The position numbers and the translations under genes are program-made. DNA of 64,000 nucleotides from positions 1 through 64,000 of the forward strand of contig JAIRPD010000097.1 of NCBI GenBank assembly GCA_031257195.1, in the 5' to 3' direction. This document shows, one piece after another, positions 1 through 64,000 of the stretch (its first letter is position 1; each line of letters starts with the position of its first letter). The stretch comes from Treponema sp. (lineage in GTDB: Bacteria; Spirochaetota; Spirochaetia; Treponematales; Breznakiellaceae). The notes beneath the pieces are model-generated. The model saw only the letters and a program-made list of their open reading frames with translations. It ran no database searches and had not been told where the DNA came from.

Positions 1-50
<50 letters not shown>

Positions 51-641
51 ATTGATACTTCGCGTAGGTACAGCGGAGTTTCGTCCCCGCGCGTTTAGAC
101 GCCAAACGGAACGTAATTCGAAGAGAGGAGCGGGAATCACAAAACGGCCCGCGCCACCGCCACATAACCTGGCGATAAGAGACTTACCGGAAAGCTGTAC
201 TGCCGGGGCGGCGTTTGTCATCAACACGTAGCATAACGGGCGGGGGGGAAGTTGTCAAGAGAAAATTTCAAATATTTTTACTTTATCTGTGGTACATAGT
301 AAAACGCTGTTTTGAGGCGGGGAACGGACCGCCAGCGGCGGCGGGGATCGCCGCCTCGCTGGTACCGGAAACCCATGGCTCCCGCCGGAATCGCTTCCCG
401 CGTCCGGCGTACCGCCGGACCAGTTCCCGTGAATACCCGGCTCCCGCCGCCCCGGGGGGAGGGGGCGTCCCGGTTCACCGGCGGACAAACGGCGCCGGCC
501 GCGCCGGCCCTCCACCGGCGGTTTCCCGCCCTCCGCCCTTGCCGGTTCCCCCATGGGGGAACCGCGTTACAATCCGGGCGGGACGCCCGGTTTTGCCTTC
601 CATGGCGCCCCCCGGGGCTTTACATTCTTTTCTTTTTTTGA
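51..641. other. GC-rich stretch without a supported gene, rich in short inverted repeats
   Basis: About 590 bases precede the rpmB promoter. Open frames exist on both strands, but their translations are Pro/Arg/Gly/Ala-rich and resemble no family. The stretch has several short hairpins: 7-bp arms at 337-343 and 349-355, 6-bp arms at 490-495 and 501-506, and a perfect 22-bp palindrome at 543-564 centred on CCATGG. None is followed by a T run, so they are not clear terminators. A frame open on the - strand from 221 into the poly-C has no ribosome-binding site and is not called. Confidence 0.5.
543..564. repeat. Perfect 22-bp palindrome
   Basis: Each half is 11 bp (CGGTTCCCCCA and its exact complement) with no spacer. 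It could form a cruciform or bind a dimeric protein. There is no T tract on either side. Its role is unknown. Confidence 0.7.
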
Positions 642-672
642 TACACTGGAAATTCCATTGGATTATTTCCAG
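619..672 (+). promoter_or_regulatory. Promoter and dyad upstream of rpmB
   Basis: TTTACA (619-624) and TACACT (642-647) are separated by 17 bases, a good sigma70-type arrangement about 55 bases before the rpmB start. An 8-bp inverted repeat, CTGGAAAT (646-653) and ATTTCCAG (665-672), overlaps the -10 and the expected start site. It could be an operator or a leader hairpin. Confidence 0.55.
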
Positions 673-703
673 CTTTGCGCTGTTGTTTTAAAGGAAGGAA
701 GGT

Positions 704-895
704 ATGTCAAGAACCTGCGATATTTGTGGAAAACACACCATCACCGGCAATTCGGTCAGCCACGCCAAAAATCGTACCCGGCGGGTCTGGAAGCCCAATC
801 TTAAGAAGGTAAAGACCGAAATCAAGGGTACAACCATAACCCTTAAGATCTGCGCCCGTTGTCTTAAGAGCGATTATATCACCAAGAAGGTATAA
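704..895 (+). CDS. rpmB: 50S ribosomal protein L28
   Basis: A 63-residue protein of the large ribosomal subunit. The N-terminus ([10 protein letters not shown]) and the [13 protein letters not shown] core are diagnostic of L28. It carries two CxxC pairs, near residues 5-8 and 52-55, so it is the zinc-binding form. An AAGGAAGGAAGG tract just before the ATG gives a strong ribosome-binding site. It is monocistronic here, with a likely promoter at 619-647. A 222-base gap follows before the histidine kinase. Identity is near certain. Confidence 0.97.
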
Positions 896-922
896 GTTCC
901 CGCGGGACAAGAAAAGACAAAA

Positions 923-975
923 CCGCCCGTCCGCCGCCGCCCGGGTTCAGCCCCAACGGCGCCGGGCGGGTCTTT
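923..975 (+). terminator. Possible GC-rich hairpin/terminator after rpmB
   Basis: CCGCCCG (923-929) can pair with CGGGCGG (963-969), and more GC-rich complementarity lies between them. It is followed by GTCTTTCT. The loop is large and the T tract poor, so a terminator function is only plausible. The rest of 896-1117 is GC-rich with no gene seen. Confidence 0.3.
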
Positions 976-1117
976 CTCCGCCCTGGTTCCCCGTTTTCCG
1001 GTAAAATTCCACCGCCGGTTCCGCGGTTTCGGGTCCCGCCGGACCCGGAGGGAAGGACCCTCTCCCCGGGGCTGTTCCAAAGGGTGAAAAAATGGTATTT
1101 TGAATGGCGGGACTTTT

Positions 1118-2914
1118 ATGAGACAGCTCCGGTTTCCCTCAAAACCCAAAAAAGCTCAGCGGTTACGATCCAAAATTATCTTTCCCGTCATTGTATATAT
1201 CCTGGGATTCGGCTTTATCGGGAATGTGTTCATGCAGTTGTATCTCCTGCGGATGATATTGGACAGGGCGGAACGGCTGGACCGGGTGTACCTGGAGGCC
1301 GCGGGGATACGGCTGGACCGGAACATAAGCGACCTGTTTTCGCTGGGCGTGATCTGCGCCAACGATCCGGTCATACTGCGGGCGATCTCGCGGCGGCGGG
1401 AAACGGCCCGGGAGGCGGTCAAAGAATCGCTGGTGGTTCAGGACAGGCTGAACGCGTTCTTGACCGCCAATCCGGTTCATCTTCATATAGACAAACTGAT
1501 TCTTTTTAACGACCAGGGGATATTCGCCCAATCCTCCCTGAGCAGGCAAGGGGGTGATACTTCGGAGTCCCTGGCCGTCCGTTCCCTGCCCATGGTGGAG
1601 AAGCTGCGGAAAAGCGGCCTGCCCTGGACCAGTGGATTTGGCCGCTCCATCATCCCCTGGAACCGCAGAGACAGCCTCGCCTTCCTGTTCAGGGCCCGTT
1701 CTTCCGGCGGGGACGCCTATGTATATGTGGAAGCGGGGCTGGACCTGATCTATTCCGGCTTTCGGGAATTTCAGGCCCTGCCGGGGATTTTCGCCCAAAC
1801 GGCGGAGGGGGAAACGATCCCGCGAAACGGGACTCTGCTCACGAGGCCCCCGGAGGGGGAACTGGGCTATATTCCGCCGGGAAACGGCTTTCCCCGCCGC
1901 TTCAGTTCAGGGGGGCGTAAATACCGCGTCGACCAGCTGCCCCTGGAAAACAGCCTGGTGGTTCTGTACAACCGGGCGGACATTACCGACCTTGCCGTGA
2001 ATGACCGGCAGGTGCTGTATATCATAGTGGGGGCCCTTGTCTTTTCCTTCCTGGCGGCGGTAACCCTCGCCATCGTCCTGTCGATTTTCATCACCCGGCC
2101 AATCCGCCTTCTCGTCAAACGGATACACAAAATTTCGCGGGAGAATGATTTTTCCCAGGACATGAAAATTGAAAAACCCCGCAATGAACTGGGGCTTATC
2201 GGGTGGGCGGTAAACCGGATGTCCGGCAGCATCGAGCGTTACCTTTTTAACATGGAAAAACAGCACCGCATACAGAAACGGGCCGAGCTTGCCCTGCTGC
2301 AAACACAGATCAATCCCCATTTTTTGTACAATACCCTGGAATCGATTCACTGGATGGCGAAGCTTCAAAAAAATTTCAGCGTCGCGGACACGATCCGTCA
2401 TCTTGTCAACCTGCTGCGAAACATCGCGGGAAAAACAGCGGAGGCCGGAAACAGCGGGAAAATTACGCTGGAAAGGGAACTGGGGATTCTGGAGGACTAT
2501 ACCACGGTAATGACGCTGCGTTTTATGGGCGGCTTTGAGGTGGTAAACAAAATTCCCGATTCCCTGCGCGGCTGCCTTGTCCCCAAGCTTATCCTTCAGC
2601 CCCTGGTGGAAAACGCCATCATCCATGGAATCGCCCCTTCCGGCGCGTTCGGCACGATTACCCTTGACGCCCGGGAAGAGGGCGGTTTTTTGTGTATTAC
2701 CGTGGAAGATACGGGCGTGGGCATGAACGGCGAAAAACTTTTGACCATCAAGACCGCGAGGCGGAACAGGGAAAGCCCCTCCCTGAACAATATCGGCATT
2801 TCCAACGTGAACGAGCGGCTCAAGCTGCTGTACGGCGGGAACTGCGGCCTCTTTTTTGAAAGCCGCCCCGGAAAATTCACCAGGGTACTGGTAAAGATAC
2901 CGGTGGAACGGTAA
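1118..2914 (+). CDS. YesM/LytS-type sensor histidine kinase
   Basis: A 598-residue membrane sensor kinase that should phosphorylate the adjacent YesN-type regulator. It has an N-terminal transmembrane helix (about residues 20-45), an extracytoplasmic sensing region of roughly 250 residues, a second membrane segment near 305-330 and a HAMP-like segment ending F-I-T-R-P-I. The His_kinase signature QINPHFLYNTLESIHW follows, with His401 as likely phosphoacceptor, then an HATPase_c domain (N-A-I-I-H-G, D-T-G-V-G-M-N). An in-frame TTG at 1100 is possible, but the ATG at 1118 has the better GGCGGGA Shine-Dalgarno. This family typically sits beside sugar ABC transporter genes, as it does here. The ligand is probably a sugar or oligosaccharide. 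Confidence 0.92.
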   Translation: MRQLRFPSKPKKAQRLRSKIIFPVIVYILGFGFIGNVFMQLYLLRMILDRAERLDRVYLEAAGIRLDRNISDLFSLGVICANDPVILRAISRRRETAREAVKESLVVQDRLNAFLTANPVHLHIDKLILFNDQGIFAQSSLSRQGGDTSESLAVRSLPMVEKLRKSGLPWTSGFGRSIIPWNRRDSLAFLFRARSSGGDAYVYVEAGLDLIYSGFREFQALPGIFAQTAEGETIPRNGTLLTRPPEGELGYIPPGNGFPRRFSSGGRKYRVDQLPLENSLVVLYNRADITDLAVNDRQVLYIIVGALVFSFLAAVTLAIVLSIFITRPIRLLVKRIHKISRENDFSQDMKIEKPRNELGLIGWAVNRMSGSIERYLFNMEKQHRIQKRAELALLQTQINPHFLYNTLESIHWMAKLQKNFSVADTIRHLVNLLRNIAGKTAEAGNSGKITLERELGILEDYTTVMTLRFMGGFEVVNKIPDSLRGCLVPKLILQPLVENAIIHGIAPSGAFGTITLDAREEGGFLCITVEDTGVGMNGEKLLTIKTARRNRESPSLNNIGISNVNERLKLLYGGNCGLFFESRPGKFTRVLVKIPVER

Positions 2915-2932
2915 AATAAAAGCGCGAAATAT

Positions 2933-4216
2933 ATGGAAGACGGACTATGCCCGGTTCTATTGGTTGATGATGATCCCTTTGTGATCGCGGGGGTTAAACT
3001 GCTTATCGACTGGAAGGAGAACGGCTTTCTGCCGCCCGAATCCGCCTCCAGCGGCCAGGAGGCCCTGGAAAAGCTCAAATCCCTGCGGCCCGGGGTGGTA
3101 ATCTGCGATATTGTCATGCCCGATCTCTCAGGCATTGACCTGCTCAAACAGGCCGAAGACGAATTTCCCTGCACGGTGTTTATCATGCTGTCCGCCCACG
3201 AGGAATTTGATCTTGCCCAGAAATCCATGCGGTACCGGGCTTTGGAGTATCTGGTAAAAAGCAATCTGGAACAGGAAACGCTGGAGGCGGTCCTGAAAAA
3301 GGCGAAGCTGGAGCGGGAAAACCGCAGGAAGCTCCGCCATATTGAAGAAGCGGATGAATACCCGGAGCCCGCGCCGCGGCGGAACGGGCTCCGGGAAAGG
3401 GTGCAACGGTTCTTAAGTTACGGCGCGGAGCTGCCGCCGGAGGACAAGGCCGCGCTGGCGAAAGAAGGCATGCTGAACAACTACGGTTTCGCGCTGATCC
3501 CGCTGGACTTCGCCGTTTTGCCGGAGTATCCCGAAATTACGCCGGAGGAACGGCGGATCCTCCTTGACTGGGAAATCGAGCTGACGCGGCGTTTGGGGAC
3601 CTCCTTCTTTTCCCACATACTGCTTTTCCCCTATTCCATGGGAGCCGAGGACGGCGTCATAGGCGAGGCCGAAACCCTGCTGCTCTTCGCCTGGGGCATG
3701 ACCCGGGAAAACTGGGAATCGGGGACGGAGAAGTTCCGCGAACAATTGATGAAAACCTCGCTGCAGATTACACGGCTGGGGGCGGACGTGCTGGCCTCGC
3801 CCTTTTACGCGGAGCCATCTTCGGAAAGTCCCGCGGACGATCTGTTTTTTATGGCGGAAAAATACCGCGCCAAGGGGAAACACTCCGGCGCGCTGCAAAG
3901 GGCCCAGCAGTACATCCTGGACAACATACAAAAGCAGATCATGGTTCAGGACATAGCTGAATACGCCCATATTTCCACCGGCTATCTTTCGACACTGTTT
4001 AAAAAAGAATACAAGAGAGGACTTGTTGATTTTATTAACCATGTAAAGATTGACCGCGCCTGCGTTCTTCTGCGGGCAAACAAATATCTGATAAAAGAGA
4101 TTTCCTATATGCTCGGCTTTGAGAGCGCCTTTTATTTTTCGAGGGTCTTTCACCGCCATACCGGCATGACGCCCTCGGAGTATCAGGCAAAACACGCGCC
4201 CCGGACAAAAGCCTGA
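2933..4216 (+). CDS. YesN-type response regulator, REC plus AraC-type HTH
   Basis: A 427-residue transcription regulator. The N-terminal receiver has the acidic cluster D12-D13-D14, phosphoacceptor Asp59 (VICDIVMPDLSG), and an alternate K in the Y-L-V-K-S-N segment. A middle region of about 190 residues, often degenerate in this family, is followed by a C-terminal AraC/XylS double helix-turn-helix from about residue 325 (D-I-A-E-Y-A-H-I-S-T-G-Y-L-S, then F-Y-F-S-R-V-F-H-R-H-T-G-M-T-P-S-E-Y). The gene starts 18 bases after the kinase stop and is surely co-transcribed. Its 3' end is 12 bases from the convergent uxaC, so regulator and putative target operon abut tail to tail. I infer that it activates the uronate cluster. 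Confidence 0.93.
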   Translation: MEDGLCPVLLVDDDPFVIAGVKLLIDWKENGFLPPESASSGQEALEKLKSLRPGVVICDIVMPDLSGIDLLKQAEDEFPCTVFIMLSAHEEFDLAQKSMRYRALEYLVKSNLEQETLEAVLKKAKLERENRRKLRHIEEADEYPEPAPRRNGLRERVQRFLSYGAELPPEDKAALAKEGMLNNYGFALIPLDFAVLPEYPEITPEERRILLDWEIELTRRLGTSFFSHILLFPYSMGAEDGVIGEAETLLLFAWGMTRENWESGTEKFREQLMKTSLQITRLGADVLASPFYAEPSSESPADDLFFMAEKYRAKGKHSGALQRAQQYILDNIQKQIMVQDIAEYAHISTGYLSTLFKKEYKRGLVDFINHVKIDRACVLLRANKYLIKEISYMLGFESAFYFSRVFHRHTGMTPSEYQAKHAPRTKA

Positions 4217-4228
4217 AGGGGTTCCCCC

Positions 4229-5665
4229 TCAGCCGAAATACAGCCGGGCGTTTTCAAAGCAGACGCCGTTTACCACGCGGAAGAGCGTTTCCATATCCGC
4301 CGGGTATTCGCCGTTTTCCACCCAGCCCCCGATTATGCCGCACAGCACGCGCCGGAAGTATTCATGCCTGGGGTACGAAAGGAAGCAGCGCGAATCGGTA
4401 AGCATTCCCACAAAGACCGAAAGCAGGCCGGTCTCCGACAGAATACGGATCTGTTTTTCCATGCCGTTCTTGTGATCGCAGAACCACCAGGCCGATCCAA
4501 GCTGCATTTTGCCCTTTATACCGCGCCCGCCGCGCCCCGCGTCGTTATGCTGAAAGGCTCCCATAATGGTAACCAGGGGGTAATAATCCGCGGGGTTAAG
4601 GCAGTACAGTATTGTTTTTGGCAGGGCGCTCCTCTCCGGGGAGCCGGAACCGTCAATATGATCGAGCAGGGAAGCCAGGGCGCGGGCGACCTTCCCGTCC
4701 CCGGGCGCGTCAAAACCGGCGTCCGGGCCCAGGAGCTTATACATCCGCGTATTGAGATTCCTGAGCGCGCCAAAATGAAGCTGCATCACAACGCCGCGCC
4801 TGGCGTACATCCCCGCCAGGAAACTCAGGACCTTTGTTTTGTAGGCCTCCGCCATAACGGGATCGGGCCGGACGCCGGAGAGCGCCGCGCCAAAGGCGCG
4901 GTCTATTTCCGCGTCACCCCTAAGGACAAAGGGTGGAACCGCGAAGCTGTGATCGCCGGCGCGGCATCCGCGGGCGATAAAATAATCAAGACGCCGTTCC
5001 AGCGCCGCGCGTACATCGTCCACCTTTTGTATGGTTGTCCCGGCGGCCGCGCCGAGTTTTTCGATGTATCCGGCAAAACCTTCGGCCTCAATGTCAAGGG
5101 CGCGATCGGGCCGGAAAGTGGGCAGGATCAGAGCCGCTATTTTTCCTATGGGGGCGCTTCCTTCCGCGACGGCCCGGTGGTATTCCAGGGAATCCGCCGG
5201 ATCATCGGTGGTGCCCACGGCGTACACGTTAAATTTTTCAAAAATATCCTTAACCGTCAGGCGGGGCAAAAGGGCGTTTGCCCTTTCCCAGATTTCCCGG
5301 GCGGTCTTCCCGGAAAGCGGCGTCTCGATGCCAAAAAAACGCCGCAGCTCAAGATGCGTCCAGTGGTAAAGCGGATTACCGATAAGCTCCTCCACCGTCC
5401 GGGCCCAGGCGAGAAATTTTTCGTAAGGGTCCGCCCCGCCGGTAATAAGGGACTCGTCAAACCCCATGGCCCGCAGGGCGCGCCATTTGTAGTGGTCCCC
5501 CTCCAGCCACGCCTCCGTCAGGGTGTTAAAGCGCCTGTTCTCCGCGATTTGTCCGGGCGGCAAATGGCAGTGGTAATCAAATATGGGATTAGCCGCCGCG
5601 GCGCGGTACAATTCCCGCGCCGTTTCCGTTTCCAGTAAAAAGTTTTCGTCCAAAAAAAATTTCAT
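4229..5665 (-). CDS. uxaC: Glucuronate (uronate) isomerase
   Basis: A 478-residue cytoplasmic isomerase converting D-glucuronate to D-fructuronate (or D-galacturonate to D-tagaturonate). The metal-binding D-Y-H-C-H-L motif near residue 30, the N-P-L-Y-H-W-T-H-L-E-L segment and the central M-Q-L-H-F-G-A-L-R-N-x-N motif are hallmarks of UxaC, and the length matches. AGGAAG precedes the ATG. It is the last gene of the uronate cluster. No altronate branch genes are here, and uxuA/uxuB are present, so glucuronate is the likelier physiological substrate. Confidence 0.97.
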   Translation of the reverse strand: MKFFLDENFLLETETARELYRAAAANPIFDYHCHLPPGQIAENRRFNTLTEAWLEGDHYKWRALRAMGFDESLITGGADPYEKFLAWARTVEELIGNPLYHWTHLELRRFFGIETPLSGKTAREIWERANALLPRLTVKDIFEKFNVYAVGTTDDPADSLEYHRAVAEGSAPIGKIAALILPTFRPDRALDIEAEGFAGYIEKLGAAAGTTIQKVDDVRAALERRLDYFIARGCRAGDHSFAVPPFVLRGDAEIDRAFGAALSGVRPDPVMAEAYKTKVLSFLAGMYARRGVVMQLHFGALRNLNTRMYKLLGPDAGFDAPGDGKVARALASLLDHIDGSGSPERSALPKTILYCLNPADYYPLVTIMGAFQHNDAGRGGRGIKGKMQLGSAWWFCDHKNGMEKQIRILSETGLLSVFVGMLTDSRCFLSYPRHEYFRRVLCGIIGGWVENGEYPADMETLFRVVNGVCFENARLYFG

Positions 5666-5714
5666 CCCGCTTCCTGTAAAACATCCGGGGGCCGCCGCCC
5701 TCGCCCTGAGGGTT

Positions 5715-6788
5715 TTAGGGGCTCCCCATTATAACCTTCGCCGCCTGGACCCGCTGATCCAAAAAAATCTCAAACTGATCGTTGATCCAGCGGCTGATTC
5801 CCAGTCCCGGCGCTTCCTCAAAGCTGAAAGCGCCGCCCCCTTCTTTTTTAATAACATAGTACCATTCGGACCCGCCCGGAAGGGCGGCAATATCGCCGGG
5901 AACCGCGTTTTCAAGAAGCCCCGCGAGTTCCCTCCGGCGGCTGTCCTCTTTGGAAATATACCGGCTGTCAATGGTAAATTCTTCCCGGCTCAGCCTCAGG
6001 TTTTTGGCCGCCTCCTCCGGGGAAAGTTCCTTCAGGGATTTTTCCAGCGCCGTTTTGAGAGCGGCCGCGCCCGGGGAGGCCGCGGCGTCCCCCGCCGGCG
6101 CGGGATCGTCCGCGCGGTAAAAACGGATTCCGGAAACAAGATACGGGGCCCGCTTCATCTCATCGGGAAGCGAATCAAACGCGCCGCGAAGCTGCCGGGC
6201 GGTAGGGGCCAGTTCGTTTTTCAAGAGGATGGTTTTCAGCTCGTCGGTAATGCCGCCAATCCGGTAGCTGTTGAATTCCGCGGGGGCCAGTTCCTCCGGC
6301 CCGTATACCATCCCCCCGCCGGGGTTGTTCCTGTTTTCCCTTTCGCTCTCAAGTTCCCGGTAACTGGAGGGCGCGTCAACGCCGCGCCCGCGGGCTTCCT
6401 GCAGCAGCACCATGTTCCTGATAAGCCTTTCAAGGGCAAGCTTGTAGAGGGTTTCCCGGGGCGTGGAGTCCCCGTATTTGGTGTCCCAAAACGCCGCGCC
6501 CATGTGGCTGACGCCGTATTCCCTTCCGTAATTCGCCGCGACCCCGGCCCGTAATTCGGCGGCGTAGACATCCAGGTCTTCCTGAAAAAAGGGATCGCCG
6601 TTTACCGTACCCGCCGGTTTTCGCGAGGAAGCGCCGGTTTGGAAAGCCGGGGCTTTTCCGGCGGAACGGAGCGCGGCGACAACGCACACCGCCCCGATCA
6701 GCGGGACAGCCGTTCCAATCAGAATCTTTAACTGAAGTTTCCGGACAAGCTCTTTTCCTTTTCCCGCCTTCTTTTTCCGTACCGCCAT
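5715..6788 (-). CDS. Membrane-anchored SurA/parvulin-like protein
   Basis: A 357-residue protein with a Lys-rich cytoplasmic start, one transmembrane segment at about residues 23-44 and an extracytoplasmic remainder. The middle resembles SurA_N/PpiC chaperone regions: a V-N-G-D-P-F-F-Q-E-D-L start, helical stretches and L-A-L-E-R-L-I-R-N-M-V-L-L-Q-E-A. A C-terminal segment (P-G-G-S-E-W-Y-Y-V-I-K-K-E ... F-S-F-E-E-A) recalls a parvulin rotamase end. It may help fold exported proteins of the locus. It begins 5 bases after the fucosidase stop, so it belongs to the operon. Family assignment is moderate and the function is inferred. Confidence 0.6.
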   Translation of the reverse strand: MAVRKKKAGKGKELVRKLQLKILIGTAVPLIGAVCVVAALRSAGKAPAFQTGASSRKPAGTVNGDPFFQEDLDVYAAELRAGVAANYGREYGVSHMGAAFWDTKYGDSTPRETLYKLALERLIRNMVLLQEARGRGVDAPSSYRELESERENRNNPGGGMVYGPEELAPAEFNSYRIGGITDELKTILLKNELAPTARQLRGAFDSLPDEMKRAPYLVSGIRFYRADDPAPAGDAAASPGAAALKTALEKSLKELSPEEAAKNLRLSREEFTIDSRYISKEDSRRRELAGLLENAVPGDIAALPGGSEWYYVIKKEGGGAFSFEEAPGLGISRWINDQFEIFLDQRVQAAKVIMGSP

Positions 6789-6793
6789 GTCGC

Positions 6794-8104
6794 TTACCCG
6801 GCTAGTTCAATTTTCAATACCGTATCCCAGGGATCGGGCAGGGGATAGGTATGGTTCGGATCGGTCCCCAGCGTAACAAAGCGGATGTCCCGCCGTTTCC
6901 GCGCGCCCAGAGCCGCTTCCGCGCCCGCGGCCTCGCTCCCGTCCGAGAGGAGCCGCACGGAACGGATCGCGGCGGGGTCTATGCCGCTTAAAGGTATGGG
7001 GCCGATGGGTTCCTCAAAAAGATGCGCGTAAACCGTGTTTCCCCTCCGCGTATAATACCCCCAGCCGGGCCGGCCAAAACCCGCGGCCCCGCATCCGTAC
7101 ACGCTTTCCCCGTTCCGTTTCATCCAGCCCCCCAGGGCGTTTAGCAGTTCCCGCGACTCGGCGGGAATAATACCCCGGGCGTCGGGTCCCGCGTTGAGCA
7201 GCAGATTCCCGCCTTTTGAGACACATTCCACCAGTTTATGAATGATAAACGACGGTTTTTTATACAGCCTGTCGGAAGGCGTATAGGCCCAGCTGTTGTT
7301 CAGCGTGGTACACAGCTCCCAGGGAACGCTTTTTCCGTCCCCGTTGAGCGGCTCCGAATCGGGCAGGCACTGTTCGGGGGAAGCGAAATCCCCGGCGGTT
7401 TCAGGGGGAACGCCGCTTTGGGCAAGGCGGCCCAGGTCAGTTCCGGAAGTCTCCAGCCTGTTGTTGATCAGTATATCGGGATTGTAGCGCCGGACCACGC
7501 GCGCCAGTTCTTCCGCGCGCCAGGTTTTACCGCTCATGCCGCCGTAGGAAAAATCAAACCAAAGAATATCCAGGGGGCCGTAGTTTAAAACCAGCTCTTC
7601 CACCTGGCCTTCCATATAGTCAAGGTAACGGTCAAAGTTTATCTTTTCGTCCTTGAACTTTTCATTACCCCGCATCGGGTGAAACATATCGGCGTACTTC
7701 GGGTAATCGGGATGATGCCAGTCCAGCAGTGAATAGTAAAACCCCACCTTAAGCCCTTCCGCCCGGAAGGCGTCGGCGAATTCCCGCGCCAGGTCACGGC
7801 CCGCGGGGGTATTAACCGACTTGTAGTTCGTCAACGCGGAATCGAAAAGGCAAAACCCATCGTGATGTTTGACGGTAAACACCGCGTAACGCATGCCCGC
7901 TTCTTTCGCGAGCCGGGCCCAGGAACGGGGATCGTAACCTTCGGCCCTGAATTCCCGAAAATAAGGCTCGTAGTCTTCCACCGGAACCCGCCGCTGACTG
8001 CGGTACCATTCCCCCTGTCCGGGGATGGCGTATAAGCCCCAATGGATAAACATCCCCAAACGGGCGTCCAAAAACCAGGCGATTCGTTTTTCCCTTTCCG
8101 TCAT
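6794..8104 (-). CDS. Alpha-L-fucosidase, glycoside hydrolase family 29
   Basis: A 436-residue hydrolase with no signal peptide, so probably cytoplasmic, cleaving terminal alpha-L-fucose from imported oligosaccharides. GH29 hallmarks are F-I-H-W-G-L-Y-A-I-P near residue 20, the K-H-H-D-G-F-C-L-F substrate-binding motif, F-Y-Y-S-L-L-D-W-H and I-L-W-F-D-F-S-Y-G, whose first Asp is the expected nucleophile. The acid/base is less certain, as usual in this family. A good AAGGGGAAG ribosome-binding site lies in the 16-base gap after the permease gene. Its presence suggests the target glycan carries fucose or a similar residue. Confidence 0.93.
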   Translation of the reverse strand: MTEREKRIAWFLDARLGMFIHWGLYAIPGQGEWYRSQRRVPVEDYEPYFREFRAEGYDPRSWARLAKEAGMRYAVFTVKHHDGFCLFDSALTNYKSVNTPAGRDLAREFADAFRAEGLKVGFYYSLLDWHHPDYPKYADMFHPMRGNEKFKDEKINFDRYLDYMEGQVEELVLNYGPLDILWFDFSYGGMSGKTWRAEELARVVRRYNPDILINNRLETSGTDLGRLAQSGVPPETAGDFASPEQCLPDSEPLNGDGKSVPWELCTTLNNSWAYTPSDRLYKKPSFIIHKLVECVSKGGNLLLNAGPDARGIIPAESRELLNALGGWMKRNGESVYGCGAAGFGRPGWGYYTRRGNTVYAHLFEEPIGPIPLSGIDPAAIRSVRLLSDGSEAAGAEAALGARKRRDIRFVTLGTDPNHTYPLPDPWDTVLKIELAG

Positions 8105-8120
8105 CCGCGGGCTTCCCCTT

Positions 8121-8951
8121 TCAGCCTTTTAAGCCCGTGGTGGCGATCCCCTCCACAAAGAAGCGCTGGAACATCAGGAACACCGCGATAACCGGAACGA
8201 GCGACACCACGGAAGCGGCCATAATCAGGCCGTATTCGGTTGAATATTGGCCAAGGAACATCCTGATACCCAGGGGGATGGTTTTAAGCGCCTCGGAATC
8301 AAAATAAATCATGGGGCCCATAAAGTCGTTCCAGATGGTAACAAAACTGAAAATAGTAAGGGTCGCCAGCACCGGCTTGGAAAGCGGCAGTACAATCCGG
8401 AAAAAGATGCCGAATTCATTCAGGCCGTCAATGCGGCCGGCGTCCAGCAGTTCGCCGGGGATATTCACATAGAACTGCCGCACCAAAAAAACCCCAAAGG
8501 CCGTAAAGCTCTGCATAAGAATATAGCCTATGTGGGTATTGGTCAAATGGAGGATACGCATTTCCACGTACTGGGGAAGCATATAGACCTGCCAGGGAAT
8601 GGCGATGGTGGCGACGTACAGAAAGAACAGCGTATTTCGTCCGGGAAAATTACACTTGGCGAAGCCGTAGGCGGCAAAGGCCGAGGTAAACACCTGTATC
8701 ACCGTTACAATGAAGGCCAGCTTGAAAGAATTGAAGGTGAAACGGGCGAAATTTATCTTCTCCCAGATTACCTTAAAGTTGCCCCAGACGGGATTTTCGG
8801 GTATCCATTTGACCGGTATGGAGAACACCTCCGCGTCATGCTTGAGGGAGGCGGAGAGCATCCACAAAAGAGGCAGCAAGGTTATGATGGTTACCGCGGT
8901 AAGCAGAAGGTAAACGCCAATACGGGCGGCCCTGTTTTGGCTCTCGATCAT
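8121..8951 (-). CDS. Sugar ABC transporter permease, MalG/LacG type
   Basis: A 276-residue inner-membrane permease with about six transmembrane helices, the first at residues 12-35. The E-A-A-like coupling loop is E-L-L-D-A-G-R-I-D-G-L-N-E-F-G-I-F-F-R-I-V-L-P. The N-terminus V-Y-L-L-L-T-A and the S-L-K-H-D-A-E-V-F segment fit the MalG branch of carbohydrate-uptake family 1. It overlaps the other permease gene by 4 bp, indicating translational coupling. It should act with that permease, the binding lipoprotein and a shared MsmX/UgpC-type ATPase encoded elsewhere. Confidence 0.95.
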   Translation of the reverse strand: MIESQNRAARIGVYLLLTAVTIITLLPLLWMLSASLKHDAEVFSIPVKWIPENPVWGNFKVIWEKINFARFTFNSFKLAFIVTVIQVFTSAFAAYGFAKCNFPGRNTLFFLYVATIAIPWQVYMLPQYVEMRILHLTNTHIGYILMQSFTAFGVFLVRQFYVNIPGELLDAGRIDGLNEFGIFFRIVLPLSKPVLATLTIFSFVTIWNDFMGPMIYFDSEALKTIPLGIRMFLGQYSTEYGLIMAASVVSLVPVIAVFLMFQRFFVEGIATTGLKG

Positions 8952-9847
8952 TTTTTGCCTCCCGCCCGGGCGTTTTCCACGCGGAACTGGAAAAAGGTGA
9001 TTCCCCCAACGATGAGGAAAAGGATCATGGCGGCGGCGCTGGTCCGTCCGTAATTAAAGTACACAAAGGCGTTATTGTATATGTAATTACTTACCAGCGT
9101 GGTCGCGGTCCCCGGGCCGCCCTCTGTCAGGGCAAAGATAATATCAAATGACTTAAAGCTGTTGATGGTAAGCATGAGCAGCACAAAGAAGGTCGCGGGG
9201 CGCAGCAGGGGGAGGGTAATCTTCGTAAAATACTGAAAATTTGAGGCCCCGTCGATGCTGGCCGCCTCACGCAGTTCCTTGGGAATATCCTGCAGAGCCG
9301 CCAGGTACACAATCATGTAGTACCCCATGTAGCGCCACACCGCGACAATGATAACCCCGGGGAGGGCCCATTTGGTGCTGCCGAACCAGCCGGGAGGATT
9401 CAAGACGCCGATTCCCCGCAGAAACGCGTTGATGGGGCCCGCGGGGGTCTTCATAAAAAGGAGCTGCCACACCACCGCGATGGAAACAATACTGGCCACA
9501 TAGGGGAAAAAAACGGCGCTGCGGAAAAAGCCCTTGGCCCTGATTTTTCTGTTGAGCAGCACCGCGAGTCCCAAAGAAACGAACAGGGTAAGCGCGACAC
9601 AGGCCAGCGTATACAGGCAGGTACGGGATATGGAGGCGCGGAATACGCTGTCCCGCAGGATCGCCATAAAGTTATCAAGGCCGACAAAACGCATGGAAGT
9701 AAAGCCGTCCCAGTTCATAAAACTCAGGACCAGCGAAAACACCACCGGTATAAGAATAAACACAAGAAATCCCGCGAAATTAGGCAGGATAAACAAAAAA
9801 CCAATCAGCGTGTTTCTTGCCGTTAAGGAAAGACGGGGTTTTGCCAT
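8948..9847 (-). CDS. Sugar ABC transporter permease, MalF/LacF type
   Basis: A 299-residue inner-membrane permease. The N-terminus (T-L-I-G-F-L-F-I-L-P-N-F-A-G-F-L-V-F) and the coupling loop E-L-R-E-A-A-S-I-D-G-A-S-N-F-Q-Y-F are typical of the MalF/LacF/UgpA branch, with six predicted helices. AGGAG lies just before the ATG. It follows the binding-protein gene by 55 bases and overlaps the second permease by 4 bp. Substrate is inferred from context as a uronate-containing oligosaccharide. Confidence 0.95.
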   Translation of the reverse strand: MAKPRLSLTARNTLIGFLFILPNFAGFLVFILIPVVFSLVLSFMNWDGFTSMRFVGLDNFMAILRDSVFRASISRTCLYTLACVALTLFVSLGLAVLLNRKIRAKGFFRSAVFFPYVASIVSIAVVWQLLFMKTPAGPINAFLRGIGVLNPPGWFGSTKWALPGVIIVAVWRYMGYYMIVYLAALQDIPKELREAASIDGASNFQYFTKITLPLLRPATFFVLLMLTINSFKSFDIIFALTEGGPGTATTLVSNYIYNNAFVYFNYGRTSAAAMILFLIVGGITFFQFRVENARAGGKK

Positions 9848-9902
9848 ACTCTTTCTCCTGTTCCGTGATCATACCGCCCCAAAACGGGGCGGTTCCCTCG
9901 AT

Positions 9903-11174
9903 TTACTTTCCCTGGATCTCTTTTGAGCGCTTGGACATGGCCGCGAGGCCCTGATCAACGCTGGCCTCGTTCAGCATGATCAGGCTGTGCTCCTCACCGA
10001 GCATCTGGTTCACCTCCGCCACATATTCCACCATCGGCCGGTCAAGGGCGATGTTCTCCACGGCCAGGGCCTCCACAAGGCCGTCGGGCATGCCGGGAAC
10101 CCCGGCTATGTCGGCCAGGTTCTGGCTGTTCGCGCGGCTGGGGAAGGTGGCGTATTTAGAGTAAATGGCCGCCCCCTGGCCGCCCGTCACGAATTTCAAA
10201 AACTCCCAGGCGGCGTCCTTGTTTTTGGAGGCCTGATTGATGGCGATGGGAGTTACGGACCCCACCGTCCAGCCCGCCGGCACCCCCTCCGGGTGCGGAA
10301 GGGCGGCGACGCCCCACCTGATGGAAGCCTCGCCCTTTTTAATCCGGTCGTTGATGGTCGCGGCAAGCCAGAAACCCATGGGTATCATCGCCACATTGCC
10401 TTTCATAAAGGCGTTGGCGTAGGCGATGTTGCCGGCCTTGAGGCTGCCGAAATCCATCACCACCCCCGCGTTCTGCATTCGCAGGGCCATTTCGTAGTAG
10501 GGCTTCATAAAGCTGTAGTCCGTGTCCACAATGGTATGTTTCCCGTCCTGCACGGCCCAGTTTTGCACACAGGCGGGCCAGGTGTGGAAATGGGCGCCGT
10601 AAATTTTACCGGCGCCGGAACCGGAAGTGAGCTGGCCGGCGAGCTGTTCCCACCGCGTCCAGGTCATGTCGTTGGAAGGATAGGGAATTCCGGCCTTGTC
10701 AAAAATGTCCTTGTTGTAAAAAAGCACGTAATAGCTGGTGCTGGCGGGCAGGGCGACCGTTTTATTGTCTATGATAAAACGTTCCGCCAGGCCCTTGTAG
10801 GCGGATATATCAACGCCATCCCGCTTTATGTACGCGGACAGATCGGCCAGCTGTCCCCGGTTTGAAAGCCCCTTGGTGGTGTCTCCGTCTTTAATCCAGA
10901 AAGCGTCCACATCACTGCCGCCGTTGAGCATGACCGAAAGTTTCTGCGTATAGTCCGCCTGAGGCGTATCAATGACTTCCACTTTAATATCCGGCTGGGA
11001 AGCCTCAAACCCCTTTACCAGCTCGGCGTAGTAGGGGTTGAGGGTGGTATCCCAAACCGCCACCTTGATAGTAACCGGACCTTCCCCCGCTTTGGATTGA
11101 TCCGTTTTGGAACAACCGGCAAAAAGACAGACCGCCAGAATCAGCGGCGCCGCGATACCGAAATTTGCTTTCAT
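9903..11174 (-). CDS. Extracellular sugar-binding lipoprotein of an ABC transporter (SBP family 1)
   Basis: A 423-residue lipoprotein with a signal peptide and lipobox L-F-A-G-C (lipidated Cys21). It should bind sugar in the periplasm or on the inner membrane and deliver it to the two permeases. Family-1 features include V-A-V-W-D-T-T-L-N-P-Y-Y-A-E-L-V-K-G-F, G-G-S-D-V-D-A-F-W, and the late A-A-W-E-F-L-K-F-V-T-G. A longer frame begins at 11237, but the ATG at 11174 has AGGAG 8 bases upstream and starts the signal peptide exactly, so it is preferred. A 105-base gap upstream may hold a secondary promoter. Confidence 0.94.
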   Translation of the reverse strand: MKANFGIAAPLILAVCLFAGCSKTDQSKAGEGPVTIKVAVWDTTLNPYYAELVKGFEASQPDIKVEVIDTPQADYTQKLSVMLNGGSDVDAFWIKDGDTTKGLSNRGQLADLSAYIKRDGVDISAYKGLAERFIIDNKTVALPASTSYYVLFYNKDIFDKAGIPYPSNDMTWTRWEQLAGQLTSGSGAGKIYGAHFHTWPACVQNWAVQDGKHTIVDTDYSFMKPYYEMALRMQNAGVVMDFGSLKAGNIAYANAFMKGNVAMIPMGFWLAATINDRIKKGEASIRWGVAALPHPEGVPAGWTVGSVTPIAINQASKNKDAAWEFLKFVTGGQGAAIYSKYATFPSRANSQNLADIAGVPGMPDGLVEALAVENIALDRPMVEYVAEVNQMLGEEHSLIMLNEASVDQGLAAMSKRSKEIQGK

Positions 11175-11279
11175 ACAGAAACTCCTGTTGTTAGTATGGG
11201 CGAAAGATCGCCTATATTGGATTGTATCCATAAGCATGCCGTTAAACCATGCATTTTTATCGAAAAAAGAATACTTTTT
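11175..11279 (-). promoter_or_regulatory. Intergenic leader before the sugar-binding lipoprotein gene
   Basis: This is the longest gap between the uxuA end and the uxaC end of the cluster. Read on the - strand it is AT-richer than its surroundings, contains TACAAT-like and CAATAT-like hexamers and a small GGCGA/TCGCC hairpin just before the ribosome-binding site. It may carry an internal promoter or a processing site that boosts binding-protein expression. No exact -35/-10 pair is certain. Confidence 0.35.
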
Positions 11280-13082
11280 CTACACTCCCCCGGGACCGGT
11301 CTCCCCGTAAAACCGCCGCATAACGTAATAGGCGGCTTTTTTTTGAAGCCGTCCCGCGTCAATGAGTCCCTTGCGGTTAAAACCCTCCTGATAGCGGTTA
11401 AGCCGGCGGGGGCAGCGGAAATCATAGAATATCCAGGGACTTACGCCGGCGATATAGGGGCACTGCCGTATCACCGCGGTCTGCCGCTCATAGAGGTCTC
11501 TTTGCTTGTCCTCCGTCCACAGGTCGTCCACGGTTCCCCGCTGGCCGGCCCGGGCGTCGCCGCCGAATTCGCAGATCACCACCGGTTTTGCCGGGGCGGA
11601 ATTCGCCAGTATCTTGGGCAGCTTGCCGAAATCCGGATCGTACCAGCCGTAGTATTCGTTAACGCCGATAATATCCAGGACTTCGGCCAGCCGGTCATCG
11701 ATCTTCAGCTCGGTATGGTTGATAAGGCAGGCGGCGGAAACGGGGCGCGTGGGATCGAGTTCCCTGGCCCGGCGCGCCAGGGCGGACATAAAGGTGAGGC
11801 GGCTGTCGGTGTCGGCGTTTTCGTTTCCCACCGACCAGATGATGACGCTGGCGCGGTTCCGGTCCCTCAGCACCAGTTCCGAAAGCTGGTTTTGGGCGTC
11901 ATGGTAAGTCGCCGGATTGTCAAAGGCCACGGCCCAGTAGACCGGTATTTCCTCCCACAGCAGCACCCCCTCCTCATCGGCGATTCTGGCGAACCGGGAA
12001 TCGTGCGGGTAGTGGGCCAGCCTGAGATAACAGCCGTTCATTTCTTTTAGATCGCGGATGGTTGAACGGATAATGTCCTCGCTGGTGGTCTTTCCATGGA
12101 TGATGTGGTCTTCGTGAACGCTGACCCCCTTGAGAAAGATTTTTTTTCCGTTCAGGATTATGTCCGTACCCCGGACGGCGATTTCGCGGAAGCCGATACG
12201 ATCCCGCGCGGAGTCCTGTTTGCCGTCCTTTCCGGCGGTAAACCGCAGGATCACGTCGTAGAGCCTGGGGTTTTCGGGGCTCCACCGTTCCGGCTTCGCC
12301 CCAATATGAAAGGAAGCTCTTCCGTCCCGCGCCGGGGCCTCCGCGCGCGCGGACAGTTCGGGAATCTCAATCCCTACCGTACCGTCCGCCCCCTCCCCGC
12401 CGTCTATGTACACATCGGCGTCCACGCCGCCGTCCCCGGCCAGCCGGACAAACCAGTCTTTAATGTAGACCCGCGGCAGGCGGTACAGAAAAACATCGCG
12501 GTACAGGCCGCCGTAATTGAACCAGTCGCTGTTGTCCATGGGAATCCGCGCGGGACCGCGGCGCGCGTCAACGGTAACCACCACGCGGTTTTCCTCCTGT
12601 ACCAGGCCGGTAATATCCGCGTTGAAGGGCGTTGACGCGCCGTCGTGGGAACCGGCGAAAAGGCCGTTCACAAAAACGCAGGCATTGTAAGCCGCCCCCT
12701 CAAAGCGCAGGATCAGGCGTTCCCCCGCTTCCCGGGGGACATAACGGAAAGTACGGGTGTAAACCCCCGCGCCCTCAAAATAATACAGTTCCGGCCTTTC
12801 CATATTCCAGCAGGCCGGCACGTTGATCCGCTCCCAGGCCTCCCAGTCCCAGTCAACCGGCTGGGGGACCCCGGCGGCGCTGGTTCGTATTTCTTTAAAC
12901 CATTCGGCCCGGCGGCAGGTGTCGTACCAGTCCGCCGCGAAATTCCATCTGCCGGAAAGGGACTCCCCTTCCCTGCCCGACGTGTTGATAAGACAGGACG
13001 CGGAAAGGGAGGGCTCCCGGTAATTCTCCTCGTAGGCGGCGTTGTGTATATCCGCCTGGTAATTGCCCGATTTCGTTTCCAT
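11280..13082 (-). CDS. Beta-glucuronidase-like glycoside hydrolase family 2 enzyme
   Basis: A 600-residue GH2 protein without a signal peptide. An N-terminal sugar-binding domain (G-x-Y-T-R-T-F, F-N-A-D-I-T) is followed by an immunoglobulin-like domain (about 230-310) and a TIM barrel. The barrel has acid/base Glu in S-V-G-N-E-N and nucleophile Glu in C-E-F-G-G-D. Near the end, N569-R-K571 matches the N-x-K motif that binds the glucuronate carboxylate in beta-glucuronidases, at almost the same position as in E. coli GusA. With uxaC, uxuA, uxuB and kdgK around it, a beta-glucuronidase role is well supported. A broader GH2 specificity, for example galacturonidase, is possible. SD AGGGGG precedes the ATG. 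Confidence 0.88.
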   Translation of the reverse strand: METKSGNYQADIHNAAYEENYREPSLSASCLINTSGREGESLSGRWNFAADWYDTCRRAEWFKEIRTSAAGVPQPVDWDWEAWERINVPACWNMERPELYYFEGAGVYTRTFRYVPREAGERLILRFEGAAYNACVFVNGLFAGSHDGASTPFNADITGLVQEENRVVVTVDARRGPARIPMDNSDWFNYGGLYRDVFLYRLPRVYIKDWFVRLAGDGGVDADVYIDGGEGADGTVGIEIPELSARAEAPARDGRASFHIGAKPERWSPENPRLYDVILRFTAGKDGKQDSARDRIGFREIAVRGTDIILNGKKIFLKGVSVHEDHIIHGKTTSEDIIRSTIRDLKEMNGCYLRLAHYPHDSRFARIADEEGVLLWEEIPVYWAVAFDNPATYHDAQNQLSELVLRDRNRASVIIWSVGNENADTDSRLTFMSALARRARELDPTRPVSAACLINHTELKIDDRLAEVLDIIGVNEYYGWYDPDFGKLPKILANSAPAKPVVICEFGGDARAGQRGTVDDLWTEDKQRDLYERQTAVIRQCPYIAGVSPWIFYDFRCPRRLNRYQEGFNRKGLIDAGRLQKKAAYYVMRRFYGETGPGGV

Positions 13083-13093
13083 GCTTGTTCCCC

Positions 13094-14116
13094 CTACCGC
13101 TGTACCCGGCCCGATCCATCGCCGCGGGCGAGTTTCTCCACCTCTTCCAGTGAAACCAGGTTGAAGTCGCCCTCAATACTGTGCTTAAGGCAGCTCGCCG
13201 CCGCCGCGAATTCCAGCCGCTCCCGCGCGTCCATGCCCCGCAGGGTTCCGTAAATAAGGGCCGCGCCAAAACTGTCGCCGCCGCCAACCCGGTCCACAAT
13301 GTGAACCGGATACTTTTTTGAAAAGAAACAGTCCTTTCCATCGAAGAGCATGGCGGCCCAGTTGTTGTCACTGGCGGAAATGGATTCCCGCAGGGTTATG
13401 GCCGTCTGCTTAAGGCCGAAACGCCCGGCCAGCAGTTTCGCGGCTTCCGCGTAACCTTCACGGCTTATGACGCCGCCGGTTATGTCGCTGCCGGGGGCCG
13501 TGACGCCGAAGACGTCTCCCAGGTCTTCCTCGTTGGCGATACACAGGTCCACATAGCGCATAAGCCGCCCCATCACTTCCCCGGCCTTTTCCTTTGACCA
13601 CAGGTTCTTGCGGTAGTTAAGGTCGCAGGAAACGCCGAGCCCTCCGGCCCTGGCGGCCTCACAGGCCTCAAGGCAAATGGCCGCGGCCTTGTCCGAAAGG
13701 GCGGGGGTAATGCCCGTAAAGTGAAACCAGCCGGCGTTTTTGAATATCCCGGGCCAGTCAAAGTCGGAACACTCCGCCTCGGCGATGGCGGAACGGGCCC
13801 GGTCGTAGATAACCTTGGAGGGCCGCTGGGAAGCGCCCTTTTCAAGAAAGTATATCCCCACCCGTTCACCGCCCCGGACTATCAGCGAAGTATCCACCCC
13901 GAATTCCCGCAGCGCGTTTATCGCGGCCTGGCCGATTTCGTGCCCGGGCAGCTTGGTCACAAAAGCGGCGTCCACGCCAAAAGACGCCAGAGACACCGCG
14001 ACATTGGCCTCGCCGCCGCCGTAGCTCGCGCCGTAGCTCCGGGCCTGGACAAAACGCCCGTACCCTTCCGGCGCGAGGCGCAGCATTATTTCCCCAAAGG
14101 TAATCACTCTTTTCAT
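13094..14116 (-). CDS. kdgK: 2-keto-3-deoxygluconate kinase (PfkB family)
   Basis: A 340-residue sugar kinase phosphorylating 2-keto-3-deoxy-D-gluconate to KDPG. The start F-G-E-I-M-L-R-L-A-P and G-G-x-x-A-N-V-A-V-S-L-A are typical of KdgK. The ATP-site signature D-R-V-G-G-G-D-S-F-G-A-A-L holds the catalytic Asp, with G-G-G-D in place of the more common G-A-G-D, as is usual in this subgroup. It lies between uxuB and the GH2 gene and completes glucuronate conversion to KDPG. No KDPG aldolase gene is in the window. Confidence 0.94.
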   Translation of the reverse strand: MKRVITFGEIMLRLAPEGYGRFVQARSYGASYGGGEANVAVSLASFGVDAAFVTKLPGHEIGQAAINALREFGVDTSLIVRGGERVGIYFLEKGASQRPSKVIYDRARSAIAEAECSDFDWPGIFKNAGWFHFTGITPALSDKAAAICLEACEAARAGGLGVSCDLNYRKNLWSKEKAGEVMGRLMRYVDLCIANEEDLGDVFGVTAPGSDITGGVISREGYAEAAKLLAGRFGLKQTAITLRESISASDNNWAAMLFDGKDCFFSKKYPVHIVDRVGGGDSFGAALIYGTLRGMDARERLEFAAAASCLKHSIEGDFNLVSLEEVEKLARGDGSGRVQR

Positions 14117-14165
14117 TAAAACCTCACGGCACTAACAAGATACTCCGCCCCAGGGGCGAAGGACA

Positions 14166-15806
14166 TTACTGTACGCATGACACCGTCTTTTTCAAAACCG
14201 CCCGCACCGCGCCGGGACCCTGCACAAGCCTGGCGAAAAGGTTCTCGACTTTAACGCCCAGCCCCGCCTCGTACAGGTCAACGCCAAAAAACGCCGGATC
14301 GGACAAAACGGGACCCAGGGTTTCGTGGATGGACCCCGCCGCGCCCAGCCGCAGGCCGGAAAGCCGGTTTGCCAGGTTGTCGTACTGGGGGTCCGGGCTT
14401 ACGGTAAACTCATTCCCCCAATCGTCAACACCCAGCAGGTAGCGGAACCACGCGGCCGCCACCAGGGGTATACCCTCCAGGTCCGCCGTCCTGAGGGTCT
14501 CGCTTTTTTGGTAGGCTTTCAGGGTTTCCCCAAAACGGATGGGCATTTTGAGGGAGGTGTCCACCGCTATCCGCTGGGGCGTATCGGGCATGTAGGGATT
14601 GGGCAGGCGTACGCGGAGGACCTCATCAAGAAAAGTCCGGGGCGAAATGATCCCCGGATCGGTTACAACGGGCAGTCCCTCACGGCGGCCGATAAGTTCC
14701 AGCAGCCCCCGGAGGTCTTTGTCTTTCATTTCATCGCTGATCCGGGTGTACCCCAAAAGGCAGCCAAAGAGGGCCAGGGCGGTATGCAGAGGATTAAGGC
14801 AGGTACAGACCTTCATTTTTTCCACTCGGTCAACCGTTTCCCTTTCGGTAAAGAAAACCCCGGGCCCGGCCTTTTCCAGCGGGGGCCTGCCCGCGGGAAA
14901 ACTGTCCTCAATGACCAAATACTGACATTCCTCGGCGTTGACAAAGGGCGCCGCATAGGTACCCTTCGCGGTTACGCCGCCTTCCACGCCGGCAAGTCCG
15001 TCCTTGACCAGGAGGGCCTTGACCTCATCGCTGGGACGGGGGGTAATTTTGTCGATCATGGTCCAGGGGAAAGAAACCTTTCCCCGGTCCCGGATATACT
15101 CCGCGAAGGCCCTGTCCGTGAGCCGCCTTTCCGCCCAGCCCTGGGCGAAAGCGTCCACCGCGGCAAAAAGCCTGTCGCCGTTATGGGAACAGTTGTCCAT
15201 GCTGACCAGGGCCAGGGGTTTTTCCCCCGCGAGGTACCGTTCATGGCACAGGGCGGCGATGACCCCCATGTAGCTTTTCGCCCCCAGGGGACCGGCCTCC
15301 ATATCCGCCGCCGCCCGCGGGGAAAGGGCGCCCTCCGGGCCGGTAAGCGCGTAGCCCTTTTCGGTGATCGTAAAACTCGCCATCTTCAGGGAATTCTGGC
15401 GGAAAATGGTCCGGACGCGCTCCAAATCCTCCCCCCTGTCCAGCCGCAGGGCGCGGGCGACGGAGGCGATAACCTTTTTCTCTATCTTTCCGCTTTTCCC
15501 GCCGGCTTTCAGCGTTACCAGCAGGCTCAAGTTATCGTAAGGCGCGAACACCCGGTCGATAATCTCCCCATCATAGCCCTCCGCCACAACGACGCCGGTC
15601 TTTACCAGCCCTTTCTCCAGAAGCGCCTGCCACAGGGCCGCCGGAAAGGCGCGGAAAATGTTACCCGCCCCAAAGTGTATCCACTCCGGCGCTTTGTTGG
15701 TGGCGGCGATCATCGCTTCGCGGTCAAAGTCCGGCAGCCCTATACCCGCCTTTTTCCAGGCCCGGCCGCGAAGGCCCTCGTTGGATAACAGTAACGCCTG
15801 TTTCAT
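14166..15806 (-). CDS. uxuB: Fructuronate reductase / D-mannonate oxidoreductase
   Basis: A 546-residue member of the polyol-specific long-chain dehydrogenase (mannitol dehydrogenase) family, reducing D-fructuronate to D-mannonate with NAD(P)H. The Rossmann-type start H-F-G-A-G-N-I-F-R-A-F and the S-M-D-N-C-S-H-N-G-D motif are diagnostic. A catalytic Lys is expected in the C-terminal half. It is about 60 residues longer than E. coli UxuB. Its ATG directly abuts the uxuA stop (TGAATG), with SD AAGGGGAG inside the uxuA end, so translation is coupled. A tagaturonate or mannitol substrate is less likely given the neighbours. Confidence 0.92.
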   Translation of the reverse strand: MKQALLLSNEGLRGRAWKKAGIGLPDFDREAMIAATNKAPEWIHFGAGNIFRAFPAALWQALLEKGLVKTGVVVAEGYDGEIIDRVFAPYDNLSLLVTLKAGGKSGKIEKKVIASVARALRLDRGEDLERVRTIFRQNSLKMASFTITEKGYALTGPEGALSPRAAADMEAGPLGAKSYMGVIAALCHERYLAGEKPLALVSMDNCSHNGDRLFAAVDAFAQGWAERRLTDRAFAEYIRDRGKVSFPWTMIDKITPRPSDEVKALLVKDGLAGVEGGVTAKGTYAAPFVNAEECQYLVIEDSFPAGRPPLEKAGPGVFFTERETVDRVEKMKVCTCLNPLHTALALFGCLLGYTRISDEMKDKDLRGLLELIGRREGLPVVTDPGIISPRTFLDEVLRVRLPNPYMPDTPQRIAVDTSLKMPIRFGETLKAYQKSETLRTADLEGIPLVAAAWFRYLLGVDDWGNEFTVSPDPQYDNLANRLSGLRLGAAGSIHETLGPVLSDPAFFGVDLYEAGLGVKVENLFARLVQGPGAVRAVLKKTVSCVQ

Positions 15807-16874
15807 TCAGCGGCTCCCCTTTTCAATCGCTTCCCAAAGGCCGTTCAGATAGGCCGCCCCCAGCGCGCGGTCGTAGAGGCCGTAACCGGGCATGGAAACC
15901 TCGCCCCAGATGGCCCGCCCGTGATCGGGGCGGATGGGACCGTCAAAGCCCGCGTCGTGGAGCGCCTTCATAATGGCGTACATGTCCATGGAGCCGTCGG
16001 CGGAAAGATGGGCCGCTTCCTCGAATTTCCCCGGCGCGGTGTGGAGCAGGTTTCGCGCGTGGGCAAAGTGGATACGGCCCTTCAGGGCGGCGATGATGGC
16101 GGGAATGTCGTTCTGGGGGTTGGTTCCCAGGCTGCCGGTACAGAGCGTTACCCCATGGTGAACATTGTCCGAGATGCCTATAAACCGCAGCAGCCTTTCC
16201 CTGCCGGTAACAATCCGGGGAAGGCCGAAGACGGACCAGGAGGGATCGTCGGGATGGATCGCCATGTTAATATCGTATTTGTCACAGACGGGCATGATCC
16301 GCTGGATAAAATACCGCAGGTTTTCAAAGAGCCGTTCCTCATCAACCCCCCGGTACATGGCGAAAAGGTCCTTCAGCTTCGCGAGCCGTTCCGGTTCCCA
16401 GCCGGCCATGACAAAGCCCCTGGACTGCCGTTCTATCAGGCTTGTCATGTCATCGGGATTTATGGTGTCAATAAGGCTTTGATCGTAGGCCATGGTGGTA
16501 CTGCCGTCGGGCCGGACTTTGGCGAGGTCCGTGCGGGTCCAGTCGAAGACGGGCATAAAGTTATAGCAGACCAGGCGGATGTCCGCCTGCCCAAGCCTTT
16601 CCAGGGTAGTGATGTACGCGTCAATATAGGCGTCCCGGTCCGCGGAACCGGTTTTGATCGCGTCGTGGACATTGACGCTTTCGATTCCCGCTATGACAAG
16701 CCCCGCGTCCTCCACCTGTTTTTTGAGGCCGGCGATGGCCTCCCTTTCCCAGACTTCCCCCGGCAGTTTCCCGTACAGGGTGGTGATCACCCCCGTAACG
16801 CCGGGAACCTGCCGGATCCACTCCAGGCTCACCGAGTCGTAGTCTTTTCCAAACCAGCGCATGGTCATTCGCAT
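15807..16874 (-). CDS. uxuA: Mannonate dehydratase
   Basis: A 355-residue enzyme dehydrating D-mannonate to 2-keto-3-deoxygluconate. The N-terminus (M-R-W-F-G-x-D-x-D-x-V-S-L-x-x-I-R-Q-V-P-G-V) and the metal-site motifs H-P-D-D-P-P/S-W, C-T-G-S-L-G and R-P-D-H-G-R are characteristic UxuA features, and the length is standard. GGGAGG precedes the ATG. It is the first catabolic gene after the surface-protein genes, only 30 bases from the beta-barrel gene, so it is probably in the same transcript. Confidence 0.97.
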   Translation of the reverse strand: MRMTMRWFGKDYDSVSLEWIRQVPGVTGVITTLYGKLPGEVWEREAIAGLKKQVEDAGLVIAGIESVNVHDAIKTGSADRDAYIDAYITTLERLGQADIRLVCYNFMPVFDWTRTDLAKVRPDGSTTMAYDQSLIDTINPDDMTSLIERQSRGFVMAGWEPERLAKLKDLFAMYRGVDEERLFENLRYFIQRIMPVCDKYDINMAIHPDDPSWSVFGLPRIVTGRERLLRFIGISDNVHHGVTLCTGSLGTNPQNDIPAIIAALKGRIHFAHARNLLHTAPGKFEEAAHLSADGSMDMYAIMKALHDAGFDGPIRPDHGRAIWGEVSMPGYGLYDRALGAAYLNGLWEAIEKGSR

Positions 16875-16904
16875 ACGTTAATCCTCCCTCAAAATAACGG
16901 TTCG

Positions 16905-18815
16905 CTAAAATTCTATTTTCAGTCCCAGGGGAAAACCAATATCTATATACCCCGCCTTGTTAACCGCCATCTCGGAGGATACGGCCGGGGGACTTTGGAA
17001 CGAGAACGCGGCGTAACGCAGGGCCAGGCCGCCCCGGACGCTGGCCCTGGCGCTCCCCGCGGCGGCAAAGATGTAGTTGATACCCGCGTAGAACCCAAAG
17101 TAGTTACTCCGCGCCCGGAGGGGGTCCTCTTCCCACTTCAGGGTGAACGCGCCAAACTGGTTGGCGAGCTGCGCGTTCACGATAAAGACTTCGGTCAGTT
17201 CGTATTTCGCCCCCAGGGCGGTGTAAAGGCCCAGGTAGGTTTCTTTTCGCTCTTCGATACCCCTCACGGTGTCCTCGTTAAGCTGGGTCTCGTAGGCCCA
17301 GCCGTAACTGTACAGCAGGGTTTTGTTGGGCGTCCCCCGCATATCCGCGAAACTGATGTTGTTATTCATCGTCAGGTTCAGCCTGGGAATGGCGGTATAG
17401 TTAAGGCGCAGGTCTATGGCGTTGTAGATGGGGAAACGCACCTCCCGGTAGGCGGAAAGCTTGTGTTCCTCCGTGCCGGTCGCGCTGGGCTCCGCGTTGG
17501 TATCTTTGTAGTTGGCGTTCTTCCAGCTCCGGGACAGGACCGAGTAGCCCACGGAAAGGGTAAGCCCCGGAAGGGGCGTCCCCATGTTGGCGTACAGGCC
17601 AAAGGTATGGTTGCCGATCTCCTCGTCCAGGGAATTGGCCTTGTCCAGGGACTCCGTTTTTTTAAGGGCCGAGGAGGCGTATTTGTACACCAGCGCCACC
17701 GTTAGGGGCCCCACAAAGGGAAAGTCGATCTCCGTTCCTTCCACCCGCATCCCAAAAAAGGCCCCCCGGGCTTCCAGCGGATCGTAGGTGTCGTCAAACT
17801 CGTTGGCCCTGGTACCTCCAGCGCCCCAGGGGGTCTTGAAGGGCCGGGAGGTACTTTTAAAAAGCCCCCCGGTGGAAAGCGAAAGGAAAAGGTTAAAGGG
17901 CAGAAACCGGGAGAGGTCCAGGGGCAGAAGCCCCAACACTTCGTTCAGGTTTCCCTCGACCAGGAAACCCAGGGGCTGGCGGACCAGGGAGCCCGCGGGC
18001 ATAAAAAGGTCGTTCGTGTCCGTGCCGGTAAAGGCCGCGAAACCCTTGTTCTGATCGGGGCCGTCGTAACCATAGGGAAAGGACCCCACGGTATCCACGT
18101 TGTTGCCCCCCACGATGGTGGGGTTCCGCTGCCACAGGGGGAACAGGATCCCAAACTCGTCCATCTTGGTCCGAAGGAAGTCGTCAAAATTCTGGTACCG
18201 TTCCACCCGGCCCCGCTGGGCCTGGTTCCCCGTAACCACCTTGAATCCCGGCAGCCACAAGGAGAGGGGCCTGGCCCAGGCTTGCCAGTCCCAGACCCCG
18301 GAAAAACCCGAGTCGCCCGCGGCCCGCAGCTGCAGGAGGCCGCCGAAACTTTCGTGGGTGTACTCAAATTTAAGCCGGGCCTCCAGGGGATCGTCAAAAG
18401 CCGAGGTTTGGAACATCGCCGTGTCCCCATTCCCCTGGTACCGGTAGGGACTTCCCGGGTGGGCCGCCGTTTTTTCCGCGTAGTCCCCGAACATGGACCG
18501 CTGGGTAAGGAGGTCAATCGCCGAATCCAGGGTAACGGTATAGGACTTTGACGGCGCCGGGGCGGGTTTCTTCGGGGCGGCCCCCCGGGAACCTTCGGTT
18601 CCCCCGGAATCCCCCGCGGCCGGCGGCTCCGCCGGCGTTTCCTCCGCCGGGGAACGCCCCTCGTCCGCGCCCTCGCCGGAAACCGGCCTGCCCTCCCACG
18701 AGCCCTGTTCCCCCGGCAGGGGAAAGGTCTTTTTTCGCCAGGTTTGGCCCTCCGCCGGAACGGAAAAAATCACCACAAAAACCAGCGACAAAGCGGATAT
18801 TATCAAGTTCCTCAT
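16905..18815 (-). CDS. Putative outer-membrane beta-barrel protein
   Basis: A 636-residue protein with a clear signal peptide (about residues 1-23, ending P-A-E-G-Q). A Pro/Glu/Ala/Gly-rich linker to about residue 90 follows, then a long stretch of alternating hydrophobic and aromatic beta strands ending in I-E-F, as in many outer-membrane proteins. No known porin family can be named from sequence alone. Its place between the beta-helix lipoproteins and the uronate catabolic genes suggests a porin or saccharide channel. It is flanked by 30 bases before uxuA and 55 after the beta-helix gene. Confidence 0.65.
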   Translation of the reverse strand: MRNLIISALSLVFVVIFSVPAEGQTWRKKTFPLPGEQGSWEGRPVSGEGADEGRSPAEETPAEPPAAGDSGGTEGSRGAAPKKPAPAPSKSYTVTLDSAIDLLTQRSMFGDYAEKTAAHPGSPYRYQGNGDTAMFQTSAFDDPLEARLKFEYTHESFGGLLQLRAAGDSGFSGVWDWQAWARPLSLWLPGFKVVTGNQAQRGRVERYQNFDDFLRTKMDEFGILFPLWQRNPTIVGGNNVDTVGSFPYGYDGPDQNKGFAAFTGTDTNDLFMPAGSLVRQPLGFLVEGNLNEVLGLLPLDLSRFLPFNLFLSLSTGGLFKSTSRPFKTPWGAGGTRANEFDDTYDPLEARGAFFGMRVEGTEIDFPFVGPLTVALVYKYASSALKKTESLDKANSLDEEIGNHTFGLYANMGTPLPGLTLSVGYSVLSRSWKNANYKDTNAEPSATGTEEHKLSAYREVRFPIYNAIDLRLNYTAIPRLNLTMNNNISFADMRGTPNKTLLYSYGWAYETQLNEDTVRGIEERKETYLGLYTALGAKYELTEVFIVNAQLANQFGAFTLKWEEDPLRARSNYFGFYAGINYIFAAAGSARASVRGGLALRYAAFSFQSPPAVSSEMAVNKAGYIDIGFPLGLKIEF

Positions 18816-18870
18816 GATCCTCTCCTTAAAATTCCGGCGCGGCCGGTCCGCCTCCCGGGAACGCCCTCAA

Positions 18871-21189
18871 TTAAAACGGATACTGCGCCGCGGCGAAGGC
18901 CCCAATGGGCGGCGGCGAGATGGAAACGCCGTACATATCCGTGGTAATGCCGCTGTCGTTCCAGGCGCTGTCCACCGAGCTGGAGGAAACGGGAATAGCC
19001 ATGCCGCGGCCGATAACGGGCGAAGTGGAATCGGCGGGAGCCAGGAGGGCCGCCCTCCCCAGCAGCCTGCTGATACTGGTAAAACCCCTTATCTCGTCCG
19101 CGTTGGCGTACGCGTAATCCGGCAGGGCGCTGTCCCGCTGGAGGCGCAGCAGCCAGGGACCGCTGGTCTCCTGGATCCACAGCCGGGGATTGGCCCACCT
19201 GTTTCCGTTGGCCCCCAGGATAGCGGAGACGGCCGTCCCCGTCCCGTTGTTGAATTTGCTCATGTCCCCCACCGCGGGATCGGTTCCATAGCCCCAGAGC
19301 AGGTTGTTCTTAAAGCCCGTATCCGTGTTGGTCAGCGCGCCGGCGGTCCCGCCCCCGCTGTGGCCGTAGGAAAGGTACACCGTCCCCGCGCCGGCCTTGA
19401 TCAGCACGTTGTTGAAAAAGCGCCCCACCCGGCCGTTGGCGCCGCTGGAGTTGTTCCCATAGAGGCCGCAGGTAATGCCGTCTCCCACATAGAAGGTGTT
19501 GTTATAGACCAGGGCGACCTTGTTAGTAACACTGGTTTGATTGTTGTGGAAGAGGGTCTGGCCTCCGGTCCAGGCCGTATAGGAATTGGCGGTGGTGCTG
19601 GCCCCGGGGGTTACCGAGACCACATAGCGGCTGCTCCCCGCGTCGTTGGCGCTCACGTTGTAGCGGAACACGCCGTTGGTGATGCCGTCCATAAAGAGGA
19701 TGCACCCCCCGGCGTTGTGGTGGCTGTAATTGTACTGGTAGATTACCTTGTCGCAGCCGTTGTCTATGTCCCAGGCCTCCCCGTCCTGGTAGCCGTACAG
19801 CGTCCCGTAGGCCTCGTTGTACTGTAGGGTGGTGTTTTTGTCGGTCATGGCCCAGACCGCGGCGTAGTTCGCCCCCAGGAAATTCGGGGCGGAGCAGGCG
19901 TCCTTAACGACGCAGCTTTCCACCAGGCCGTTCTTGTAGTCCTGCCGGGCGTTCAGGCCGCTCCCGTCCTGGACGCCGTCTATGACAATCCCGTCCCCCG
20001 CGATGGCCTCCAGGTAATTCCCCCGGAAGACCACGTTGCTGTTGGCCCAGCCGGAGCCGTCGGGGACGGACTTGTTCCGCAGTCCCTCCAGGGCCACCCG
20101 CTTGACGATGTTCCCCTCCAGCAGAATCCCGTTATACCCAAAGTACTGGCTGGAAGGCGTACCTCCCGTTTCCGTGTTGGGCATACCGTAGACGATGATG
20201 CCCCCCACCACCTTGAAGGTGGGGCTGGGACTGCCGCCGCCCAGGGTGGTGGAATTGTTAAAACCGCCGCCCCCGCCGTTGTTGGTGTGCATGGACTGCA
20301 CGTCATGGACATAGCAGTTCTGCACCACGACGTTGTAGCTGTTCGCGTCGCCATAGACCACCTGTCCCCGGTAATCCGGGTTGGTCCTGGTATCGCCGTA
20401 ACCCATAATCATAATGCCGGACAGGTGCTTCGCCACCCCCGCCGCGTAGTAGTGGTTGGGGTTGGCGATATAGTTGTCAAAGGTGTTGGTTACCTCTATG
20501 TTGCGGATCATCCAGTGGTGCTGGTTCAGGAGGGTTATCGCGCCGGAGGGGAACCACCGGTTACTGGCGCTGGGGGCGGGGGTGCCGTTCCCGTTGATCA
20601 GCGGCCGCCGGGAAACCACGTAGGATACCAGATCCCCCGTCGCGTCCAGCCGCTCGTAGGCGTCTATCACAATGTGCCTCCGGTCGGAACCGCTGCCCCC
20701 GGGAAAGAGCATGCCCACCGTATCGCTGGTCAAAAGGGAGCCATAGTTTTGCTCCGTAACGCTTGTCCCGTTCCAGACGCTGTTCGCCTCCAGCAGGATA
20801 TGATCCCCGGGGCTGAAGGGATTGGATGTTCTTCTGCTGTTGGGGTTCTTGAAACTCTTCCAGGGAGTCCTGGGGCTGAGGCCGTCGTTGGCGTCATTAC
20901 CCAGGGCCGCGTCAATGTAGTAGGTCGTCCCGGGAGAGGCGGCGGGCCCCAGGGACACAAGCCGCCCTCCCCCCGCGGATGAGCCGCCGCCCCCGCCGCC
21001 TCCACCACCGCCGCCGCTTCCGCCGCCCAGGAGCCCCAGATCGCCGCTGTCCAGGCCCTCCGTATGGTTTACCACCACCGGGAGCGGTTCCAGAACCGGG
21101 TTCTTGCAGGCCCCCAGCGTCCCCAGGGTCAGGATCAACGCCGCCCCCAGGGCCGCGATTTGTCCGTTACAGGTCTTCATGGTTTTCAT
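18871..21189 (-). CDS. Right-handed parallel beta-helix lipoprotein
   Basis: A 772-residue predicted surface lipoprotein with lipobox L-G-A-C (Cys28). A Gly/Ser-rich linker of about 20 residues follows, then Y-Y-I-D-A-A-L-G-N-D-A-N-D-G-L-S, the usual entry motif of parallel beta-helix carbohydrate-active proteins. Repeating N-x-V and G-I-x-I/V-x-G rungs run to about residue 560. This fold is shared by polysaccharide lyases and epimerases, but I cannot assign catalytic residues or a PL family. The frame runs up to 21285, but the ATG at 21189 has AAGGAGGA just upstream and starts the signal peptide. Context makes a glycan-degrading or glycan-binding role likely. Confidence 0.75.
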   Translation of the reverse strand: MKTMKTCNGQIAALGAALILTLGTLGACKNPVLEPLPVVVNHTEGLDSGDLGLLGGGSGGGGGGGGGGGSSAGGGRLVSLGPAASPGTTYYIDAALGNDANDGLSPRTPWKSFKNPNSRRTSNPFSPGDHILLEANSVWNGTSVTEQNYGSLLTSDTVGMLFPGGSGSDRRHIVIDAYERLDATGDLVSYVVSRRPLINGNGTPAPSASNRWFPSGAITLLNQHHWMIRNIEVTNTFDNYIANPNHYYAAGVAKHLSGIMIMGYGDTRTNPDYRGQVVYGDANSYNVVVQNCYVHDVQSMHTNNGGGGGFNNSTTLGGGSPSPTFKVVGGIIVYGMPNTETGGTPSSQYFGYNGILLEGNIVKRVALEGLRNKSVPDGSGWANSNVVFRGNYLEAIAGDGIVIDGVQDGSGLNARQDYKNGLVESCVVKDACSAPNFLGANYAAVWAMTDKNTTLQYNEAYGTLYGYQDGEAWDIDNGCDKVIYQYNYSHHNAGGCILFMDGITNGVFRYNVSANDAGSSRYVVSVTPGASTTANSYTAWTGGQTLFHNNQTSVTNKVALVYNNTFYVGDGITCGLYGNNSSGANGRVGRFFNNVLIKAGAGTVYLSYGHSGGGTAGALTNTDTGFKNNLLWGYGTDPAVGDMSKFNNGTGTAVSAILGANGNRWANPRLWIQETSGPWLLRLQRDSALPDYAYANADEIRGFTSISRLLGRAALLAPADSTSPVIGRGMAIPVSSSSVDSAWNDSGITTDMYGVSISPPPIGAFAAAQYPF

Positions 21190-21208
21190 ACCCTCTTCCT
21201 CCTTAAAA

Positions 21209-24070
21209 TCAATCCCAGCCGTCCGGGCCGGCCCAATCCGGGGCGTTCCTGTCGCCCGAACCCCGTTCCACAAACAAGCGGTCATTGACGCCCAGGGTGG
21301 CGTCCCGTTTTTTCACGGCGGTTACCGCGAGGTTCGAGGCGGAACCGCTGTTTTTGGGCAGCGCCACGGCGGCCTTGACGGTCCCGGTCCAGGTTGTGGT
21401 ATTGGCGCTGGCCCCCGTCGTACCGTAAATGGTTCCGCCGGTTTTCTGGAACGCGCCGCTGATAAGCACCGCCCCCGCGCTGGGAAGGGCCGAGGAACCC
21501 TGTACGCTGTTGCCGGAAATTTCCCCGCCGGTCATAAAGAAGACATCCCGTCCAAAGTAGGTCGCGTTATGCGCTCCCCGGCCAAACACGGCCCCGGCCC
21601 GGTACGCGGTCGCCCCGTTTGTTACACTGTTATTTCTAATGGTCCCGCCATGCATGATCACAGCGCCAGCCTCGTAAATATATACCCCCCCGGAACCGCC
21701 GTTCTCTCCGGCGCCGCTGGAGGTAATACTGTTACCGCTGATCTCCCCGCTGTTTATCAGCAGGATAGTTCCATTGGAACCGCCGCCCATACGAACCGCG
21801 CCGCCCATATCACCGGTGTTGGAATTCACGTTATTTCTGATAACGCCGCCGTCGAGGATCACCTTGCCGCCATCGTTAATCTGGAACAGGGGCTGGTTCC
21901 TGGCGGTACCGCCGCCGTCAAAAATCACATGCTCGTCGATCACCAGGGTAACGCGGTTTCTCAGAACAAGGGCGGAATTACTGGTACCGGTTACGGTAAT
22001 AACCTTGTCCGCACTGTTGGCGCTGGTAACAATTATGAGGGGGTTTTTACCGGCGGGGGCTCCGGTTGCGTCAAAACTAGTGGCGGCGGCGTAGGTTTGA
22101 TCACAACCCAGCACAATGGTGTAGGTATCGCCCAACCCTTCCGCCGCGCTGACGGCGGCATCCGCCCTGATACCGGAAGCTCCCTGAAGATACGCTATAG
22201 CCTTGGAATACAGATCAGCCGCCCCTGCCGCCGCGGTTGTATCAGCAATGCCGGTGAGAGCTATAAACGTACCGTTTTTATAGAACCCCGGGGTGTTTTC
22301 AAAGCTCCCCCTGGTCCGCTTTACCACATTACGGACAATGAACTGGGGCACAGGGGAAAGCTTGTTCGTGTTTGGCGCGGAGGTGGTGGACTTGTTTATC
22401 ACGGCCCCCTCCACATCGGTACTAAAGCGAAGGATTTCCCCCCAGGCCGCGGGGGAACTCATGGTAAAGTCCCAGGCCGCCTCGTTCGTGCCGGAAACCG
22501 CCGCGGGGGCGCTCAGGGTATAGGTTCGGGCGCCCGTATCCAACAGGGGATTGCCGCCAACAGAAAAACCGGGCAGCAAGTTGGCCTTTACCTTGAGCTT
22601 GGTCACGTCGGCGATGGTAACGGGCTCGCTAAAGACCACCCGCAGTTTGTTGGAAGGCGCCGCGGCCGCGTTCCCGGAGGCGTCCACCACCGCGGCGCTC
22701 TTGATGTAGGGCCGGTCCCCTCTCTCATAGACGGTGAAGGCCAGGGGTTTGCTGAACGCCGCGAGGGCCGTTAGGTTGGCGGTAAGGTTGCTCCCGCTGT
22801 AGGCCACGTTGACGCCGCTCCCATGCCGTACGTAGCTGCCCGGGTCCAGGGTAAGGGTAATGACGTTGCCGGCCAGGACCGCGCCGCTTACCGTGAGCGC
22901 CGCGGAGGGGTTTGTTTTGGTCACGGTAAAACCAGTCCCGGCGTTGGCCGGCCCAGTCCCCGACACCACCGCGTCGCTCAGGGTCAGCTTAATCCCGGTA
23001 ACCGCGAGGGCCGCGGCGGGGTCGTCGTACACCGGTTCCATGCTGACCAGCACCGGGGCCGGCGCCGCGCCGATGCTGGCGGTAAACCGCGCCGATCCCT
23101 GGTGGGTCAGCTTGAGCCCTTCGGGCGCGGACGCCTTTATCGCCAGCTTAACGGTAACCTCCGAGGACGCGCCGTTGGCTCCGTCAAAGGTTAATTCCCC
23201 GGTGGCGGGATCAACCGCCGATATGACCGTCCCCCCTCCCGTGCGGGTGAAGTCGATGGTGTTCGACCCCGCGGCGGCGGTAATGTCCGCCAGGTTCAGC
23301 ACGGCCGCGCGCAAACCGACGGGCCGGGCCAGGCGTCTATAGGAATCCACCGGATAGAGGGGGTCCAGCGCGTCCGGCGCGGGGTACACGGTTATTGTTT
23401 TCCCCGTTACCGTCAGGGGGCTTTCACTGGAAATAAAACCAACCACCACACTGCCGGCCCCCGTAACCCTCAGGGTCCCGGTGTTTTCATCCACCTCCGC
23501 CACGGAGGAGTTGCTGGAAAACCAGGGCATGCCGGCGGTCCAGTTCCCGCTGTTCACGGCCGAACCGGTGTGGCCCTCGTACCCAACCTGCAAAAGATTT
23601 TCCGTCAGGGTCAAGGCGCTGTCCACGGTAAACCCGAATTCGCCGTAGGTGATCCGTATCTTTTTGGCCGCGTTTTGGTTGCCCACCAGCAGGAAGGCGC
23701 CGTGTTTGTCCGTCCCCTGGGTGGTGTCGGGGAAGCTGACGGTGAAGGCCGTGGTTTGGCCGGGGGCGACGGCGGGAAGCGTCTCGGGGGCCGCGGAAAA
23801 AAGGCTCTCGTCGCCGGGATAAGCGGGGTCCTCCACGATAACCACCCTCATGCCGTTCAGGGGCTGGTTCCCGGTATTGGTAACCCGTACCTCAAAGTCC
23901 GGGGCTTGCGCGAAATTCGCCCCCGTGGGCGCGTAGACGGCAATGGAATCCCGCCCCAGGCTTAAATTGCTGATCAGCAGTTCCGGGTTACCCGGACTGA
24001 CAACCTGGCTGCAGGTGGTCAGAACAAACAGGAATACCGCAAAAAGGGCAAAGGTACGGATCTTTTTCAT
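21209..24070 (-). CDS. Large surface lipoprotein with Ig-like and beta-helix repeats
   Basis: A 953-residue lipoprotein with lipobox L-T-T-C (Cys20). After it come CARDB-like and Big2-like immunoglobulin folds (about residues 25-270) and further Ig-like or cadherin-like modules. A C-terminal part has short M-x-G-G-x-I-S-G-N-S-type beta-helix repeats (about 690-880), a repeat common in Treponema surface proteins. Its end is Trp/Gly/Asp-rich. The ATG at 24070 has GGAGG in front. A longer frame to 24196 would include the promoter and is rejected. It is the first gene of the uronate cluster, 19 bases from the next. I infer adhesion to, or handling of, the polysaccharide. Confidence 0.7.
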   Translation of the reverse strand: MKKIRTFALFAVFLFVLTTCSQVVSPGNPELLISNLSLGRDSIAVYAPTGANFAQAPDFEVRVTNTGNQPLNGMRVVIVEDPAYPGDESLFSAAPETLPAVAPGQTTAFTVSFPDTTQGTDKHGAFLLVGNQNAAKKIRITYGEFGFTVDSALTLTENLLQVGYEGHTGSAVNSGNWTAGMPWFSSNSSVAEVDENTGTLRVTGAGSVVVGFISSESPLTVTGKTITVYPAPDALDPLYPVDSYRRLARPVGLRAAVLNLADITAAAGSNTIDFTRTGGGTVISAVDPATGELTFDGANGASSEVTVKLAIKASAPEGLKLTHQGSARFTASIGAAPAPVLVSMEPVYDDPAAALAVTGIKLTLSDAVVSGTGPANAGTGFTVTKTNPSAALTVSGAVLAGNVITLTLDPGSYVRHGSGVNVAYSGSNLTANLTALAAFSKPLAFTVYERGDRPYIKSAAVVDASGNAAAAPSNKLRVVFSEPVTIADVTKLKVKANLLPGFSVGGNPLLDTGARTYTLSAPAAVSGTNEAAWDFTMSSPAAWGEILRFSTDVEGAVINKSTTSAPNTNKLSPVPQFIVRNVVKRTRGSFENTPGFYKNGTFIALTGIADTTAAAGAADLYSKAIAYLQGASGIRADAAVSAAEGLGDTYTIVLGCDQTYAAATSFDATGAPAGKNPLIIVTSANSADKVITVTGTSNSALVLRNRVTLVIDEHVIFDGGGTARNQPLFQINDGGKVILDGGVIRNNVNSNTGDMGGAVRMGGGSNGTILLINSGEISGNSITSSGAGENGGSGGVYIYEAGAVIMHGGTIRNNSVTNGATAYRAGAVFGRGAHNATYFGRDVFFMTGGEISGNSVQGSSALPSAGAVLISGAFQKTGGTIYGTTGASANTTTWTGTVKAAVALPKNSGSASNLAVTAVKKRDATLGVNDRLFVERGSGDRNAPDWAGPDGWD

Positions 24071-24162
24071 AGGACCTCCACAAATCCTCATCGTCTTATC
24101 ACAGTTCCCGGCCTGGGAGCGGCGCTCGATTCCCGCCTCAAAATCCCAAAACCCCAGATACA

Positions 24163-24190
24163 AATATAATCTTGAATAATCGCCCGACAA
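24163..24190 (-). promoter_or_regulatory. Candidate promoter of the uronate utilisation cluster
   Basis: On the - strand TTGTCG (24190-24185) and TATATT (24168-24163) are spaced by 16 bases, giving a leader of about 85 bases before the 24070 start. AAATCG/CGATTT arms spaced by 14 bases lie just upstream and might be an activator site. It is the only clear promoter for the cluster, so transcription may run about 20 kb to uxaC. Confidence 0.5.
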
Positions 24191-24263
24191 ATACACTATT
24201 TTTGAAATCGCATATAAAAAACGACGATTTGTGGATGTCTGGAACGAAGGGAACCCGGGACGG

Positions 24264-25085
24264 CTACAGTTCCAGCTCCAGCCGGTCCCAGGCGGGGCCT
24301 ATTTCCGCCTTGATCCCCCGCGTTCCGGTGAAATTCCGGCAGTAGTCCTCGATTTCCCGGTGGGAATGTTCATGGCTGATATGGGTCAGGAAGCTCCGGT
24401 CCGCCCCAATCCGGGCGGCGGCTTCCAGGGCCTGGTCAAAGCTAAAGTGGGTTTCGTGGGGCCGGACCCGCAGGGCCCCCACAATGAGCAGCCCCGGCCT
24501 GCCGATGAGGGTAAACGCGGCCTCCCCAATATGGGAGGTGTCGGTGAGGTACACGGCCCGGGCCGGCCCGCCGGGGGAACCGCCGCCGGCGGACTCCCCG
24601 GTAACCGCGTACCCCAGGATATCCAGCTTCCCGTGTTTCACCGGGATGGGGGTAAAGGTCAATCCCCCCACCCGCGCCGGGCCGGAAAGGACAAAACCGT
24701 TCAGCCGCGGTTTGCCGCCCCCCTCCTGGGTGTTCCGGTAAATGTAGGCAAACCGTTCCCGGAATTCCTCGATGGTGGGCCCGTTCCCGTAGAGGGGGAT
24801 GGGCTTTTCCCGGCTCAGGGGGCGGACATCGTCCAAACCCTGGATGTGGTCCGCGTGGGCGTGGGTAAGGAACACCGCGTCCAGCCGATCAATTCCCGCC
24901 CCCAGGGCCTGGAGCCGGAATTCCGGCCCCGTATCAATGACCACCCGCTCCCCGCCGCCGCCCTGGATGTAGAGGGAACAGCGGGTGCGCTTGTCCCGGC
25001 TGTCCGGGGAAGTACAAACCGGGCAGCCGCAGCCTATGACGGGAATTCCCTGGGAAGTGCCGGAACCAAGAACCGTAAGTTTCAT
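24264..25085 (-). CDS. PhnP-like metallo-beta-lactamase fold hydrolase
   Basis: A 273-residue cytoplasmic metallohydrolase. The start (M-K-L-T-V-L-G-S-G-T-S-Q-G-I-P), the C-x-C-x-x-C cluster (C-G-C-P-V-C) and the metal motif T-H-A-H-A-D-H place it with PhnP-like phosphodiesterases, which cleave cyclic phosphodiesters. Later ligands lie in K-H-G and L-T-D-T-S-H. A TTG start at 25112 is open, but homologues begin at the ATG at 25085. No phosphonate genes are nearby, so the role here is unknown. TATACT lies about 40 bases upstream. Confidence 0.85.
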   Translation of the reverse strand: MKLTVLGSGTSQGIPVIGCGCPVCTSPDSRDKRTRCSLYIQGGGGERVVIDTGPEFRLQALGAGIDRLDAVFLTHAHADHIQGLDDVRPLSREKPIPLYGNGPTIEEFRERFAYIYRNTQEGGGKPRLNGFVLSGPARVGGLTFTPIPVKHGKLDILGYAVTGESAGGGSPGGPARAVYLTDTSHIGEAAFTLIGRPGLLIVGALRVRPHETHFSFDQALEAAARIGADRSFLTHISHEHSHREIEDYCRNFTGTRGIKAEIGPAWDRLELEL

Positions 25086-25219
25086 CTGTACCGCGTATTT
25101 TTCCTTTATCAAACCTGTTACGGCCAGTAGTATAGAGAAAAACCAGGGGGCTTAGAAGGGGGTCCCCTCCAGCCCCGGGCAGGGTCTCCCTCAGCCCCGG
25201 GAAAGGGCCCCGCCCAGCC

Positions 25220-26137
25220 TTAGGGAGGGGGGCCGGAAATCCGGCTGATGCTGACGGCCCCGCCGTTTTCCCCGTCCAGCTCCACGATGATCCCCTGGAT
25301 AAGCCAGTTTTCCTCCGGGACGGGGACGGCGCATTCCAGGTGGCGGGGAATCTGGGTCCTGGCCCGGTCCAGGCAGATTTCAATGTCCATCCCGATAACG
25401 CTGTTTTTCGCGCCCGTCATTCCCAGGTCGGTAATGTAGGCCGTTCCCCGGGGAAGTATCCGTTCATCGGCGGTTTGTATATGGGTGTGGGTTCCGGCGA
25501 CAATGGCGGCCCGGCCGTCCAGGTAGTAGGCCAGGGCCTCCTTTTCCTCCGTGGATTCGGCGTGGAAGTCCACGATAACCAGGGGAAACAGGCCGGGAAC
25601 GGCGGGAGCGCCTTCGGGGGACAGGATGGGGTGGTATTTCGCGGCGGCGCCGGAGTAGTTTTCCATGACGCGGTCAAAACACCGGAAGGGGCAGTCTATG
25701 GGGGGCATCAGCTCCCGGCCCTGGAGGTTCATCACGATCAGGGTAAGGCCCTTTCTTTCCAGCTGGAGCCAGCCCGTTCCGGGAACCGCCATCCCGCCGC
25801 CGGCCTCCGCCCCGCCGGGGATGTCCTCCAGGGCTATGGCGGGGTAATTCGCCGGCCGCAGTACGGGTTTGCCGCCGAAGACCGTGTTTTCCAGGATCGG
25901 CCAGAACTCCCGTTTTTCCCAGATATGGTTGCCCCCGGTAACCACATCGGCGCCCGCGGCGAGGATCCGGTCCAGGGTTTCTTCCGTTAAGCCAAACCCC
26001 CCGGCGGCGTTTTCCCCGTTCACCACGGTCAGGTCCGCCCCATACCCGGCGATCAGCCCGGGAAGGCGCTTTTCCAGGGCCTGGAGCCCCGGATCGCCCA
26101 CCACGTCGCCTATCATCAGGACCCGCAGGCTTGTCAT
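25220..26137 (-). CDS. YmdB family metallophosphoesterase
   Basis: A 305-residue cytoplasmic phosphodiesterase. The N-terminus L-R-V-L-M-I-G-D-V-V-G-D-P-G, the N-G-E-N-A-A-G-G-F-G motif, G-N-H-I-W and the F-H-A-E-S-T-E-E-K-E-A and G-T-H-T-H-I-Q-T-A-D-E-R motifs are signatures of the YmdB/TIGR00282 family. In Bacillus, YmdB hydrolyses 2',3'-cyclic nucleotides. The gene follows RNase Y by 37 bases, a conserved arrangement, and the pair probably share RNA metabolism tasks. A few C-terminal residues are Pro-rich. Confidence 0.93.
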   Translation of the reverse strand: MTSLRVLMIGDVVGDPGLQALEKRLPGLIAGYGADLTVVNGENAAGGFGLTEETLDRILAAGADVVTGGNHIWEKREFWPILENTVFGGKPVLRPANYPAIALEDIPGGAEAGGGMAVPGTGWLQLERKGLTLIVMNLQGRELMPPIDCPFRCFDRVMENYSGAAAKYHPILSPEGAPAVPGLFPLVIVDFHAESTEEKEALAYYLDGRAAIVAGTHTHIQTADERILPRGTAYITDLGMTGAKNSVIGMDIEICLDRARTQIPRHLECAVPVPEENWLIQGIIVELDGENGGAVSISRISGPPP

Positions 26138-26174
26138 GCCCGTACCGCGGGCGCGCCCCCGGACCGGCGGGCGC

Positions 26175-27701
26175 TCACCGGGCGTATTCCGTAATCCGGG
26201 TTTCCCGGATAATCGTTACCTTGATCCTGCCGGGATAGCTCAGGTCCGTCTCTATCTTCCTGGCGATGTCCTTGGCCAGATACCGGGACTGTTCCTCGCT
26301 GATGGCGCTGTTGTTAACAATGATCCGCAGTTCCCGCCCGGCCTGGATGGCAAAGGCCTTGTCTACCCCGTTAAAGCCCGCGGCGATGTTTTCCAGGTTT
26401 TCCAGCCGCTTGATGTAGTTGTCCAGGGTTTCTTTCCGGGCGCCGGGCCGGGCGGCGCTGATCGCGTCGGCAATCTGCACCAGCACGGACTCGACGCAGG
26501 AGGGCTCAATGTCGTTATGATGGCTCCCCACGGCGTTGATCACCCGGGGGTCCTCCCCCATTTTCCGGGCCATGTCCATACCCAGTTCCGCGTGGTTCAG
26601 GTCCGAGTCCGATTCGGCCCCCTTACCTATGTCGTGGAGCAGGGCGCCGCGCTTGGCCAGTTCCCGGTTTACCCCCAGTTCCGCGGCCAGGACCCCGGCG
26701 ATGATCGCCACTTCCTTGGAATGGGTCAGCACGTTTTGGCCGTAGCTGGTACGAAAGTAAAGCCGCCCCAGGGCGCGGATCGCCTCCTGGCTGATGTTGT
26801 GGATCCCCACGTCAAAGAGGACCTTTTCGCCTTCCTCGAAGATCTTCTGGGAAATATCCTTGCTGGCCTTGGAAACCACCTCCTCTATGCGGGCGGGGTG
26901 GATCCGGCCGTCCACGATAAGCCGCTCCAAAGAGACCCGGGCGATTTCCCGGCGCACCGGGTCAAAGCAGGAGATAACCACCGCCTCCGGGGTGTCGTCG
27001 ATGATGATGTCCACCCCCGTAAGGGTTTCCAGGGTGCGGATATTCCGGCCCTCCCGGCCTATGATCCGGCCCTTCATCTCGTCGTTGGGGAGGGTTACGG
27101 TAGCCACCGTTACGTCCCCGGTTACCTCCGTGGCGAGCCGCTGGATAGTGGCGACCAGGATATCCTTGGCCTTCTTTTCCGCCGCCAGGCTGGCTTCCTG
27201 CTCGATCTTGTTGATCAGCCCCTGGGCGTCGTGCTTGGCGTCATTCTCCAGGTCGGCGATGATCAGCGCCTTGGCCTCGTCTATCGTGAGGCCGGAAATC
27301 CGTTCCAGCTCCCCCCGGTAACGTTCCTCTTCCTTGTCCAGCTCCGCCTCACGGTCCGCGATTCGCCTGTTTTTTTCGGCGAATTGCTGCTCGATCTTCT
27401 CAATTTGAGCGGTCTTTTTCTCTAGCGCTTCCTCTTTTTGTAAAACGCGGCGTTCATACCGCTGCAGTTCTGCCCTGCGTTCCCGAGTTTCCCTCTCCTG
27501 CTGGTTGCGTTCACGGATAACCTGTTCTTTCGCCTCAAGAAGTATCTCCTTCTTTTTAGCCTCAGCTTCTTTTATCGCATCCTGTTTTATACGTTCGGCG
27601 CGCTGCTCCGACGCTGTCAGTTGAAATCTGGCGTACAGCCATCTTATAATCCAGCCTAAGGTTAACCCGGCAAGAGGGAGGATTATATAAAAAATCCACA
27701 T
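26175..27701 (-). CDS. rny: Ribonuclease Y
   Basis: A 508-residue membrane-anchored endoribonuclease that starts mRNA decay. There is one N-terminal transmembrane helix (about residues 3-22), a long charged coiled coil (about 25-200), a KH domain with the G-R-E-G-R-N-I-R-T-L-E motif, and an HD domain with H-D-I-G-K-G. The length is typical. The SD AAGGGG stands before the ATG. A candidate promoter (TTGACA at 27768-27763) lies upstream next to a 12-bp palindrome. Confidence 0.97.
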   Translation of the reverse strand: MWIFYIILPLAGLTLGWIIRWLYARFQLTASEQRAERIKQDAIKEAEAKKKEILLEAKEQVIRERNQQERETRERRAELQRYERRVLQKEEALEKKTAQIEKIEQQFAEKNRRIADREAELDKEEERYRGELERISGLTIDEAKALIIADLENDAKHDAQGLINKIEQEASLAAEKKAKDILVATIQRLATEVTGDVTVATVTLPNDEMKGRIIGREGRNIRTLETLTGVDIIIDDTPEAVVISCFDPVRREIARVSLERLIVDGRIHPARIEEVVSKASKDISQKIFEEGEKVLFDVGIHNISQEAIRALGRLYFRTSYGQNVLTHSKEVAIIAGVLAAELGVNRELAKRGALLHDIGKGAESDSDLNHAELGMDMARKMGEDPRVINAVGSHHNDIEPSCVESVLVQIADAISAARPGARKETLDNYIKRLENLENIAAGFNGVDKAFAIQAGRELRIIVNNSAISEEQSRYLAKDIARKIETDLSYPGRIKVTIIRETRITEYAR

Positions 27702-27739
27702 ACCATGCCCCTTACCGTTGTTACTGTAATGCTGGATTG

Positions 27740-27768
27740 ATGGTATACCATACCCGGAGGTTTGTCAA
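27740..27768 (-). promoter_or_regulatory. Promoter region of rny-ymdB with a short palindrome
   Basis: Consensus TTGACA lies at 27768-27763 on the - strand. The 12-bp perfect palindrome ATGGTATACCAT (27740-27751) supplies the -10 region (TATACC at 15 bases or TACCAT at 17). The palindrome could be a repressor site or just a strong extended -10. Confidence 0.45.
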
Positions 27769-27794
27769 TACCGCCGTTGGTAAAAATGACACAA

Positions 27795-30203
27795 TCAGGC
27801 GATAATCTTGTCCGGGGCGAGGTATTTTTCGAGGGTCAGCTTAAGGTCCTTTATCATGATCGGTTTGGGGATAAAGTCGTCCATCCCCGCCCGGATATAG
27901 GTTTCCCGGACCCCGGAAAGGGCGTTGGCGCTGAGGGCGATAATGATCAGCCGGGTAAAACGGTTCCCCAGGGACCGGATCTGCTGGGCCGCCTCGATCC
28001 CGTCCATGCCGGGCATCATGTGGTCCATAAACACGATGTCGTAGTCCTGTTTTTGTACCATGGCGATGGCCTCTTCCCCGCTCTGGGCGGTGTGGACCTC
28101 CGCCCCATAGCGCTTGAGCAGGCCCTCGGCCACCATACGGTTTACCTGGTTGTCGTCCACCACCAGGATCAGGGCGTTCCTGACCATAAAGGAACCGCCG
28201 TCTTCCCGGATCTGCCGCGGTTCGTAGTTTTTTTTGCCGTTCAGGATTCCCGCCAGGTGGGTGATCAGCACGGGCCGGTTGAGGACATTGGGGATTTCCC
28301 GGTCGTACTTTTCCACTATCTCTTTGATGAGGACAAATTTGCCGTTCCGGCCGTCCTCCTCAAAGAACTCCCTAAAACTTTCCTTGGCGGCGTTGTCAAA
28401 GATCACATAGCTGTAGTCCCGTTCCTGGTACGCCCGCCGGGCCGCGCCCAGGTCCGTGCAAAGGGTATGGTAAACATTCAGCTCCTGGAGCATGAATTTC
28501 ATGGCCTCGGCGTTGTACGCGTTCGATTCGTAAACCAGAACCCGCAGGACCTCCGGCTTGTCCACCGCGGCCAGGAAACCCGCCCTTTTGCCGGGGCAGA
28601 CCACGTAAAAAGAAAACGTTGTTCCCTGGCCATAGACGCTGTTTACGGCGATTTCCCCGCCCATCAGTTCCACCAGCCGCCGGCTTATGGCCAGCCCCAG
28701 GCCGGTTCCCTCCACATTGCGGTCCCTGTGGGAATCCAGCTGCTGGAATTCGGTAAAGAGCTGGCCCAGTTCCTCTTTTTTCATCCCCTGACCCGTGTCG
28801 CTGATCTCGAAACAAAGGCGGTAGGCTTCCTGGAGGGAGGCGCCCCCGGGCAAGTTTTCCGTCCAGGCCTTAAGGGAAACCATCCCCCGCTGGGTAAATT
28901 TAACGGCGTTATTGAGGATGTTGATCAGGCACTGCTTAAGCCGCAGTTCGTCGTTGACCATTACCGGGGGCACGTTCCTGGAAATAGCGGCCACCAGGGC
29001 GATTCCCTTTTCGCTGGACTTGATGTTGATCACGTTCAGGGTGTCGTTGATCAGGGACATAAAGTCGAAGGGCTTAAGGACCACCTCCATTTTTTGGGCG
29101 TCGATCTTGGAAAAGTCCAATATATCGTTGATAATGCGGAGCAGGCTCAGGGCGGAGCCCTTGATCGTGTCCGCCCGGGTTATCTGCTCCCTGCTTAAGG
29201 GGTTAGAGAGCATCAGGTCCGTCATCCCAATAATGGCGTTCATGGGGGTGCGGATTTCGTGGCTCATGTTGGCCAGGAAATTACTCTTTGCCCGGTTGGC
29301 GGACTCGGCGTCGTTTTTCGCCTCGATGATCGACGTAATATCCGTCCACTCAAAGAGCCGGGCTATTTTTCCCGCCACCAGCTGGGAGGACCGGAGGAGG
29401 AAGTACTGGAGAGTTTCCCCCTGATCAAGGGAAAACTGCCGTTCCACATAGCCGGTCTGTTCCATAATTTCCTGGAAAAGCATCCGCATTTCCTTCGTGG
29501 GCAGCAGGTCCAGCAGGGGCCGCTGGTAAACGTGGGCCTTATCGTCAATGCTGAGCCAGGCCGCCAGGGAATCGCTTAAATACTCCACCTCCGCGTCGTT
29601 GTTGATGATCAGTATGTAGGAAACGGTGGTTTCCATAAGGACATTGAAGGCCAGCCCCGACTTTTCCACATTGGCGACGATGTTCCTTAGAAAGCGGTTA
29701 AAGCCATAGAGGAACAGGCCCGCGAGCAGGTAAGCCGCCAGCGTTACCTCCCCGGCAAAGACGAACCCGTCTTCTCCCAAAAGGGGAAACTGGACTACCA
29801 GAATCAGCGCCGCCAGGATTAGGCTGGTGATGACAAAGGCTTTTAAAAAACTCCGGCCATCCACAGAAGAAACGTTTACGATTAAGTTAATAAAGATAAG
29901 GAAATAGTAAAACCGGTCTCCCCCCAGGATGACGGCGGTGATGGTGGCGGTACAGAAAAACGCGGTGGTGGAGATCCAGGAGATGGTATGCCGTGAAAGA
30001 CCGCTGAAATAAAAGAGCCAGGTATGAAAGATCGCGATCAATAGGATCGAGGAGGCCCTCACAGCAAGATCGCGAAGGTTCACGGCGATCCAAAGGTCAA
30101 ACATCAGGGCGACAACAAGGTACATTCCCAGGGCCACGTAGCTGATTATTCCCACATAGCGGATGGCCCATTGGTGATCGTACAGGCTGGAGGCTTTTTT
30201 CAC
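27795..30203 (-). CDS. Hybrid sensor histidine kinase with receiver domain
   Basis: An 802-residue membrane kinase. The first 190 residues hold about six transmembrane helices. A PAS-like region (about 195-295) is followed by HisKA with phosphoacceptor His315 ([11 protein letters not shown]), HATPase_c (N-A-V-K-F-T; D-T-G-Q-G-M; G-T-G-L-G-L-A) and a C-terminal receiver with Asp727 ([11 protein letters not shown]). It lacks its own HPt domain. An HPt protein lies two genes downstream in the same operon, so a phosphorelay is likely. Its start overlaps nothing, and its stop is at 27795, near rny. Confidence 0.94.
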
Positions 30204-31144
30204 CGGGATTCCTCCGGGCCGGGGGAGACGCCCCAGGGACAGACAAAATCCAGCGACCGGGGAAAAACCTCGAATTCTATGGAGGTGTTGTAAAAAAATT
30301 CACCATCCAGGATGATGGTCATGGTAGAACGGGAGGAGATCCGGACCTTTTTGCGGCGGTACCGGCTGATGTAGGCCGGCCATTTGTGATAGCGGCCCCG
30401 CTCATAATCGGCTATCACCGCGGCAAGCTTGATCCGGGGTATGGGCTTGATCATAAACAGGTCCAGGTATCCGTCGTTAATCGAGGCCCCCGGGGCGGGC
30501 CGCAGGCCTTCCGCGTAGGCGGGGGCGTTGGTTATCAGGATACTGATCAGTTCCCCCTCGTATTCCAGGTCTTCCCCCTCAAGGCGGAAGGACTGGGCGC
30601 TGTTTTTTAACAGGTTTTGGCCCAGCCCCATGGCCATATAACAGGCGCTCCGGGGCAGCATTCTGAATTTATCCGCCAGAACCTCTCCCTGGCGCAGAGC
30701 CTCGGCCTCGCCGCCTATCAGGGCGTGGATGACCGCGTAGTGGTGGCCCGCCCGGATCGTGTCGATGGTAACCACCGGGGACAGGCTTAGCCGCTTGATC
30801 GACCGGAAGAACCGCAGGCTGTTTTTGCCCCCAAAGGCGGAGATCAGGGAATTGTCCCCCCCCAGGGGATACCAGGCTATCTGCGCGTTGGGCAGCCCCA
30901 CCACCCCATTGATCACCTCGAAGAGGAGGCCGTCGCCCCCAAGGACATAGACCCGGGTTATCTCCCTGGCGCCGCTGACCTGGCTCAGCACATAACCGGA
31001 GGCGTCCCGTTTCCACTGGGTTTTATGGATAGCGAACTCCACATGGGACCGGCCGCTAAAGTGGTTTTGTATTTCCCCCTCAAGCTCATCAACCCTGCCC
31101 TGAATTCGCCGCGCCTTGGGGTTGATGATAAAGAGATGCTTCAT
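30200..31144 (-). CDS. Diacylglycerol kinase-like protein with altered nucleotide motif
   Basis: A 314-residue protein of the DAGK catalytic/sphingosine-kinase fold. N-P-K-A at the N-terminus, G-G-D-G near residue 74, D-G-Y-L-D-L and I-L-D-G-E near the end support the family. However the usual G-G-D-G-T-x-N-E is G-G-D-G-L-L-F-E, and the P-x-G-T-x-N-D-F motif is P-L-G-G-D-N-S-L, so two nucleotide/substrate positions differ. It overlaps both operon neighbours by 4 bp. It may phosphorylate a membrane lipid, or be a divergent or non-kinase member serving the phosphorelay. Confidence 0.78.
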
Positions 31145-32688
31145 GGCCGGGATCCTTCCCCCGCCCGGCCAGCCGCTTCCAGCAGGGTGGAAATTTTTTC
31201 CATGGCGTCGTCGTATTCAATATTGTCCAGGTCTTTTTTAAGGGCCTCCAGGTTTTTCCCAATCTCCCCTTCCCAGACCCAGACGTTCATGGGGGCAAGC
31301 AGGGCGGCCGCCCCGGCGGCGTCGAAATCGCCGCAGACCTTTTGGACCTGTTCCAGGGTTTTCGCCAGTTCCTTTGGGTCCCCCCGCTGGGAGGGACTTT
31401 CCCGCGAGGGAAAAAGGGCCGCCAGGTTCCGGGAAAACCCCCGCAGGCGTTCCTCAAAGTCCGGGTAGTTTTCCCCGCAGTAGGCGGCGTCGTCGGATTT
31501 GGCGGAAAATTCCAGCTGCCGGGCCTCGTCTCCCAGGGAATCGGCCCCAATGGTATACAGGGCCGATTTCATGCCGTGGATTTCCACGGCAAAGGCGGCC
31601 AGGTCGGAAACGTGGAGGTTTCGCGTTTTTTGTATCCCCTGGGCGATTGACCCCACCGTTACCCGCAGCAGTTCCGCGTACTGCTCTTCTTCGCCGCCCA
31701 CAAGGCTTAAACCCCGGTCCACGTTAAGACCCGGGATTGTCCGGGCCTTTACTAAAAGGGGACCGGCCTCTTCCGGGGAAAGGGCCCCAAGCCCGGCGAG
31801 GGGACTTTCCGGCGGAGCGCCGGACCCGCCGCTTTCCTCCTCCCCGGAAAAATCCCTGGCCCTGGGGGCGGGTTTTTCCTGGCGCCAGCGGTGGTCCAGA
31901 AGATACGCGAGGGTGTCGCCGATAAAGAGCAGGGTTGTGTCGTCATGGATAAACGCTTCTTCTTTTTTCCCCTCCAAAATAACATAGCCCCTCAGGACGC
32001 CCTCCGTCCGGAGGGCCAGGACGCACAGCGACTGGGTTTGTTCATCCACGAAGGAAAGCCCGGCGTTTTGAAGGGTCCCCCGGTTCATGGTAAGGTGCTT
32101 CCGGTCCCCCAGAAGCTTAGCCGCCTGGCCGTGGCCGGTGAATTCGTCCTTTTTCCCCTCGCCGAAGGAAAGGGGGTACGCCGCGGCGAGTTTGGGGCTG
32201 GCGTCCATAATCAAGACCAGGGCCGCCTTAAATACCTCAAAGTACTCCGCCACCGCCGTCAAAAGGGAATTAAAGGCCTCCTCCAGGGAATCGGTCCGGT
32301 AGAGGGCGTAATGGATACCCAGGAGGGTTTCGAACCGGTCCTGGTAGCGCCGCTGAACGATCCTGTCCGTCCGGAACTGTTCCGCCACGCGGATAAGGGA
32401 TTTGGTAAGCAGCCCCAGCTCGTCCTTCCTCTTGCAGGGTTCCAAAAAGACATCCATGTTTCCCGCGGCCAGTTCCTCGCTGCTCCTGGTCAGCTGTTTT
32501 AAGGGATCGGAGATTCCCCAGATAAGGTAGATCACCAACAGGGAAAAGATAATCGCGCCGGCGGGCAGAACGGGGGAAACGCCCCGGAACTCCCCCAGGT
32601 TAAGCAGGAAAAACCCCACGTTAAGGACCAGAAAGAGAAGCACCACCAGGAACAGCGCCTTGCCGCGGATGGAGTTTTTTATACTCAT
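31141..32688 (-). CDS. Membrane HAMP-GAF-like protein with HPt domain
   Basis: A 515-residue protein with two N-terminal helices (about residues 12-32 and 40-60). A HAMP-like linker (S-D-P-L-K-Q-L-T-R-S-S-E-E-L-A-A-G-N-M) and a GAF-like region (about 115-260) follow. The C-terminal half has an HPt helix bundle centred on E-I-H-G-M-K-S-A-L-Y, with His371 as likely phosphoacceptor. No kinase catalytic domain is seen. It overlaps the HD-GYP gene and the lipid-kinase-like gene by 4 bp each. I infer that it carries phosphate between the hybrid kinase and the HD-GYP regulator. Confidence 0.75.
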   Translation of the reverse strand: MSIKNSIRGKALFLVVLLFLVLNVGFFLLNLGEFRGVSPVLPAGAIIFSLLVIYLIWGISDPLKQLTRSSEELAAGNMDVFLEPCKRKDELGLLTKSLIRVAEQFRTDRIVQRRYQDRFETLLGIHYALYRTDSLEEAFNSLLTAVAEYFEVFKAALVLIMDASPKLAAAYPLSFGEGKKDEFTGHGQAAKLLGDRKHLTMNRGTLQNAGLSFVDEQTQSLCVLALRTEGVLRGYVILEGKKEEAFIHDDTTLLFIGDTLAYLLDHRWRQEKPAPRARDFSGEEESGGSGAPPESPLAGLGALSPEEAGPLLVKARTIPGLNVDRGLSLVGGEEEQYAELLRVTVGSIAQGIQKTRNLHVSDLAAFAVEIHGMKSALYTIGADSLGDEARQLEFSAKSDDAAYCGENYPDFEERLRGFSRNLAALFPSRESPSQRGDPKELAKTLEQVQKVCGDFDAAGAAALLAPMNVWVWEGEIGKNLEALKKDLDNIEYDDAMEKISTLLEAAGRAGEGSRP

Positions 32689-33728
32689 CCCGCGGCCTCG
32701 GGTTTGGCGGACCGCCTTTTAGCCACCTCCTCCATTCCCTTGTGCACGGTCTCAAAGGCGTCGATGATTCGGGGATCGAAGTGAGTACCCTTGCCCGCTA
32801 TGATAAGGTTGTAGGCTTCCTGGGGGCTCATGGCGTTGCGGTAGATCCTGTCCGCCACCACGGCGTCGTACACATCCGCCACCGCCATAAGCCGGGAGCA
32901 GAGGGGAATCTCCTCCCCCTTAAGGCCATGGGGATACCCCGTGCCGTTATACTTTTCATGGTGGCCCTCGGCGATAAGCTCGGCGTATTTAAGGTAGGAC
33001 TGGGTCGGGGTCCGCTCGTACATGGTTTTAAGGATCCCCGCCCCTATGGTGGTGTGGGCCTTCATGGCGTTAAATTCCGCGTCGTCCAGCCTGCCCGGTT
33101 TAAGGAGTATGGAATCGCTGATCCCGATTTTGCCGACATCGTGGAGCAGGGTGGCGCGGATGATCAGGTCCAGTTCCTTTTCGTTCAGTTCCCCCGCGAA
33201 ACTCCCCCGCGTCAGCAGTTCCTGGCCCAGCATGGAAACGTAGATCCGGGTGCGTTGTACATGGTCGCCGGTACTTTTGTCCCTCCTTTCGATCATCTCC
33301 GAAAAGGAAAGGACAATGCTGTCCTCCAGCTCTTTGACGGTTTCCTCCAGGTGGTACTGGTAACGGGCAAAGTTCAGGTGAATCCGCAGCCGGTGGAGGA
33401 GGATGCTCTTTTCCACCGGTTTGGTGATAAAATCCACCACCCCCGATTCCAGGGCCCGGATTTCCGTAACCGCGTCATGGTTCGCGGTCAGGAAGATTAC
33501 CGGGATTCGGTTGATCACGAGGGTATCTTTGATCCGGCGCAGGGTTTCAAAACCGTCCATTTCCGGCATATTCACATCCAAAAGGATCAAGTCGGGAACG
33601 CGCTGTACACAGATCTGCAGGGCCTGGGCGCCCGACTTTGCCAGCAAAACCTGGTACTGTTCCGAAAGCTGCATTTGGATGCTTTTTAAATTGGTAATAT
33701 TGTCGTCCACCACTAGTATCTGGTCCAT
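32685..33728 (-). CDS. REC-HD-GYP response regulator, c-di-GMP phosphodiesterase
   Basis: A 347-residue cytoplasmic regulator. The receiver (residues 3-120) has D8-D9 and phosphoacceptor Asp51 (L-L-D-V-N-M-P-E-M-D-G). The HD-GYP domain follows from about 160, with L-L-H-D-V-G-K-I-G, H-T-T-I-G-A and G-H-H-E-K-Y-N-G-T-G-Y-P. Such proteins hydrolyse cyclic di-GMP. The ATG at 33728 has GGAGG 7 bases upstream and is preferred to 33743. A strong extended -10 (TGGTATAGT) precedes it, so it is the first gene of the four-gene signalling operon. Confidence 0.94.
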   Translation of the reverse strand: MDQILVVDDNITNLKSIQMQLSEQYQVLLAKSGAQALQICVQRVPDLILLDVNMPEMDGFETLRRIKDTLVINRIPVIFLTANHDAVTEIRALESGVVDFITKPVEKSILLHRLRIHLNFARYQYHLEETVKELEDSIVLSFSEMIERRDKSTGDHVQRTRIYVSMLGQELLTRGSFAGELNEKELDLIIRATLLHDVGKIGISDSILLKPGRLDDAEFNAMKAHTTIGAGILKTMYERTPTQSYLKYAELIAEGHHEKYNGTGYPHGLKGEEIPLCSRLMAVADVYDAVVADRIYRNAMSPQEAYNLIIAGKGTHFDPRIIDAFETVHKGMEEVAKRRSAKPEAAG

Positions 33729-36647
<2,919 letters not shown>

Positions 36648-36683
36648 AGGCCAATCCCAGGGACACCGTTATACGGACGCCCG

Positions 36684-37166
36684 TCAATCGTCACCGGATT
36701 TGTTTTCATCGATATTGATCGAAAGGTTGATCGTTTCGTCCCCAAAGATCCTGAACGGGATGCAGAGAAGCCTGGTCCGGGCGTCGGGGATAACAACCAG
36801 GTGGGCCTTTCCGTGGATCACCCGGGGAAGGGAAATGATGATTCTGAACATGTTTTCCAGGTTTCGTTTAACGTTACCCGTGATAATGTTAACGATTTCC
36901 CCCACGGCGTCCACCATGTCGTCGGTAACAATGGTTCCCTGGATGCCCGTTAAAATACCGGTGATCTTGGAGGCGGTGGCGTTTTTCATGGAAAGGGCCA
37001 CCATGCCCCTAACCTCCCCGGTAAGGGCGATAAGTCCGGAAATGTCCCAGTTTAAAAAAGCCTCTTTTCCCGCGAAATAAGCCCGTTCCGGGGTTATTTC
37101 GCGGCGTACAAAATCCCTAAAAACCGAGGTAGTAACCTGCACAAAAGGCTGAATATACTGCTCCAT
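36684..37166 (-). CDS. cheX: CheX chemotaxis phosphatase
   Basis: A 160-residue protein of the CheC/CheX/FliY superfamily. The helix D-A-V-G-E-I-V-N-I-I-T-G-N contains the E-x-x-N pair used to dephosphorylate CheY-P, and the N-terminus F-V-Q-V-T-T-S-V-F matches CheX. Length is standard. No other chemotaxis gene is adjacent. It has its own promoter (37205-37233) and SD CTGGAG. CheX is a known component of spirochaete motility control. Confidence 0.92.
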   Translation of the reverse strand: MEQYIQPFVQVTTSVFRDFVRREITPERAYFAGKEAFLNWDISGLIALTGEVRGMVALSMKNATASKITGILTGIQGTIVTDDMVDAVGEIVNIITGNVKRNLENMFRIIISLPRVIHGKAHLVVIPDARTRLLCIPFRIFGDETINLSINIDENKSGDD

Positions 37167-37204
37167 ACTACTCCAGGCGGTTTAATTTACTTACCTTAAT
37201 AAAC

Positions 37205-37233
37205 AGTATAACGCGAAACGGAAAACCCAACAA
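37205..37233 (-). promoter_or_regulatory. Promoter of cheX
   Basis: On the - strand TTGTTG (37233-37228) and TATACT (37210-37205) are spaced by 17. The expected start leaves a leader of about 31 bases with SD CTGGAG before the 37166 start. Confidence 0.5.
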
Positions 37234-37282
37234 GAACCGCCCGGATCGCCATTATAACCAAAAGCGGCCGGTCCGGTGTTTG

Positions 37283-37301
37283 ACAAAATCGCGGATTTTG
37301 T
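37283..37301 (-). terminator. Hairpin just after htpG
   Basis: ACAAAATC and GATTTTGT flank a 3-base loop, forming a perfect 8-bp stem that starts 5 bases after the htpG stop. There is no T tract after it on the - strand. It may protect or end the htpG mRNA. Confidence 0.4.
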
Positions 37302-37305
37302 ACGC

Positions 37306-39264
37306 CTAGCTTGAAAGCAGCCGGTTCAGCCGTTTGACAAAATCCGCGGGGTCCTTCAGCTTTATCCCCTCCGCCAGCAGGGCCTCTCCCAGCAGGACCT
37401 CCGCCACATCGGCAATACGCTCCCCGTCTTCGGCGTCTTTAAGGCCCGCCACAATGGGGTGTTCCCCGTTTACCTCCAAAATCGGCTTGATCTCCGGCGT
37501 ATCTTCCTGACCCATGGCCTTGAGCATCTGGGCCATCCGCATACTGGGATCATTCTCATCCGCCACGATGCAGGAGGGGGAGTCGTGGAGCCGCCAGGAA
37601 AGCTTAACATCCTTAACCTGATCCCCCAGGGCCTTCTTGATCTTTTCGATAACCGGCCCGGCCTCTTTCTCCGCCTTCTTGTCCTGCTTTTCCCCCAGCT
37701 CCTCATCGGCGCCAGTCCGGTTTACCGCTTTTAAGTCCCAGCTCTTGGACTCCATTTTGCCGTCAACCCCCGGCAGTTCCTTCCGGTAACTGTGAAGAGC
37801 GGGAATCACGATGTCGTCGATCTCGTCGTCCATGATCAGGACTTCGATGTTTTTGGCCCTGTAGGCTTCCAGAAGGGGCGACGCCCGGAGGGTCTTTTCA
37901 TTGGAGGCGAGCCCTCCTCCGGTAATATAGTAGATGTTTTTCTGATCCCCCTTCATCCGGGTAATGTAGTCCGCGAAACTGGTCCACCCGGCGGAACCAG
38001 GCGAACTCTCCACGGCGGTACTTTTAAAGCGCACCAGGTCCTGCAAAAGTTCCCGGTTGGCGAAATCCTGGTAAAGCCCTTCCTTGAGGGGCCGATTAAA
38101 TTCCCTCACAAAGGTTTCCCACTTTTGTTTGGCCTCGTCAGAACTCCCCGCGGCGTCGGCCAGGGCCTTGAATTCCCCCAAAAGCTTCTTTACCGAGGCG
38201 TTTTTGATGTTCATCAGGATCTTGTTCTGCTGAAGGATCTCCCGGCTGACGTTCAGGGGCAGGTCCTCCGAGTCGATTACCCCCCGGACAAAGCGAAGGT
38301 AGGGGGGCATAAGTTCCTTGTCGTCGTCGGTAATAAAGACCCGTTTAACGTAGAGCTTAACCCCGGGCCTGTAGTCCACATTGTACAGATCAAAGGGAGC
38401 CTTGGAGGGGATGTAAAACAGGGTGGAATACTCCAGGGTTCCCTCCGCCCTGGTGTGGACATAGTGGAGGGGCTCGCCGTCCCCATAGGCGATACCCTTG
38501 TAAAACTCCTTGTAATCCTCATCCTTCAACTCCGTTTTGGGACGCCGCCAAATCGCCTGGCCGGAGTTGATCCGCTCCGTTTTGGTTTTGCTCCCCTTTT
38601 CCTTGCCCTTGTCATCGTATTCTTTTTCATCGTAGGTCAGATAGATGGGGAAGGCCACGTGGTTGGAGTAGCGCTTGATAATATCTTCGATGGACCAGCG
38701 GTTGGCGTATTCCAGCCCCTCTTCGGTCAGGTAAAGGATCACCGCGGCGCCCTGCTCTTTCCGGGCGGCTTCGCCGGTAACCTCTTCGGTCTCGTAACTG
38801 TCCCTGCCTTCGCTGGACCACTTCCAGGTCTTGTCCTCCCCGGCCTTACGGCTTATCACCTCTATACGGTCCGCCGCCATAAAGGCCGAATAGAAACCCA
38901 CCCCGAACTGGCCGATAAGGTTGGAGTCCTTTTTCGCGCCCTCGCCAAGCCTTTCCAGAAAGGCCTTTGTCCCCGACCGGGCAATGGTTCCCAGGGATTC
39001 CCCCAGGTCCTCCTCGTTCATCCCTATACCGTTATCCGCCACCGTCAGGGTTTTGGCCTCCCGGTTAAAGGAAATATCAATCCGGGGCTCAAAACTAATC
39101 GATTTGTAAGCGTCCTCCGCCACGGTAAGGTACTTTAACTTATCCAGGGCGTCGGAGGCGTTGGAAACCAGCTCCCTAAGGAAGATCTCCCTGTTGGAGT
39201 AGAGGGAATGGATGATCAGGTGCAGAAGCTGACTTACCTCGGTCTGAAATTGATGTTGCGCCAT
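37306..39264 (-). CDS. htpG: Chaperone protein HtpG (Hsp90)
   Basis: A 652-residue cytoplasmic ATP-dependent chaperone. The N-terminal GHKL domain has R-E-L-V-S-N-A-S-D-A-L-D-K, D-N-G-I-G-M and G-Q-F-G-V-G-F-Y-S-A-F-M. The middle domain has N-V-S-R-E-I-L-Q, and the C-terminal dimerisation region is complete. Length is normal. SD ACAGGAAA precedes the ATG. It begins 46 bases after the HEAT-like gene and may be co-transcribed with it. Confidence 0.97.
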   Translation of the reverse strand: MAQHQFQTEVSQLLHLIIHSLYSNREIFLRELVSNASDALDKLKYLTVAEDAYKSISFEPRIDISFNREAKTLTVADNGIGMNEEDLGESLGTIARSGTKAFLERLGEGAKKDSNLIGQFGVGFYSAFMAADRIEVISRKAGEDKTWKWSSEGRDSYETEEVTGEAARKEQGAAVILYLTEEGLEYANRWSIEDIIKRYSNHVAFPIYLTYDEKEYDDKGKEKGSKTKTERINSGQAIWRRPKTELKDEDYKEFYKGIAYGDGEPLHYVHTRAEGTLEYSTLFYIPSKAPFDLYNVDYRPGVKLYVKRVFITDDDKELMPPYLRFVRGVIDSEDLPLNVSREILQQNKILMNIKNASVKKLLGEFKALADAAGSSDEAKQKWETFVREFNRPLKEGLYQDFANRELLQDLVRFKSTAVESSPGSAGWTSFADYITRMKGDQKNIYYITGGGLASNEKTLRASPLLEAYRAKNIEVLIMDDEIDDIVIPALHSYRKELPGVDGKMESKSWDLKAVNRTGADEELGEKQDKKAEKEAGPVIEKIKKALGDQVKDVKLSWRLHDSPSCIVADENDPSMRMAQMLKAMGQEDTPEIKPILEVNGEHPIVAGLKDAEDGERIADVAEVLLGEALLAEGIKLKDPADFVKRLNRLLSS

Positions 39265-39310
39265 TTTCGTTTCCTGTGTATGTATTTAAACCCGCATGAA
39301 ACCCCTTCCG

Positions 39311-40528
39311 CTAGGGAAGCTTCTTCATGTTGTCCTGGGCAAGCTTTAAAACCGCGGAGGTCCAGCCGTACTGGGTCACGGTACGGAGGGCTTCCTTCGC
39401 CGAAGGCCGGCCGGTGGCTCCCAGGGAGGGAATAATTTCCCGCACCAGCCGCTCGTCTTCCCTGGTAAGGGCCCCGCTGGCAAGCCGGACGTTAATGTCG
39501 TTCAGAAACCCCGAAAGAATCCGGACGGAATCGTCCGTGGCGAGTTTTTCCAGGGCCTTAATAGCCCCTATCTGCTCCTCCGGGTCTATCCCCTCTTTAT
39601 AACACCGGGACAGCGCCGGGTACACGTTGGCGTCTTCCGTGCCGTAACGGCGGATCATGCTGAGGGCGAATTTCCGCATATTGGCCAGGATGGACCGCTG
39701 GCTTATGGAAGCGGTGGTGTTCCTCCAGGACTCGGTAAGGGCCGCCACGGCCCCCTGGGACTTTTGCTGGGTGGTAACGTCCGCCGCCTCCAGGACTTGA
39801 AGGGCGGTGTATTTTACCTGGTAGTTGTAAGAGCTGCTTTTGATAACGGAGACAAGAGACTCCGTGGGGTTGTCCAGGATCTTGGGCAGGGCCTCTTTGG
39901 CCCGGCTTTTAACCCGCTCGGTATACCAGGCGATGGTGGCGAAAAATACCGGAAGATAGCCGGAACTGTCCTTGTACTCTTCCAAGGCGATGATGGCCCC
40001 ATAGGAAACCTGTTCCCGCTCCCGGGGATTGCTCCCCTGGTCCTGGTTATAATCGGAAAGAAGCTGGACCACCTGGGGAAGAAACTGGACGGCCTGGACT
40101 TTCCCCATGGCCGCCAGGGCTTCCGCCCGGACCAGGGGCGCGGAGAAGGCCTGGACCACGCTCCACAAGTTGGGCCCCGCCTCGGTGTACTCCGCCTCTC
40201 CCAGCCTGGCGGCCAGGATCAGGGCCATCTCGTCGGCGGCGTTGGTTTCGTTGGCCCCCCGCACATTGGGATAGGTCTTGACCAGGGTATCCAGGGCGTA
40301 GGCGTAGAACGCCGTAGTGCCCTCCCCGCTGGAGGCGGCGCTTTTTACCACCCCCAGTTTACGTTCAAGGGTGGCCTGCATATCAAACTGCAGGGTATAG
40401 AAATCCTTGCCCGGCTGCTGCCGCTGAGTCGTAGAAGGCTGGGCTTGCGGCGCGACCCCCTGATCCTGGGCGCCCAGGGCTCCCGATATAACCGCGAAAA
40501 CGGCTAATAAGAAGACAATCCGTTTCAT
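39311..40528 (-). CDS. Exported HEAT-like repeat protein
   Basis: A 405-residue protein with an N-terminal signal peptide (K-R-I-V-F-L-L-A-V-F-A-V-I-S-G-A-L-G-A, cleavage near residue 20). The rest is alpha-helical with repeated helix pairs (A-L-A-A-M-G-K-V-Q-A-V, A-I-K-A-L-E-K-L-A) of HEAT/PBS-lyase-like type. It is probably a periplasmic scaffold. I do not know its function. A longer frame to 40564 is rejected, because promoter TTGATA-N17-TAGTAT ends 7 bases before this ATG. Confidence 0.72.
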   Translation of the reverse strand: MKRIVFLLAVFAVISGALGAQDQGVAPQAQPSTTQRQQPGKDFYTLQFDMQATLERKLGVVKSAASSGEGTTAFYAYALDTLVKTYPNVRGANETNAADEMALILAARLGEAEYTEAGPNLWSVVQAFSAPLVRAEALAAMGKVQAVQFLPQVVQLLSDYNQDQGSNPREREQVSYGAIIALEEYKDSSGYLPVFFATIAWYTERVKSRAKEALPKILDNPTESLVSVIKSSSYNYQVKYTALQVLEAADVTTQQKSQGAVAALTESWRNTTASISQRSILANMRKFALSMIRRYGTEDANVYPALSRCYKEGIDPEEQIGAIKALEKLATDDSVRILSGFLNDINVRLASGALTREDERLVREIIPSLGATGRPSAKEALRTVTQYGWTSAVLKLAQDNMKKLP

Positions 40529-40535
40529 GCCTATA

Positions 40536-40564
40536 ATACTATGTGGTATTATATAAATTATCAA
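40536..40564 (-). promoter_or_regulatory. Promoter directly abutting the HEAT-like gene start
   Basis: TTGATA (40564-40559) and TAGTAT (40541-40536) are spaced by 17 on the - strand. Seven bases separate the -10 from the ATG at 40528, so the transcript would be essentially leaderless. On the other strand an extended -10 (TGG-TATTAT, 40546-40551) faces the 40584 gene. Confidence 0.55.
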
Positions 40565-40583
40565 CTACTTTTTGAGGGACGGC

Positions 40584-40949
40584 ATGAAGATTTCTATTAC
40601 GTGGGGCGGGCTGGAACTGGACGAATCCGGGGCCTGGAACGAGGCTTATTTGGCGGGACTTCGCGGGGAACTGCTCGACGCGGAAAAACGGGGAGAGGGG
40701 TGTATCCTGGAATTCCGGCTGGACAGGGAAAGCGCCCCCCCCTGGTTTCGGGACAGGATGGCCTCCTTTTTCGGCGACGAAGCCCTCCAAACCCGGTTTC
40801 TGGAGGCCGCCGCCCACTGCAAACGGCGGCTCAAAAACCGCGAAGCCCTGGAGGGCTGGGCCCTAACCCCCGCCCCGGGACCGGGCGCTTCCGCCTTTAC
40901 CCGCCGCTTAACGGAGTTGTTCGATAACCTTACGTTATCGGATTCATAG
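40584..40949 (+). CDS. Small hypothetical protein
   Basis: A 121-residue protein I do not recognise. It starts M-K-I-S-I-T-W-G-G-L-E-L-D-E-S-G and has a charged helical middle (F-L-E-A-A-A-H-C-K-R-R-L-K-N). There is no signal peptide or membrane segment. The ATG follows GAGGGACGGC, a reasonable ribosome-binding site. An in-frame TTG at 40572 is less likely. It diverges from the HEAT-like gene and converges on serA. Conserved position in relatives would be the best support. Confidence 0.6.
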   Translation: MKISITWGGLELDESGAWNEAYLAGLRGELLDAEKRGEGCILEFRLDRESAPPWFRDRMASFFGDEALQTRFLEAAAHCKRRLKNREALEGWALTPAPGPGASAFTRRLTELFDNLTLSDS

Positions 40950-40986
40950 GGCGGCGCGGAAAAGGCCCGGGGGATGAGGCGGACCT

Positions 40987-42156
40987 TTACCTGGCGAGCG
41001 AGCGGACCCGGATAACCCCCTCTATGGCGGCGATCTTTTCCATCAACTCCGGCGGAACGGCCTGTTCGGTATCGATGATGTTGTAGGCGTATTCGTTGTG
41101 GTGGTGATTGATCAGGTCCGTAATGTTGATCGAGCCCCCGGCTAAAACCGTGGTGATCTGTCCCACCATGTTGGGGATATTCCGGTTTGCCACCAAAAGC
41201 CGGCAGGGGGAGCGGAATTCCAGCTTACACCGGGGGAAATTGACCGAATTCTTGATGATCCCGCTTTCCAGGTAATCCATGAGCTGCCTTACCGCCATAA
41301 CCGCGCAGTTGTCCTCCGCCTCCGGGGTGGAGGCCCCCAGGTGGGGTATGCAGATCGCCTTTTCGCAGGCCAGGAGTTCCGCGGTGGGGAAGTCCGTCAC
41401 GTAGGAAGCCAGCCTGCCGCTCCTCAGGGCCTCGATAATGTCCGCCTCGTTTACCAGCCCCCCCCGGGCCAGGTTGATGATCCGGGCGCCCCTCTTCATA
41501 AGCCGGAACTTTTCCGCGTCCAAAAGCCCCCGGGTGGTATCGCCAAGGGGCAGGTGGAGGGTTACATAATCGGCCCTGGTTAAAAGGCCCTCCAGGGTGT
41601 CGGCCCGCTCCACCGAATGGGAGAGGTTCCAGGCGGCCTCCACGGAGATATAGGGATCGTAGCCCATGACCCGCATCCCCAGGGCCAGCGCGTCGTTGGC
41701 CACCATTACCCCTATGGCCCCCAGGCCCACCACCCCCAGGGTCTTGCCCCGCAGTTCCGGGCCCTCAAACCGGCTCTTTTCTTTTTCCACCAGCTCCGGG
41801 ACCTCGTCGGCCCGGCCCGCCACGGAGGCTCCCCAGTTCCACCCCCCCAGGATGTTCCGGGAGGCGATGAGGAGCCCCGCCAGGGCCAGTTCCTTGACGG
41901 CGTTGGCGTTCCCCCCGGGGGTGTTGAACACCACGATCCCCCGGTCGCTGCAGGCGGGGACGGGGATATTGTTTACCCCCGCCCCGGCCCGGGCTATGGC
42001 CAGCACCGAGTTGGGGATATTCAGGGAATGGAGATCGGCGCTGCGAACAAGAATCGCGTCGGGGCTGAGGATCTCGCTGGCCACCTCGTACCGGTCCCGG
42101 GGAAAAAGTTCCAGCCCCAGGGGGGAAATTTTATTCATCGTTTGAATTTTAAACAT
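40987..42156 (-). CDS. serA: D-3-phosphoglycerate dehydrogenase
   Basis: A 389-residue NAD-dependent enzyme opening serine biosynthesis. Its 2-hydroxyacid dehydrogenase core has the Rossmann motif G-V-V-G-L-G-A-I-G, the catalytic Arg region I-N-L-A-R-G-G-L-V and H-L-G-A-S-T-P-E-A. A C-terminal ACT domain (about residues 320-389) is the serine-sensing module. SD GAGGGAG precedes the ATG. It is the third gene of the rex-serC-serA operon, 14 bases after serC. Confidence 0.96.
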   Translation of the reverse strand: MFKIQTMNKISPLGLELFPRDRYEVASEILSPDAILVRSADLHSLNIPNSVLAIARAGAGVNNIPVPACSDRGIVVFNTPGGNANAVKELALAGLLIASRNILGGWNWGASVAGRADEVPELVEKEKSRFEGPELRGKTLGVVGLGAIGVMVANDALALGMRVMGYDPYISVEAAWNLSHSVERADTLEGLLTRADYVTLHLPLGDTTRGLLDAEKFRLMKRGARIINLARGGLVNEADIIEALRSGRLASYVTDFPTAELLACEKAICIPHLGASTPEAEDNCAVMAVRQLMDYLESGIIKNSVNFPRCKLEFRSPCRLLVANRNIPNMVGQITTVLAGGSINITDLINHHHNEYAYNIIDTEQAVPPELMEKIAAIEGVIRVRSLAR

Positions 42157-42170
42157 CGCTCACTCCCTCG

Positions 42171-43286
42171 TTATTTAAGGCTTCTTTCAAAGGTTTCTAT
42201 AAACGCTATCAGCGCCTTGACCCCCTCGATGGGCATGGCGTTGTAGACGCTGGCCCTCATACCCCCCACCAGACGGTGGCCGGCCAGGTTTACCAGCCCC
42301 GCCGCCGCCGCTTCCGCCACAAAGCGCTTTTCTATCTCCGCCTTCCGGACCGGATCGGTTTCCCGGGGGACAAAGGGAATGTTCATCAGGCTCCGGAAGT
42401 TTTTTTCCACCGGGGAATAAAAGGTTTTGCTGGTTTCCAGGCATCCGTACAGCAGGGCCGCCTTTTCCCGGTTTAGCGCGGCGACGGCCTCCACCCCTCC
42501 CAGGTTCTTGAGCCATTCCAGCACCAGACCGATGATGTAGATCCCGTAACAGGGGGGGGTATTGTACATGGAACCCTCTTTATCCTGCAGGTCGTAGCGG
42601 AGCATGGCGGGAACCCAGGCTGGGGCGCGGCCCAACAGATCTTCCCGGATAATCACCACCGTGGTCCCCGCGGGCCCCAGGTTTTTCTGCGCCCCGGCGT
42701 AGATCAGGGCAAAGCGGGACACATCCAGCGGTTCGGAGAGGATCGCGCTGGAAAGATCCGTTACCAGGGGGATGTTCCCCGTGGCGGGAATAGCCGGCCA
42801 CCTGGTCCCCACGATGGTGTTGTTCCAGGTGATGTGGTAGTAGGCGTCATCCGCCCCGGGGGCGGGGGCGGCGGGGATATAGGTATAGGCCCTGTCCTTG
42901 GAGGACGCGGCGACGTTCACTTCCGCGTATTTGGCCGCCTCTTTAGCGGCCTTATCCGCCCAAACCCCCGTGTCCACCAGGGTGATCCGCTTCCGCCCGC
43001 CGTCCGCCGGGCCGCCGCCGGAGGCGGCCAGATTCAGGGGAACCATGGAAAACTGCAGGGAAGCCCCCCCCTGAAGAAACAGCACCCGGTAGTTGGGGGG
43101 AATCCCCATAAGTTCCCGAAGCAGGGACCCGGTTTTTTCGATGATAGGCTTGAAGTCCCCGGACCGGTGGCTCATCTCCATTACCGATTGGCCGGTTCCC
43201 CCGGCGTCGATCATTTCCGCCGCCGCCTTCTCCAGCGCCGGCAGGGGCAGCATAGACGGCCCCGGTGAAAAGTTGTACACCCGCAT
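42171..43286 (-). CDS. serC: Phosphoserine aminotransferase
   Basis: A 371-residue PLP enzyme converting 3-phosphohydroxypyruvate to phosphoserine. The start (Y-N-F-S-P-G-P-S-M-L-P), the M-E-M-S-H-R-S motif and the PLP-lysine site Y-A-G-A-Q-K-N-L-G-P-A-G match SerC. SD AAGGAG precedes the ATG. It lies 19 bases after rex and 14 before serA, so it is probably under Rex control. Confidence 0.97.
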   Translation of the reverse strand: MRVYNFSPGPSMLPLPALEKAAAEMIDAGGTGQSVMEMSHRSGDFKPIIEKTGSLLRELMGIPPNYRVLFLQGGASLQFSMVPLNLAASGGGPADGGRKRITLVDTGVWADKAAKEAAKYAEVNVAASSKDRAYTYIPAAPAPGADDAYYHITWNNTIVGTRWPAIPATGNIPLVTDLSSAILSEPLDVSRFALIYAGAQKNLGPAGTTVVIIREDLLGRAPAWVPAMLRYDLQDKEGSMYNTPPCYGIYIIGLVLEWLKNLGGVEAVAALNREKAALLYGCLETSKTFYSPVEKNFRSLMNIPFVPRETDPVRKAEIEKRFVAEAAAAGLVNLAGHRLVGGMRASVYNAMPIEGVKALIAFIETFERSLK

Positions 43287-43305
43287 AGCTCATTTTCTCC
43301 TTTGC

Positions 43306-44001
43306 TTATAGCTGTAATGTCAAAGCCCGAAGTTCATCGGTGATATATACGTTCCGTACAGTTACCGGCCCCAGCGCCGGTTTCATCGTTTCCACCGCCG
43401 GCCCAGCCGCGTCCGCCGCCCTGGGACGGCGTTCCGGCGGTTTAAGCACCACCGGGGCAAAATTCAGGATCCCCCGGATGCCCGCGGCGGCGCACTTTTC
43501 CGCCGCGCCCTGGGCTTCCCCGGCGGGGACGCAAAGCAGGGCCAGCTCAATCCCAAAACGGCCAACCACTTCCCTCATTTTAAAGACCGGAAACAGGGGC
43601 GCCGGGGATTTGAGGATCTCCACCCGGTTCACGTTGTTGTCAAAACCCGCGGCAAGCTCGAATTCCCCCAGGGAAGCGGGGTCCAGATTGAGGTAGGCCG
43701 AACCCAGCCGGCCCAGGCCCACCACGCAGAATTTCCGCCGCCGGTCCAGGTCCAGGGCCTCCTTGATCCGGGGCAAAAGCCGCCGGGGATTGTACCCCGC
43801 CCTGGACCCCAATTCCGGGCCGGCGGCCCCCAGCAGGGAAAGGTCCTTCCGGATAATGTGCCTCGGCCATCCACTCAGGTCCTCCAGTTCCAGGGAGGTA
43901 ACGCTGCGGACCGCCTCCTCCGGCGTTTCCCGAAGAAGGGTTTCCAGGGTGCGAAGAATATGGAGAAGCCGCCGCCGGGCGGGCTCAGGGAAAGAAATCA
44001 C
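43306..44001 (-). CDS. rex: Redox-sensing transcriptional repressor Rex
   Basis: A 231-residue dimeric repressor that senses NADH/NAD+. The N-terminal winged helix has W-P-R-H-I-I-R-K-D-L-S, and the Rossmann domain has V-V-G-L-G-R-L-G-S-A-Y-L and a domain-swapped end. The frame is open to a TTG at 44076, but that would place a promoter and operator inside the gene. The GTG at 44001 has AAGGGGG upstream and gives a standard-length Rex. A perfect Rex box lies just upstream, so autoregulation is likely. Confidence 0.95.
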   Translation of the reverse strand: MISFPEPARRRLLHILRTLETLLRETPEEAVRSVTSLELEDLSGWPRHIIRKDLSLLGAAGPELGSRAGYNPRRLLPRIKEALDLDRRRKFCVVGLGRLGSAYLNLDPASLGEFELAAGFDNNVNRVEILKSPAPLFPVFKMREVVGRFGIELALLCVPAGEAQGAAEKCAAAGIRGILNFAPVVLKPPERRPRAADAAGPAVETMKPALGPVTVRNVYITDELRALTLQL

Positions 44002-44023
44002 AAATCCCCCTTGTTTACCGCAC

Positions 44024-44076
44024 TTATCTGTGAAATATTTCACAGATAAAATAGCAAAAAACCCGTTTTGTGTCAA
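44024..44076 (-). promoter_or_regulatory. Promoter and Rex operator of rex-serC-serA
   Basis: On the - strand TTGACA (44076-44071), a 17-base spacer and TATTTT (44053-44048) form a strong promoter. A perfect 26-bp palindrome at 44024-44049 (half-site TTATCTGTGAAAT) covers the expected start site. Its TGTGAAATATTTCACA core matches the known Rex box. NADH build-up should relieve repression. Confidence 0.88.
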
Positions 44077-44103
44077 GGGTTTTCACCGATGAGCCTTTCC
44101 GCC

Positions 44104-47004
44104 CTAAAAGCCCGAAAGGGCGGCGGGTTCCCGCTTTTTTTCCTGCCTGGAAATCCGGGCCAGGGTATTCTTAACGGCCCCGGCGAGGTCCGTCAGGTCC
44201 CGGAGAAAACCGGGGGTTTGCTCCCCGATTACGGCCAGGTCCCGGGATCTTCCCGCCTGTTCCAGGCCGGCGGCCAGGTCCCCCAATCCGGCGGCCCCCA
44301 CGCCCCGGGCGGCTCCCTTGATGGCGTGAACCAGGGCGGTAAAGAGTTCCCAGTCTTCCCGTTCCGCGGCTTCCCGGATCTGTCCCGCCTTTTCCTCCGC
44401 GTCGGCCCGGAATACCCCCAGAACATCGGCGTAGGCCGCCGCCGAACCGCCCAGGTAACGAAGCCCCTCCTGGACAGACAGGCCGGGTATTTCGGGGAAC
44501 GTTTCCCCGGCGGCGGGTTCCCCCCCTTCCTCCCGGGAAAGCCGCTTTTCCCCGGGGATCCACTTTTCCAGGACGCGGCACAGTTCTTGAACATCGATGG
44601 GTTTACCCAGGAAGTCGTTTACCCCGCTCTTAAAAAACATTTCCCGCTGGCTGACGATAACATTGGCGGTAAGCATGATCACCGGCAGGCTGGTAAAGTA
44701 CCGGTCGTTTTTGTTCAAATTTCTGATCCGGGAGGTGGTTTCCAGCCCGTCCATGCCGGGCATCATGTGGTCCATGAAGACCAGGTCATACCGGTGTTTC
44801 TGTACCATCCCCAGGGCTTCACCGCCGGAGGAGCAGGTATCAATCCGTATCTTGTAGGGGGCCATCAGTTCCACCGCCACCTTTAAGTTGGTGGCGATAT
44901 CGTCCACAATTAACGCCCGGGCCGCCGGGGCGGTAAAGCGCGCCTCCCCCATTTCCGGGAAGTCCTCTTCCGGCGGCGGAAGGGCGCTCTCCCCGGGGGC
45001 GGCGCCGTTCAGCACATTGGCCAGGATGGGGGCGTAAACGGGCATGGAAACGCTGATCCCCTCCGGGTAAACAAAAACATTCCTTAGTTCCGTCATAACC
45101 ACCAGCCGGGCGGCGGTATTCCCCCTTTCCCCCCGGGAAACACACTCCGCGGCGTACCGTGAGGAAACAAAGGCAAAATCCCCGGTTCCCTGTTCCAGCC
45201 TTTCCATAAAGGCGGAAAGGCTTTGGACTTGCGCGGGGTGTACGCCCAGGTTTGTGAACGCCTCCAGGAGGAAACGGGCGTAAACAGGGCGCTCCTCGTA
45301 AAAAAACACCCGCTTTTGTTCCGGGTTATCCACCCTGGCTATGGCCTGGGGTTCCTCGCAGGACTGGACCAGGGAGGCGGTAAAGACACTCCCCTTGCCA
45401 TACTCGCTTTCCACGGTAATCCCCCCCTCCATGGCCTGGCAGAGGCGGTTGGCGATGGCGAGCCCCAGGCCCGTACCTTCGACCCCCTCGTTGTTTTCCA
45501 TGTCAACCCGGCTAAAATCTTTAAAGAGGTTTTTTATGTCCTCTTTTTTGATCCCTATCCCCGTGTCGCTGACATTGAACGAAAGCCGCAGTTTCCGGGC
45601 GTCAAGCCAGCTAAAGTTTACATGGAGGGACAGATACCCTTTTTTGGTATACTTTACCGCGTTGTTAAGGAGGTTGATCAGGACCTGCCGCAGCCGGGCC
45701 TTGTCGCCGTTCAGCCGCTCCGGGACGCCGCTGTCCACGAAAACAAAAAAGTCAAGGGGTTTCTCGATCAACATGCCCCGGATAACGTTGATCACGTCGT
45801 TTATTAAGGAAGAAAGGGAATAGTCCTTGTTCTCAATATGGATAAAACCCACCTCCATCTTGGAGAAATCAAGGATGTCGTTGATGATCGATAACAGGCT
45901 GGTCCCCGATTCCCGGATGATCGTGATATACTCCAAAAGTTCCCGGGGGATCTTTTTCCGGATCATGATGTTCGAAGCGCCCAGGATGGAATTCATGGGG
46001 GTGCGGATTTCGTGGCTCATCCTGGCCAAAAAGGAGGTCTTGCTCCGGTTTTCTTCTTCCGAGTGGTAGCGGGCTATGCTCATCCTGATGAGGATGACGC
46101 ACAGCATGGCGCTGAGGATAAAGCCCAGAATGGAAAGCACCACCGCCATACGGTACACATCCTGGTAGTAATTGACCTTGGGGGTGGCGATTCCTATGTA
46201 CCACCCGTTGGGCATCCGGTGGTAAAAGGCCACCACCTCTTTGTTCTGGTGGTTTTCCAGCTTGACCAGGGATACTTTAGGGGAACCCCCGCCCAACTCC
46301 CGGGTAACCATGGCGTGGGCCTCGCTTAATTTTCCCATGGGTTTACCCAGGTATGAATCCTCCGGGTGGACAAGGATGGTAAAATCCGGCGCCAGCAGCA
46401 TGCCGTAGCCCCCCTCCGAAAACCGGAGGGTCTTTACATATTCCTCAATGTCCAGAAAGTACATGTCGTAGCATATAACCCCGTAAACCTCCCCCCCGGA
46501 ACCATCCAGAACCCTGGAGGCGGTGAGGATGATGGAACCATCCCGGGCGTCCGGGTAAGGCGGGAGAATAACCACTTCCCCCGGGTGTTCCATGGCGGCC
46601 CTGTACCAGGGCTGATCCAGGGGGCGGTAATCCGCCGGGGGCGTCCAGTCATTGCCGTCGATAAACCGCCCGTTGACGACGCCGTAAACGCTGACAAACA
46701 CGGTCCCCTCGGACGCCCGGAGGAAACGGGTAAGCTCCCTTAGGTACCGGTGGATTTCTTCCACGGTTTGACTGTTTTCCAGCCGGTTCCTGAGGGAAAG
46801 GGAAATGTTGATGACAGAAACCTCCGCTTCCCGGAGCTTGGCGGTAATCACCGTATCGGCGTTGGTTACCACTTCGTCGGCGTTGGCGAAAATGTACTTT
46901 TCCACAATCCCGGACGCGAAAAAATAGCTCATCAAAACCATGACCAAAAAGGCAAGGATCACTAGAATAAGCTGGCTTAAGTTAGTGACCAACAGCTTTC
47001 GCAT
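44104..47004 (-). CDS. Cache-domain hybrid histidine kinase with REC and HPt domains
   Basis: A 966-residue membrane sensor. Two transmembrane helices (about residues 8-32 and 280-300) flank an extracytoplasmic double-Cache-like domain. HisKA follows with His331 ([12 protein letters not shown]), then HATPase_c, a degenerate receiver-like stretch, a full receiver with Asp745 ([11 protein letters not shown]) and a C-terminal HPt with His893 (V-H-A-I-K-G-A-A). It holds a whole internal phosphorelay, but the output regulator is not nearby. The ATG at 47004 is 8 bases after the -10 of a consensus promoter, so the longer frame to 47040 is rejected. Confidence 0.94.
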   Translation of the reverse strand: MRKLLVTNLSQLILVILAFLVMVLMSYFFASGIVEKYIFANADEVVTNADTVITAKLREAEVSVINISLSLRNRLENSQTVEEIHRYLRELTRFLRASEGTVFVSVYGVVNGRFIDGNDWTPPADYRPLDQPWYRAAMEHPGEVVILPPYPDARDGSIILTASRVLDGSGGEVYGVICYDMYFLDIEEYVKTLRFSEGGYGMLLAPDFTILVHPEDSYLGKPMGKLSEAHAMVTRELGGGSPKVSLVKLENHQNKEVVAFYHRMPNGWYIGIATPKVNYYQDVYRMAVVLSILGFILSAMLCVILIRMSIARYHSEEENRSKTSFLARMSHEIRTPMNSILGASNIMIRKKIPRELLEYITIIRESGTSLLSIINDILDFSKMEVGFIHIENKDYSLSSLINDVINVIRGMLIEKPLDFFVFVDSGVPERLNGDKARLRQVLINLLNNAVKYTKKGYLSLHVNFSWLDARKLRLSFNVSDTGIGIKKEDIKNLFKDFSRVDMENNEGVEGTGLGLAIANRLCQAMEGGITVESEYGKGSVFTASLVQSCEEPQAIARVDNPEQKRVFFYEERPVYARFLLEAFTNLGVHPAQVQSLSAFMERLEQGTGDFAFVSSRYAAECVSRGERGNTAARLVVMTELRNVFVYPEGISVSMPVYAPILANVLNGAAPGESALPPPEEDFPEMGEARFTAPAARALIVDDIATNLKVAVELMAPYKIRIDTCSSGGEALGMVQKHRYDLVFMDHMMPGMDGLETTSRIRNLNKNDRYFTSLPVIMLTANVIVSQREMFFKSGVNDFLGKPIDVQELCRVLEKWIPGEKRLSREEGGEPAAGETFPEIPGLSVQEGLRYLGGSAAAYADVLGVFRADAEEKAGQIREAAEREDWELFTALVHAIKGAARGVGAAGLGDLAAGLEQAGRSRDLAVIGEQTPGFLRDLTDLAGAVKNTLARISRQEKKREPAALSGF

Positions 47005-47012
47005 CACCGTCC

Positions 47013-47095
47013 ATTCTACCCGCCCTCCCCGGTTTGTCAATTCCCCGGAAAGGCCGCCCGCGGGCTTGAGTTTACCGCCGTTTTTTCGTTAGTAT
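47013..47095. promoter_or_regulatory. Divergent promoters for the Cache kinase and hprK
   Basis: On the - strand TTGACA (47040-47035) and TAGAAT (47018-47013) are spaced by 16, with the kinase ATG 8 bases on. On the + strand TTGAGT (47066-47071) and TAGTAT (47090-47095) are spaced by 18, with the hprK ATG 6 bases on. Both predict leaderless or near-leaderless mRNAs. Confidence 0.55.
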
Positions 47096-47101
47096 AGTTC
47101 C

Positions 47102-48094
47102 ATGGCCGTGCAAAGAGAATTTACGGTGCTGGATTTAATCGACATCGACCTCAAGGAGCACAATTCCCTGAATCTTCGCTGCATAGGGGGCAGGAAAGGG
47201 CTGGGCAGGGAGATAACCGTACCCAACCTTAACCGGCCGGGACTGGCGATTATGGGTTTTTACGATTCCTTCGCCTACGAGCGGATACAGGTCTTTGGCC
47301 GGGGCGAGTCGGCGGCGGTCAGCAAGCTGGCGGCGGAAAACGGCCTCCAGACCATACACAAATTCTTTAGCCATGAGATTCCCTGCTGTATCTTTACCCA
47401 CAGCCTAACCCCGGAACCGGTTTTTTTTGACGAGGCCGAGGCCGCCGCGTGTCCCCTGCTGCAGACGGACCTGTCCACTTCGGAATTCGTGGCCCGCCTT
47501 ATCCGGATCCTGACCAATATCTTCGCCCCCCAAAAGAGCGTCCACGGGGTGCTGGTGGAGGTTTACGGCCTGGGGATCCTGCTCCTGGGGGACTCGGGGG
47601 TGGGAAAGAGCGAAACCGCCCTGGAGCTGATTGAGCGGGGCCACCGCCTGGTGGCGGACGACGTGGTGCGGATGTACTGCGTCAACGGGAATGTCCTGAT
47701 GGGCGAGGGGGCCAACAAGATCATCGGCCACCACATGGAAATCCGGGGCCTGGGGATCATTAACGTAACCCACCTGTTTGGGGTCCGGGCCATCCGGGAC
47801 CGAAAACAGGTCCAGCTGGTGGTAACCCTGGAGGAGTGGGACTCGGCGAAAAACTACGACCGGCTGGGCACCGAGGAGCATTATATGGAAATTCTGGGGG
47901 TAAACATCCCCAAACTGGAAATTCCCGTTAAGCCGGGGCGGAATATTCCCGTCATCATCGAGGTGGCCGCCATGAACGAGAGGCTTAAAAAAATGGGCTA
48001 TAATTCCTCCAGAGAATTCAACCAGAATATATTAAAATGGATAGAGAGCGATCAGGCCCGGGCGGTTTACTATGGGCCCGAGGATGTAAGCTAA
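47102..48094 (+). CDS. hprK: HPr kinase/phosphorylase
   Basis: A 330-residue bifunctional enzyme that phosphorylates and dephosphorylates Ser46 of HPr. The N-terminal domain (F-T-V-L-D-L-I-D-I-D-L-K-E-H) resembles the spirochaete form. The Walker A loop G163-D-S-G-V-G-K-S and the following V-A-D-D-V-V, with the M-E-I-R-G-L-G-I-I-N signature, are canonical. It is followed 10 bases later by ptsH. There is no PTS permease nearby, so the pair is probably regulatory. A -10 element ends 6 bases before the ATG. Confidence 0.97.
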   Translation: MAVQREFTVLDLIDIDLKEHNSLNLRCIGGRKGLGREITVPNLNRPGLAIMGFYDSFAYERIQVFGRGESAAVSKLAAENGLQTIHKFFSHEIPCCIFTHSLTPEPVFFDEAEAAACPLLQTDLSTSEFVARLIRILTNIFAPQKSVHGVLVEVYGLGILLLGDSGVGKSETALELIERGHRLVADDVVRMYCVNGNVLMGEGANKIIGHHMEIRGLGIINVTHLFGVRAIRDRKQVQLVVTLEEWDSAKNYDRLGTEEHYMEILGVNIPKLEIPVKPGRNIPVIIEVAAMNERLKKMGYNSSREFNQNILKWIESDQARAVYYGPEDVS

Positions 48095-48104
48095 GGCGGA
48101 AAAA

Positions 48105-48371
48105 ATGTACGAAAAGATGGTAAAAGTGATTAACCGGGCGGGGGTTCACGCCAGGCCCGCGGCCCTGCTGGTTCAGACGGCCAAAGATTTTGAGTGTTCG
48201 ATCTACCTTGAAAAGGACAACGATAAGATCAACGGCAAATCCATTATGGGCATTATCACCCTGGGGGCGACCTATGGATCGGAAATAAAGATCAGCGCCC
48301 AGGGCGGGGGAGAGCGGGAAGCGGTGGAAGCCCTGGCCCGGCTTTTCCAGACCAAATTTGAGGAAGAGTAG
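48105..48371 (+). CDS. ptsH: Phosphocarrier protein HPr
   Basis: An 88-residue cytoplasmic protein with His15 in G-V-H-A-R-P-A, the EI phosphorylation site, and Ser46 in G-K-S-I-M-G, the HprK target. SD AAGGCGGA precedes the ATG. Co-transcription with hprK suggests use as a regulator of carbon metabolism. The lack of PTS transporters in the window fits a regulatory rather than a transport role. Confidence 0.97.
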   Translation: MYEKMVKVINRAGVHARPAALLVQTAKDFECSIYLEKDNDKINGKSIMGIITLGATYGSEIKISAQGGGEREAVEALARLFQTKFEEE

Positions 48372-48374
48372 GCC

Positions 48375-48405
48375 CCCGGGTTTTTCCCTTGCGGAAAAAA
48401 CCGGG
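48375..48405 (+). terminator. Hairpin between ptsH and lexA
   Basis: A 13-base arm (48375-48387) pairs with 48393-48405 around a 5-base loop with one internal mismatch, just after the ptsH stop. The T-rich tract is inside the stem, so it is an imperfect terminator. It separates the hprK-ptsH unit from the lexA promoter. Confidence 0.45.
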
Positions 48406-48406
48406 A

Positions 48407-48444
48407 CCTGTTATATTGACAGGACATCAAAGATAGAATAAGAG
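48407..48444 (+). promoter_or_regulatory. lexA promoter with a candidate SOS box
   Basis: TTGACA (48416-48421) serves as -35, with TAAGAG at 17 bases as a weak -10. The inverted repeat CCTGT-N7-ACAGG (48407-48423) overlaps the -35. It resembles the CTGT-N8-ACAG LexA box but is one base shorter. LexA usually represses itself, so this is a candidate operator only. Confidence 0.45.
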
Positions 48445-48451
48445 GAAGAGG

Positions 48452-49060
48452 ATGAAAGAGCCTACCCAGCGGCAAAGGGAAGTGCTGAACTTCATTATCG
48501 AATTTATCCGGTCCCATTCGTACCCCCCCACCATACGGGAGGTGGCGAAATATTTCGCCATCTCCGTCAAGGGCGCCTACGATCATGTGGCGGCTTTAAA
48601 GCGGAAGGGACAGCTTAAAATAGAAAAAAAACGATCCAGAACCATGGAGGTGGTGCGAACCGGGACGGACCAGGAATTTGAGAACTTTGTGGAGGTTCCC
48701 ATCCTGGGGGTGGTGGCCGCGGGCCGGCCCATCCTGGCGGAAGAAAACTGGGACGGCACTATTCCCGTACACGCCTCGTTCTTTAAAAAAAACCGCCAGT
48801 ACTTTGCCTTGCGGGTTAAGGGGGATTCCATGAAAGACGCGGGGATCCTGGATAAAGATATGGCGCTGATTCTAAAGCAAAATACCGCCAAAAATGGGGA
48901 TATTGTGGTGGCCGTGGTGGACGAGGCGGTAACCCTTAAGCGCTTTTATAAGGAAACAAACCGTATCCGGCTTCAGCCGGAAAATGTCTCCTACAACCCC
49001 ATTTACAGCCAGGATGTGCGGATTCTGGGCAGGCTGGCCTACGTAATCCGCTCCTGCTAG
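48452..49060 (+). CDS. lexA: SOS repressor LexA
   Basis: A 202-residue repressor with an N-terminal winged helix (T-Q-R-Q-R-E-V-L-N-F-I; P-P-T-I-R-E-V-A-K-Y-F) and a C-terminal S24 autoprotease domain. The cleavage site is A90-G91, and the catalytic pair is Ser126 (G-D-S-M-K-D-A-G-I) and Lys163 (T-L-K-R-F). All elements for RecA-stimulated self-cleavage are present. Good SD GAGGAAGAGG. holA follows 23 bases later. A LexA in a treponeme-like genome is notable because some relatives lack it. Confidence 0.97.
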   Translation: MKEPTQRQREVLNFIIEFIRSHSYPPTIREVAKYFAISVKGAYDHVAALKRKGQLKIEKKRSRTMEVVRTGTDQEFENFVEVPILGVVAAGRPILAEENWDGTIPVHASFFKKNRQYFALRVKGDSMKDAGILDKDMALILKQNTAKNGDIVVAVVDEAVTLKRFYKETNRIRLQPENVSYNPIYSQDVRILGRLAYVIRSC

Positions 49061-49083
49061 GAACGCCGCGGGGAGGAACAGGC

Positions 49084-50034
49084 ATGGCCGCCGGGGAAAC
49101 GTACCTTTTTTTAGGGCCCGAACTGGGGGAAAAGCTCGACGCCCTGGCCCGGATCCGGAACGCCCTGCCCCCGGGAACGGAAGAAACGGTCTTTTACGCG
49201 GGGGAAACGTCCCCGCCGGAAATCGCCGCCGTCCTAAGGAACGGCAGCCTTTTTTCGGAGGGGCGGCTTTTTATCGTAAAAAACGCCGAGCTTATCAAAA
49301 AAAAGGAGGAGGCGGAACTCCTTGCCGCCTGCCTTAAAAACCCCCAGCGGGATACCGTTCTGGTCCTGGTTTCCGATGAAATTAAAATAGACCGGCGCGT
49401 TGAGGATTGCGTTCCCAAGGAACATAGAAAGATTTTTTGGGAACTCTTTGAACACAAAAAGACCGAATGGCTGGCTTCCTACTTTAAGCGCGAGGGCTGT
49501 TCCATAGACGAAAGCGGCGTCCAGGCGATTCTGGAAATGGTGGAAAACAACACCGACGCCCTGCGCCGGGAATGCGGGCGGCTGATCCTCTTTCTGGGAA
49601 AGGAAAAGGTTATTACCGCGGAGGATGTGGAAAAATGCCTGTCCCATACCAGGGAAGAATCGGCCTTTACCCTCTTTTCCGCCATTGCCCGGGGAAACCT
49701 GCTCCTGAGCCTGGAAATCGCGCGTTCCCTCACCGCTTCCCGGCAAAGCCCCCAGGCCATTACCGCCACCCTGGCCTGGTGCTTCCGCAAACTCCGGGAT
49801 TACCTGGCCTTGATTTCGGCGGGGCCGCCGGGGGACTTTGAGCTTAGGAAAATCGGCCTGGGCTCCGTAAAAACCCGGGCCGATTACGCGGAGGCGGCCA
49901 GACGCTGGTCCCGGGCCGACGCCGCCCTGGCCCTGATTGGGGACTACGACTATCTCCTCCGCTCATCGGGCGCGGCTTGGGAAGAGATCCTGATGGACCA
50001 GTTGATCTTCCGCCTGGCTTCCCGCCGCGCTTGA
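49084..50034 (+). CDS. holA: DNA polymerase III delta subunit
   Basis: A 316-residue clamp-loader subunit that opens the beta sliding clamp. It has a weakly conserved AAA-like N-terminal half (Y-L-F-L-G-P-E-L-G-E-K, R-L-F-I-V-K-N-A-E-L) and the C-terminal helical collar with L-I-L-F-L-G-K-E-K-V-I-T-A-E-D-V. The HolA family fits by length and pattern. SD GGGGAGGA. It follows lexA by 23 bases, so it may be SOS-responsive. Confidence 0.92.
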   Translation: MAAGETYLFLGPELGEKLDALARIRNALPPGTEETVFYAGETSPPEIAAVLRNGSLFSEGRLFIVKNAELIKKKEEAELLAACLKNPQRDTVLVLVSDEIKIDRRVEDCVPKEHRKIFWELFEHKKTEWLASYFKREGCSIDESGVQAILEMVENNTDALRRECGRLILFLGKEKVITAEDVEKCLSHTREESAFTLFSAIARGNLLLSLEIARSLTASRQSPQAITATLAWCFRKLRDYLALISAGPPGDFELRKIGLGSVKTRADYAEAARRWSRADAALALIGDYDYLLRSSGAAWEEILMDQLIFRLASRRA

Positions 50035-50059
50035 TTTAAAAGGTTCCCCGGGGTATAAT
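50031..50059 (+). promoter_or_regulatory. Strong promoter abutting the SH3-type lipoprotein gene
   Basis: TTGATT (50031-50036) and consensus TATAAT (50054-50059) are spaced by 17. The start codon is 5 bases after the -10, so transcription should begin at or within one or two bases of the ATG. The mRNA would be leaderless. Confidence 0.65.
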
Positions 50060-50064
50060 ACGCT

Positions 50065-51408
50065 ATGCGGCCGTTAAAAATACGCGCCCCCCTTCTTTTG
50101 GCGCTTTTGCCCTTTCTCCTGTTTGTTTCCTGCTCAAAAAAGTACATAGGCTGGGGCGTTCTTTTGTGGTATACCGATGATCCGGAAATTCCCTCGGGAA
50201 CGGTGCTTCCCATACAGGTCCGGTCCAACATTGAGCAGGCCTGGATTGCCGTTGTACCGAAGGAATACAGAACCAGCGAACACCAGCTGGTGGAAATTCC
50301 CCTGCCCCATCTGGAATTCTTTAGAAGCAAGGGAAGGGCGGAAAAGTACCTGACATCCAAAATGGGCGGGTACGCCCAAATCTACGCGGAGACCACGCAG
50401 GACGGCCTGCCTATTCGGGATAAGCCGGAAAACAATGGCCGCCGGACCTACCGCCTTAAGGAAGGGGAGATAATCAAAATCCTGGAAAAGGTGGATGGGG
50501 TGGCGGCGATCAGTTCCACCGGCGCGCCCCTGGAGGGGGACTGGTTTAAGGTCCTTACCAAAAGCGGCAGCGCGGGTTACTGTTTTTCCTACCGCCTGCG
50601 GCTGTTCGAGCATCTTACCGGGGCGCTGGGGGGAGAACCGGTCCAGGCCGATACCAGCGAGGATAAGGAACTGGAGCTGATCCTTACCCGGCCATGGTAT
50701 CCTGAATACTACCGGACCATGATCGATTCGGGGCGGATCAACCTTGACCTCCTTTCAAAAAACTACTCTTTTACCGCGGGGATCAACAACGGCAAGGCCC
50801 GGATCTTTCTGGAAAACACCGACATGATCTTTCCCTACAGCAAGATCCTTAAAACCGGGAACCGGTCCTGGAATTTCGCCGGTTCCTCCCTGAACGTTAC
50901 CCTCCAGTCCGAGTCGGTTATGGAAGCCCACTGGGAAGACGCCGGGGGGATAAAACAAACCGCGGCCTTTGTTACCCTGCCCATGACGGTGGAAAACATC
51001 GTTATCCAGGAAAGGGAGCGGCGGCAGAATAAGTACCAGGCCCTTTATGTCCGGGGGCCCGGCTTTGAAAGCGCCAATTACGGCGCGCTGATCCTTACCT
51101 CCGATGGACAGTTTACCTGGGACGCGATCAATACCCTCCCCGGCGAGATACTCCCCGCCGCCGCGCTGGGGAGCGGGACCGTTGACATGGATTACTACCT
51201 TTCCGGGGAAATGGCCGAGCGCTTTACCGGCGCGCTGGGCCTGCGGCTTACCACGGTAAGCGGCATAGACAGGACCCTGGTCTTTGCCTACACCCTGGAC
51301 ACCCAGGGCCTGCGGATGGAATTTATCCCCCCCGAAAATCTGCTGGGGCGCTCCATAAGCCGCCGGGCCCCGCTCCCCTTCGCGGTTTACTTCAACACCG
51401 AGGATTAA
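50065..51408 (+). CDS. Lipoprotein with SH3-like domain
   Basis: A 447-residue lipoprotein with lipobox F-V-S-C (Cys23). An SH3b-like segment lies at about residues 97-180 (Y-A-E-T-T-Q-D-G-L-P-I-R-D-K-P, L-K-E-G-E-I-I-K-I-L, G-D-W-F-K-V). The remaining 260 residues are beta-rich with no named family. SH3b domains often bind peptidoglycan or peptides, so an envelope role is likely. It has its own promoter. Similar proteins occur in treponemes, but I do not know the function. Confidence 0.72.
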   Translation: MRPLKIRAPLLLALLPFLLFVSCSKKYIGWGVLLWYTDDPEIPSGTVLPIQVRSNIEQAWIAVVPKEYRTSEHQLVEIPLPHLEFFRSKGRAEKYLTSKMGGYAQIYAETTQDGLPIRDKPENNGRRTYRLKEGEIIKILEKVDGVAAISSTGAPLEGDWFKVLTKSGSAGYCFSYRLRLFEHLTGALGGEPVQADTSEDKELELILTRPWYPEYYRTMIDSGRINLDLLSKNYSFTAGINNGKARIFLENTDMIFPYSKILKTGNRSWNFAGSSLNVTLQSESVMEAHWEDAGGIKQTAAFVTLPMTVENIVIQERERRQNKYQALYVRGPGFESANYGALILTSDGQFTWDAINTLPGEILPAAALGSGTVDMDYYLSGEMAERFTGALGLRLTTVSGIDRTLVFAYTLDTQGLRMEFIPPENLLGRSISRRAPLPFAVYFNTED

Positions 51409-51461
51409 AGGCCCGGCTGGGGAGGGGAGGGGATGATCCCGCCGGCCCCGCTGAAACGCCT

Positions 51462-52277
51462 CTAGCCTAGTCCCACATCCAGGGCCATCATCAGGGCAAA
51501 GCCTACGAGTATCCCCGATGTGGCGATATGGTCATTGCCCTCCCGGTAGGCCTCGGGGATAAGTTCTTCGGCTACCACGAAGATCATCGCCCCCGCGGCA
51601 AAAGCCAGGGCGTAAGGAAGGATGGCCCGGGCGGACAATACCAGGATCGCCCCCAGAACCCCCGCCATGGGTTCCACCAGGCCCGAAGCCTGGCCTATCC
51701 AAAAAGATTTAAGGCGGCTCATCCCTTCCCGGCGCAGGGGTATGGAAACCGCCGCCCCCTCGGGAAAATTTTGCAGCCCTATACCCAGGGCCAGACTTAG
51801 GGCCCCGGCGATACTGGCTCCGGGAATCAGGGACACCGCGCCAAAGCCCACGCCCACCGCCAGTCCTTCGGGAATATTATGGAGGGTGATGGCCAGGACA
51901 AGCAGGACGGACCGCCCCCAGGAAGTCTTAACCCCCTCGTTACCCGCGGCCCCCACATGATGGTGGGGAAGGAAAAAGTCGGCAAAGCGAAGGAACAGCC
52001 CCCCCAGGCAAAAACCAATGACCACCGCGGCCCAGGGGGGAAGCCCCCGGCCCTCTTCCCGGGCCGCGCCGGCCATGGAAATGGCCGGGGCCAGCAGGGA
52101 GAAAAAGCTGGCGGCGATCATCACCCCTCCGGCAAAACCCAGCATGCCGTCCAGAACCTTGCGGTTAATGGTTTTAAAAAGGAAAACCGTCGCCGCCCCC
52201 AGGGCGGTAAGCGCGTAGGTAAACAAGGTAGCCAGCAGGGCCTGCAGCGCCACCGGCTGATTCACAAACCAGTTCAT
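51462..52277 (-). CDS. ZIP family divalent metal transporter
   Basis: A 271-residue inner-membrane protein with about eight helices. The ZIP metal sites H-N-I-P-E-G (helix 4) and Q-N-F-P-E-G (helix 5) are intact, and a His/Pro-rich loop (P-H-H-H-V-G) lies between earlier helices. It belongs to the GufA-like/ZupT-like branch, importing Zn2+ or related ions. The -10 TATACT (52290-52285) lies 7 bases before the ATG. Confidence 0.93.
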
Positions 52278-52295
52278 AGAATTAAGTATAGTACA

Positions 52296-53168
52296 TCACC
52301 GCTGTCCAGACGCCCGGTTTTTGAACCCTCCACTCCCGGCGGCCCCTTGGGAAAGTGAATTTTCCAGCCCGGCAAAAACTGTTTCCAGGTCCCAAAAGCG
52401 AAGGACCGCGTTTTTATCCAGGGGAGTTTCCTGCCGGTTGACGATGACAAGGCCGCCGCCGCGGCGCAGCACCGTCCGGGGCAGGTCCGCCGCGGGCCGG
52501 ACCGTAAGACTCGTACCCAGGACCAGCATCAGGTCCGCCGCCTGGGCTTCGCCCTCCGCTTCCCGCCGGGCTTCCAGGGGAAGGCTTTCGCCGTAGAGGG
52601 TGATCGCCGGCTTCAGGGGCCGTCCGCACTGGGGGCAGAACGGCATGGTCCCCGCCCGGACGGCGGCGGCGGCCTCCTGGTAACCCAGCCGTATGCCGGC
52701 GCAGCGCGGACAGTAATGGATCCGGGGGGCCCCGTGGAGTTCGATTACCCGGCGGCTCCCCGCTTTTTGGTGGAGCATATCGATATTCTGGGTAATCACC
52801 ACCCCGACAAGGCCCCTGTTTTCCAGCCCCGCCAGCGCCCGGTGAACCAGGGAGGGTTCCTTATCGTGGTAGATAAAGGACCCCGCTTTTTCATAAAAAG
52901 CCGCGGCCTCCCGTTCAAAGAAGTCAAGGCTGAAGAGTTCTTCCCAGGGGGGATCGTCACCGGGGCCGAAAAAGCCGCGGACCAGGTCCCGTAATTCCGC
53001 GGCAATTTCCGGGGGAACCGCCGCGGGATCCCCGCTTTCCCGGAGGGACCCGCCGGTTCCCCCGCCGTCCCGAAAACAGGGAAGCCCCGACAGGGCGCTG
53101 ACCCCGGCGCCGGTAAAGGCGACGCAGTGCCGGGCGGAACGGATCAGATCAAGGAGCGCGGAGATCAT
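52296..53168 (-). CDS. Sir2 family NAD-dependent protein deacylase
   Basis: A 290-residue cytoplasmic sirtuin. The NAD motif F-T-G-A-G-V-S-A-L-S-G-L-P-C-F-R, the T-Q-N-I-D motif, catalytic His in I-E-L-H-G-A-P and a zinc ribbon (Y-C-P-R-C ... F-C-P-Q-C-G) are all present. The end has V-R-P-A-A-D-L-P. The ATG at 53168 is preferred to a TTG at 53186, since an AATACT -10 with TGT extension ends 6 bases before it. Substrates are unknown. Confidence 0.93.
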   Translation of the reverse strand: MISALLDLIRSARHCVAFTGAGVSALSGLPCFRDGGGTGGSLRESGDPAAVPPEIAAELRDLVRGFFGPGDDPPWEELFSLDFFEREAAAFYEKAGSFIYHDKEPSLVHRALAGLENRGLVGVVITQNIDMLHQKAGSRRVIELHGAPRIHYCPRCAGIRLGYQEAAAAVRAGTMPFCPQCGRPLKPAITLYGESLPLEARREAEGEAQAADLMLVLGTSLTVRPAADLPRTVLRRGGGLVIVNRQETPLDKNAVLRFWDLETVFAGLENSLSQGAAGSGGFKNRASGQR

Positions 53169-53312
53169 GGGATCAGTATTACACAAAAGCCGCCGGCGCG
53201 GAAAGTTTGCCCGCTTTCCGCGCCCCTCTTTAAAGTACGCCGGTGATTCCGTAAACCCGCGCGGACCTTGGACCGCGAATGAATGGCGGCCCAGGTTTAG
53301 CCCATCGGGGAC

Positions 53313-53912
53313 TCATTCCGGCGGGGAACCTTCGTCCGCGCCGTCTGCTTGACGGTCCAGTTCCGGCAGATATTTCCAGTACCGTTTGGGCATGAACCGC
53401 CGCTGGAGTTCCGGGTTGGCCCGGCCCTCGTTGTTCACCGACCGGTGATAATTCCGCCACAGTTCTTCCCACCCGTCACCGGCGGAGCCCCCGCCTTCGG
53501 CGTTACCGCGGCGGGGACCGCCGCCCGCCGCCGCGGCTTGTATACGCAGCAGTTCCGGCGGCCGGTCCCGTTCCCGGACTAACGCGAACCCCCGTTTTTC
53601 ATCAATAATCGCCCAGGGGGTCTCGCCGAAGCGCCGGAAAAAATGATCCGCCAAAAGGGGAAGGACCGGGTGATCCGGCGCGCAGCGGGCAATGTAGCGG
53701 CCCTCTCCGTCCTCCCTGAAGCGGAGAAGCCCCCGGAGCCGGTCAAATTCCTTCCATATCTTGTAGGCCCGGTCTCCTCCGGCGCTGATCCCCCGGAGGG
53801 AGGCCAGGGCTTCCAGGTCTTCCAGGGCTTTGGCGGAAGCCCCGGCGGAAAAATCCGGGACGGCCTCTTCCGGGGGAAAAAGATCCGGGACGTCAAACAG
53901 TTCCGCTTCCAT
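53313..53912 (-). CDS. DUF4130/TIGR03915 family protein, short form
   Basis: A 199-residue protein matching the C-terminal part of the partner of the radical-SAM putative DNA repair protein: G-L-L-R-F-R-E, Y-I-A-R-C-A-P-D-H-P-V-L-P-L-L-A, F-G-E-T-P-W-A-I-I-D, and the end R-R-F-M-P-K-R-Y-W-K-Y-L-P-E. Family members are usually about 250 residues with a longer helical N-terminus, which is reduced here to about 60 residues. The gene follows the radical-SAM gene by 12 bases. It is thought to help lesion processing, but no biochemistry is seen here. Confidence 0.82.
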   Translation of the reverse strand: MEAELFDVPDLFPPEEAVPDFSAGASAKALEDLEALASLRGISAGGDRAYKIWKEFDRLRGLLRFREDGEGRYIARCAPDHPVLPLLADHFFRRFGETPWAIIDEKRGFALVRERDRPPELLRIQAAAAGGGPRRGNAEGGGSAGDGWEELWRNYHRSVNNEGRANPELQRRFMPKRYWKYLPELDRQADGADEGSPPE

Positions 53913-53924
53913 ACTACACCATCA

Positions 53925-55292
53925 TCACCAGAGGCCGGCGTCCGCCGGGTCAAACAGGGGGAGTTGTTTTCCTTCGTTTCCGCTCAGAATGGCCCGCGCC
54001 CGGGCGGGGTTCTCCAAAACACCGGCGCGGCCCGCCGGATTTCGGGACGGCGCGCCGCCGGGAGAACCGTAAAACCGGCCGTTCAGGGTAATAAAGTACC
54101 GGGCCCGCTTAAAGACCACCCCCAGGCGGCGGAGGCCGTCAAAGCTCAAGGACCGGGAGCGGCGGAGTTCCACGATCCGCCGGGCGGAATGGACCCCCAG
54201 GCCCGGCACCCGGAGGAGTTCCTCGTAGGCGGCGGTTTTAACCTCCAGGGGAAAAAATTCCAAGTGATTCACCGCCCAGGCGGCCTTGGGGTCCAGGACG
54301 CTGTCCAGCCAGGGATGGGCCTCGTCGAGGATCTCCGCGGCGCGGTACTGATAAAAGCGCAGCAGCCAGTCCGCCTGGTAGAGCCGGTGTTCCCGGAGCA
54401 GGAGGTTTCCCGGCGGCGCCGTTACCAATGGCGCCGGCGGAACCGTCCCCGCCGCGGAGGAAAGGCCGCCGCCCAGGGGAACCGCCGGCAGAACGCCCAC
54501 CGGCGTATAGGCGGAATAGTACACCCGCCGCAGGGCGTATTTCCGGTAGAGGGCGGCGGTAAGGCCGATGATCGTCCGGTCATCCTCGGCGCTGGCCCCC
54601 ACCACCAGCTGGGTACTCTGCCCGGCGGGAGCGAAGACCGGGGCCTTTTTAAGGCCCCGGCGGCGGTCCTCCTCCACCTCCCCCGCGGCTTCCCGGACCT
54701 CTCCCATCGCGCCAAAGATCAGCTTTCCCGACTTCTGGGGGGCCAGGGCCTGGAGGCTCCGCTCCGTGGGCAGCTCAATGTTGGCGCTGAGCCTGTCCGC
54801 CCAGCGGCCCGCCTCCCGGATCAGCCGCTCCCCCGAGCCGGGGATGATCTTGAGGTGAATGTAGCCGCCGTAGCCCGCCCCTTTTCTGAGGGTCCTCGCC
54901 ACGAGGATAAGCTTTTCCATCACGATGTCCGGGTCGGCGAAGATCCCGGAGGAAAGAAAAAGGCCCTCGATATAATTGCGGCGGTAAAATTCGGTGGTGA
55001 TCCGGATCAACTCATCCGGGGTAAAGGACACGCGCTTTGTGTCCGCGGAAACCCGGTTGGCGCAGTAGGCGCAGTCATAACGGCAGACGTTGGAATAGAG
55101 GACCTTGAGGAGGCTGACACAGCGCCCGTCCCCGGTCCAGGAATGGCAAACCCCGGCGGGAACCCGGACCCCAAAGGCGGCCCCGGAGGAACCCCGGCCC
55201 CCGCCGCCGGAAGTGCCCGAAGAGGCGCAGGAGGCGTCATACTTCGCCGCCCCCGCCAGGATACTCAGCTTTTCCCCCAGGTCCGCCGTCAT
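53925..55292 (-). CDS. Putative DNA modification/repair radical-SAM protein (TIGR03916)
   Basis: A 455-residue radical-SAM enzyme. The [4Fe-4S] motif C70-R-Y-D-C74-A-Y-C77 is intact, inside V-L-Y-S-N-V-C-R-Y-D-C. An N-terminal C-x-C-like segment and K-I-I-P-G-S-G fit the family. A helix-hairpin-helix (V-P-G-L-G-V-H-S-A-R-R-I-V) near residue 385 suggests DNA binding. The ATG at 55292 is exactly 6 bases after TATAGT (55304-55299) with TTGCGT at 17 bases. It forms an operon with the DUF4130 partner. The lesion or base it acts on is unknown. Confidence 0.88.
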   Translation of the reverse strand: MTADLGEKLSILAGAAKYDASCASSGTSGGGGRGSSGAAFGVRVPAGVCHSWTGDGRCVSLLKVLYSNVCRYDCAYCANRVSADTKRVSFTPDELIRITTEFYRRNYIEGLFLSSGIFADPDIVMEKLILVARTLRKGAGYGGYIHLKIIPGSGERLIREAGRWADRLSANIELPTERSLQALAPQKSGKLIFGAMGEVREAAGEVEEDRRRGLKKAPVFAPAGQSTQLVVGASAEDDRTIIGLTAALYRKYALRRVYYSAYTPVGVLPAVPLGGGLSSAAGTVPPAPLVTAPPGNLLLREHRLYQADWLLRFYQYRAAEILDEAHPWLDSVLDPKAAWAVNHLEFFPLEVKTAAYEELLRVPGLGVHSARRIVELRRSRSLSFDGLRRLGVVFKRARYFITLNGRFYGSPGGAPSRNPAGRAGVLENPARARAILSGNEGKQLPLFDPADAGLW

Positions 55293-55340
55293 AGTTCTAC
55301 TATACACCGGTATAGCGGCGGACGCAAGGGGAAGGTCCGC

Positions 55341-55562
55341 CTAATTGAGGTAAGCCGTACCCTGCCGTTTTACCACGTTGATAAAGCCGCTGATCGACCG
55401 GTCCCCGGAGGGCTCAACTTCCTTGGGGAAGTAACAACCCGGCAATTCACCCTTTCGCCGGTGGTTATCAACACATTCGCAGCAAATTCCCTTATGTCCA
55501 CAGGTAAAGGTGCAGGTACAGTTTTTTTTATTCGCGTCAATGGCGCAGTTTCTTGTGGTCAT
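55341..55562 (-). CDS. Small Cys-rich DUF6485 family protein
   Basis: A 73-residue protein with eight cysteines in a characteristic pattern (C-T-C-T-F-T-C ... G-I-C-C-E-C ... H-R-R-K-G-E-L-P-G-C-Y-F-P). This pattern suggests a metal- or cluster-binding fold. The ATG has GGAGG 7 bases upstream. The same frame stays open through the fructokinase gene, but that part is antisense shadow. The function is unknown. Family members are often isolated single genes, as here. Confidence 0.8.
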   Translation of the reverse strand: MTTRNCAIDANKKNCTCTFTCGHKGICCECVDNHRRKGELPGCYFPKEVEPSGDRSISGFINVVKRQGTAYLN

Positions 55563-55667
55563 TGTTTCCTCCAAAGGACTTATACCATGAAACCGCTTTT
55601 TTGACAATTCCGCCGGAAACCCCGCGGCGACGGGCCCTCGCTTTTTTACCGAGCCGGTGGTATACTT

Positions 55668-56648
55668 ATGTCCATGATCATAGCCTGCGGCGAGGCGCTT
55701 ATCGACATGGTGCCCGAAAAAAATGGTGAGGGCCGGGACCTTTACGCCCCGTGCCCGGGGGGAAGTCCCTTTAATACGGCGATAGCCATAGGGCGGCTTC
55801 TTGGCGTGGAAAACGGCCGGCCCCGAACGGCCTTTCTGTCGAGGCTTTCCCGGGATTTTTTTGGCGAAGACCTGGTCCGGCATCTGAAACAAAACGGCGT
55901 TTCCACGGAACTTGTTACCCGGTCCGGGGAAACCACCACCCTGGCTTTTGTCAAGCTCAAGGCGGGGGAGGAGCCGGCCTACCTCTTCTATACCACCGGG
56001 GCGGCGGACCGTTCCCTGCTGCCGGAGGATATACCGGCGGCTCTTCCCCCGGAGGCGGACTGCGTTCTCTTCGGTTCCATTTCCATGACCATGGAACCCT
56101 CCGCCTCCTCCATAGAAAACTTTATCCTCCGGGAAAGCGGCCGGCGGGACGGGCCGGTGATCTCCCACGATCCCAACGCGCGGCCCATGATGATCCCGGA
56201 CCGGGAGGCGTACGTAAGACGCTTTGAGGGGTGGGTCCGGTCTTCCAGTATCGTGAAGATTTCCGCCGCGGACTTTGACTTTATCTATCCCGGATTGGGG
56301 CTGGACAGGGCGGTGGAAAAACTTCTGGGGATGGGTCCCGTCGTCGCGGCGGTTACCCTGGGGGCCGATGGGGCCATGGCGGTTTTTAAGCGGGAGGGCG
56401 TTTATAGGCGGGTTACCGCCCCGGTGGTGGATCTGCCCGTGGTCGACACCATAGGCGCGGGAGACACCTTTCACGGGGCGTTCCTGGCCTGGCTTGAGGA
56501 AGCGGGGCTTATGTCCCGGCGGGCCCTGGCCGCCCTGGGGGAGGGGGAACTCCGGGAGGCCCTGATTTTCGCCAACAAGGCCGCCTCCATCGTCTGTTCC
56601 CGCCGGGGGGCCAATCCTCCTACCCTGGCGGAAGTAAAGGCCCTGTAG
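55668..56648 (+). CDS. Fructokinase-like PfkB sugar kinase
   Basis: A 326-residue cytoplasmic kinase. I-I-A-C-G-E-A-L-I-D-M, C-P-G-G-S-P-F-N-T-A and the catalytic D-T-I-G-A-G-D-T-F-H-G-A-F place it in the PfkB fructokinase group, phosphorylating fructose or a related sugar. TATACT with a TGG extension (55658-55666) ends one base before the ATG and 7 bases before an in-frame ATG at 55674, which may be the true leaderless start (324 residues). aroC follows 18 bases later. Confidence 0.9.
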   Translation: MSMIIACGEALIDMVPEKNGEGRDLYAPCPGGSPFNTAIAIGRLLGVENGRPRTAFLSRLSRDFFGEDLVRHLKQNGVSTELVTRSGETTTLAFVKLKAGEEPAYLFYTTGAADRSLLPEDIPAALPPEADCVLFGSISMTMEPSASSIENFILRESGRRDGPVISHDPNARPMMIPDREAYVRRFEGWVRSSSIVKISAADFDFIYPGLGLDRAVEKLLGMGPVVAAVTLGADGAMAVFKREGVYRRVTAPVVDLPVVDTIGAGDTFHGAFLAWLEEAGLMSRRALAALGEGELREALIFANKAASIVCSRRGANPPTLAEVKAL

Positions 56649-56666
56649 GCTTTCCGGGTTTGGGGC

Positions 56667-57812
56667 ATGGCGGGTAACAGTTTCGGCGTTGTTTTCCGGG
56701 TTACCACCTTTGGGGAATCCCACGGCCCCGCCCTGGGATGCGTCGTGGATGGCTGCCCCGCGGAGATAGCCCTGGACGGGGAGACCATTGCCGCCGAACT
56801 CCGGCGGCGGCGGCCCGGCATGGGAGGCCCGGCGGCCACGGCCCGCTCCGAAAGGGACGAGCCGGAACTGCTATCCGGGGTCTTTGAGGGCAAAACCCTG
56901 GGAACCCCCATCGCCATCATTATCCGGAACAAAGATCCCCGTCCTGGGGATTACGCTGTCCTTAAAGACCTGTACCGTCCCGGCCACGCCGACTGGACCT
57001 GGGAGGCCAAGTACGGCCTGAGGGATCACCGGGGCGGAGGCCGCGCTTCCGGCCGGGAAACGGCGGGCCGGGTCGCCGCCGGGGCGGTGGCCAAGGCTTT
57101 TCTGGCCAGTCCGGCCTGCCGGAATGATTTGACCGGCGGCGGACCCGGCGGCGTCAGCATCCGGGCCTGGGTATCCCAGGCGGCGGGGATAGACGCCCCC
57201 CAGCCCGGCGAAGCGGACTTTGACCTGGAGGAGGCGGAGCGGAATCCCCTGCGGGTCCCCGGCAGGGCCGCGGCGGAACGGATTGGGCAGCGGCTCGCGG
57301 AGCTGGCCGAAGCGGGAGACAGCGCCGGGGGAATCGTTTCCTGCCGGATCGGGGGTCTGCCGCCGGGTTTGGGGGAGCCGGTATTCGGCAAACTGGGAGC
57401 CCTGCTGGGGCAGGCCGTTCTTTCCATTGGGGCCTGCAAGGGGGTGGAGTTTGGCGAGGGTTTCGCCGCGGCGGTTTCCACCGGTTCGGCCCACAACGAC
57501 TCCCCGGCGTTCCCGCCGTTTTGGGACGGCGCGCCCGGAACCGGCGCTTTTAAGACAAACCACTCCGGGGGTACACTGGGGGGGATTTCCACCGGCATGG
57601 ACGTGGTTTTCCGGGCGGCCTTTAAGCCTCCGGCGTCGATCCCCAGAGGGCAGATCACGGTAAACCGGGCCGGTGAGCCGGTGGAAGCGGCGGTGAGGGG
57701 ACGCCACGACCTTTGCATAGCCCCCCGGGCGGCGCCGGTGGTGGAAGCCATGAGCGCCCTGGTTGTCGCGGACCTGCTGTTATTACGGCGCCGCGCCCGG
57801 CCTCGTCATTAA
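56667..57812 (+). CDS. aroC: Chorismate synthase
   Basis: A 381-residue FMN-dependent enzyme making chorismate from EPSP, the last shared step of aromatic biosynthesis. The signature G-E-S-H-G-P-A-L-G, the G-M-G-G-P-A-A-T-A-R segment, D-H-R-G-G-G-R-A-S-G-R-E-T and the late G-G-I-S-T-G-M motif are intact. Length is standard. It follows the fructokinase gene closely and precedes the EutJ-like gene by 27 bases. Confidence 0.97.
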   Translation: MAGNSFGVVFRVTTFGESHGPALGCVVDGCPAEIALDGETIAAELRRRRPGMGGPAATARSERDEPELLSGVFEGKTLGTPIAIIIRNKDPRPGDYAVLKDLYRPGHADWTWEAKYGLRDHRGGGRASGRETAGRVAAGAVAKAFLASPACRNDLTGGGPGGVSIRAWVSQAAGIDAPQPGEADFDLEEAERNPLRVPGRAAAERIGQRLAELAEAGDSAGGIVSCRIGGLPPGLGEPVFGKLGALLGQAVLSIGACKGVEFGEGFAAAVSTGSAHNDSPAFPPFWDGAPGTGAFKTNHSGGTLGGISTGMDVVFRAAFKPPASIPRGQITVNRAGEPVEAAVRGRHDLCIAPRAAPVVEAMSALVVADLLLLRRRARPRH

Positions 57813-57839
57813 TATACCTGGAACGTAAGGGAGCGTAAC

Positions 57840-58730
57840 ATGGAAGAACGGGAAAAAAACGGCGAAGAAGAACTAAGCCCGGCGGACCAGCTTCTGGAAA
57901 AAGCGGCCCGCTCAATGACCGGGACCCCGCCCCTGGAGGGCGGACCGCCGGTATGCGGGGTTGACCTGGGTACGGCGTCGATCATCCTCGCCGCGGTGGA
58001 CAGCGCGGGGGAGCCCATTGCCTGCGAAATGCAGCCCTGCCGGGTAGCCCAGGACGGGCTGGTGGTGGATTACACCGGGGCAATCGCCATCACCCGGCGG
58101 TTAAAGGAAAAGCTTGAGTCGCGCCTGGGCAGGCGGATCATCGACGCGGCGATTGCCGTTCCGCCGGGAACAAACAAGGCCAACACGGGGACCCACCGGC
58201 ACGTTACCATGGGGGCGGGCTTCGAGGTTCTCGCGGTCGCGGATGAGCCGGTAGCGGCCAACATGGTGCTGGGGATACAAAACGGCGTGGTGGTTGACAT
58301 AGGCGGCGGAACCACGGGGCTTTCGATCTTCCGGGAGGGGGAGGTGATCTACAGCGCCGACGAACCCACGGGGGGTACCCATGTTTCCCTGGTCCTCCAG
58401 GGCCGTTACGGCTTTAACTATGAACAGGCGGAGGCCTACAAAATGGACCCCGCCAACGTCAGGGACGTGGCCGGCGCGGTACTGCCGGTCATCGAAAAAA
58501 TGGCGACCATCGTGGAGCGGCACATCAAGGGCCATGAGGTAAGCGAGGCCTGGCTGGTGGGCGGCACCTCCTGCCTGCCGGGGATTGAGCGGGTTTTTTC
58601 CCGAATCCTGGGCATCCCATCCTACAAGCCCCATCATCCCATGCTGGTAACGCCCCTGGGGATAGCGTATTGCGGCCTGGAGGCGCGGAAAAGGATGGCC
58701 CCCCAAAAGGAGCCGGAGGGTTTACGGTGA
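57840..58730 (+). CDS. EutJ-like Hsp70-fold protein
   Basis: A 296-residue ATPase-fold protein matching ethanolamine utilisation EutJ: V-D-L-G-T-A-S-I-I-L-A, the A-V-P-P-G-T motif, V-D-I-G-G-G-T-T-G and V-G-G-T-S-C-L-P-G-I. EutJ is thought to be a chaperone or reactivating factor for microcompartment enzymes. No other eut or microcompartment gene is here, so this is an orphan, and another Hsp70-like role is possible. SD AAGGGAG. Its stop overlaps the tag start. Confidence 0.87.
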   Translation: MEEREKNGEEELSPADQLLEKAARSMTGTPPLEGGPPVCGVDLGTASIILAAVDSAGEPIACEMQPCRVAQDGLVVDYTGAIAITRRLKEKLESRLGRRIIDAAIAVPPGTNKANTGTHRHVTMGAGFEVLAVADEPVAANMVLGIQNGVVVDIGGGTTGLSIFREGEVIYSADEPTGGTHVSLVLQGRYGFNYEQAEAYKMDPANVRDVAGAVLPVIEKMATIVERHIKGHEVSEAWLVGGTSCLPGIERVFSRILGIPSYKPHHPMLVTPLGIAYCGLEARKRMAPQKEPEGLR

Positions 58731-59329
58731 ACCGCTGTCCCTGGTGTGAAGGATCGGAACTCTACACGCGTTACCACGATGATGAGTGGGGGGTTCCGGT
58801 TTTTGACGACCGCGGGCACTTTGAATTTCTGGTACTGGAATCCGCCCAGGCGGGCCTAAGCTGGATCACCGTTTTAAAAAAACGGGAAAACTACCGCCGG
58901 GCCTACGACGGCTTTGACCCGGTAAAGGTGGCCCGTTATACCGAAAAGAAAAAAGAAAAACTCCTGGCGGACCCCGGCATAATCAGAAACCGGCTCAAGA
59001 TAGCGTCGTCGATCTCCAACGCCAAACATTTTCTGGAAATCCAGAGGGAATTCGGCGGCTTTTCCAGGTATCTCTGGGCCTTTACCGGCGGAAAACAGGT
59101 TACCGGCGGCTGGAAAACCCTGGAAGAACTTCCCGCCCGGACGGAACTTTCCGATGCCGTGGCGAAGGACATGAAACAGCGGGGTTTTACCTTCCTGGGC
59201 AGCACCATCATGTACTCCCACATGCAGGCTACGGGGCTCATCAACGACCACCTTACCGGCTGTTTCCGTTACCGGGAGATCCTTAGTTCCCCGCCCGTCC
59301 CGCCTCCAGCGCAAGCAGATATTCCTTGA
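58727..59329 (+). CDS. tag: DNA-3-methyladenine glycosylase I
   Basis: A 200-residue base-excision repair glycosylase. The start R-C-P-W-C-E-G-S-E and Y-H-D-D-E-W-G-V-P, with a late M-x-x-H-M-Q-A-T-G-L-I-N-D-H segment, define Tag, including the conserved zinc-binding Cys/His set. It uses a GTG start that overlaps the EutJ-like stop (GTGA), with SD GGAGGG 6 bases upstream. Its last 47 bases overlap the convergent ogt gene. Confidence 0.95.
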   Translation: MNRCPWCEGSELYTRYHDDEWGVPVFDDRGHFEFLVLESAQAGLSWITVLKKRENYRRAYDGFDPVKVARYTEKKKEKLLADPGIIRNRLKIASSISNAKHFLEIQREFGGFSRYLWAFTGGKQVTGGWKTLEELPARTELSDAVAKDMKQRGFTFLGSTIMYSHMQATGLINDHLTGCFRYREILSSPPVPPPAQADIP

Positions 59330-59768
59330 CGGGGAGTCCGCCGCCATAGCCGGTAAGATCGCCGTTTTTCCCTATAACCCGGTGGCAGGGGATGATGATA
59401 ACAATGGGATTGCGGTTATTGGCCATCCCCGCGGCCCTGCAAGCCCTGGGCCTTCCCGCCCGGGCGGCCAGTTCGCCGTAACTAAGGGTAGTACCATAGG
59501 GGATACCTCGCAGGGCCTTCCAGATTAAAAGCTGGAAGGCCGTTCCCCGCGGGGCCAGGGGCAAATCAAAGTTCCGGCGTTTTCCGGCAAAGTACTCCTC
59601 CAGCTGGACCGCCGCTTTTTTTATAACCGGGGTTTCGGCGGTCTCGAAACCGGCGGTCCGCAGGGAAGCGGGGGGTTCCCTGCCAAAAAAAACCCCCGTC
59701 AGGCTCCCCTCCTCTTCGACGATTCCAAGCACCCCCAGGGGAAAACGATAAAAAAAGAGGTTCCGCAT
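59283..59768 (-). CDS. ogt: Methylated-DNA--protein-cysteine methyltransferase
   Basis: A 161-residue suicide repair protein removing O6-alkyl groups from guanine. The active site I-P-C-H-R-V-I-G, the R-A-A-G-M-A-N-N-R-N-P segment and the G-T-T-L-S-Y-G-E-L-A helix are canonical. The ATG at 59768 is preferred to one at 59798, because TTTCCA-N17-TATATT with a TGG extension ends 6 bases before it. Its end overlaps tag, another alkylation-repair gene. Confidence 0.95.
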   Translation of the reverse strand: MRNLFFYRFPLGVLGIVEEEGSLTGVFFGREPPASLRTAGFETAETPVIKKAAVQLEEYFAGKRRNFDLPLAPRGTAFQLLIWKALRGIPYGTTLSYGELAARAGRPRACRAAGMANNRNPIVIIIPCHRVIGKNGDLTGYGGGLPVKEYLLALEAGRAGN

Positions 59769-59774
59769 GGGACG

Positions 59775-59803
59775 AATATACCATGAAAGGTAAAACATGG
59801 AAA
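59775..59803 (-). promoter_or_regulatory. Promoter abutting ogt
   Basis: On the - strand TTTCCA (59803-59798) and TATATT (59780-59775) are spaced by 17, with a TGG extended -10. The ogt ATG lies 6 bases after the -10, consistent with a leaderless mRNA. Confidence 0.55.
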
Positions 59804-59865
59804 GGCGGACAACACTTTCGAAAACGCCGCGCGGTTCCTTTCGTGGTATGACCGTTTACCCATCA

Positions 59866-59988
59866 GGGTTATTCAGAAACCGCGGTTTCTGAATAACCCC
59901 CCACTTAGAGCCGCGGTTTCCCGGAGCTTTGCCATTTACCCGGCAAATGGCAAAGCGAATACCCGGCGCGGCGCCGGTGAGCGCCGCG
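59866..59988. repeat. Array of three strong palindromes
   Basis: Three hairpins lie in tandem: a perfect 34-bp palindrome at 59866-59899 (half-site GGGTTATTCAGAAACCG), a 12-bp stem GCTTTGCCATTT with 7-base loop (59926-59956), and an 8-bp stem CGCGGCGC with 6-base loop (59967-59988). They fill the gap between ogt and the gene ending at 60004. No T tract follows. They may be a mobile or repetitive intergenic element or a mRNA 3'-end structure. Confidence 0.7.
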
Positions 59989-60003
59989 TTGATCGGCGCC
60001 GCC

Positions 60004-60801
60004 TTAATGGAACAGGAACTGGGCGGTCTTGTCGAGGTAATGCTTCCCGCCGTGGGAGGGGAATTCCTTCAGCATCAGCCCCTTGAATTCCTCCGCGGAC
60101 TTCGCCTGGACGGTCATATGCCGGAGCTTCCTCAGGTACTCGATTTTCCGCCGCGCGTCATCCAGACTTTCCGCCGGATAGTGGGACGAAAGGAACAAAT
60201 CATAACCCTTCGCGACACATCGCTCCAGTTTGGCCAGCTCCCGCTCAAGGTCCCCCGGCCCGCCAATAATCGAGTGAACGTCGTGGCCGAGCATGTGAAC
60301 ATACCGGGCCTTGATCGCGGGAATCTCAAAGTCGAACGCGTCAGGGGTCCGCTCGATGTTCAGGGTAATACCCGCGATAGTTATCGAATCCCCGTCGATG
60401 TAATCCGTCACCTCGTTGATGGAAGAATCAAAGGCGCTCCCAAAGGAAGCGGCAAAGCTCTCCACCATGGCTTTCCCCCGCCCCCTGGCCCCGAACTCCA
60501 CGGCGTTCCGGGTACTGTACCGCCGGGCCTCCTTGATGAAATTCGCGCCGGTCATGTGGTAGGCCAAAAGCAGACCCTCAACCTTGAACCCCTGGGTACG
60601 CAGGTACTGTTCCAGCTCCGCGAGGTTCTCCACAAAACAGGGGGGCTCCATCACCAGGGCCCGCCGCTCCTTTTCCAGAACCAGGGTAACATCGCTCAGG
60701 GGATCGCGGGTCTGGTAGACCAGGAGGCTCAGACCGCCCTCCCGGTACCGGCTGATCTCCCCCTTGCCAAGTTTGATGACCGAACATTCACTTTTTTTCA
60801 T
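60004..60801 (-). CDS. Degenerate metallo-beta-lactamase-fold protein
   Basis: A 265-residue protein with the secondary-structure plan of the MBL fold (L-S-L-L-V-Y-Q at the start, L-V-M-E-P-P, G-I-T-L-N-I-E and a final S-S-H-Y-P). The zinc motif H-x-H-x-D-H is replaced by Y-H-M-T-G-A-N, so metal binding is doubtful, although M-L-G-H-D-V-H-S and S-H-Y-P keep some histidines. It may have a different reaction or be a binding protein. SD CGGAG precedes the ATG. Function unknown. Confidence 0.7.
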   Translation of the reverse strand: MKKSECSVIKLGKGEISRYREGGLSLLVYQTRDPLSDVTLVLEKERRALVMEPPCFVENLAELEQYLRTQGFKVEGLLLAYHMTGANFIKEARRYSTRNAVEFGARGRGKAMVESFAASFGSAFDSSINEVTDYIDGDSITIAGITLNIERTPDAFDFEIPAIKARYVHMLGHDVHSIIGGPGDLERELAKLERCVAKGYDLFLSSHYPAESLDDARRKIEYLRKLRHMTVQAKSAEEFKGLMLKEFPSHGGKHYLDKTAQFLFH

Positions 60802-61091
60802 ACTATTCTCCGTTTTTTGATATACGCCGGAAAACCGGCCTCCGCTTTTCAGTATAGTACAGCCAAAAAACCGGCGCCAGGAGAAAGCGGCAAAGGGGGA
60901 AAGTCATGGAGCGCCGGTGTTTTTTCCCAGGCGGGACAGGCCCGGCAAACCGGCCGCGCTTCCCCGCCGCGGGAGGGCGGCCGGTTTATTGGGGAGAGAC
61001 GCCGCGAGCCGGCCGGCGCGGGACGGCGCTTTTACCCCGCCCTTTCCCGGGGAACCCGGTAACCGGGAAAATCAGCGCGCCCCGGGGACGA
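60802..61091. other. Intergenic stretch with promoter-like elements, no gene supported
   Basis: A GCCGG-AAAA-CCGGC hairpin (about 60828-60841) and a TATAGT hexamer (60852-60857) face the + strand, with an AAGGGGGAAAG tract before an ATG at 60906. The following frame is low-complexity and runs antisense to the PilZ gene, so no protein is called. A small RNA is possible but unproven. Confidence 0.35.
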
Positions 61092-61439
61092 CTAGGAGGT
61101 GGACGAACGCCAGGTAAGATAATCCACGTACCGCTGAAAAACTTTTCCCGTGGGAGACCGTTTGATGTCAAACCCGATGTCGCAGGAATAAGTCCCCGGG
61201 TTCAGCCATTCACACTCCCCCAGGAGATCAAATTTGCCTATGCCGCTCACGTCCTCCGGGTAAATGGTAATGGCGTACTCTTTCTTTTCCTGCACGTCCG
61301 CGTGCTCAGTACACTCAATGCGGCAGCCGGTAATGGAAAGGTCCTTTAAAAGGGCGTCGCCGGAGAAGGCGCCGGGAATCCTCGCCCGGGCGCTGGAAGG
61401 AAACCGGCGGTTCTTCCGTTGTTCAGTGTTCCCAAACAT
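61092..61439 (-). CDS. PilZ domain protein
   Basis: A 115-residue cytoplasmic protein with the c-di-GMP binding motifs N-R-R-F near residue 10 and D-L-S-I-T-G near 34, followed by PilZ beta strands. It should be a stand-alone c-di-GMP receptor controlling motility or the envelope. TTGACG-N17-CATACT with a TGT extension ends 6 bases before the ATG. It is a separate gene from the SDR-ALDH pair upstream. Confidence 0.88.
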   Translation of the reverse strand: MFGNTEQRKNRRFPSSARARIPGAFSGDALLKDLSITGCRIECTEHADVQEKKEYAITIYPEDVSGIGKFDLLGECEWLNPGTYSCDIGFDIKRSPTGKVFQRYVDYLTWRSSTS

Positions 61440-61445
61440 GCCCCC

Positions 61446-61474
61446 AGTATGACAACTTTTCCCGAACCCGTCAA
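61446..61474 (-). promoter_or_regulatory. Promoter abutting the PilZ gene
   Basis: TTGACG (61474-61469) and CATACT (61451-61446) are spaced by 17 on the - strand, with an extended TGT. The ATG is 6 bases beyond the -10, so the mRNA is likely leaderless. The GGGGG there is too close to the ATG to be a normal Shine-Dalgarno. Confidence 0.6.
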
Positions 61475-61536
61475 GAATACCCGCCGCGGGGGAACGGCGG
61501 CGGGGACCCGCGGGAACCGGAGCGGACGGGCTGTTT

Positions 61537-63036
61537 TTAGCGGGAGGACCAGTACCGGAGGACCGCCCCCATCGCCCGGGGAAGGGCGGCGATCCGCCCG
61601 GCTAACCCCCCGGAGGCCAGGGAGGCGACGGCCCGGATTCCCGCGTACACCTTGTCCGAATAGGGCTGCCAGAAGAGGTCCCGCCGCACGCCGGGGAGAA
61701 TGTCGTCCACGATAACCTGGGTTTTGACCATCTCCATAAAACCCATCTCGCCGTGGGTGCGGCCCAGCCCGGAGGCTCCAAAGCCGCCCCAGGGGGTCTC
61801 CGCCAGGCCGTGGGACATCAGGTGGTCGTTCACCATCACCGCCCCGGCGTTGATCCGGGCCGCCAGGGCCCGGGCCCGGCGGCGGTTCCGGGACCACACC
61901 GAACCGGTGAGGCCGTAGGGGGAGGCGTTGGCCAGGGCCAGGGCCTCCTCATCGGTTTCCGCGGGAATCACCGCCACCACGGGGCCAAAGACCTCCTCAT
62001 CCATGATGGGCATCCCCGCGCGGACGCCGGTGAGTACCATGGCCGGGGCGGCGAGGCCCTCATCCTGGAGGGAAGCGCCGGGACTTTGGGCCGCCACCCG
62101 GGCCCCCTGGGCAAGGCAGTTCTCCACCTGGGCCCGGACGGCGCTCTTTTGCTTCGCCGTCGCCATGGGGCCCAGGTCCACGCCCGGCCGGAGGGATTGG
62201 GTAAGGCGGCGCAGTTTTTCCAGGAAGGCCTCGTAGACGGGGCGAAGGACGATGACCCGCTGGACGCCGCCGCAGGACTGGCCGGCGTTGGAAAAGCCCG
62301 CCCAGATCACCCCCGCGGCGGCCCGGTCCAGGTTGGCGTCGGCCCGGACAATCGCGGCGTCGGCCCCGCCCAGTTCCAGGACCAGGGGCAAGAGCCGGGG
62401 GGCGGCCAGGACCATGAGTTCCCGCCCGGTGGCGCTGGAGCCGGTGAAGAACAGCTTGTCCACCCCGGGTTTTTCCGGGGTCCCGATAAAGGCCGGTCCG
62501 GCGTCCTTACCGGGCATTTCCACCAGGGTAAAAAGTCCCGGGGGGAGCGCGAGGCCGGAAAAGATTTCTTCCAGCGCCGCCCCTACCCGGGGGGTAAGGG
62601 AAGCGGTTTTTAGCAGCACGGCGTTTCCCGCGAGAAGGGCCATGAGGACCTCGGAAAAGGGGATGGCAAAGGGATAGTTCCAGGGAGCGATGATCCCCAC
62701 CACTCCCCAGGGTTTACGGATCAGCCTGCTTTGTTTGTTGGCCATGAGCGGGCTTCCCCCCCGGATTTTCCGGGGTTTTAGGAAGGCCCTTCCCCGTTTA
62801 ACGTAGTACGCCGCGGCCAGGAGGGCGGGCAGGATCTCCGCGGCCAGGGCGTCCAGGGGGAGCTTTCCGTTGTCCCGGTGGATTGTCTCCGTCAGGGCGT
62901 CGGCGCCGGCGGCCAGGCGCGCGCCCGCGCCCCGGAGGATCGCGGCCCGCCGGCGGCAGGGGGTTTCGGCCCAGATCCGCTGGGCTTCCCGGGCCCTTTC
63001 AAGGAGGGCTCCCATCTCTTCCGGTGTGAGTTTCAT
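61537..63036 (-). CDS. Aldehyde dehydrogenase
   Basis: A 499-residue NAD(P)-dependent oxidoreductase of the ALDH superfamily. N-Y-P-F near residue 120, the G-S-S-A-T-G cofactor loop, catalytic Glu in E-L-G-G-A-D and Cys in F-S-N-A-G-Q-S-C are conserved. It resembles class-3 and coniferyl/fatty-aldehyde types more than succinate-semialdehyde enzymes, but the substrate is uncertain. The C-terminal tail is longer and hydrophobic, possibly membrane-associating. It overlaps the SDR gene by 4 bp. Confidence 0.9.
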   Translation of the reverse strand: MKLTPEEMGALLERAREAQRIWAETPCRRRAAILRGAGARLAAGADALTETIHRDNGKLPLDALAAEILPALLAAAYYVKRGRAFLKPRKIRGGSPLMANKQSRLIRKPWGVVGIIAPWNYPFAIPFSEVLMALLAGNAVLLKTASLTPRVGAALEEIFSGLALPPGLFTLVEMPGKDAGPAFIGTPEKPGVDKLFFTGSSATGRELMVLAAPRLLPLVLELGGADAAIVRADANLDRAAAGVIWAGFSNAGQSCGGVQRVIVLRPVYEAFLEKLRRLTQSLRPGVDLGPMATAKQKSAVRAQVENCLAQGARVAAQSPGASLQDEGLAAPAMVLTGVRAGMPIMDEEVFGPVVAVIPAETDEEALALANASPYGLTGSVWSRNRRRARALAARINAGAVMVNDHLMSHGLAETPWGGFGASGLGRTHGEMGFMEMVKTQVIVDDILPGVRRDLFWQPYSDKVYAGIRAVASLASGGLAGRIAALPRAMGAVLRYWSSR

Positions 63037-63896
63037 TCGTTATCCTTCCGCTTTACGCGCGTTTCCCCGGGGCGGCCGCTTTCAGGAGCCGCCCGCCCGG
63101 TAAATTCATCCATGGCGTGGTTGACGCCAAAAAAACCGGCCACCCAATCCATGATTCCCTGGGGCAGCAGCCGGAGCCAAAAAATACTGTACACAAAGGG
63201 GGGCAGGATAAGCCGTTTTTTTCCGGCCAGCACCGCCTTGACCGCGCGCTTTGCCACATCCTCGCTTTTAAGGATGGGCAGCAGCAGGGGGAAGCGGGTC
63301 TTGACCCCCTGGAACATCCCCGTGTCTATGAAGAAAGGGCAGATCAGGGTGGTCTTAATCCCGCCGGCGGGCCGGGCAAGCTCCATCCGCAGGGCTTCGT
63401 TAAAACCCACCGCGGCGAATTTTCCCGCGCAATAATCGGTAAGGCCCCGGACGCCGATGAGCCCCGCCGCGGAGGCGACGGTAACGATACGGCCGCTGTT
63501 CCGCTTTAGCATGGAGGGAAGGAAGGCCTTCACCGTCCAGAACAGGGCCAGCGCGTTAACGGCCATGGCGGCTTCCACTTTTTCATCGGGGATATTCAAC
63601 AGCGTTTGTCCATTTACCAACCCCGCGTTGTTGATCAGAATATCCACGGGGCCGGACCCGGCGAGGAGCCTTTCCGCCTCCCGGTACACCGCGGCCCGGT
63701 CGGAAACGTCGCACACCGCCGCGGTCAGGGAAAACCCCTCGGCGGCGCTTTCCGCGTTCAGGGCCTCCAACGCCTCCCGGTTCAGGTCCCAAACCGTTAC
63801 CCGCGCCCCCCGCCGGGCAAAGTCCAGGGCCATCAGCCGGCCTATGCCGGAAGCGCCGCCGGTGATCAGAACCCCCTTGTTCGCCGCGTCTTCCAT
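63033..63896 (-). CDS. Short-chain dehydrogenase/reductase, retinol-dehydrogenase-10-like
   Basis: A 287-residue SDR with cofactor motif T-G-G-A-S-G-I-G, N-N-A-G, and active site Y-C-A-G-K with Ser upstream (V-A-S-A-A-G). The C-terminal part has a hydrophobic helix typical of membrane-associated lipid/retinoid-type SDRs. With the coupled ALDH it could oxidise an alcohol to an acid in two steps. TACACT (63908-63903) ends exactly 6 bases before the ATG. No gene is seen in the remaining bases to 64000. Confidence 0.88.
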   Translation of the reverse strand: MEDAANKGVLITGGASGIGRLMALDFARRGARVTVWDLNREALEALNAESAAEGFSLTAAVCDVSDRAAVYREAERLLAGSGPVDILINNAGLVNGQTLLNIPDEKVEAAMAVNALALFWTVKAFLPSMLKRNSGRIVTVASAAGLIGVRGLTDYCAGKFAAVGFNEALRMELARPAGGIKTTLICPFFIDTGMFQGVKTRFPLLLPILKSEDVAKRAVKAVLAGKKRLILPPFVYSIFWLRLLPQGIMDWVAGFFGVNHAMDEFTGRAAPESGRPGETRVKRKDNE

Positions 63897-64000
63897 AGAA
63901 CCAGTGTACTACCTTGGCGGCGGGAATACCAGCCCCCTGCCGGGCCCGCCGCGGGATCGCCCCGCCCGGGGGTAAACGGCGGCCCCGGATCGCGCGCTTG

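Follow-up and report, generated by a model that had tools for sequence, protein, structure and literature searches.

A predicted GH136-type beta-helix lipoprotein and its candidate partner in a glucuronate gene row of a Treponema sp.

The genes directly ahead of uxuA in a 64,000-nt stretch of Treponema sp. DNA (the window, to which all coordinates refer) raise the question of what kind of glycan system two lipoproteins and a barrel-like protein might form, and whether any of them is an enzyme. An earlier note on this DNA had placed three genes in line directly before uxuA, and these, here termed A, B and C, are indeed intact minus-strand genes separated by gaps of 19 bp (A-B), 55 bp (B-C) and 30 bp (C-uxuA). 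They cover only the start of a row of 13 minus-strand genes that runs from 24070 to 4229, with A first and uxaC last; the end of the row at 4229, and within it gene S, a candidate partner of B, had gone unnoticed. Gaps within the row range from -4 to 55 bp, with 193 bp ahead of A, and the row is presumably read as one transcript. In order, its genes are:

21209 to 24070, minus strand: gene A, a 953-aa lipoprotein (Cys20) with an Ig-like region and C-terminal beta-helix-type repeats (sequence reading, weak Pfam matches)
18871 to 21189, minus strand: gene B, a 772-aa lipoprotein (Cys28), predicted catalytic subunit of a GH136-type beta-helix glycosidase (PDB phmmer, AlphaFold2, Foldseek, VIA-align)
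16905 to 18815, minus strand: gene C, 636 aa, a porin-like outer-membrane barrel by a low-confidence model and sequence, with a signal-peptide-like leader and a C-terminal Phe
15807 to 16874, minus strand: uxuA, mannonate dehydratase (NF003027 and TIGR00695 above cut-off)
14166 to 15806, minus strand: uxuB-like fructuronate/mannonate oxidoreductase (Mannitol_dh domains; NCBIfam matches below cut-offs)
13094 to 14116, minus strand: kdgK-like 2-keto-3-deoxygluconate kinase (PfkB; NCBIfam matches below cut-offs)
11280 to 13082, minus strand: GH2 beta-glucuronidase-like enzyme (GH2 domains; PRK10150 beta-glucuronidase at 1e-74, below cut-off)
9903 to 11237, minus strand: ABC sugar substrate-binding protein (SBP_bac_1, 3.6e-35)
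8948 to 9847, minus strand: ABC permease I (BPD_transp_1)
8121 to 8951, minus strand: ABC permease II (BPD_transp_1)
6794 to 8104, minus strand: GH29 alpha-L-fucosidase-like enzyme (Alpha_L_fucos, 6e-89)
5715 to 6788, minus strand: gene S, 357 aa, LnbY/GH136I-related candidate partner of B (profile searches, LnbY kinship, co-occurrence)
4229 to 5665, minus strand: uxaC, glucuronate isomerase (UxaC, 2.7e-177)

Beyond its end lie a terminator-like element and two candidate regulators:

4213 to 4232, minus strand: terminator-like stem-loop at the end of uxaC (consensus match only)
2933 to 4216, plus strand: AraC-type response regulator, convergent with uxaC (Response_reg, HTH_18)
1100 to 2914, plus strand: sensor histidine kinase, encoded ahead of the response regulator (His_kinase, HAMP, HATPase_c)

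Terminator-like sites number 40 in the whole stretch as against 27.8 (sd 6.1) in shuffles, and a promoter scan of 4100-24090, which excluded the stretch before A, was uninformative (7 sites as against 6.6 in shuffles).

Within the row, the kinase encoded at 13094-14116 has no aldolase part, yet its best match is to a KHG/KDPG aldolase-kinase fusion model, in the kinase half (1.9e-173, below cut-off). No signal peptide was seen in the GH2 and GH29 enzymes. Near its C-terminus the GH2 enzyme bears, as judged by eye, an NRKG (NxK) segment, which we take to resemble the NxK carboxylate motif. Given this segment, and that beta-glucuronidase is the best fit for this enzyme, glucuronic acid, and perhaps fucose, is likely to be part of the substrate. 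The row's scanned genes gave no match to an unsaturated-uronyl hydrolase family, nor to an enzyme for hexosamine or galactose. We judge it probable that the row as a whole serves to use a glucuronic-acid-bearing glycan, with B, together with S, cutting it, C and the ABC transporter importing the pieces, and the cytosolic glycosidases and the uxu pathway finishing the process.

The GH2 gene alone is commoner, being found in 20 of 118 genomes of the family (own included) at 1e-60, with no GH2 at this threshold in the related genome G007, which is 74% complete. When GH2 loci from eight of the 19 other genomes were compared at E 1e-8 and 25% identity, matches to A, B, C, S and the uxu genes were present in none of them and ABC matches in four, indicating that the gene combination is not conserved at those loci. 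The full union of the window's parts occurs in no other genome examined, its parts in G007 lying on separate contigs. These eight loci, along with both B loci of G007, which have no uxu match, would fit an alternative in which A, B and C, perhaps with S, form a set that serves another glycan and happens to stand before an unrelated glucuronide row, the linkage to uxuA being incidental. Against this, the gaps are short throughout the row, and S sits inside the row, flanked by GH29 and uxaC and away from B; hence we regard such an incidental linkage as unlikely, and continue to read the 13 genes as one glucuronide-using row. As a separate observation, the GH2 relatives at G016:C118 and G012:C299 each carry one in-frame stop, TGA and TAG respectively.

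Gene B has Cys28 (TLGAC) and gene A Cys20 (VLTTC) after hydrophobic leaders, as read from the sequence, bearing out the two lipoproteins of the earlier note. With B as phmmer query, no PDB sequences other than four GH136 lacto-N-biosidases reached E <= 1e-5 (6kqs, 7.2e-19; 5gqc, 1.3e-16; 24mr, 5.8e-15; 7v6i, 7.2e-14), and weaker matches, such as 5efr at 0.0018, fall on a Gly-rich linker. An AlphaFold2 model of residues 73-772 (pLDDT 75.3, pTM 0.86) is a beta-helix with C-terminal helices, and its Foldseek ranks 1-6 are all GH136, with E from 9.1e-21 to 2.5e-15. With VIA-align the model matched LnbX at Z 30.2 over 503 residues (2.9 Å, 26% identity), followed by TnX at 29.6 and BsaX at 29.3, on whose structures we found no paper; the next row is an alginate epimerase at 22.4. 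For ErLnb136 the Z was only 21.5 (378 residues), which is in the range of epimerases and lyases. The beta-helix rungs that the earlier note had seen are thus real in B, but most like a glycosidase helix, given that the Foldseek and VIA-align ranks favor GH136. Accordingly, B is a predicted GH136-type glycosidase, of the beta-helix lacto-N-biosidase family, and not a lyase. Full-length B is present in two of the 118 family genomes, its own and G007; a 69-residue N-terminal match in a third, G097 (5.6e-5), was taken for leader and linker. In a draw of 392 genomes from the phylum, B-type matches at 1e-10 occur in 24 (own included), most of them in the N-terminal part alone.

The earlier note had held that no catalytic motif could be assigned, but a candidate is found in B:

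19762 to 19785, minus strand: catalytic motif DGEAWDID, with D469 (acid/base equivalent), D474 and D476 (nucleophile equivalent), aligned to D568/D575 of ErLnb136

In ErLnb136, D568 is the acid/base and D575 the nucleophile, while W548 stacks the galactose, according to excerpts of PMC7335108. In a phmmer alignment counted by hand, these three residues align respectively with D469, D476 and Met448 of B, giving B an Asp pair with the same seven-residue spacing; the 6kqs chain index runs two above the numbering of PMC7335108. Of 50 aligned rows from related loci (duplicate genes included), 26 have D469, D474 and D476 together, the other 24 being short of the motif or missing at least one of the three Asp. 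All three are kept in the three Treponema copies of B.

GH136 enzymes depend on a partner, either LnbY or a GH136I domain that helps to form the active site (PMC7335108, PMC8106489). No GH136I domain is fused to B, and nine genes separate it from the candidate for this role, S. The N-terminus of S includes, as judged by eye, a hydrophobic segment; S also shows a similarity to SurA_N that is under the cut-off, and a segment reminiscent of LnbY:

6264 to 6350, minus strand: LnbY-like segment of S, residues 147-175, ESER..MVYGPEEL..FNSY (alignment)

Within it E147, Y162, G163 and Y175 are invariant across six aligned rows. Direct phmmer comparison of S with four proteins whose genes adjoin strong GH136 genes gave 13.8, 8.7, 5.4 and 4.1 bits, which is weak alone. 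We also searched 13 genomes in which GH136-type genes are known with a two-member profile made of S and its G007 relative (51% identical). This yielded 17 matches at E <= 10 in seven of the genomes, of which 13, in five genomes, lie at E <= 2.9e-5. Among these 13 strong matches a same-strand GH136-type match lies within 3 kb for 11 and within 4 kb for 12, the remaining one being on a contig without a GH136-type match, even as the 3-kb zones around GH136-type matches make up just 0.25-0.79% of those genomes. The profile is therefore kin to proteins encoded beside GH136-type enzymes, as would be expected of the LnbY/GH136I superfamily. The NCBIfam LnbY model in turn matches the linking proteins at L071 (3.4e-42, 145 bits), L075 (1e-39) and L043 (1.7e-15), as well as the G007 relative of S (16.7 bits, E 0.0048). 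By these sequence comparisons S is distantly related to the LnbY group.

The distance is considerable, as the NCBIfam LnbY model does not match the window's S up to E 0.5, both S and the L071 protein fall below the 400-bit cut-off of the LnbY equivalog NF047894, and a four-member LnbY profile failed to find S in its own genome. Likewise, the S profile found nothing in six of the 13 genomes, including G400, which has an LnbY-type gene, and PDB sequence searches with S, its profile and the LnbY relatives did not reach the GH136I domain of 6KQS. In its distribution S parallels B: among the 118 family genomes it occurs in the same two that have full-length B, namely the window's genome and G007, where it lies on an 8.3 kb contig separate from that of B. 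In the 392-genome draw, no genome other than the window's own gave an S match at E 0.01. Taken together, S is likely to be an LnbY/GH136I-type partner of B. As a side observation, G120 and G122 (L043, L045, L057, L060, L069) have several GH136-type genes per genome, and four of six and four of four of their strong S-type matches, respectively, lie within 3 kb of such a gene.

Beta-helix proteins can bind glycans, and part of the Asp triad is missing in some relatives of B (D-H-D in L051), so that B could be pictured as an inactive beta-helix which, along with A, merely captures glycan for C. The retention of the three Asp in every Treponema copy, along with that of an activating-type partner, makes this quite improbable.

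The closest solved structures to B being lacto-N-biosidases, B might itself be a genuine lacto-N-biosidase, with Gal-beta-1,3-GlcNAc units in glycans from a host or from microbes as its target, a reading to which we attach little probability. The galactose-stacking Trp is not kept in the sequence alignment, its position being taken by Met448; the register here is unsure since one Treponema copy has an extra residue (WAM in B, WAWY and WVY in the other two). From this replacement it follows that the substrate of B probably differs from that of the solved GH136 enzyme. On the LnbX equivalog NF047897 B scores 64.8 bits where 2500 bits are required, a strict cut-off that was reached in none of 295 Lachnospirales genomes, the strong rows of which go up to 571.6 bits and are thus also below it. 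In a 27-row tree the Treponema copies group together (100/100), and the lacto-N-biosidase-like rows fall in a separate clade (100/100), although the backbone of this tree is unresolved and B's clade is among the long branches flagged. The row, as described above, also offers no matched hexosamine or galactose enzyme. The missing Trp speaks against taking an ordinary lacto-N-biosidase as the default reading, as do the score and the tree; the latter two rather suggest that B, though of GH136 type, has diverged and is no LnbX equivalog. The lacto-N-biosidase-like clade itself includes short GH136-type proteins of 426-436 aa with WPWKC and DGQAWDxD motifs, which are encoded at L092-L095 in genomes of the window's class (G651, G724, G734, G685).

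Least probable is the new lyase family suggested by the earlier note, i.e. a beta-helix polysaccharide lyase whose unsaturated uronates would enter the uxu pathway: the fold and the uronate catabolic neighborhood would suit it, PL9 and PL6 structures do come after GH136 in the fold search, and lyase Z-scores are about as high as that of ErLnb136, but the reading was rejected on the fold-search comparison, as the best lyase (pectate lyase Pel9A, PL9, 1ru4; Foldseek rank 7) has an E of 2.7e-5 against 9.1e-21 for GH136 and lyases have a Z of about 20-21 (PL6 about 20) against 30.2 for LnbX, and it is further opposed by the GH136 Asp pair of B and by a row that includes GH2 and no matched unsaturated-uronyl hydrolase. 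PL31 was not recognized among the fold matches listed for the B model, which excludes nothing.

The GH136-type glycosidase thus predicted is accompanied by C in all three known loci, the window and both G007 loci, where the two genes adjoin. C ends in LKIEF, i.e. in the outer-membrane-type Phe that had been read from the sequence before. Its model is poor (pLDDT 46.6, pTM 0.49) and has many long strands. Among the matches listed (50 of 701), Foldseek gives membrane beta-barrels by title, with low TM-scores, and VIA-align puts OpdL (Z 17.6), maltoporin (17.4) and OccK porins first, with AlgE close behind, for what is a low-confidence model. As Pfam finds no family at E 1, there is no sign of a TonB or plug domain; TonB-dependent receptors are present among the weak Foldseek rows. 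From this model C looks like a porin-like outer-membrane barrel. The structure predictions by which the earlier note proposed to check its case thus give a beta-helix for B and barrel matches, from a low-confidence model, for C. C-type relatives are found in 11 of the 118 family genomes (own included), and in one of them a distant relative (L034, 556-6743) ends a row that also includes GH4 and an ABC permease.

For A, the second beta-helix protein of the earlier note, the repeated GGxI-type rungs are seen by eye only; its Pfam matches, including the Ig-like region, are all under their cut-offs, and a PDB search found nothing at E 0.1. A precedes B in two of the three loci, a relative lying immediately ahead of B in G007 (L032), where the neighbors include an OmpA-domain protein and a GH39-like protein resembling a lipoprotein (L032, 568-3101). 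With matches, mainly of its beta-helix part, in 28 of the 118 family genomes (own included), A is a common local type, and it is probably a surface glycan-binding or scaffold protein. Another A-type protein, with a 1401-aa frame, is encoded in G007:C184 at 18722-20173 (L080), a contig without a B or C match.

The presence in one row of lipoproteins, a porin-like barrel, an ABC importer and glucuronate catabolism supports the non-Sus surface glycan apparatus that had been proposed from A-C, and its probable working may be pictured as follows. B, lipid-anchored at the surface or in the periplasm, would act as a GH136-type retaining glycosidase on an extracellular glycan, probably requiring S for its folding or the completion of its active site, and would release short oligosaccharides. 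A might hold the glycan or act as a scaffold for other proteins. The oligosaccharides would then pass the outer membrane through C and be carried into the cell by the ABC importer, where the cytosolic GH29 and GH2 enzymes would remove fucose and glucuronic acid; UxaC, UxuB, UxuA and KdgK would convert the glucuronate to 2-keto-3-deoxy-6-phosphogluconate. This offers a testable model of glycan uptake across the spirochaete outer membrane. It also points to S as the second protein for co-expression, as an assay with B alone could well fail.

More tentatively, and with doubt prevailing, B and S might constitute a GH136-type two-subunit enzyme of new specificity, which frees glucuronic-acid-capped di- or oligosaccharides at the surface for a dedicated TonB-independent porin. 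The products could for instance be GlcA-beta-1,3-linked units, the oxidized counterpart of the Gal-beta-1,3-GlcNAc released by LnbX. If so, the GH136-type/LnbY-type pairs of Paenibacillaceae, Lachnospiraceae and others would be under-explored two-subunit beta-helix glycosidases with many substrates. GH136 enzymes cleave beta-links. Hence, we did not adopt the insect glucuronyl-T antigen as a direct substrate of B, as its GalNAc is alpha-linked to protein. This antigen, in Drosophila, is GlcA on Gal-GalNAc, as given in an excerpt of PMC4808802. GH136 and arabinogalactan both occur in PMC13386854 and PMC11475409. The characterized GH136 enzymes act on milk-type and related host glycans, going by portions of PMC7335108 and PMC8106489, and a divergent member tied to glucuronate in a Treponema-type spirochaete points to other substrates, beyond the sugars of milk and mucus. 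On GH136 with Treponema or termites, passages of two papers, one a family-count table for a termite gut metagenome and the other naming GH136 in Armatimonadota, describe no such system.

Among known systems, the nearest is the LnbX/LnbY pair of Bifidobacterium longum, which shares with B and S the nearly full-length beta-helix, the Asp pair and a partner gene of LnbY kinship, distant in our case; B differs in being a spirochaetal lipoprotein set nine genes apart from its partner gene in a glucuronate row, in lacking the galactose-subsite Trp, and in scoring, like S, far below the LnbX/LnbY equivalog cut-offs. The GH136I-GH136II fusion ErLnb136 (6KQS) of Eubacterium ramulus resembles B in its aligned catalytic Asp pair, whereas B lacks the fused GH136I domain, has Met448 in place of W548 and aligns with it structurally at the modest Z mentioned above. 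Bacteroides SusC/SusD systems likewise combine surface lipoproteins beside an outer-membrane barrel with glycosidases; in contrast to these, C has no Pfam match and its low-confidence model has OprD/Occ porins, maltoporin and AlgE as its nearest listed folds, and the window's row includes an ABC importer. Finally, the hexuronate pathway of uxaC, uxuA, uxuB and kdgK with a GH2 beta-glucuronidase represents an identical enzyme set for glucuronate, but here the same row adds GH29, a barrel and a GH136-type enzyme predicted to act at the surface.
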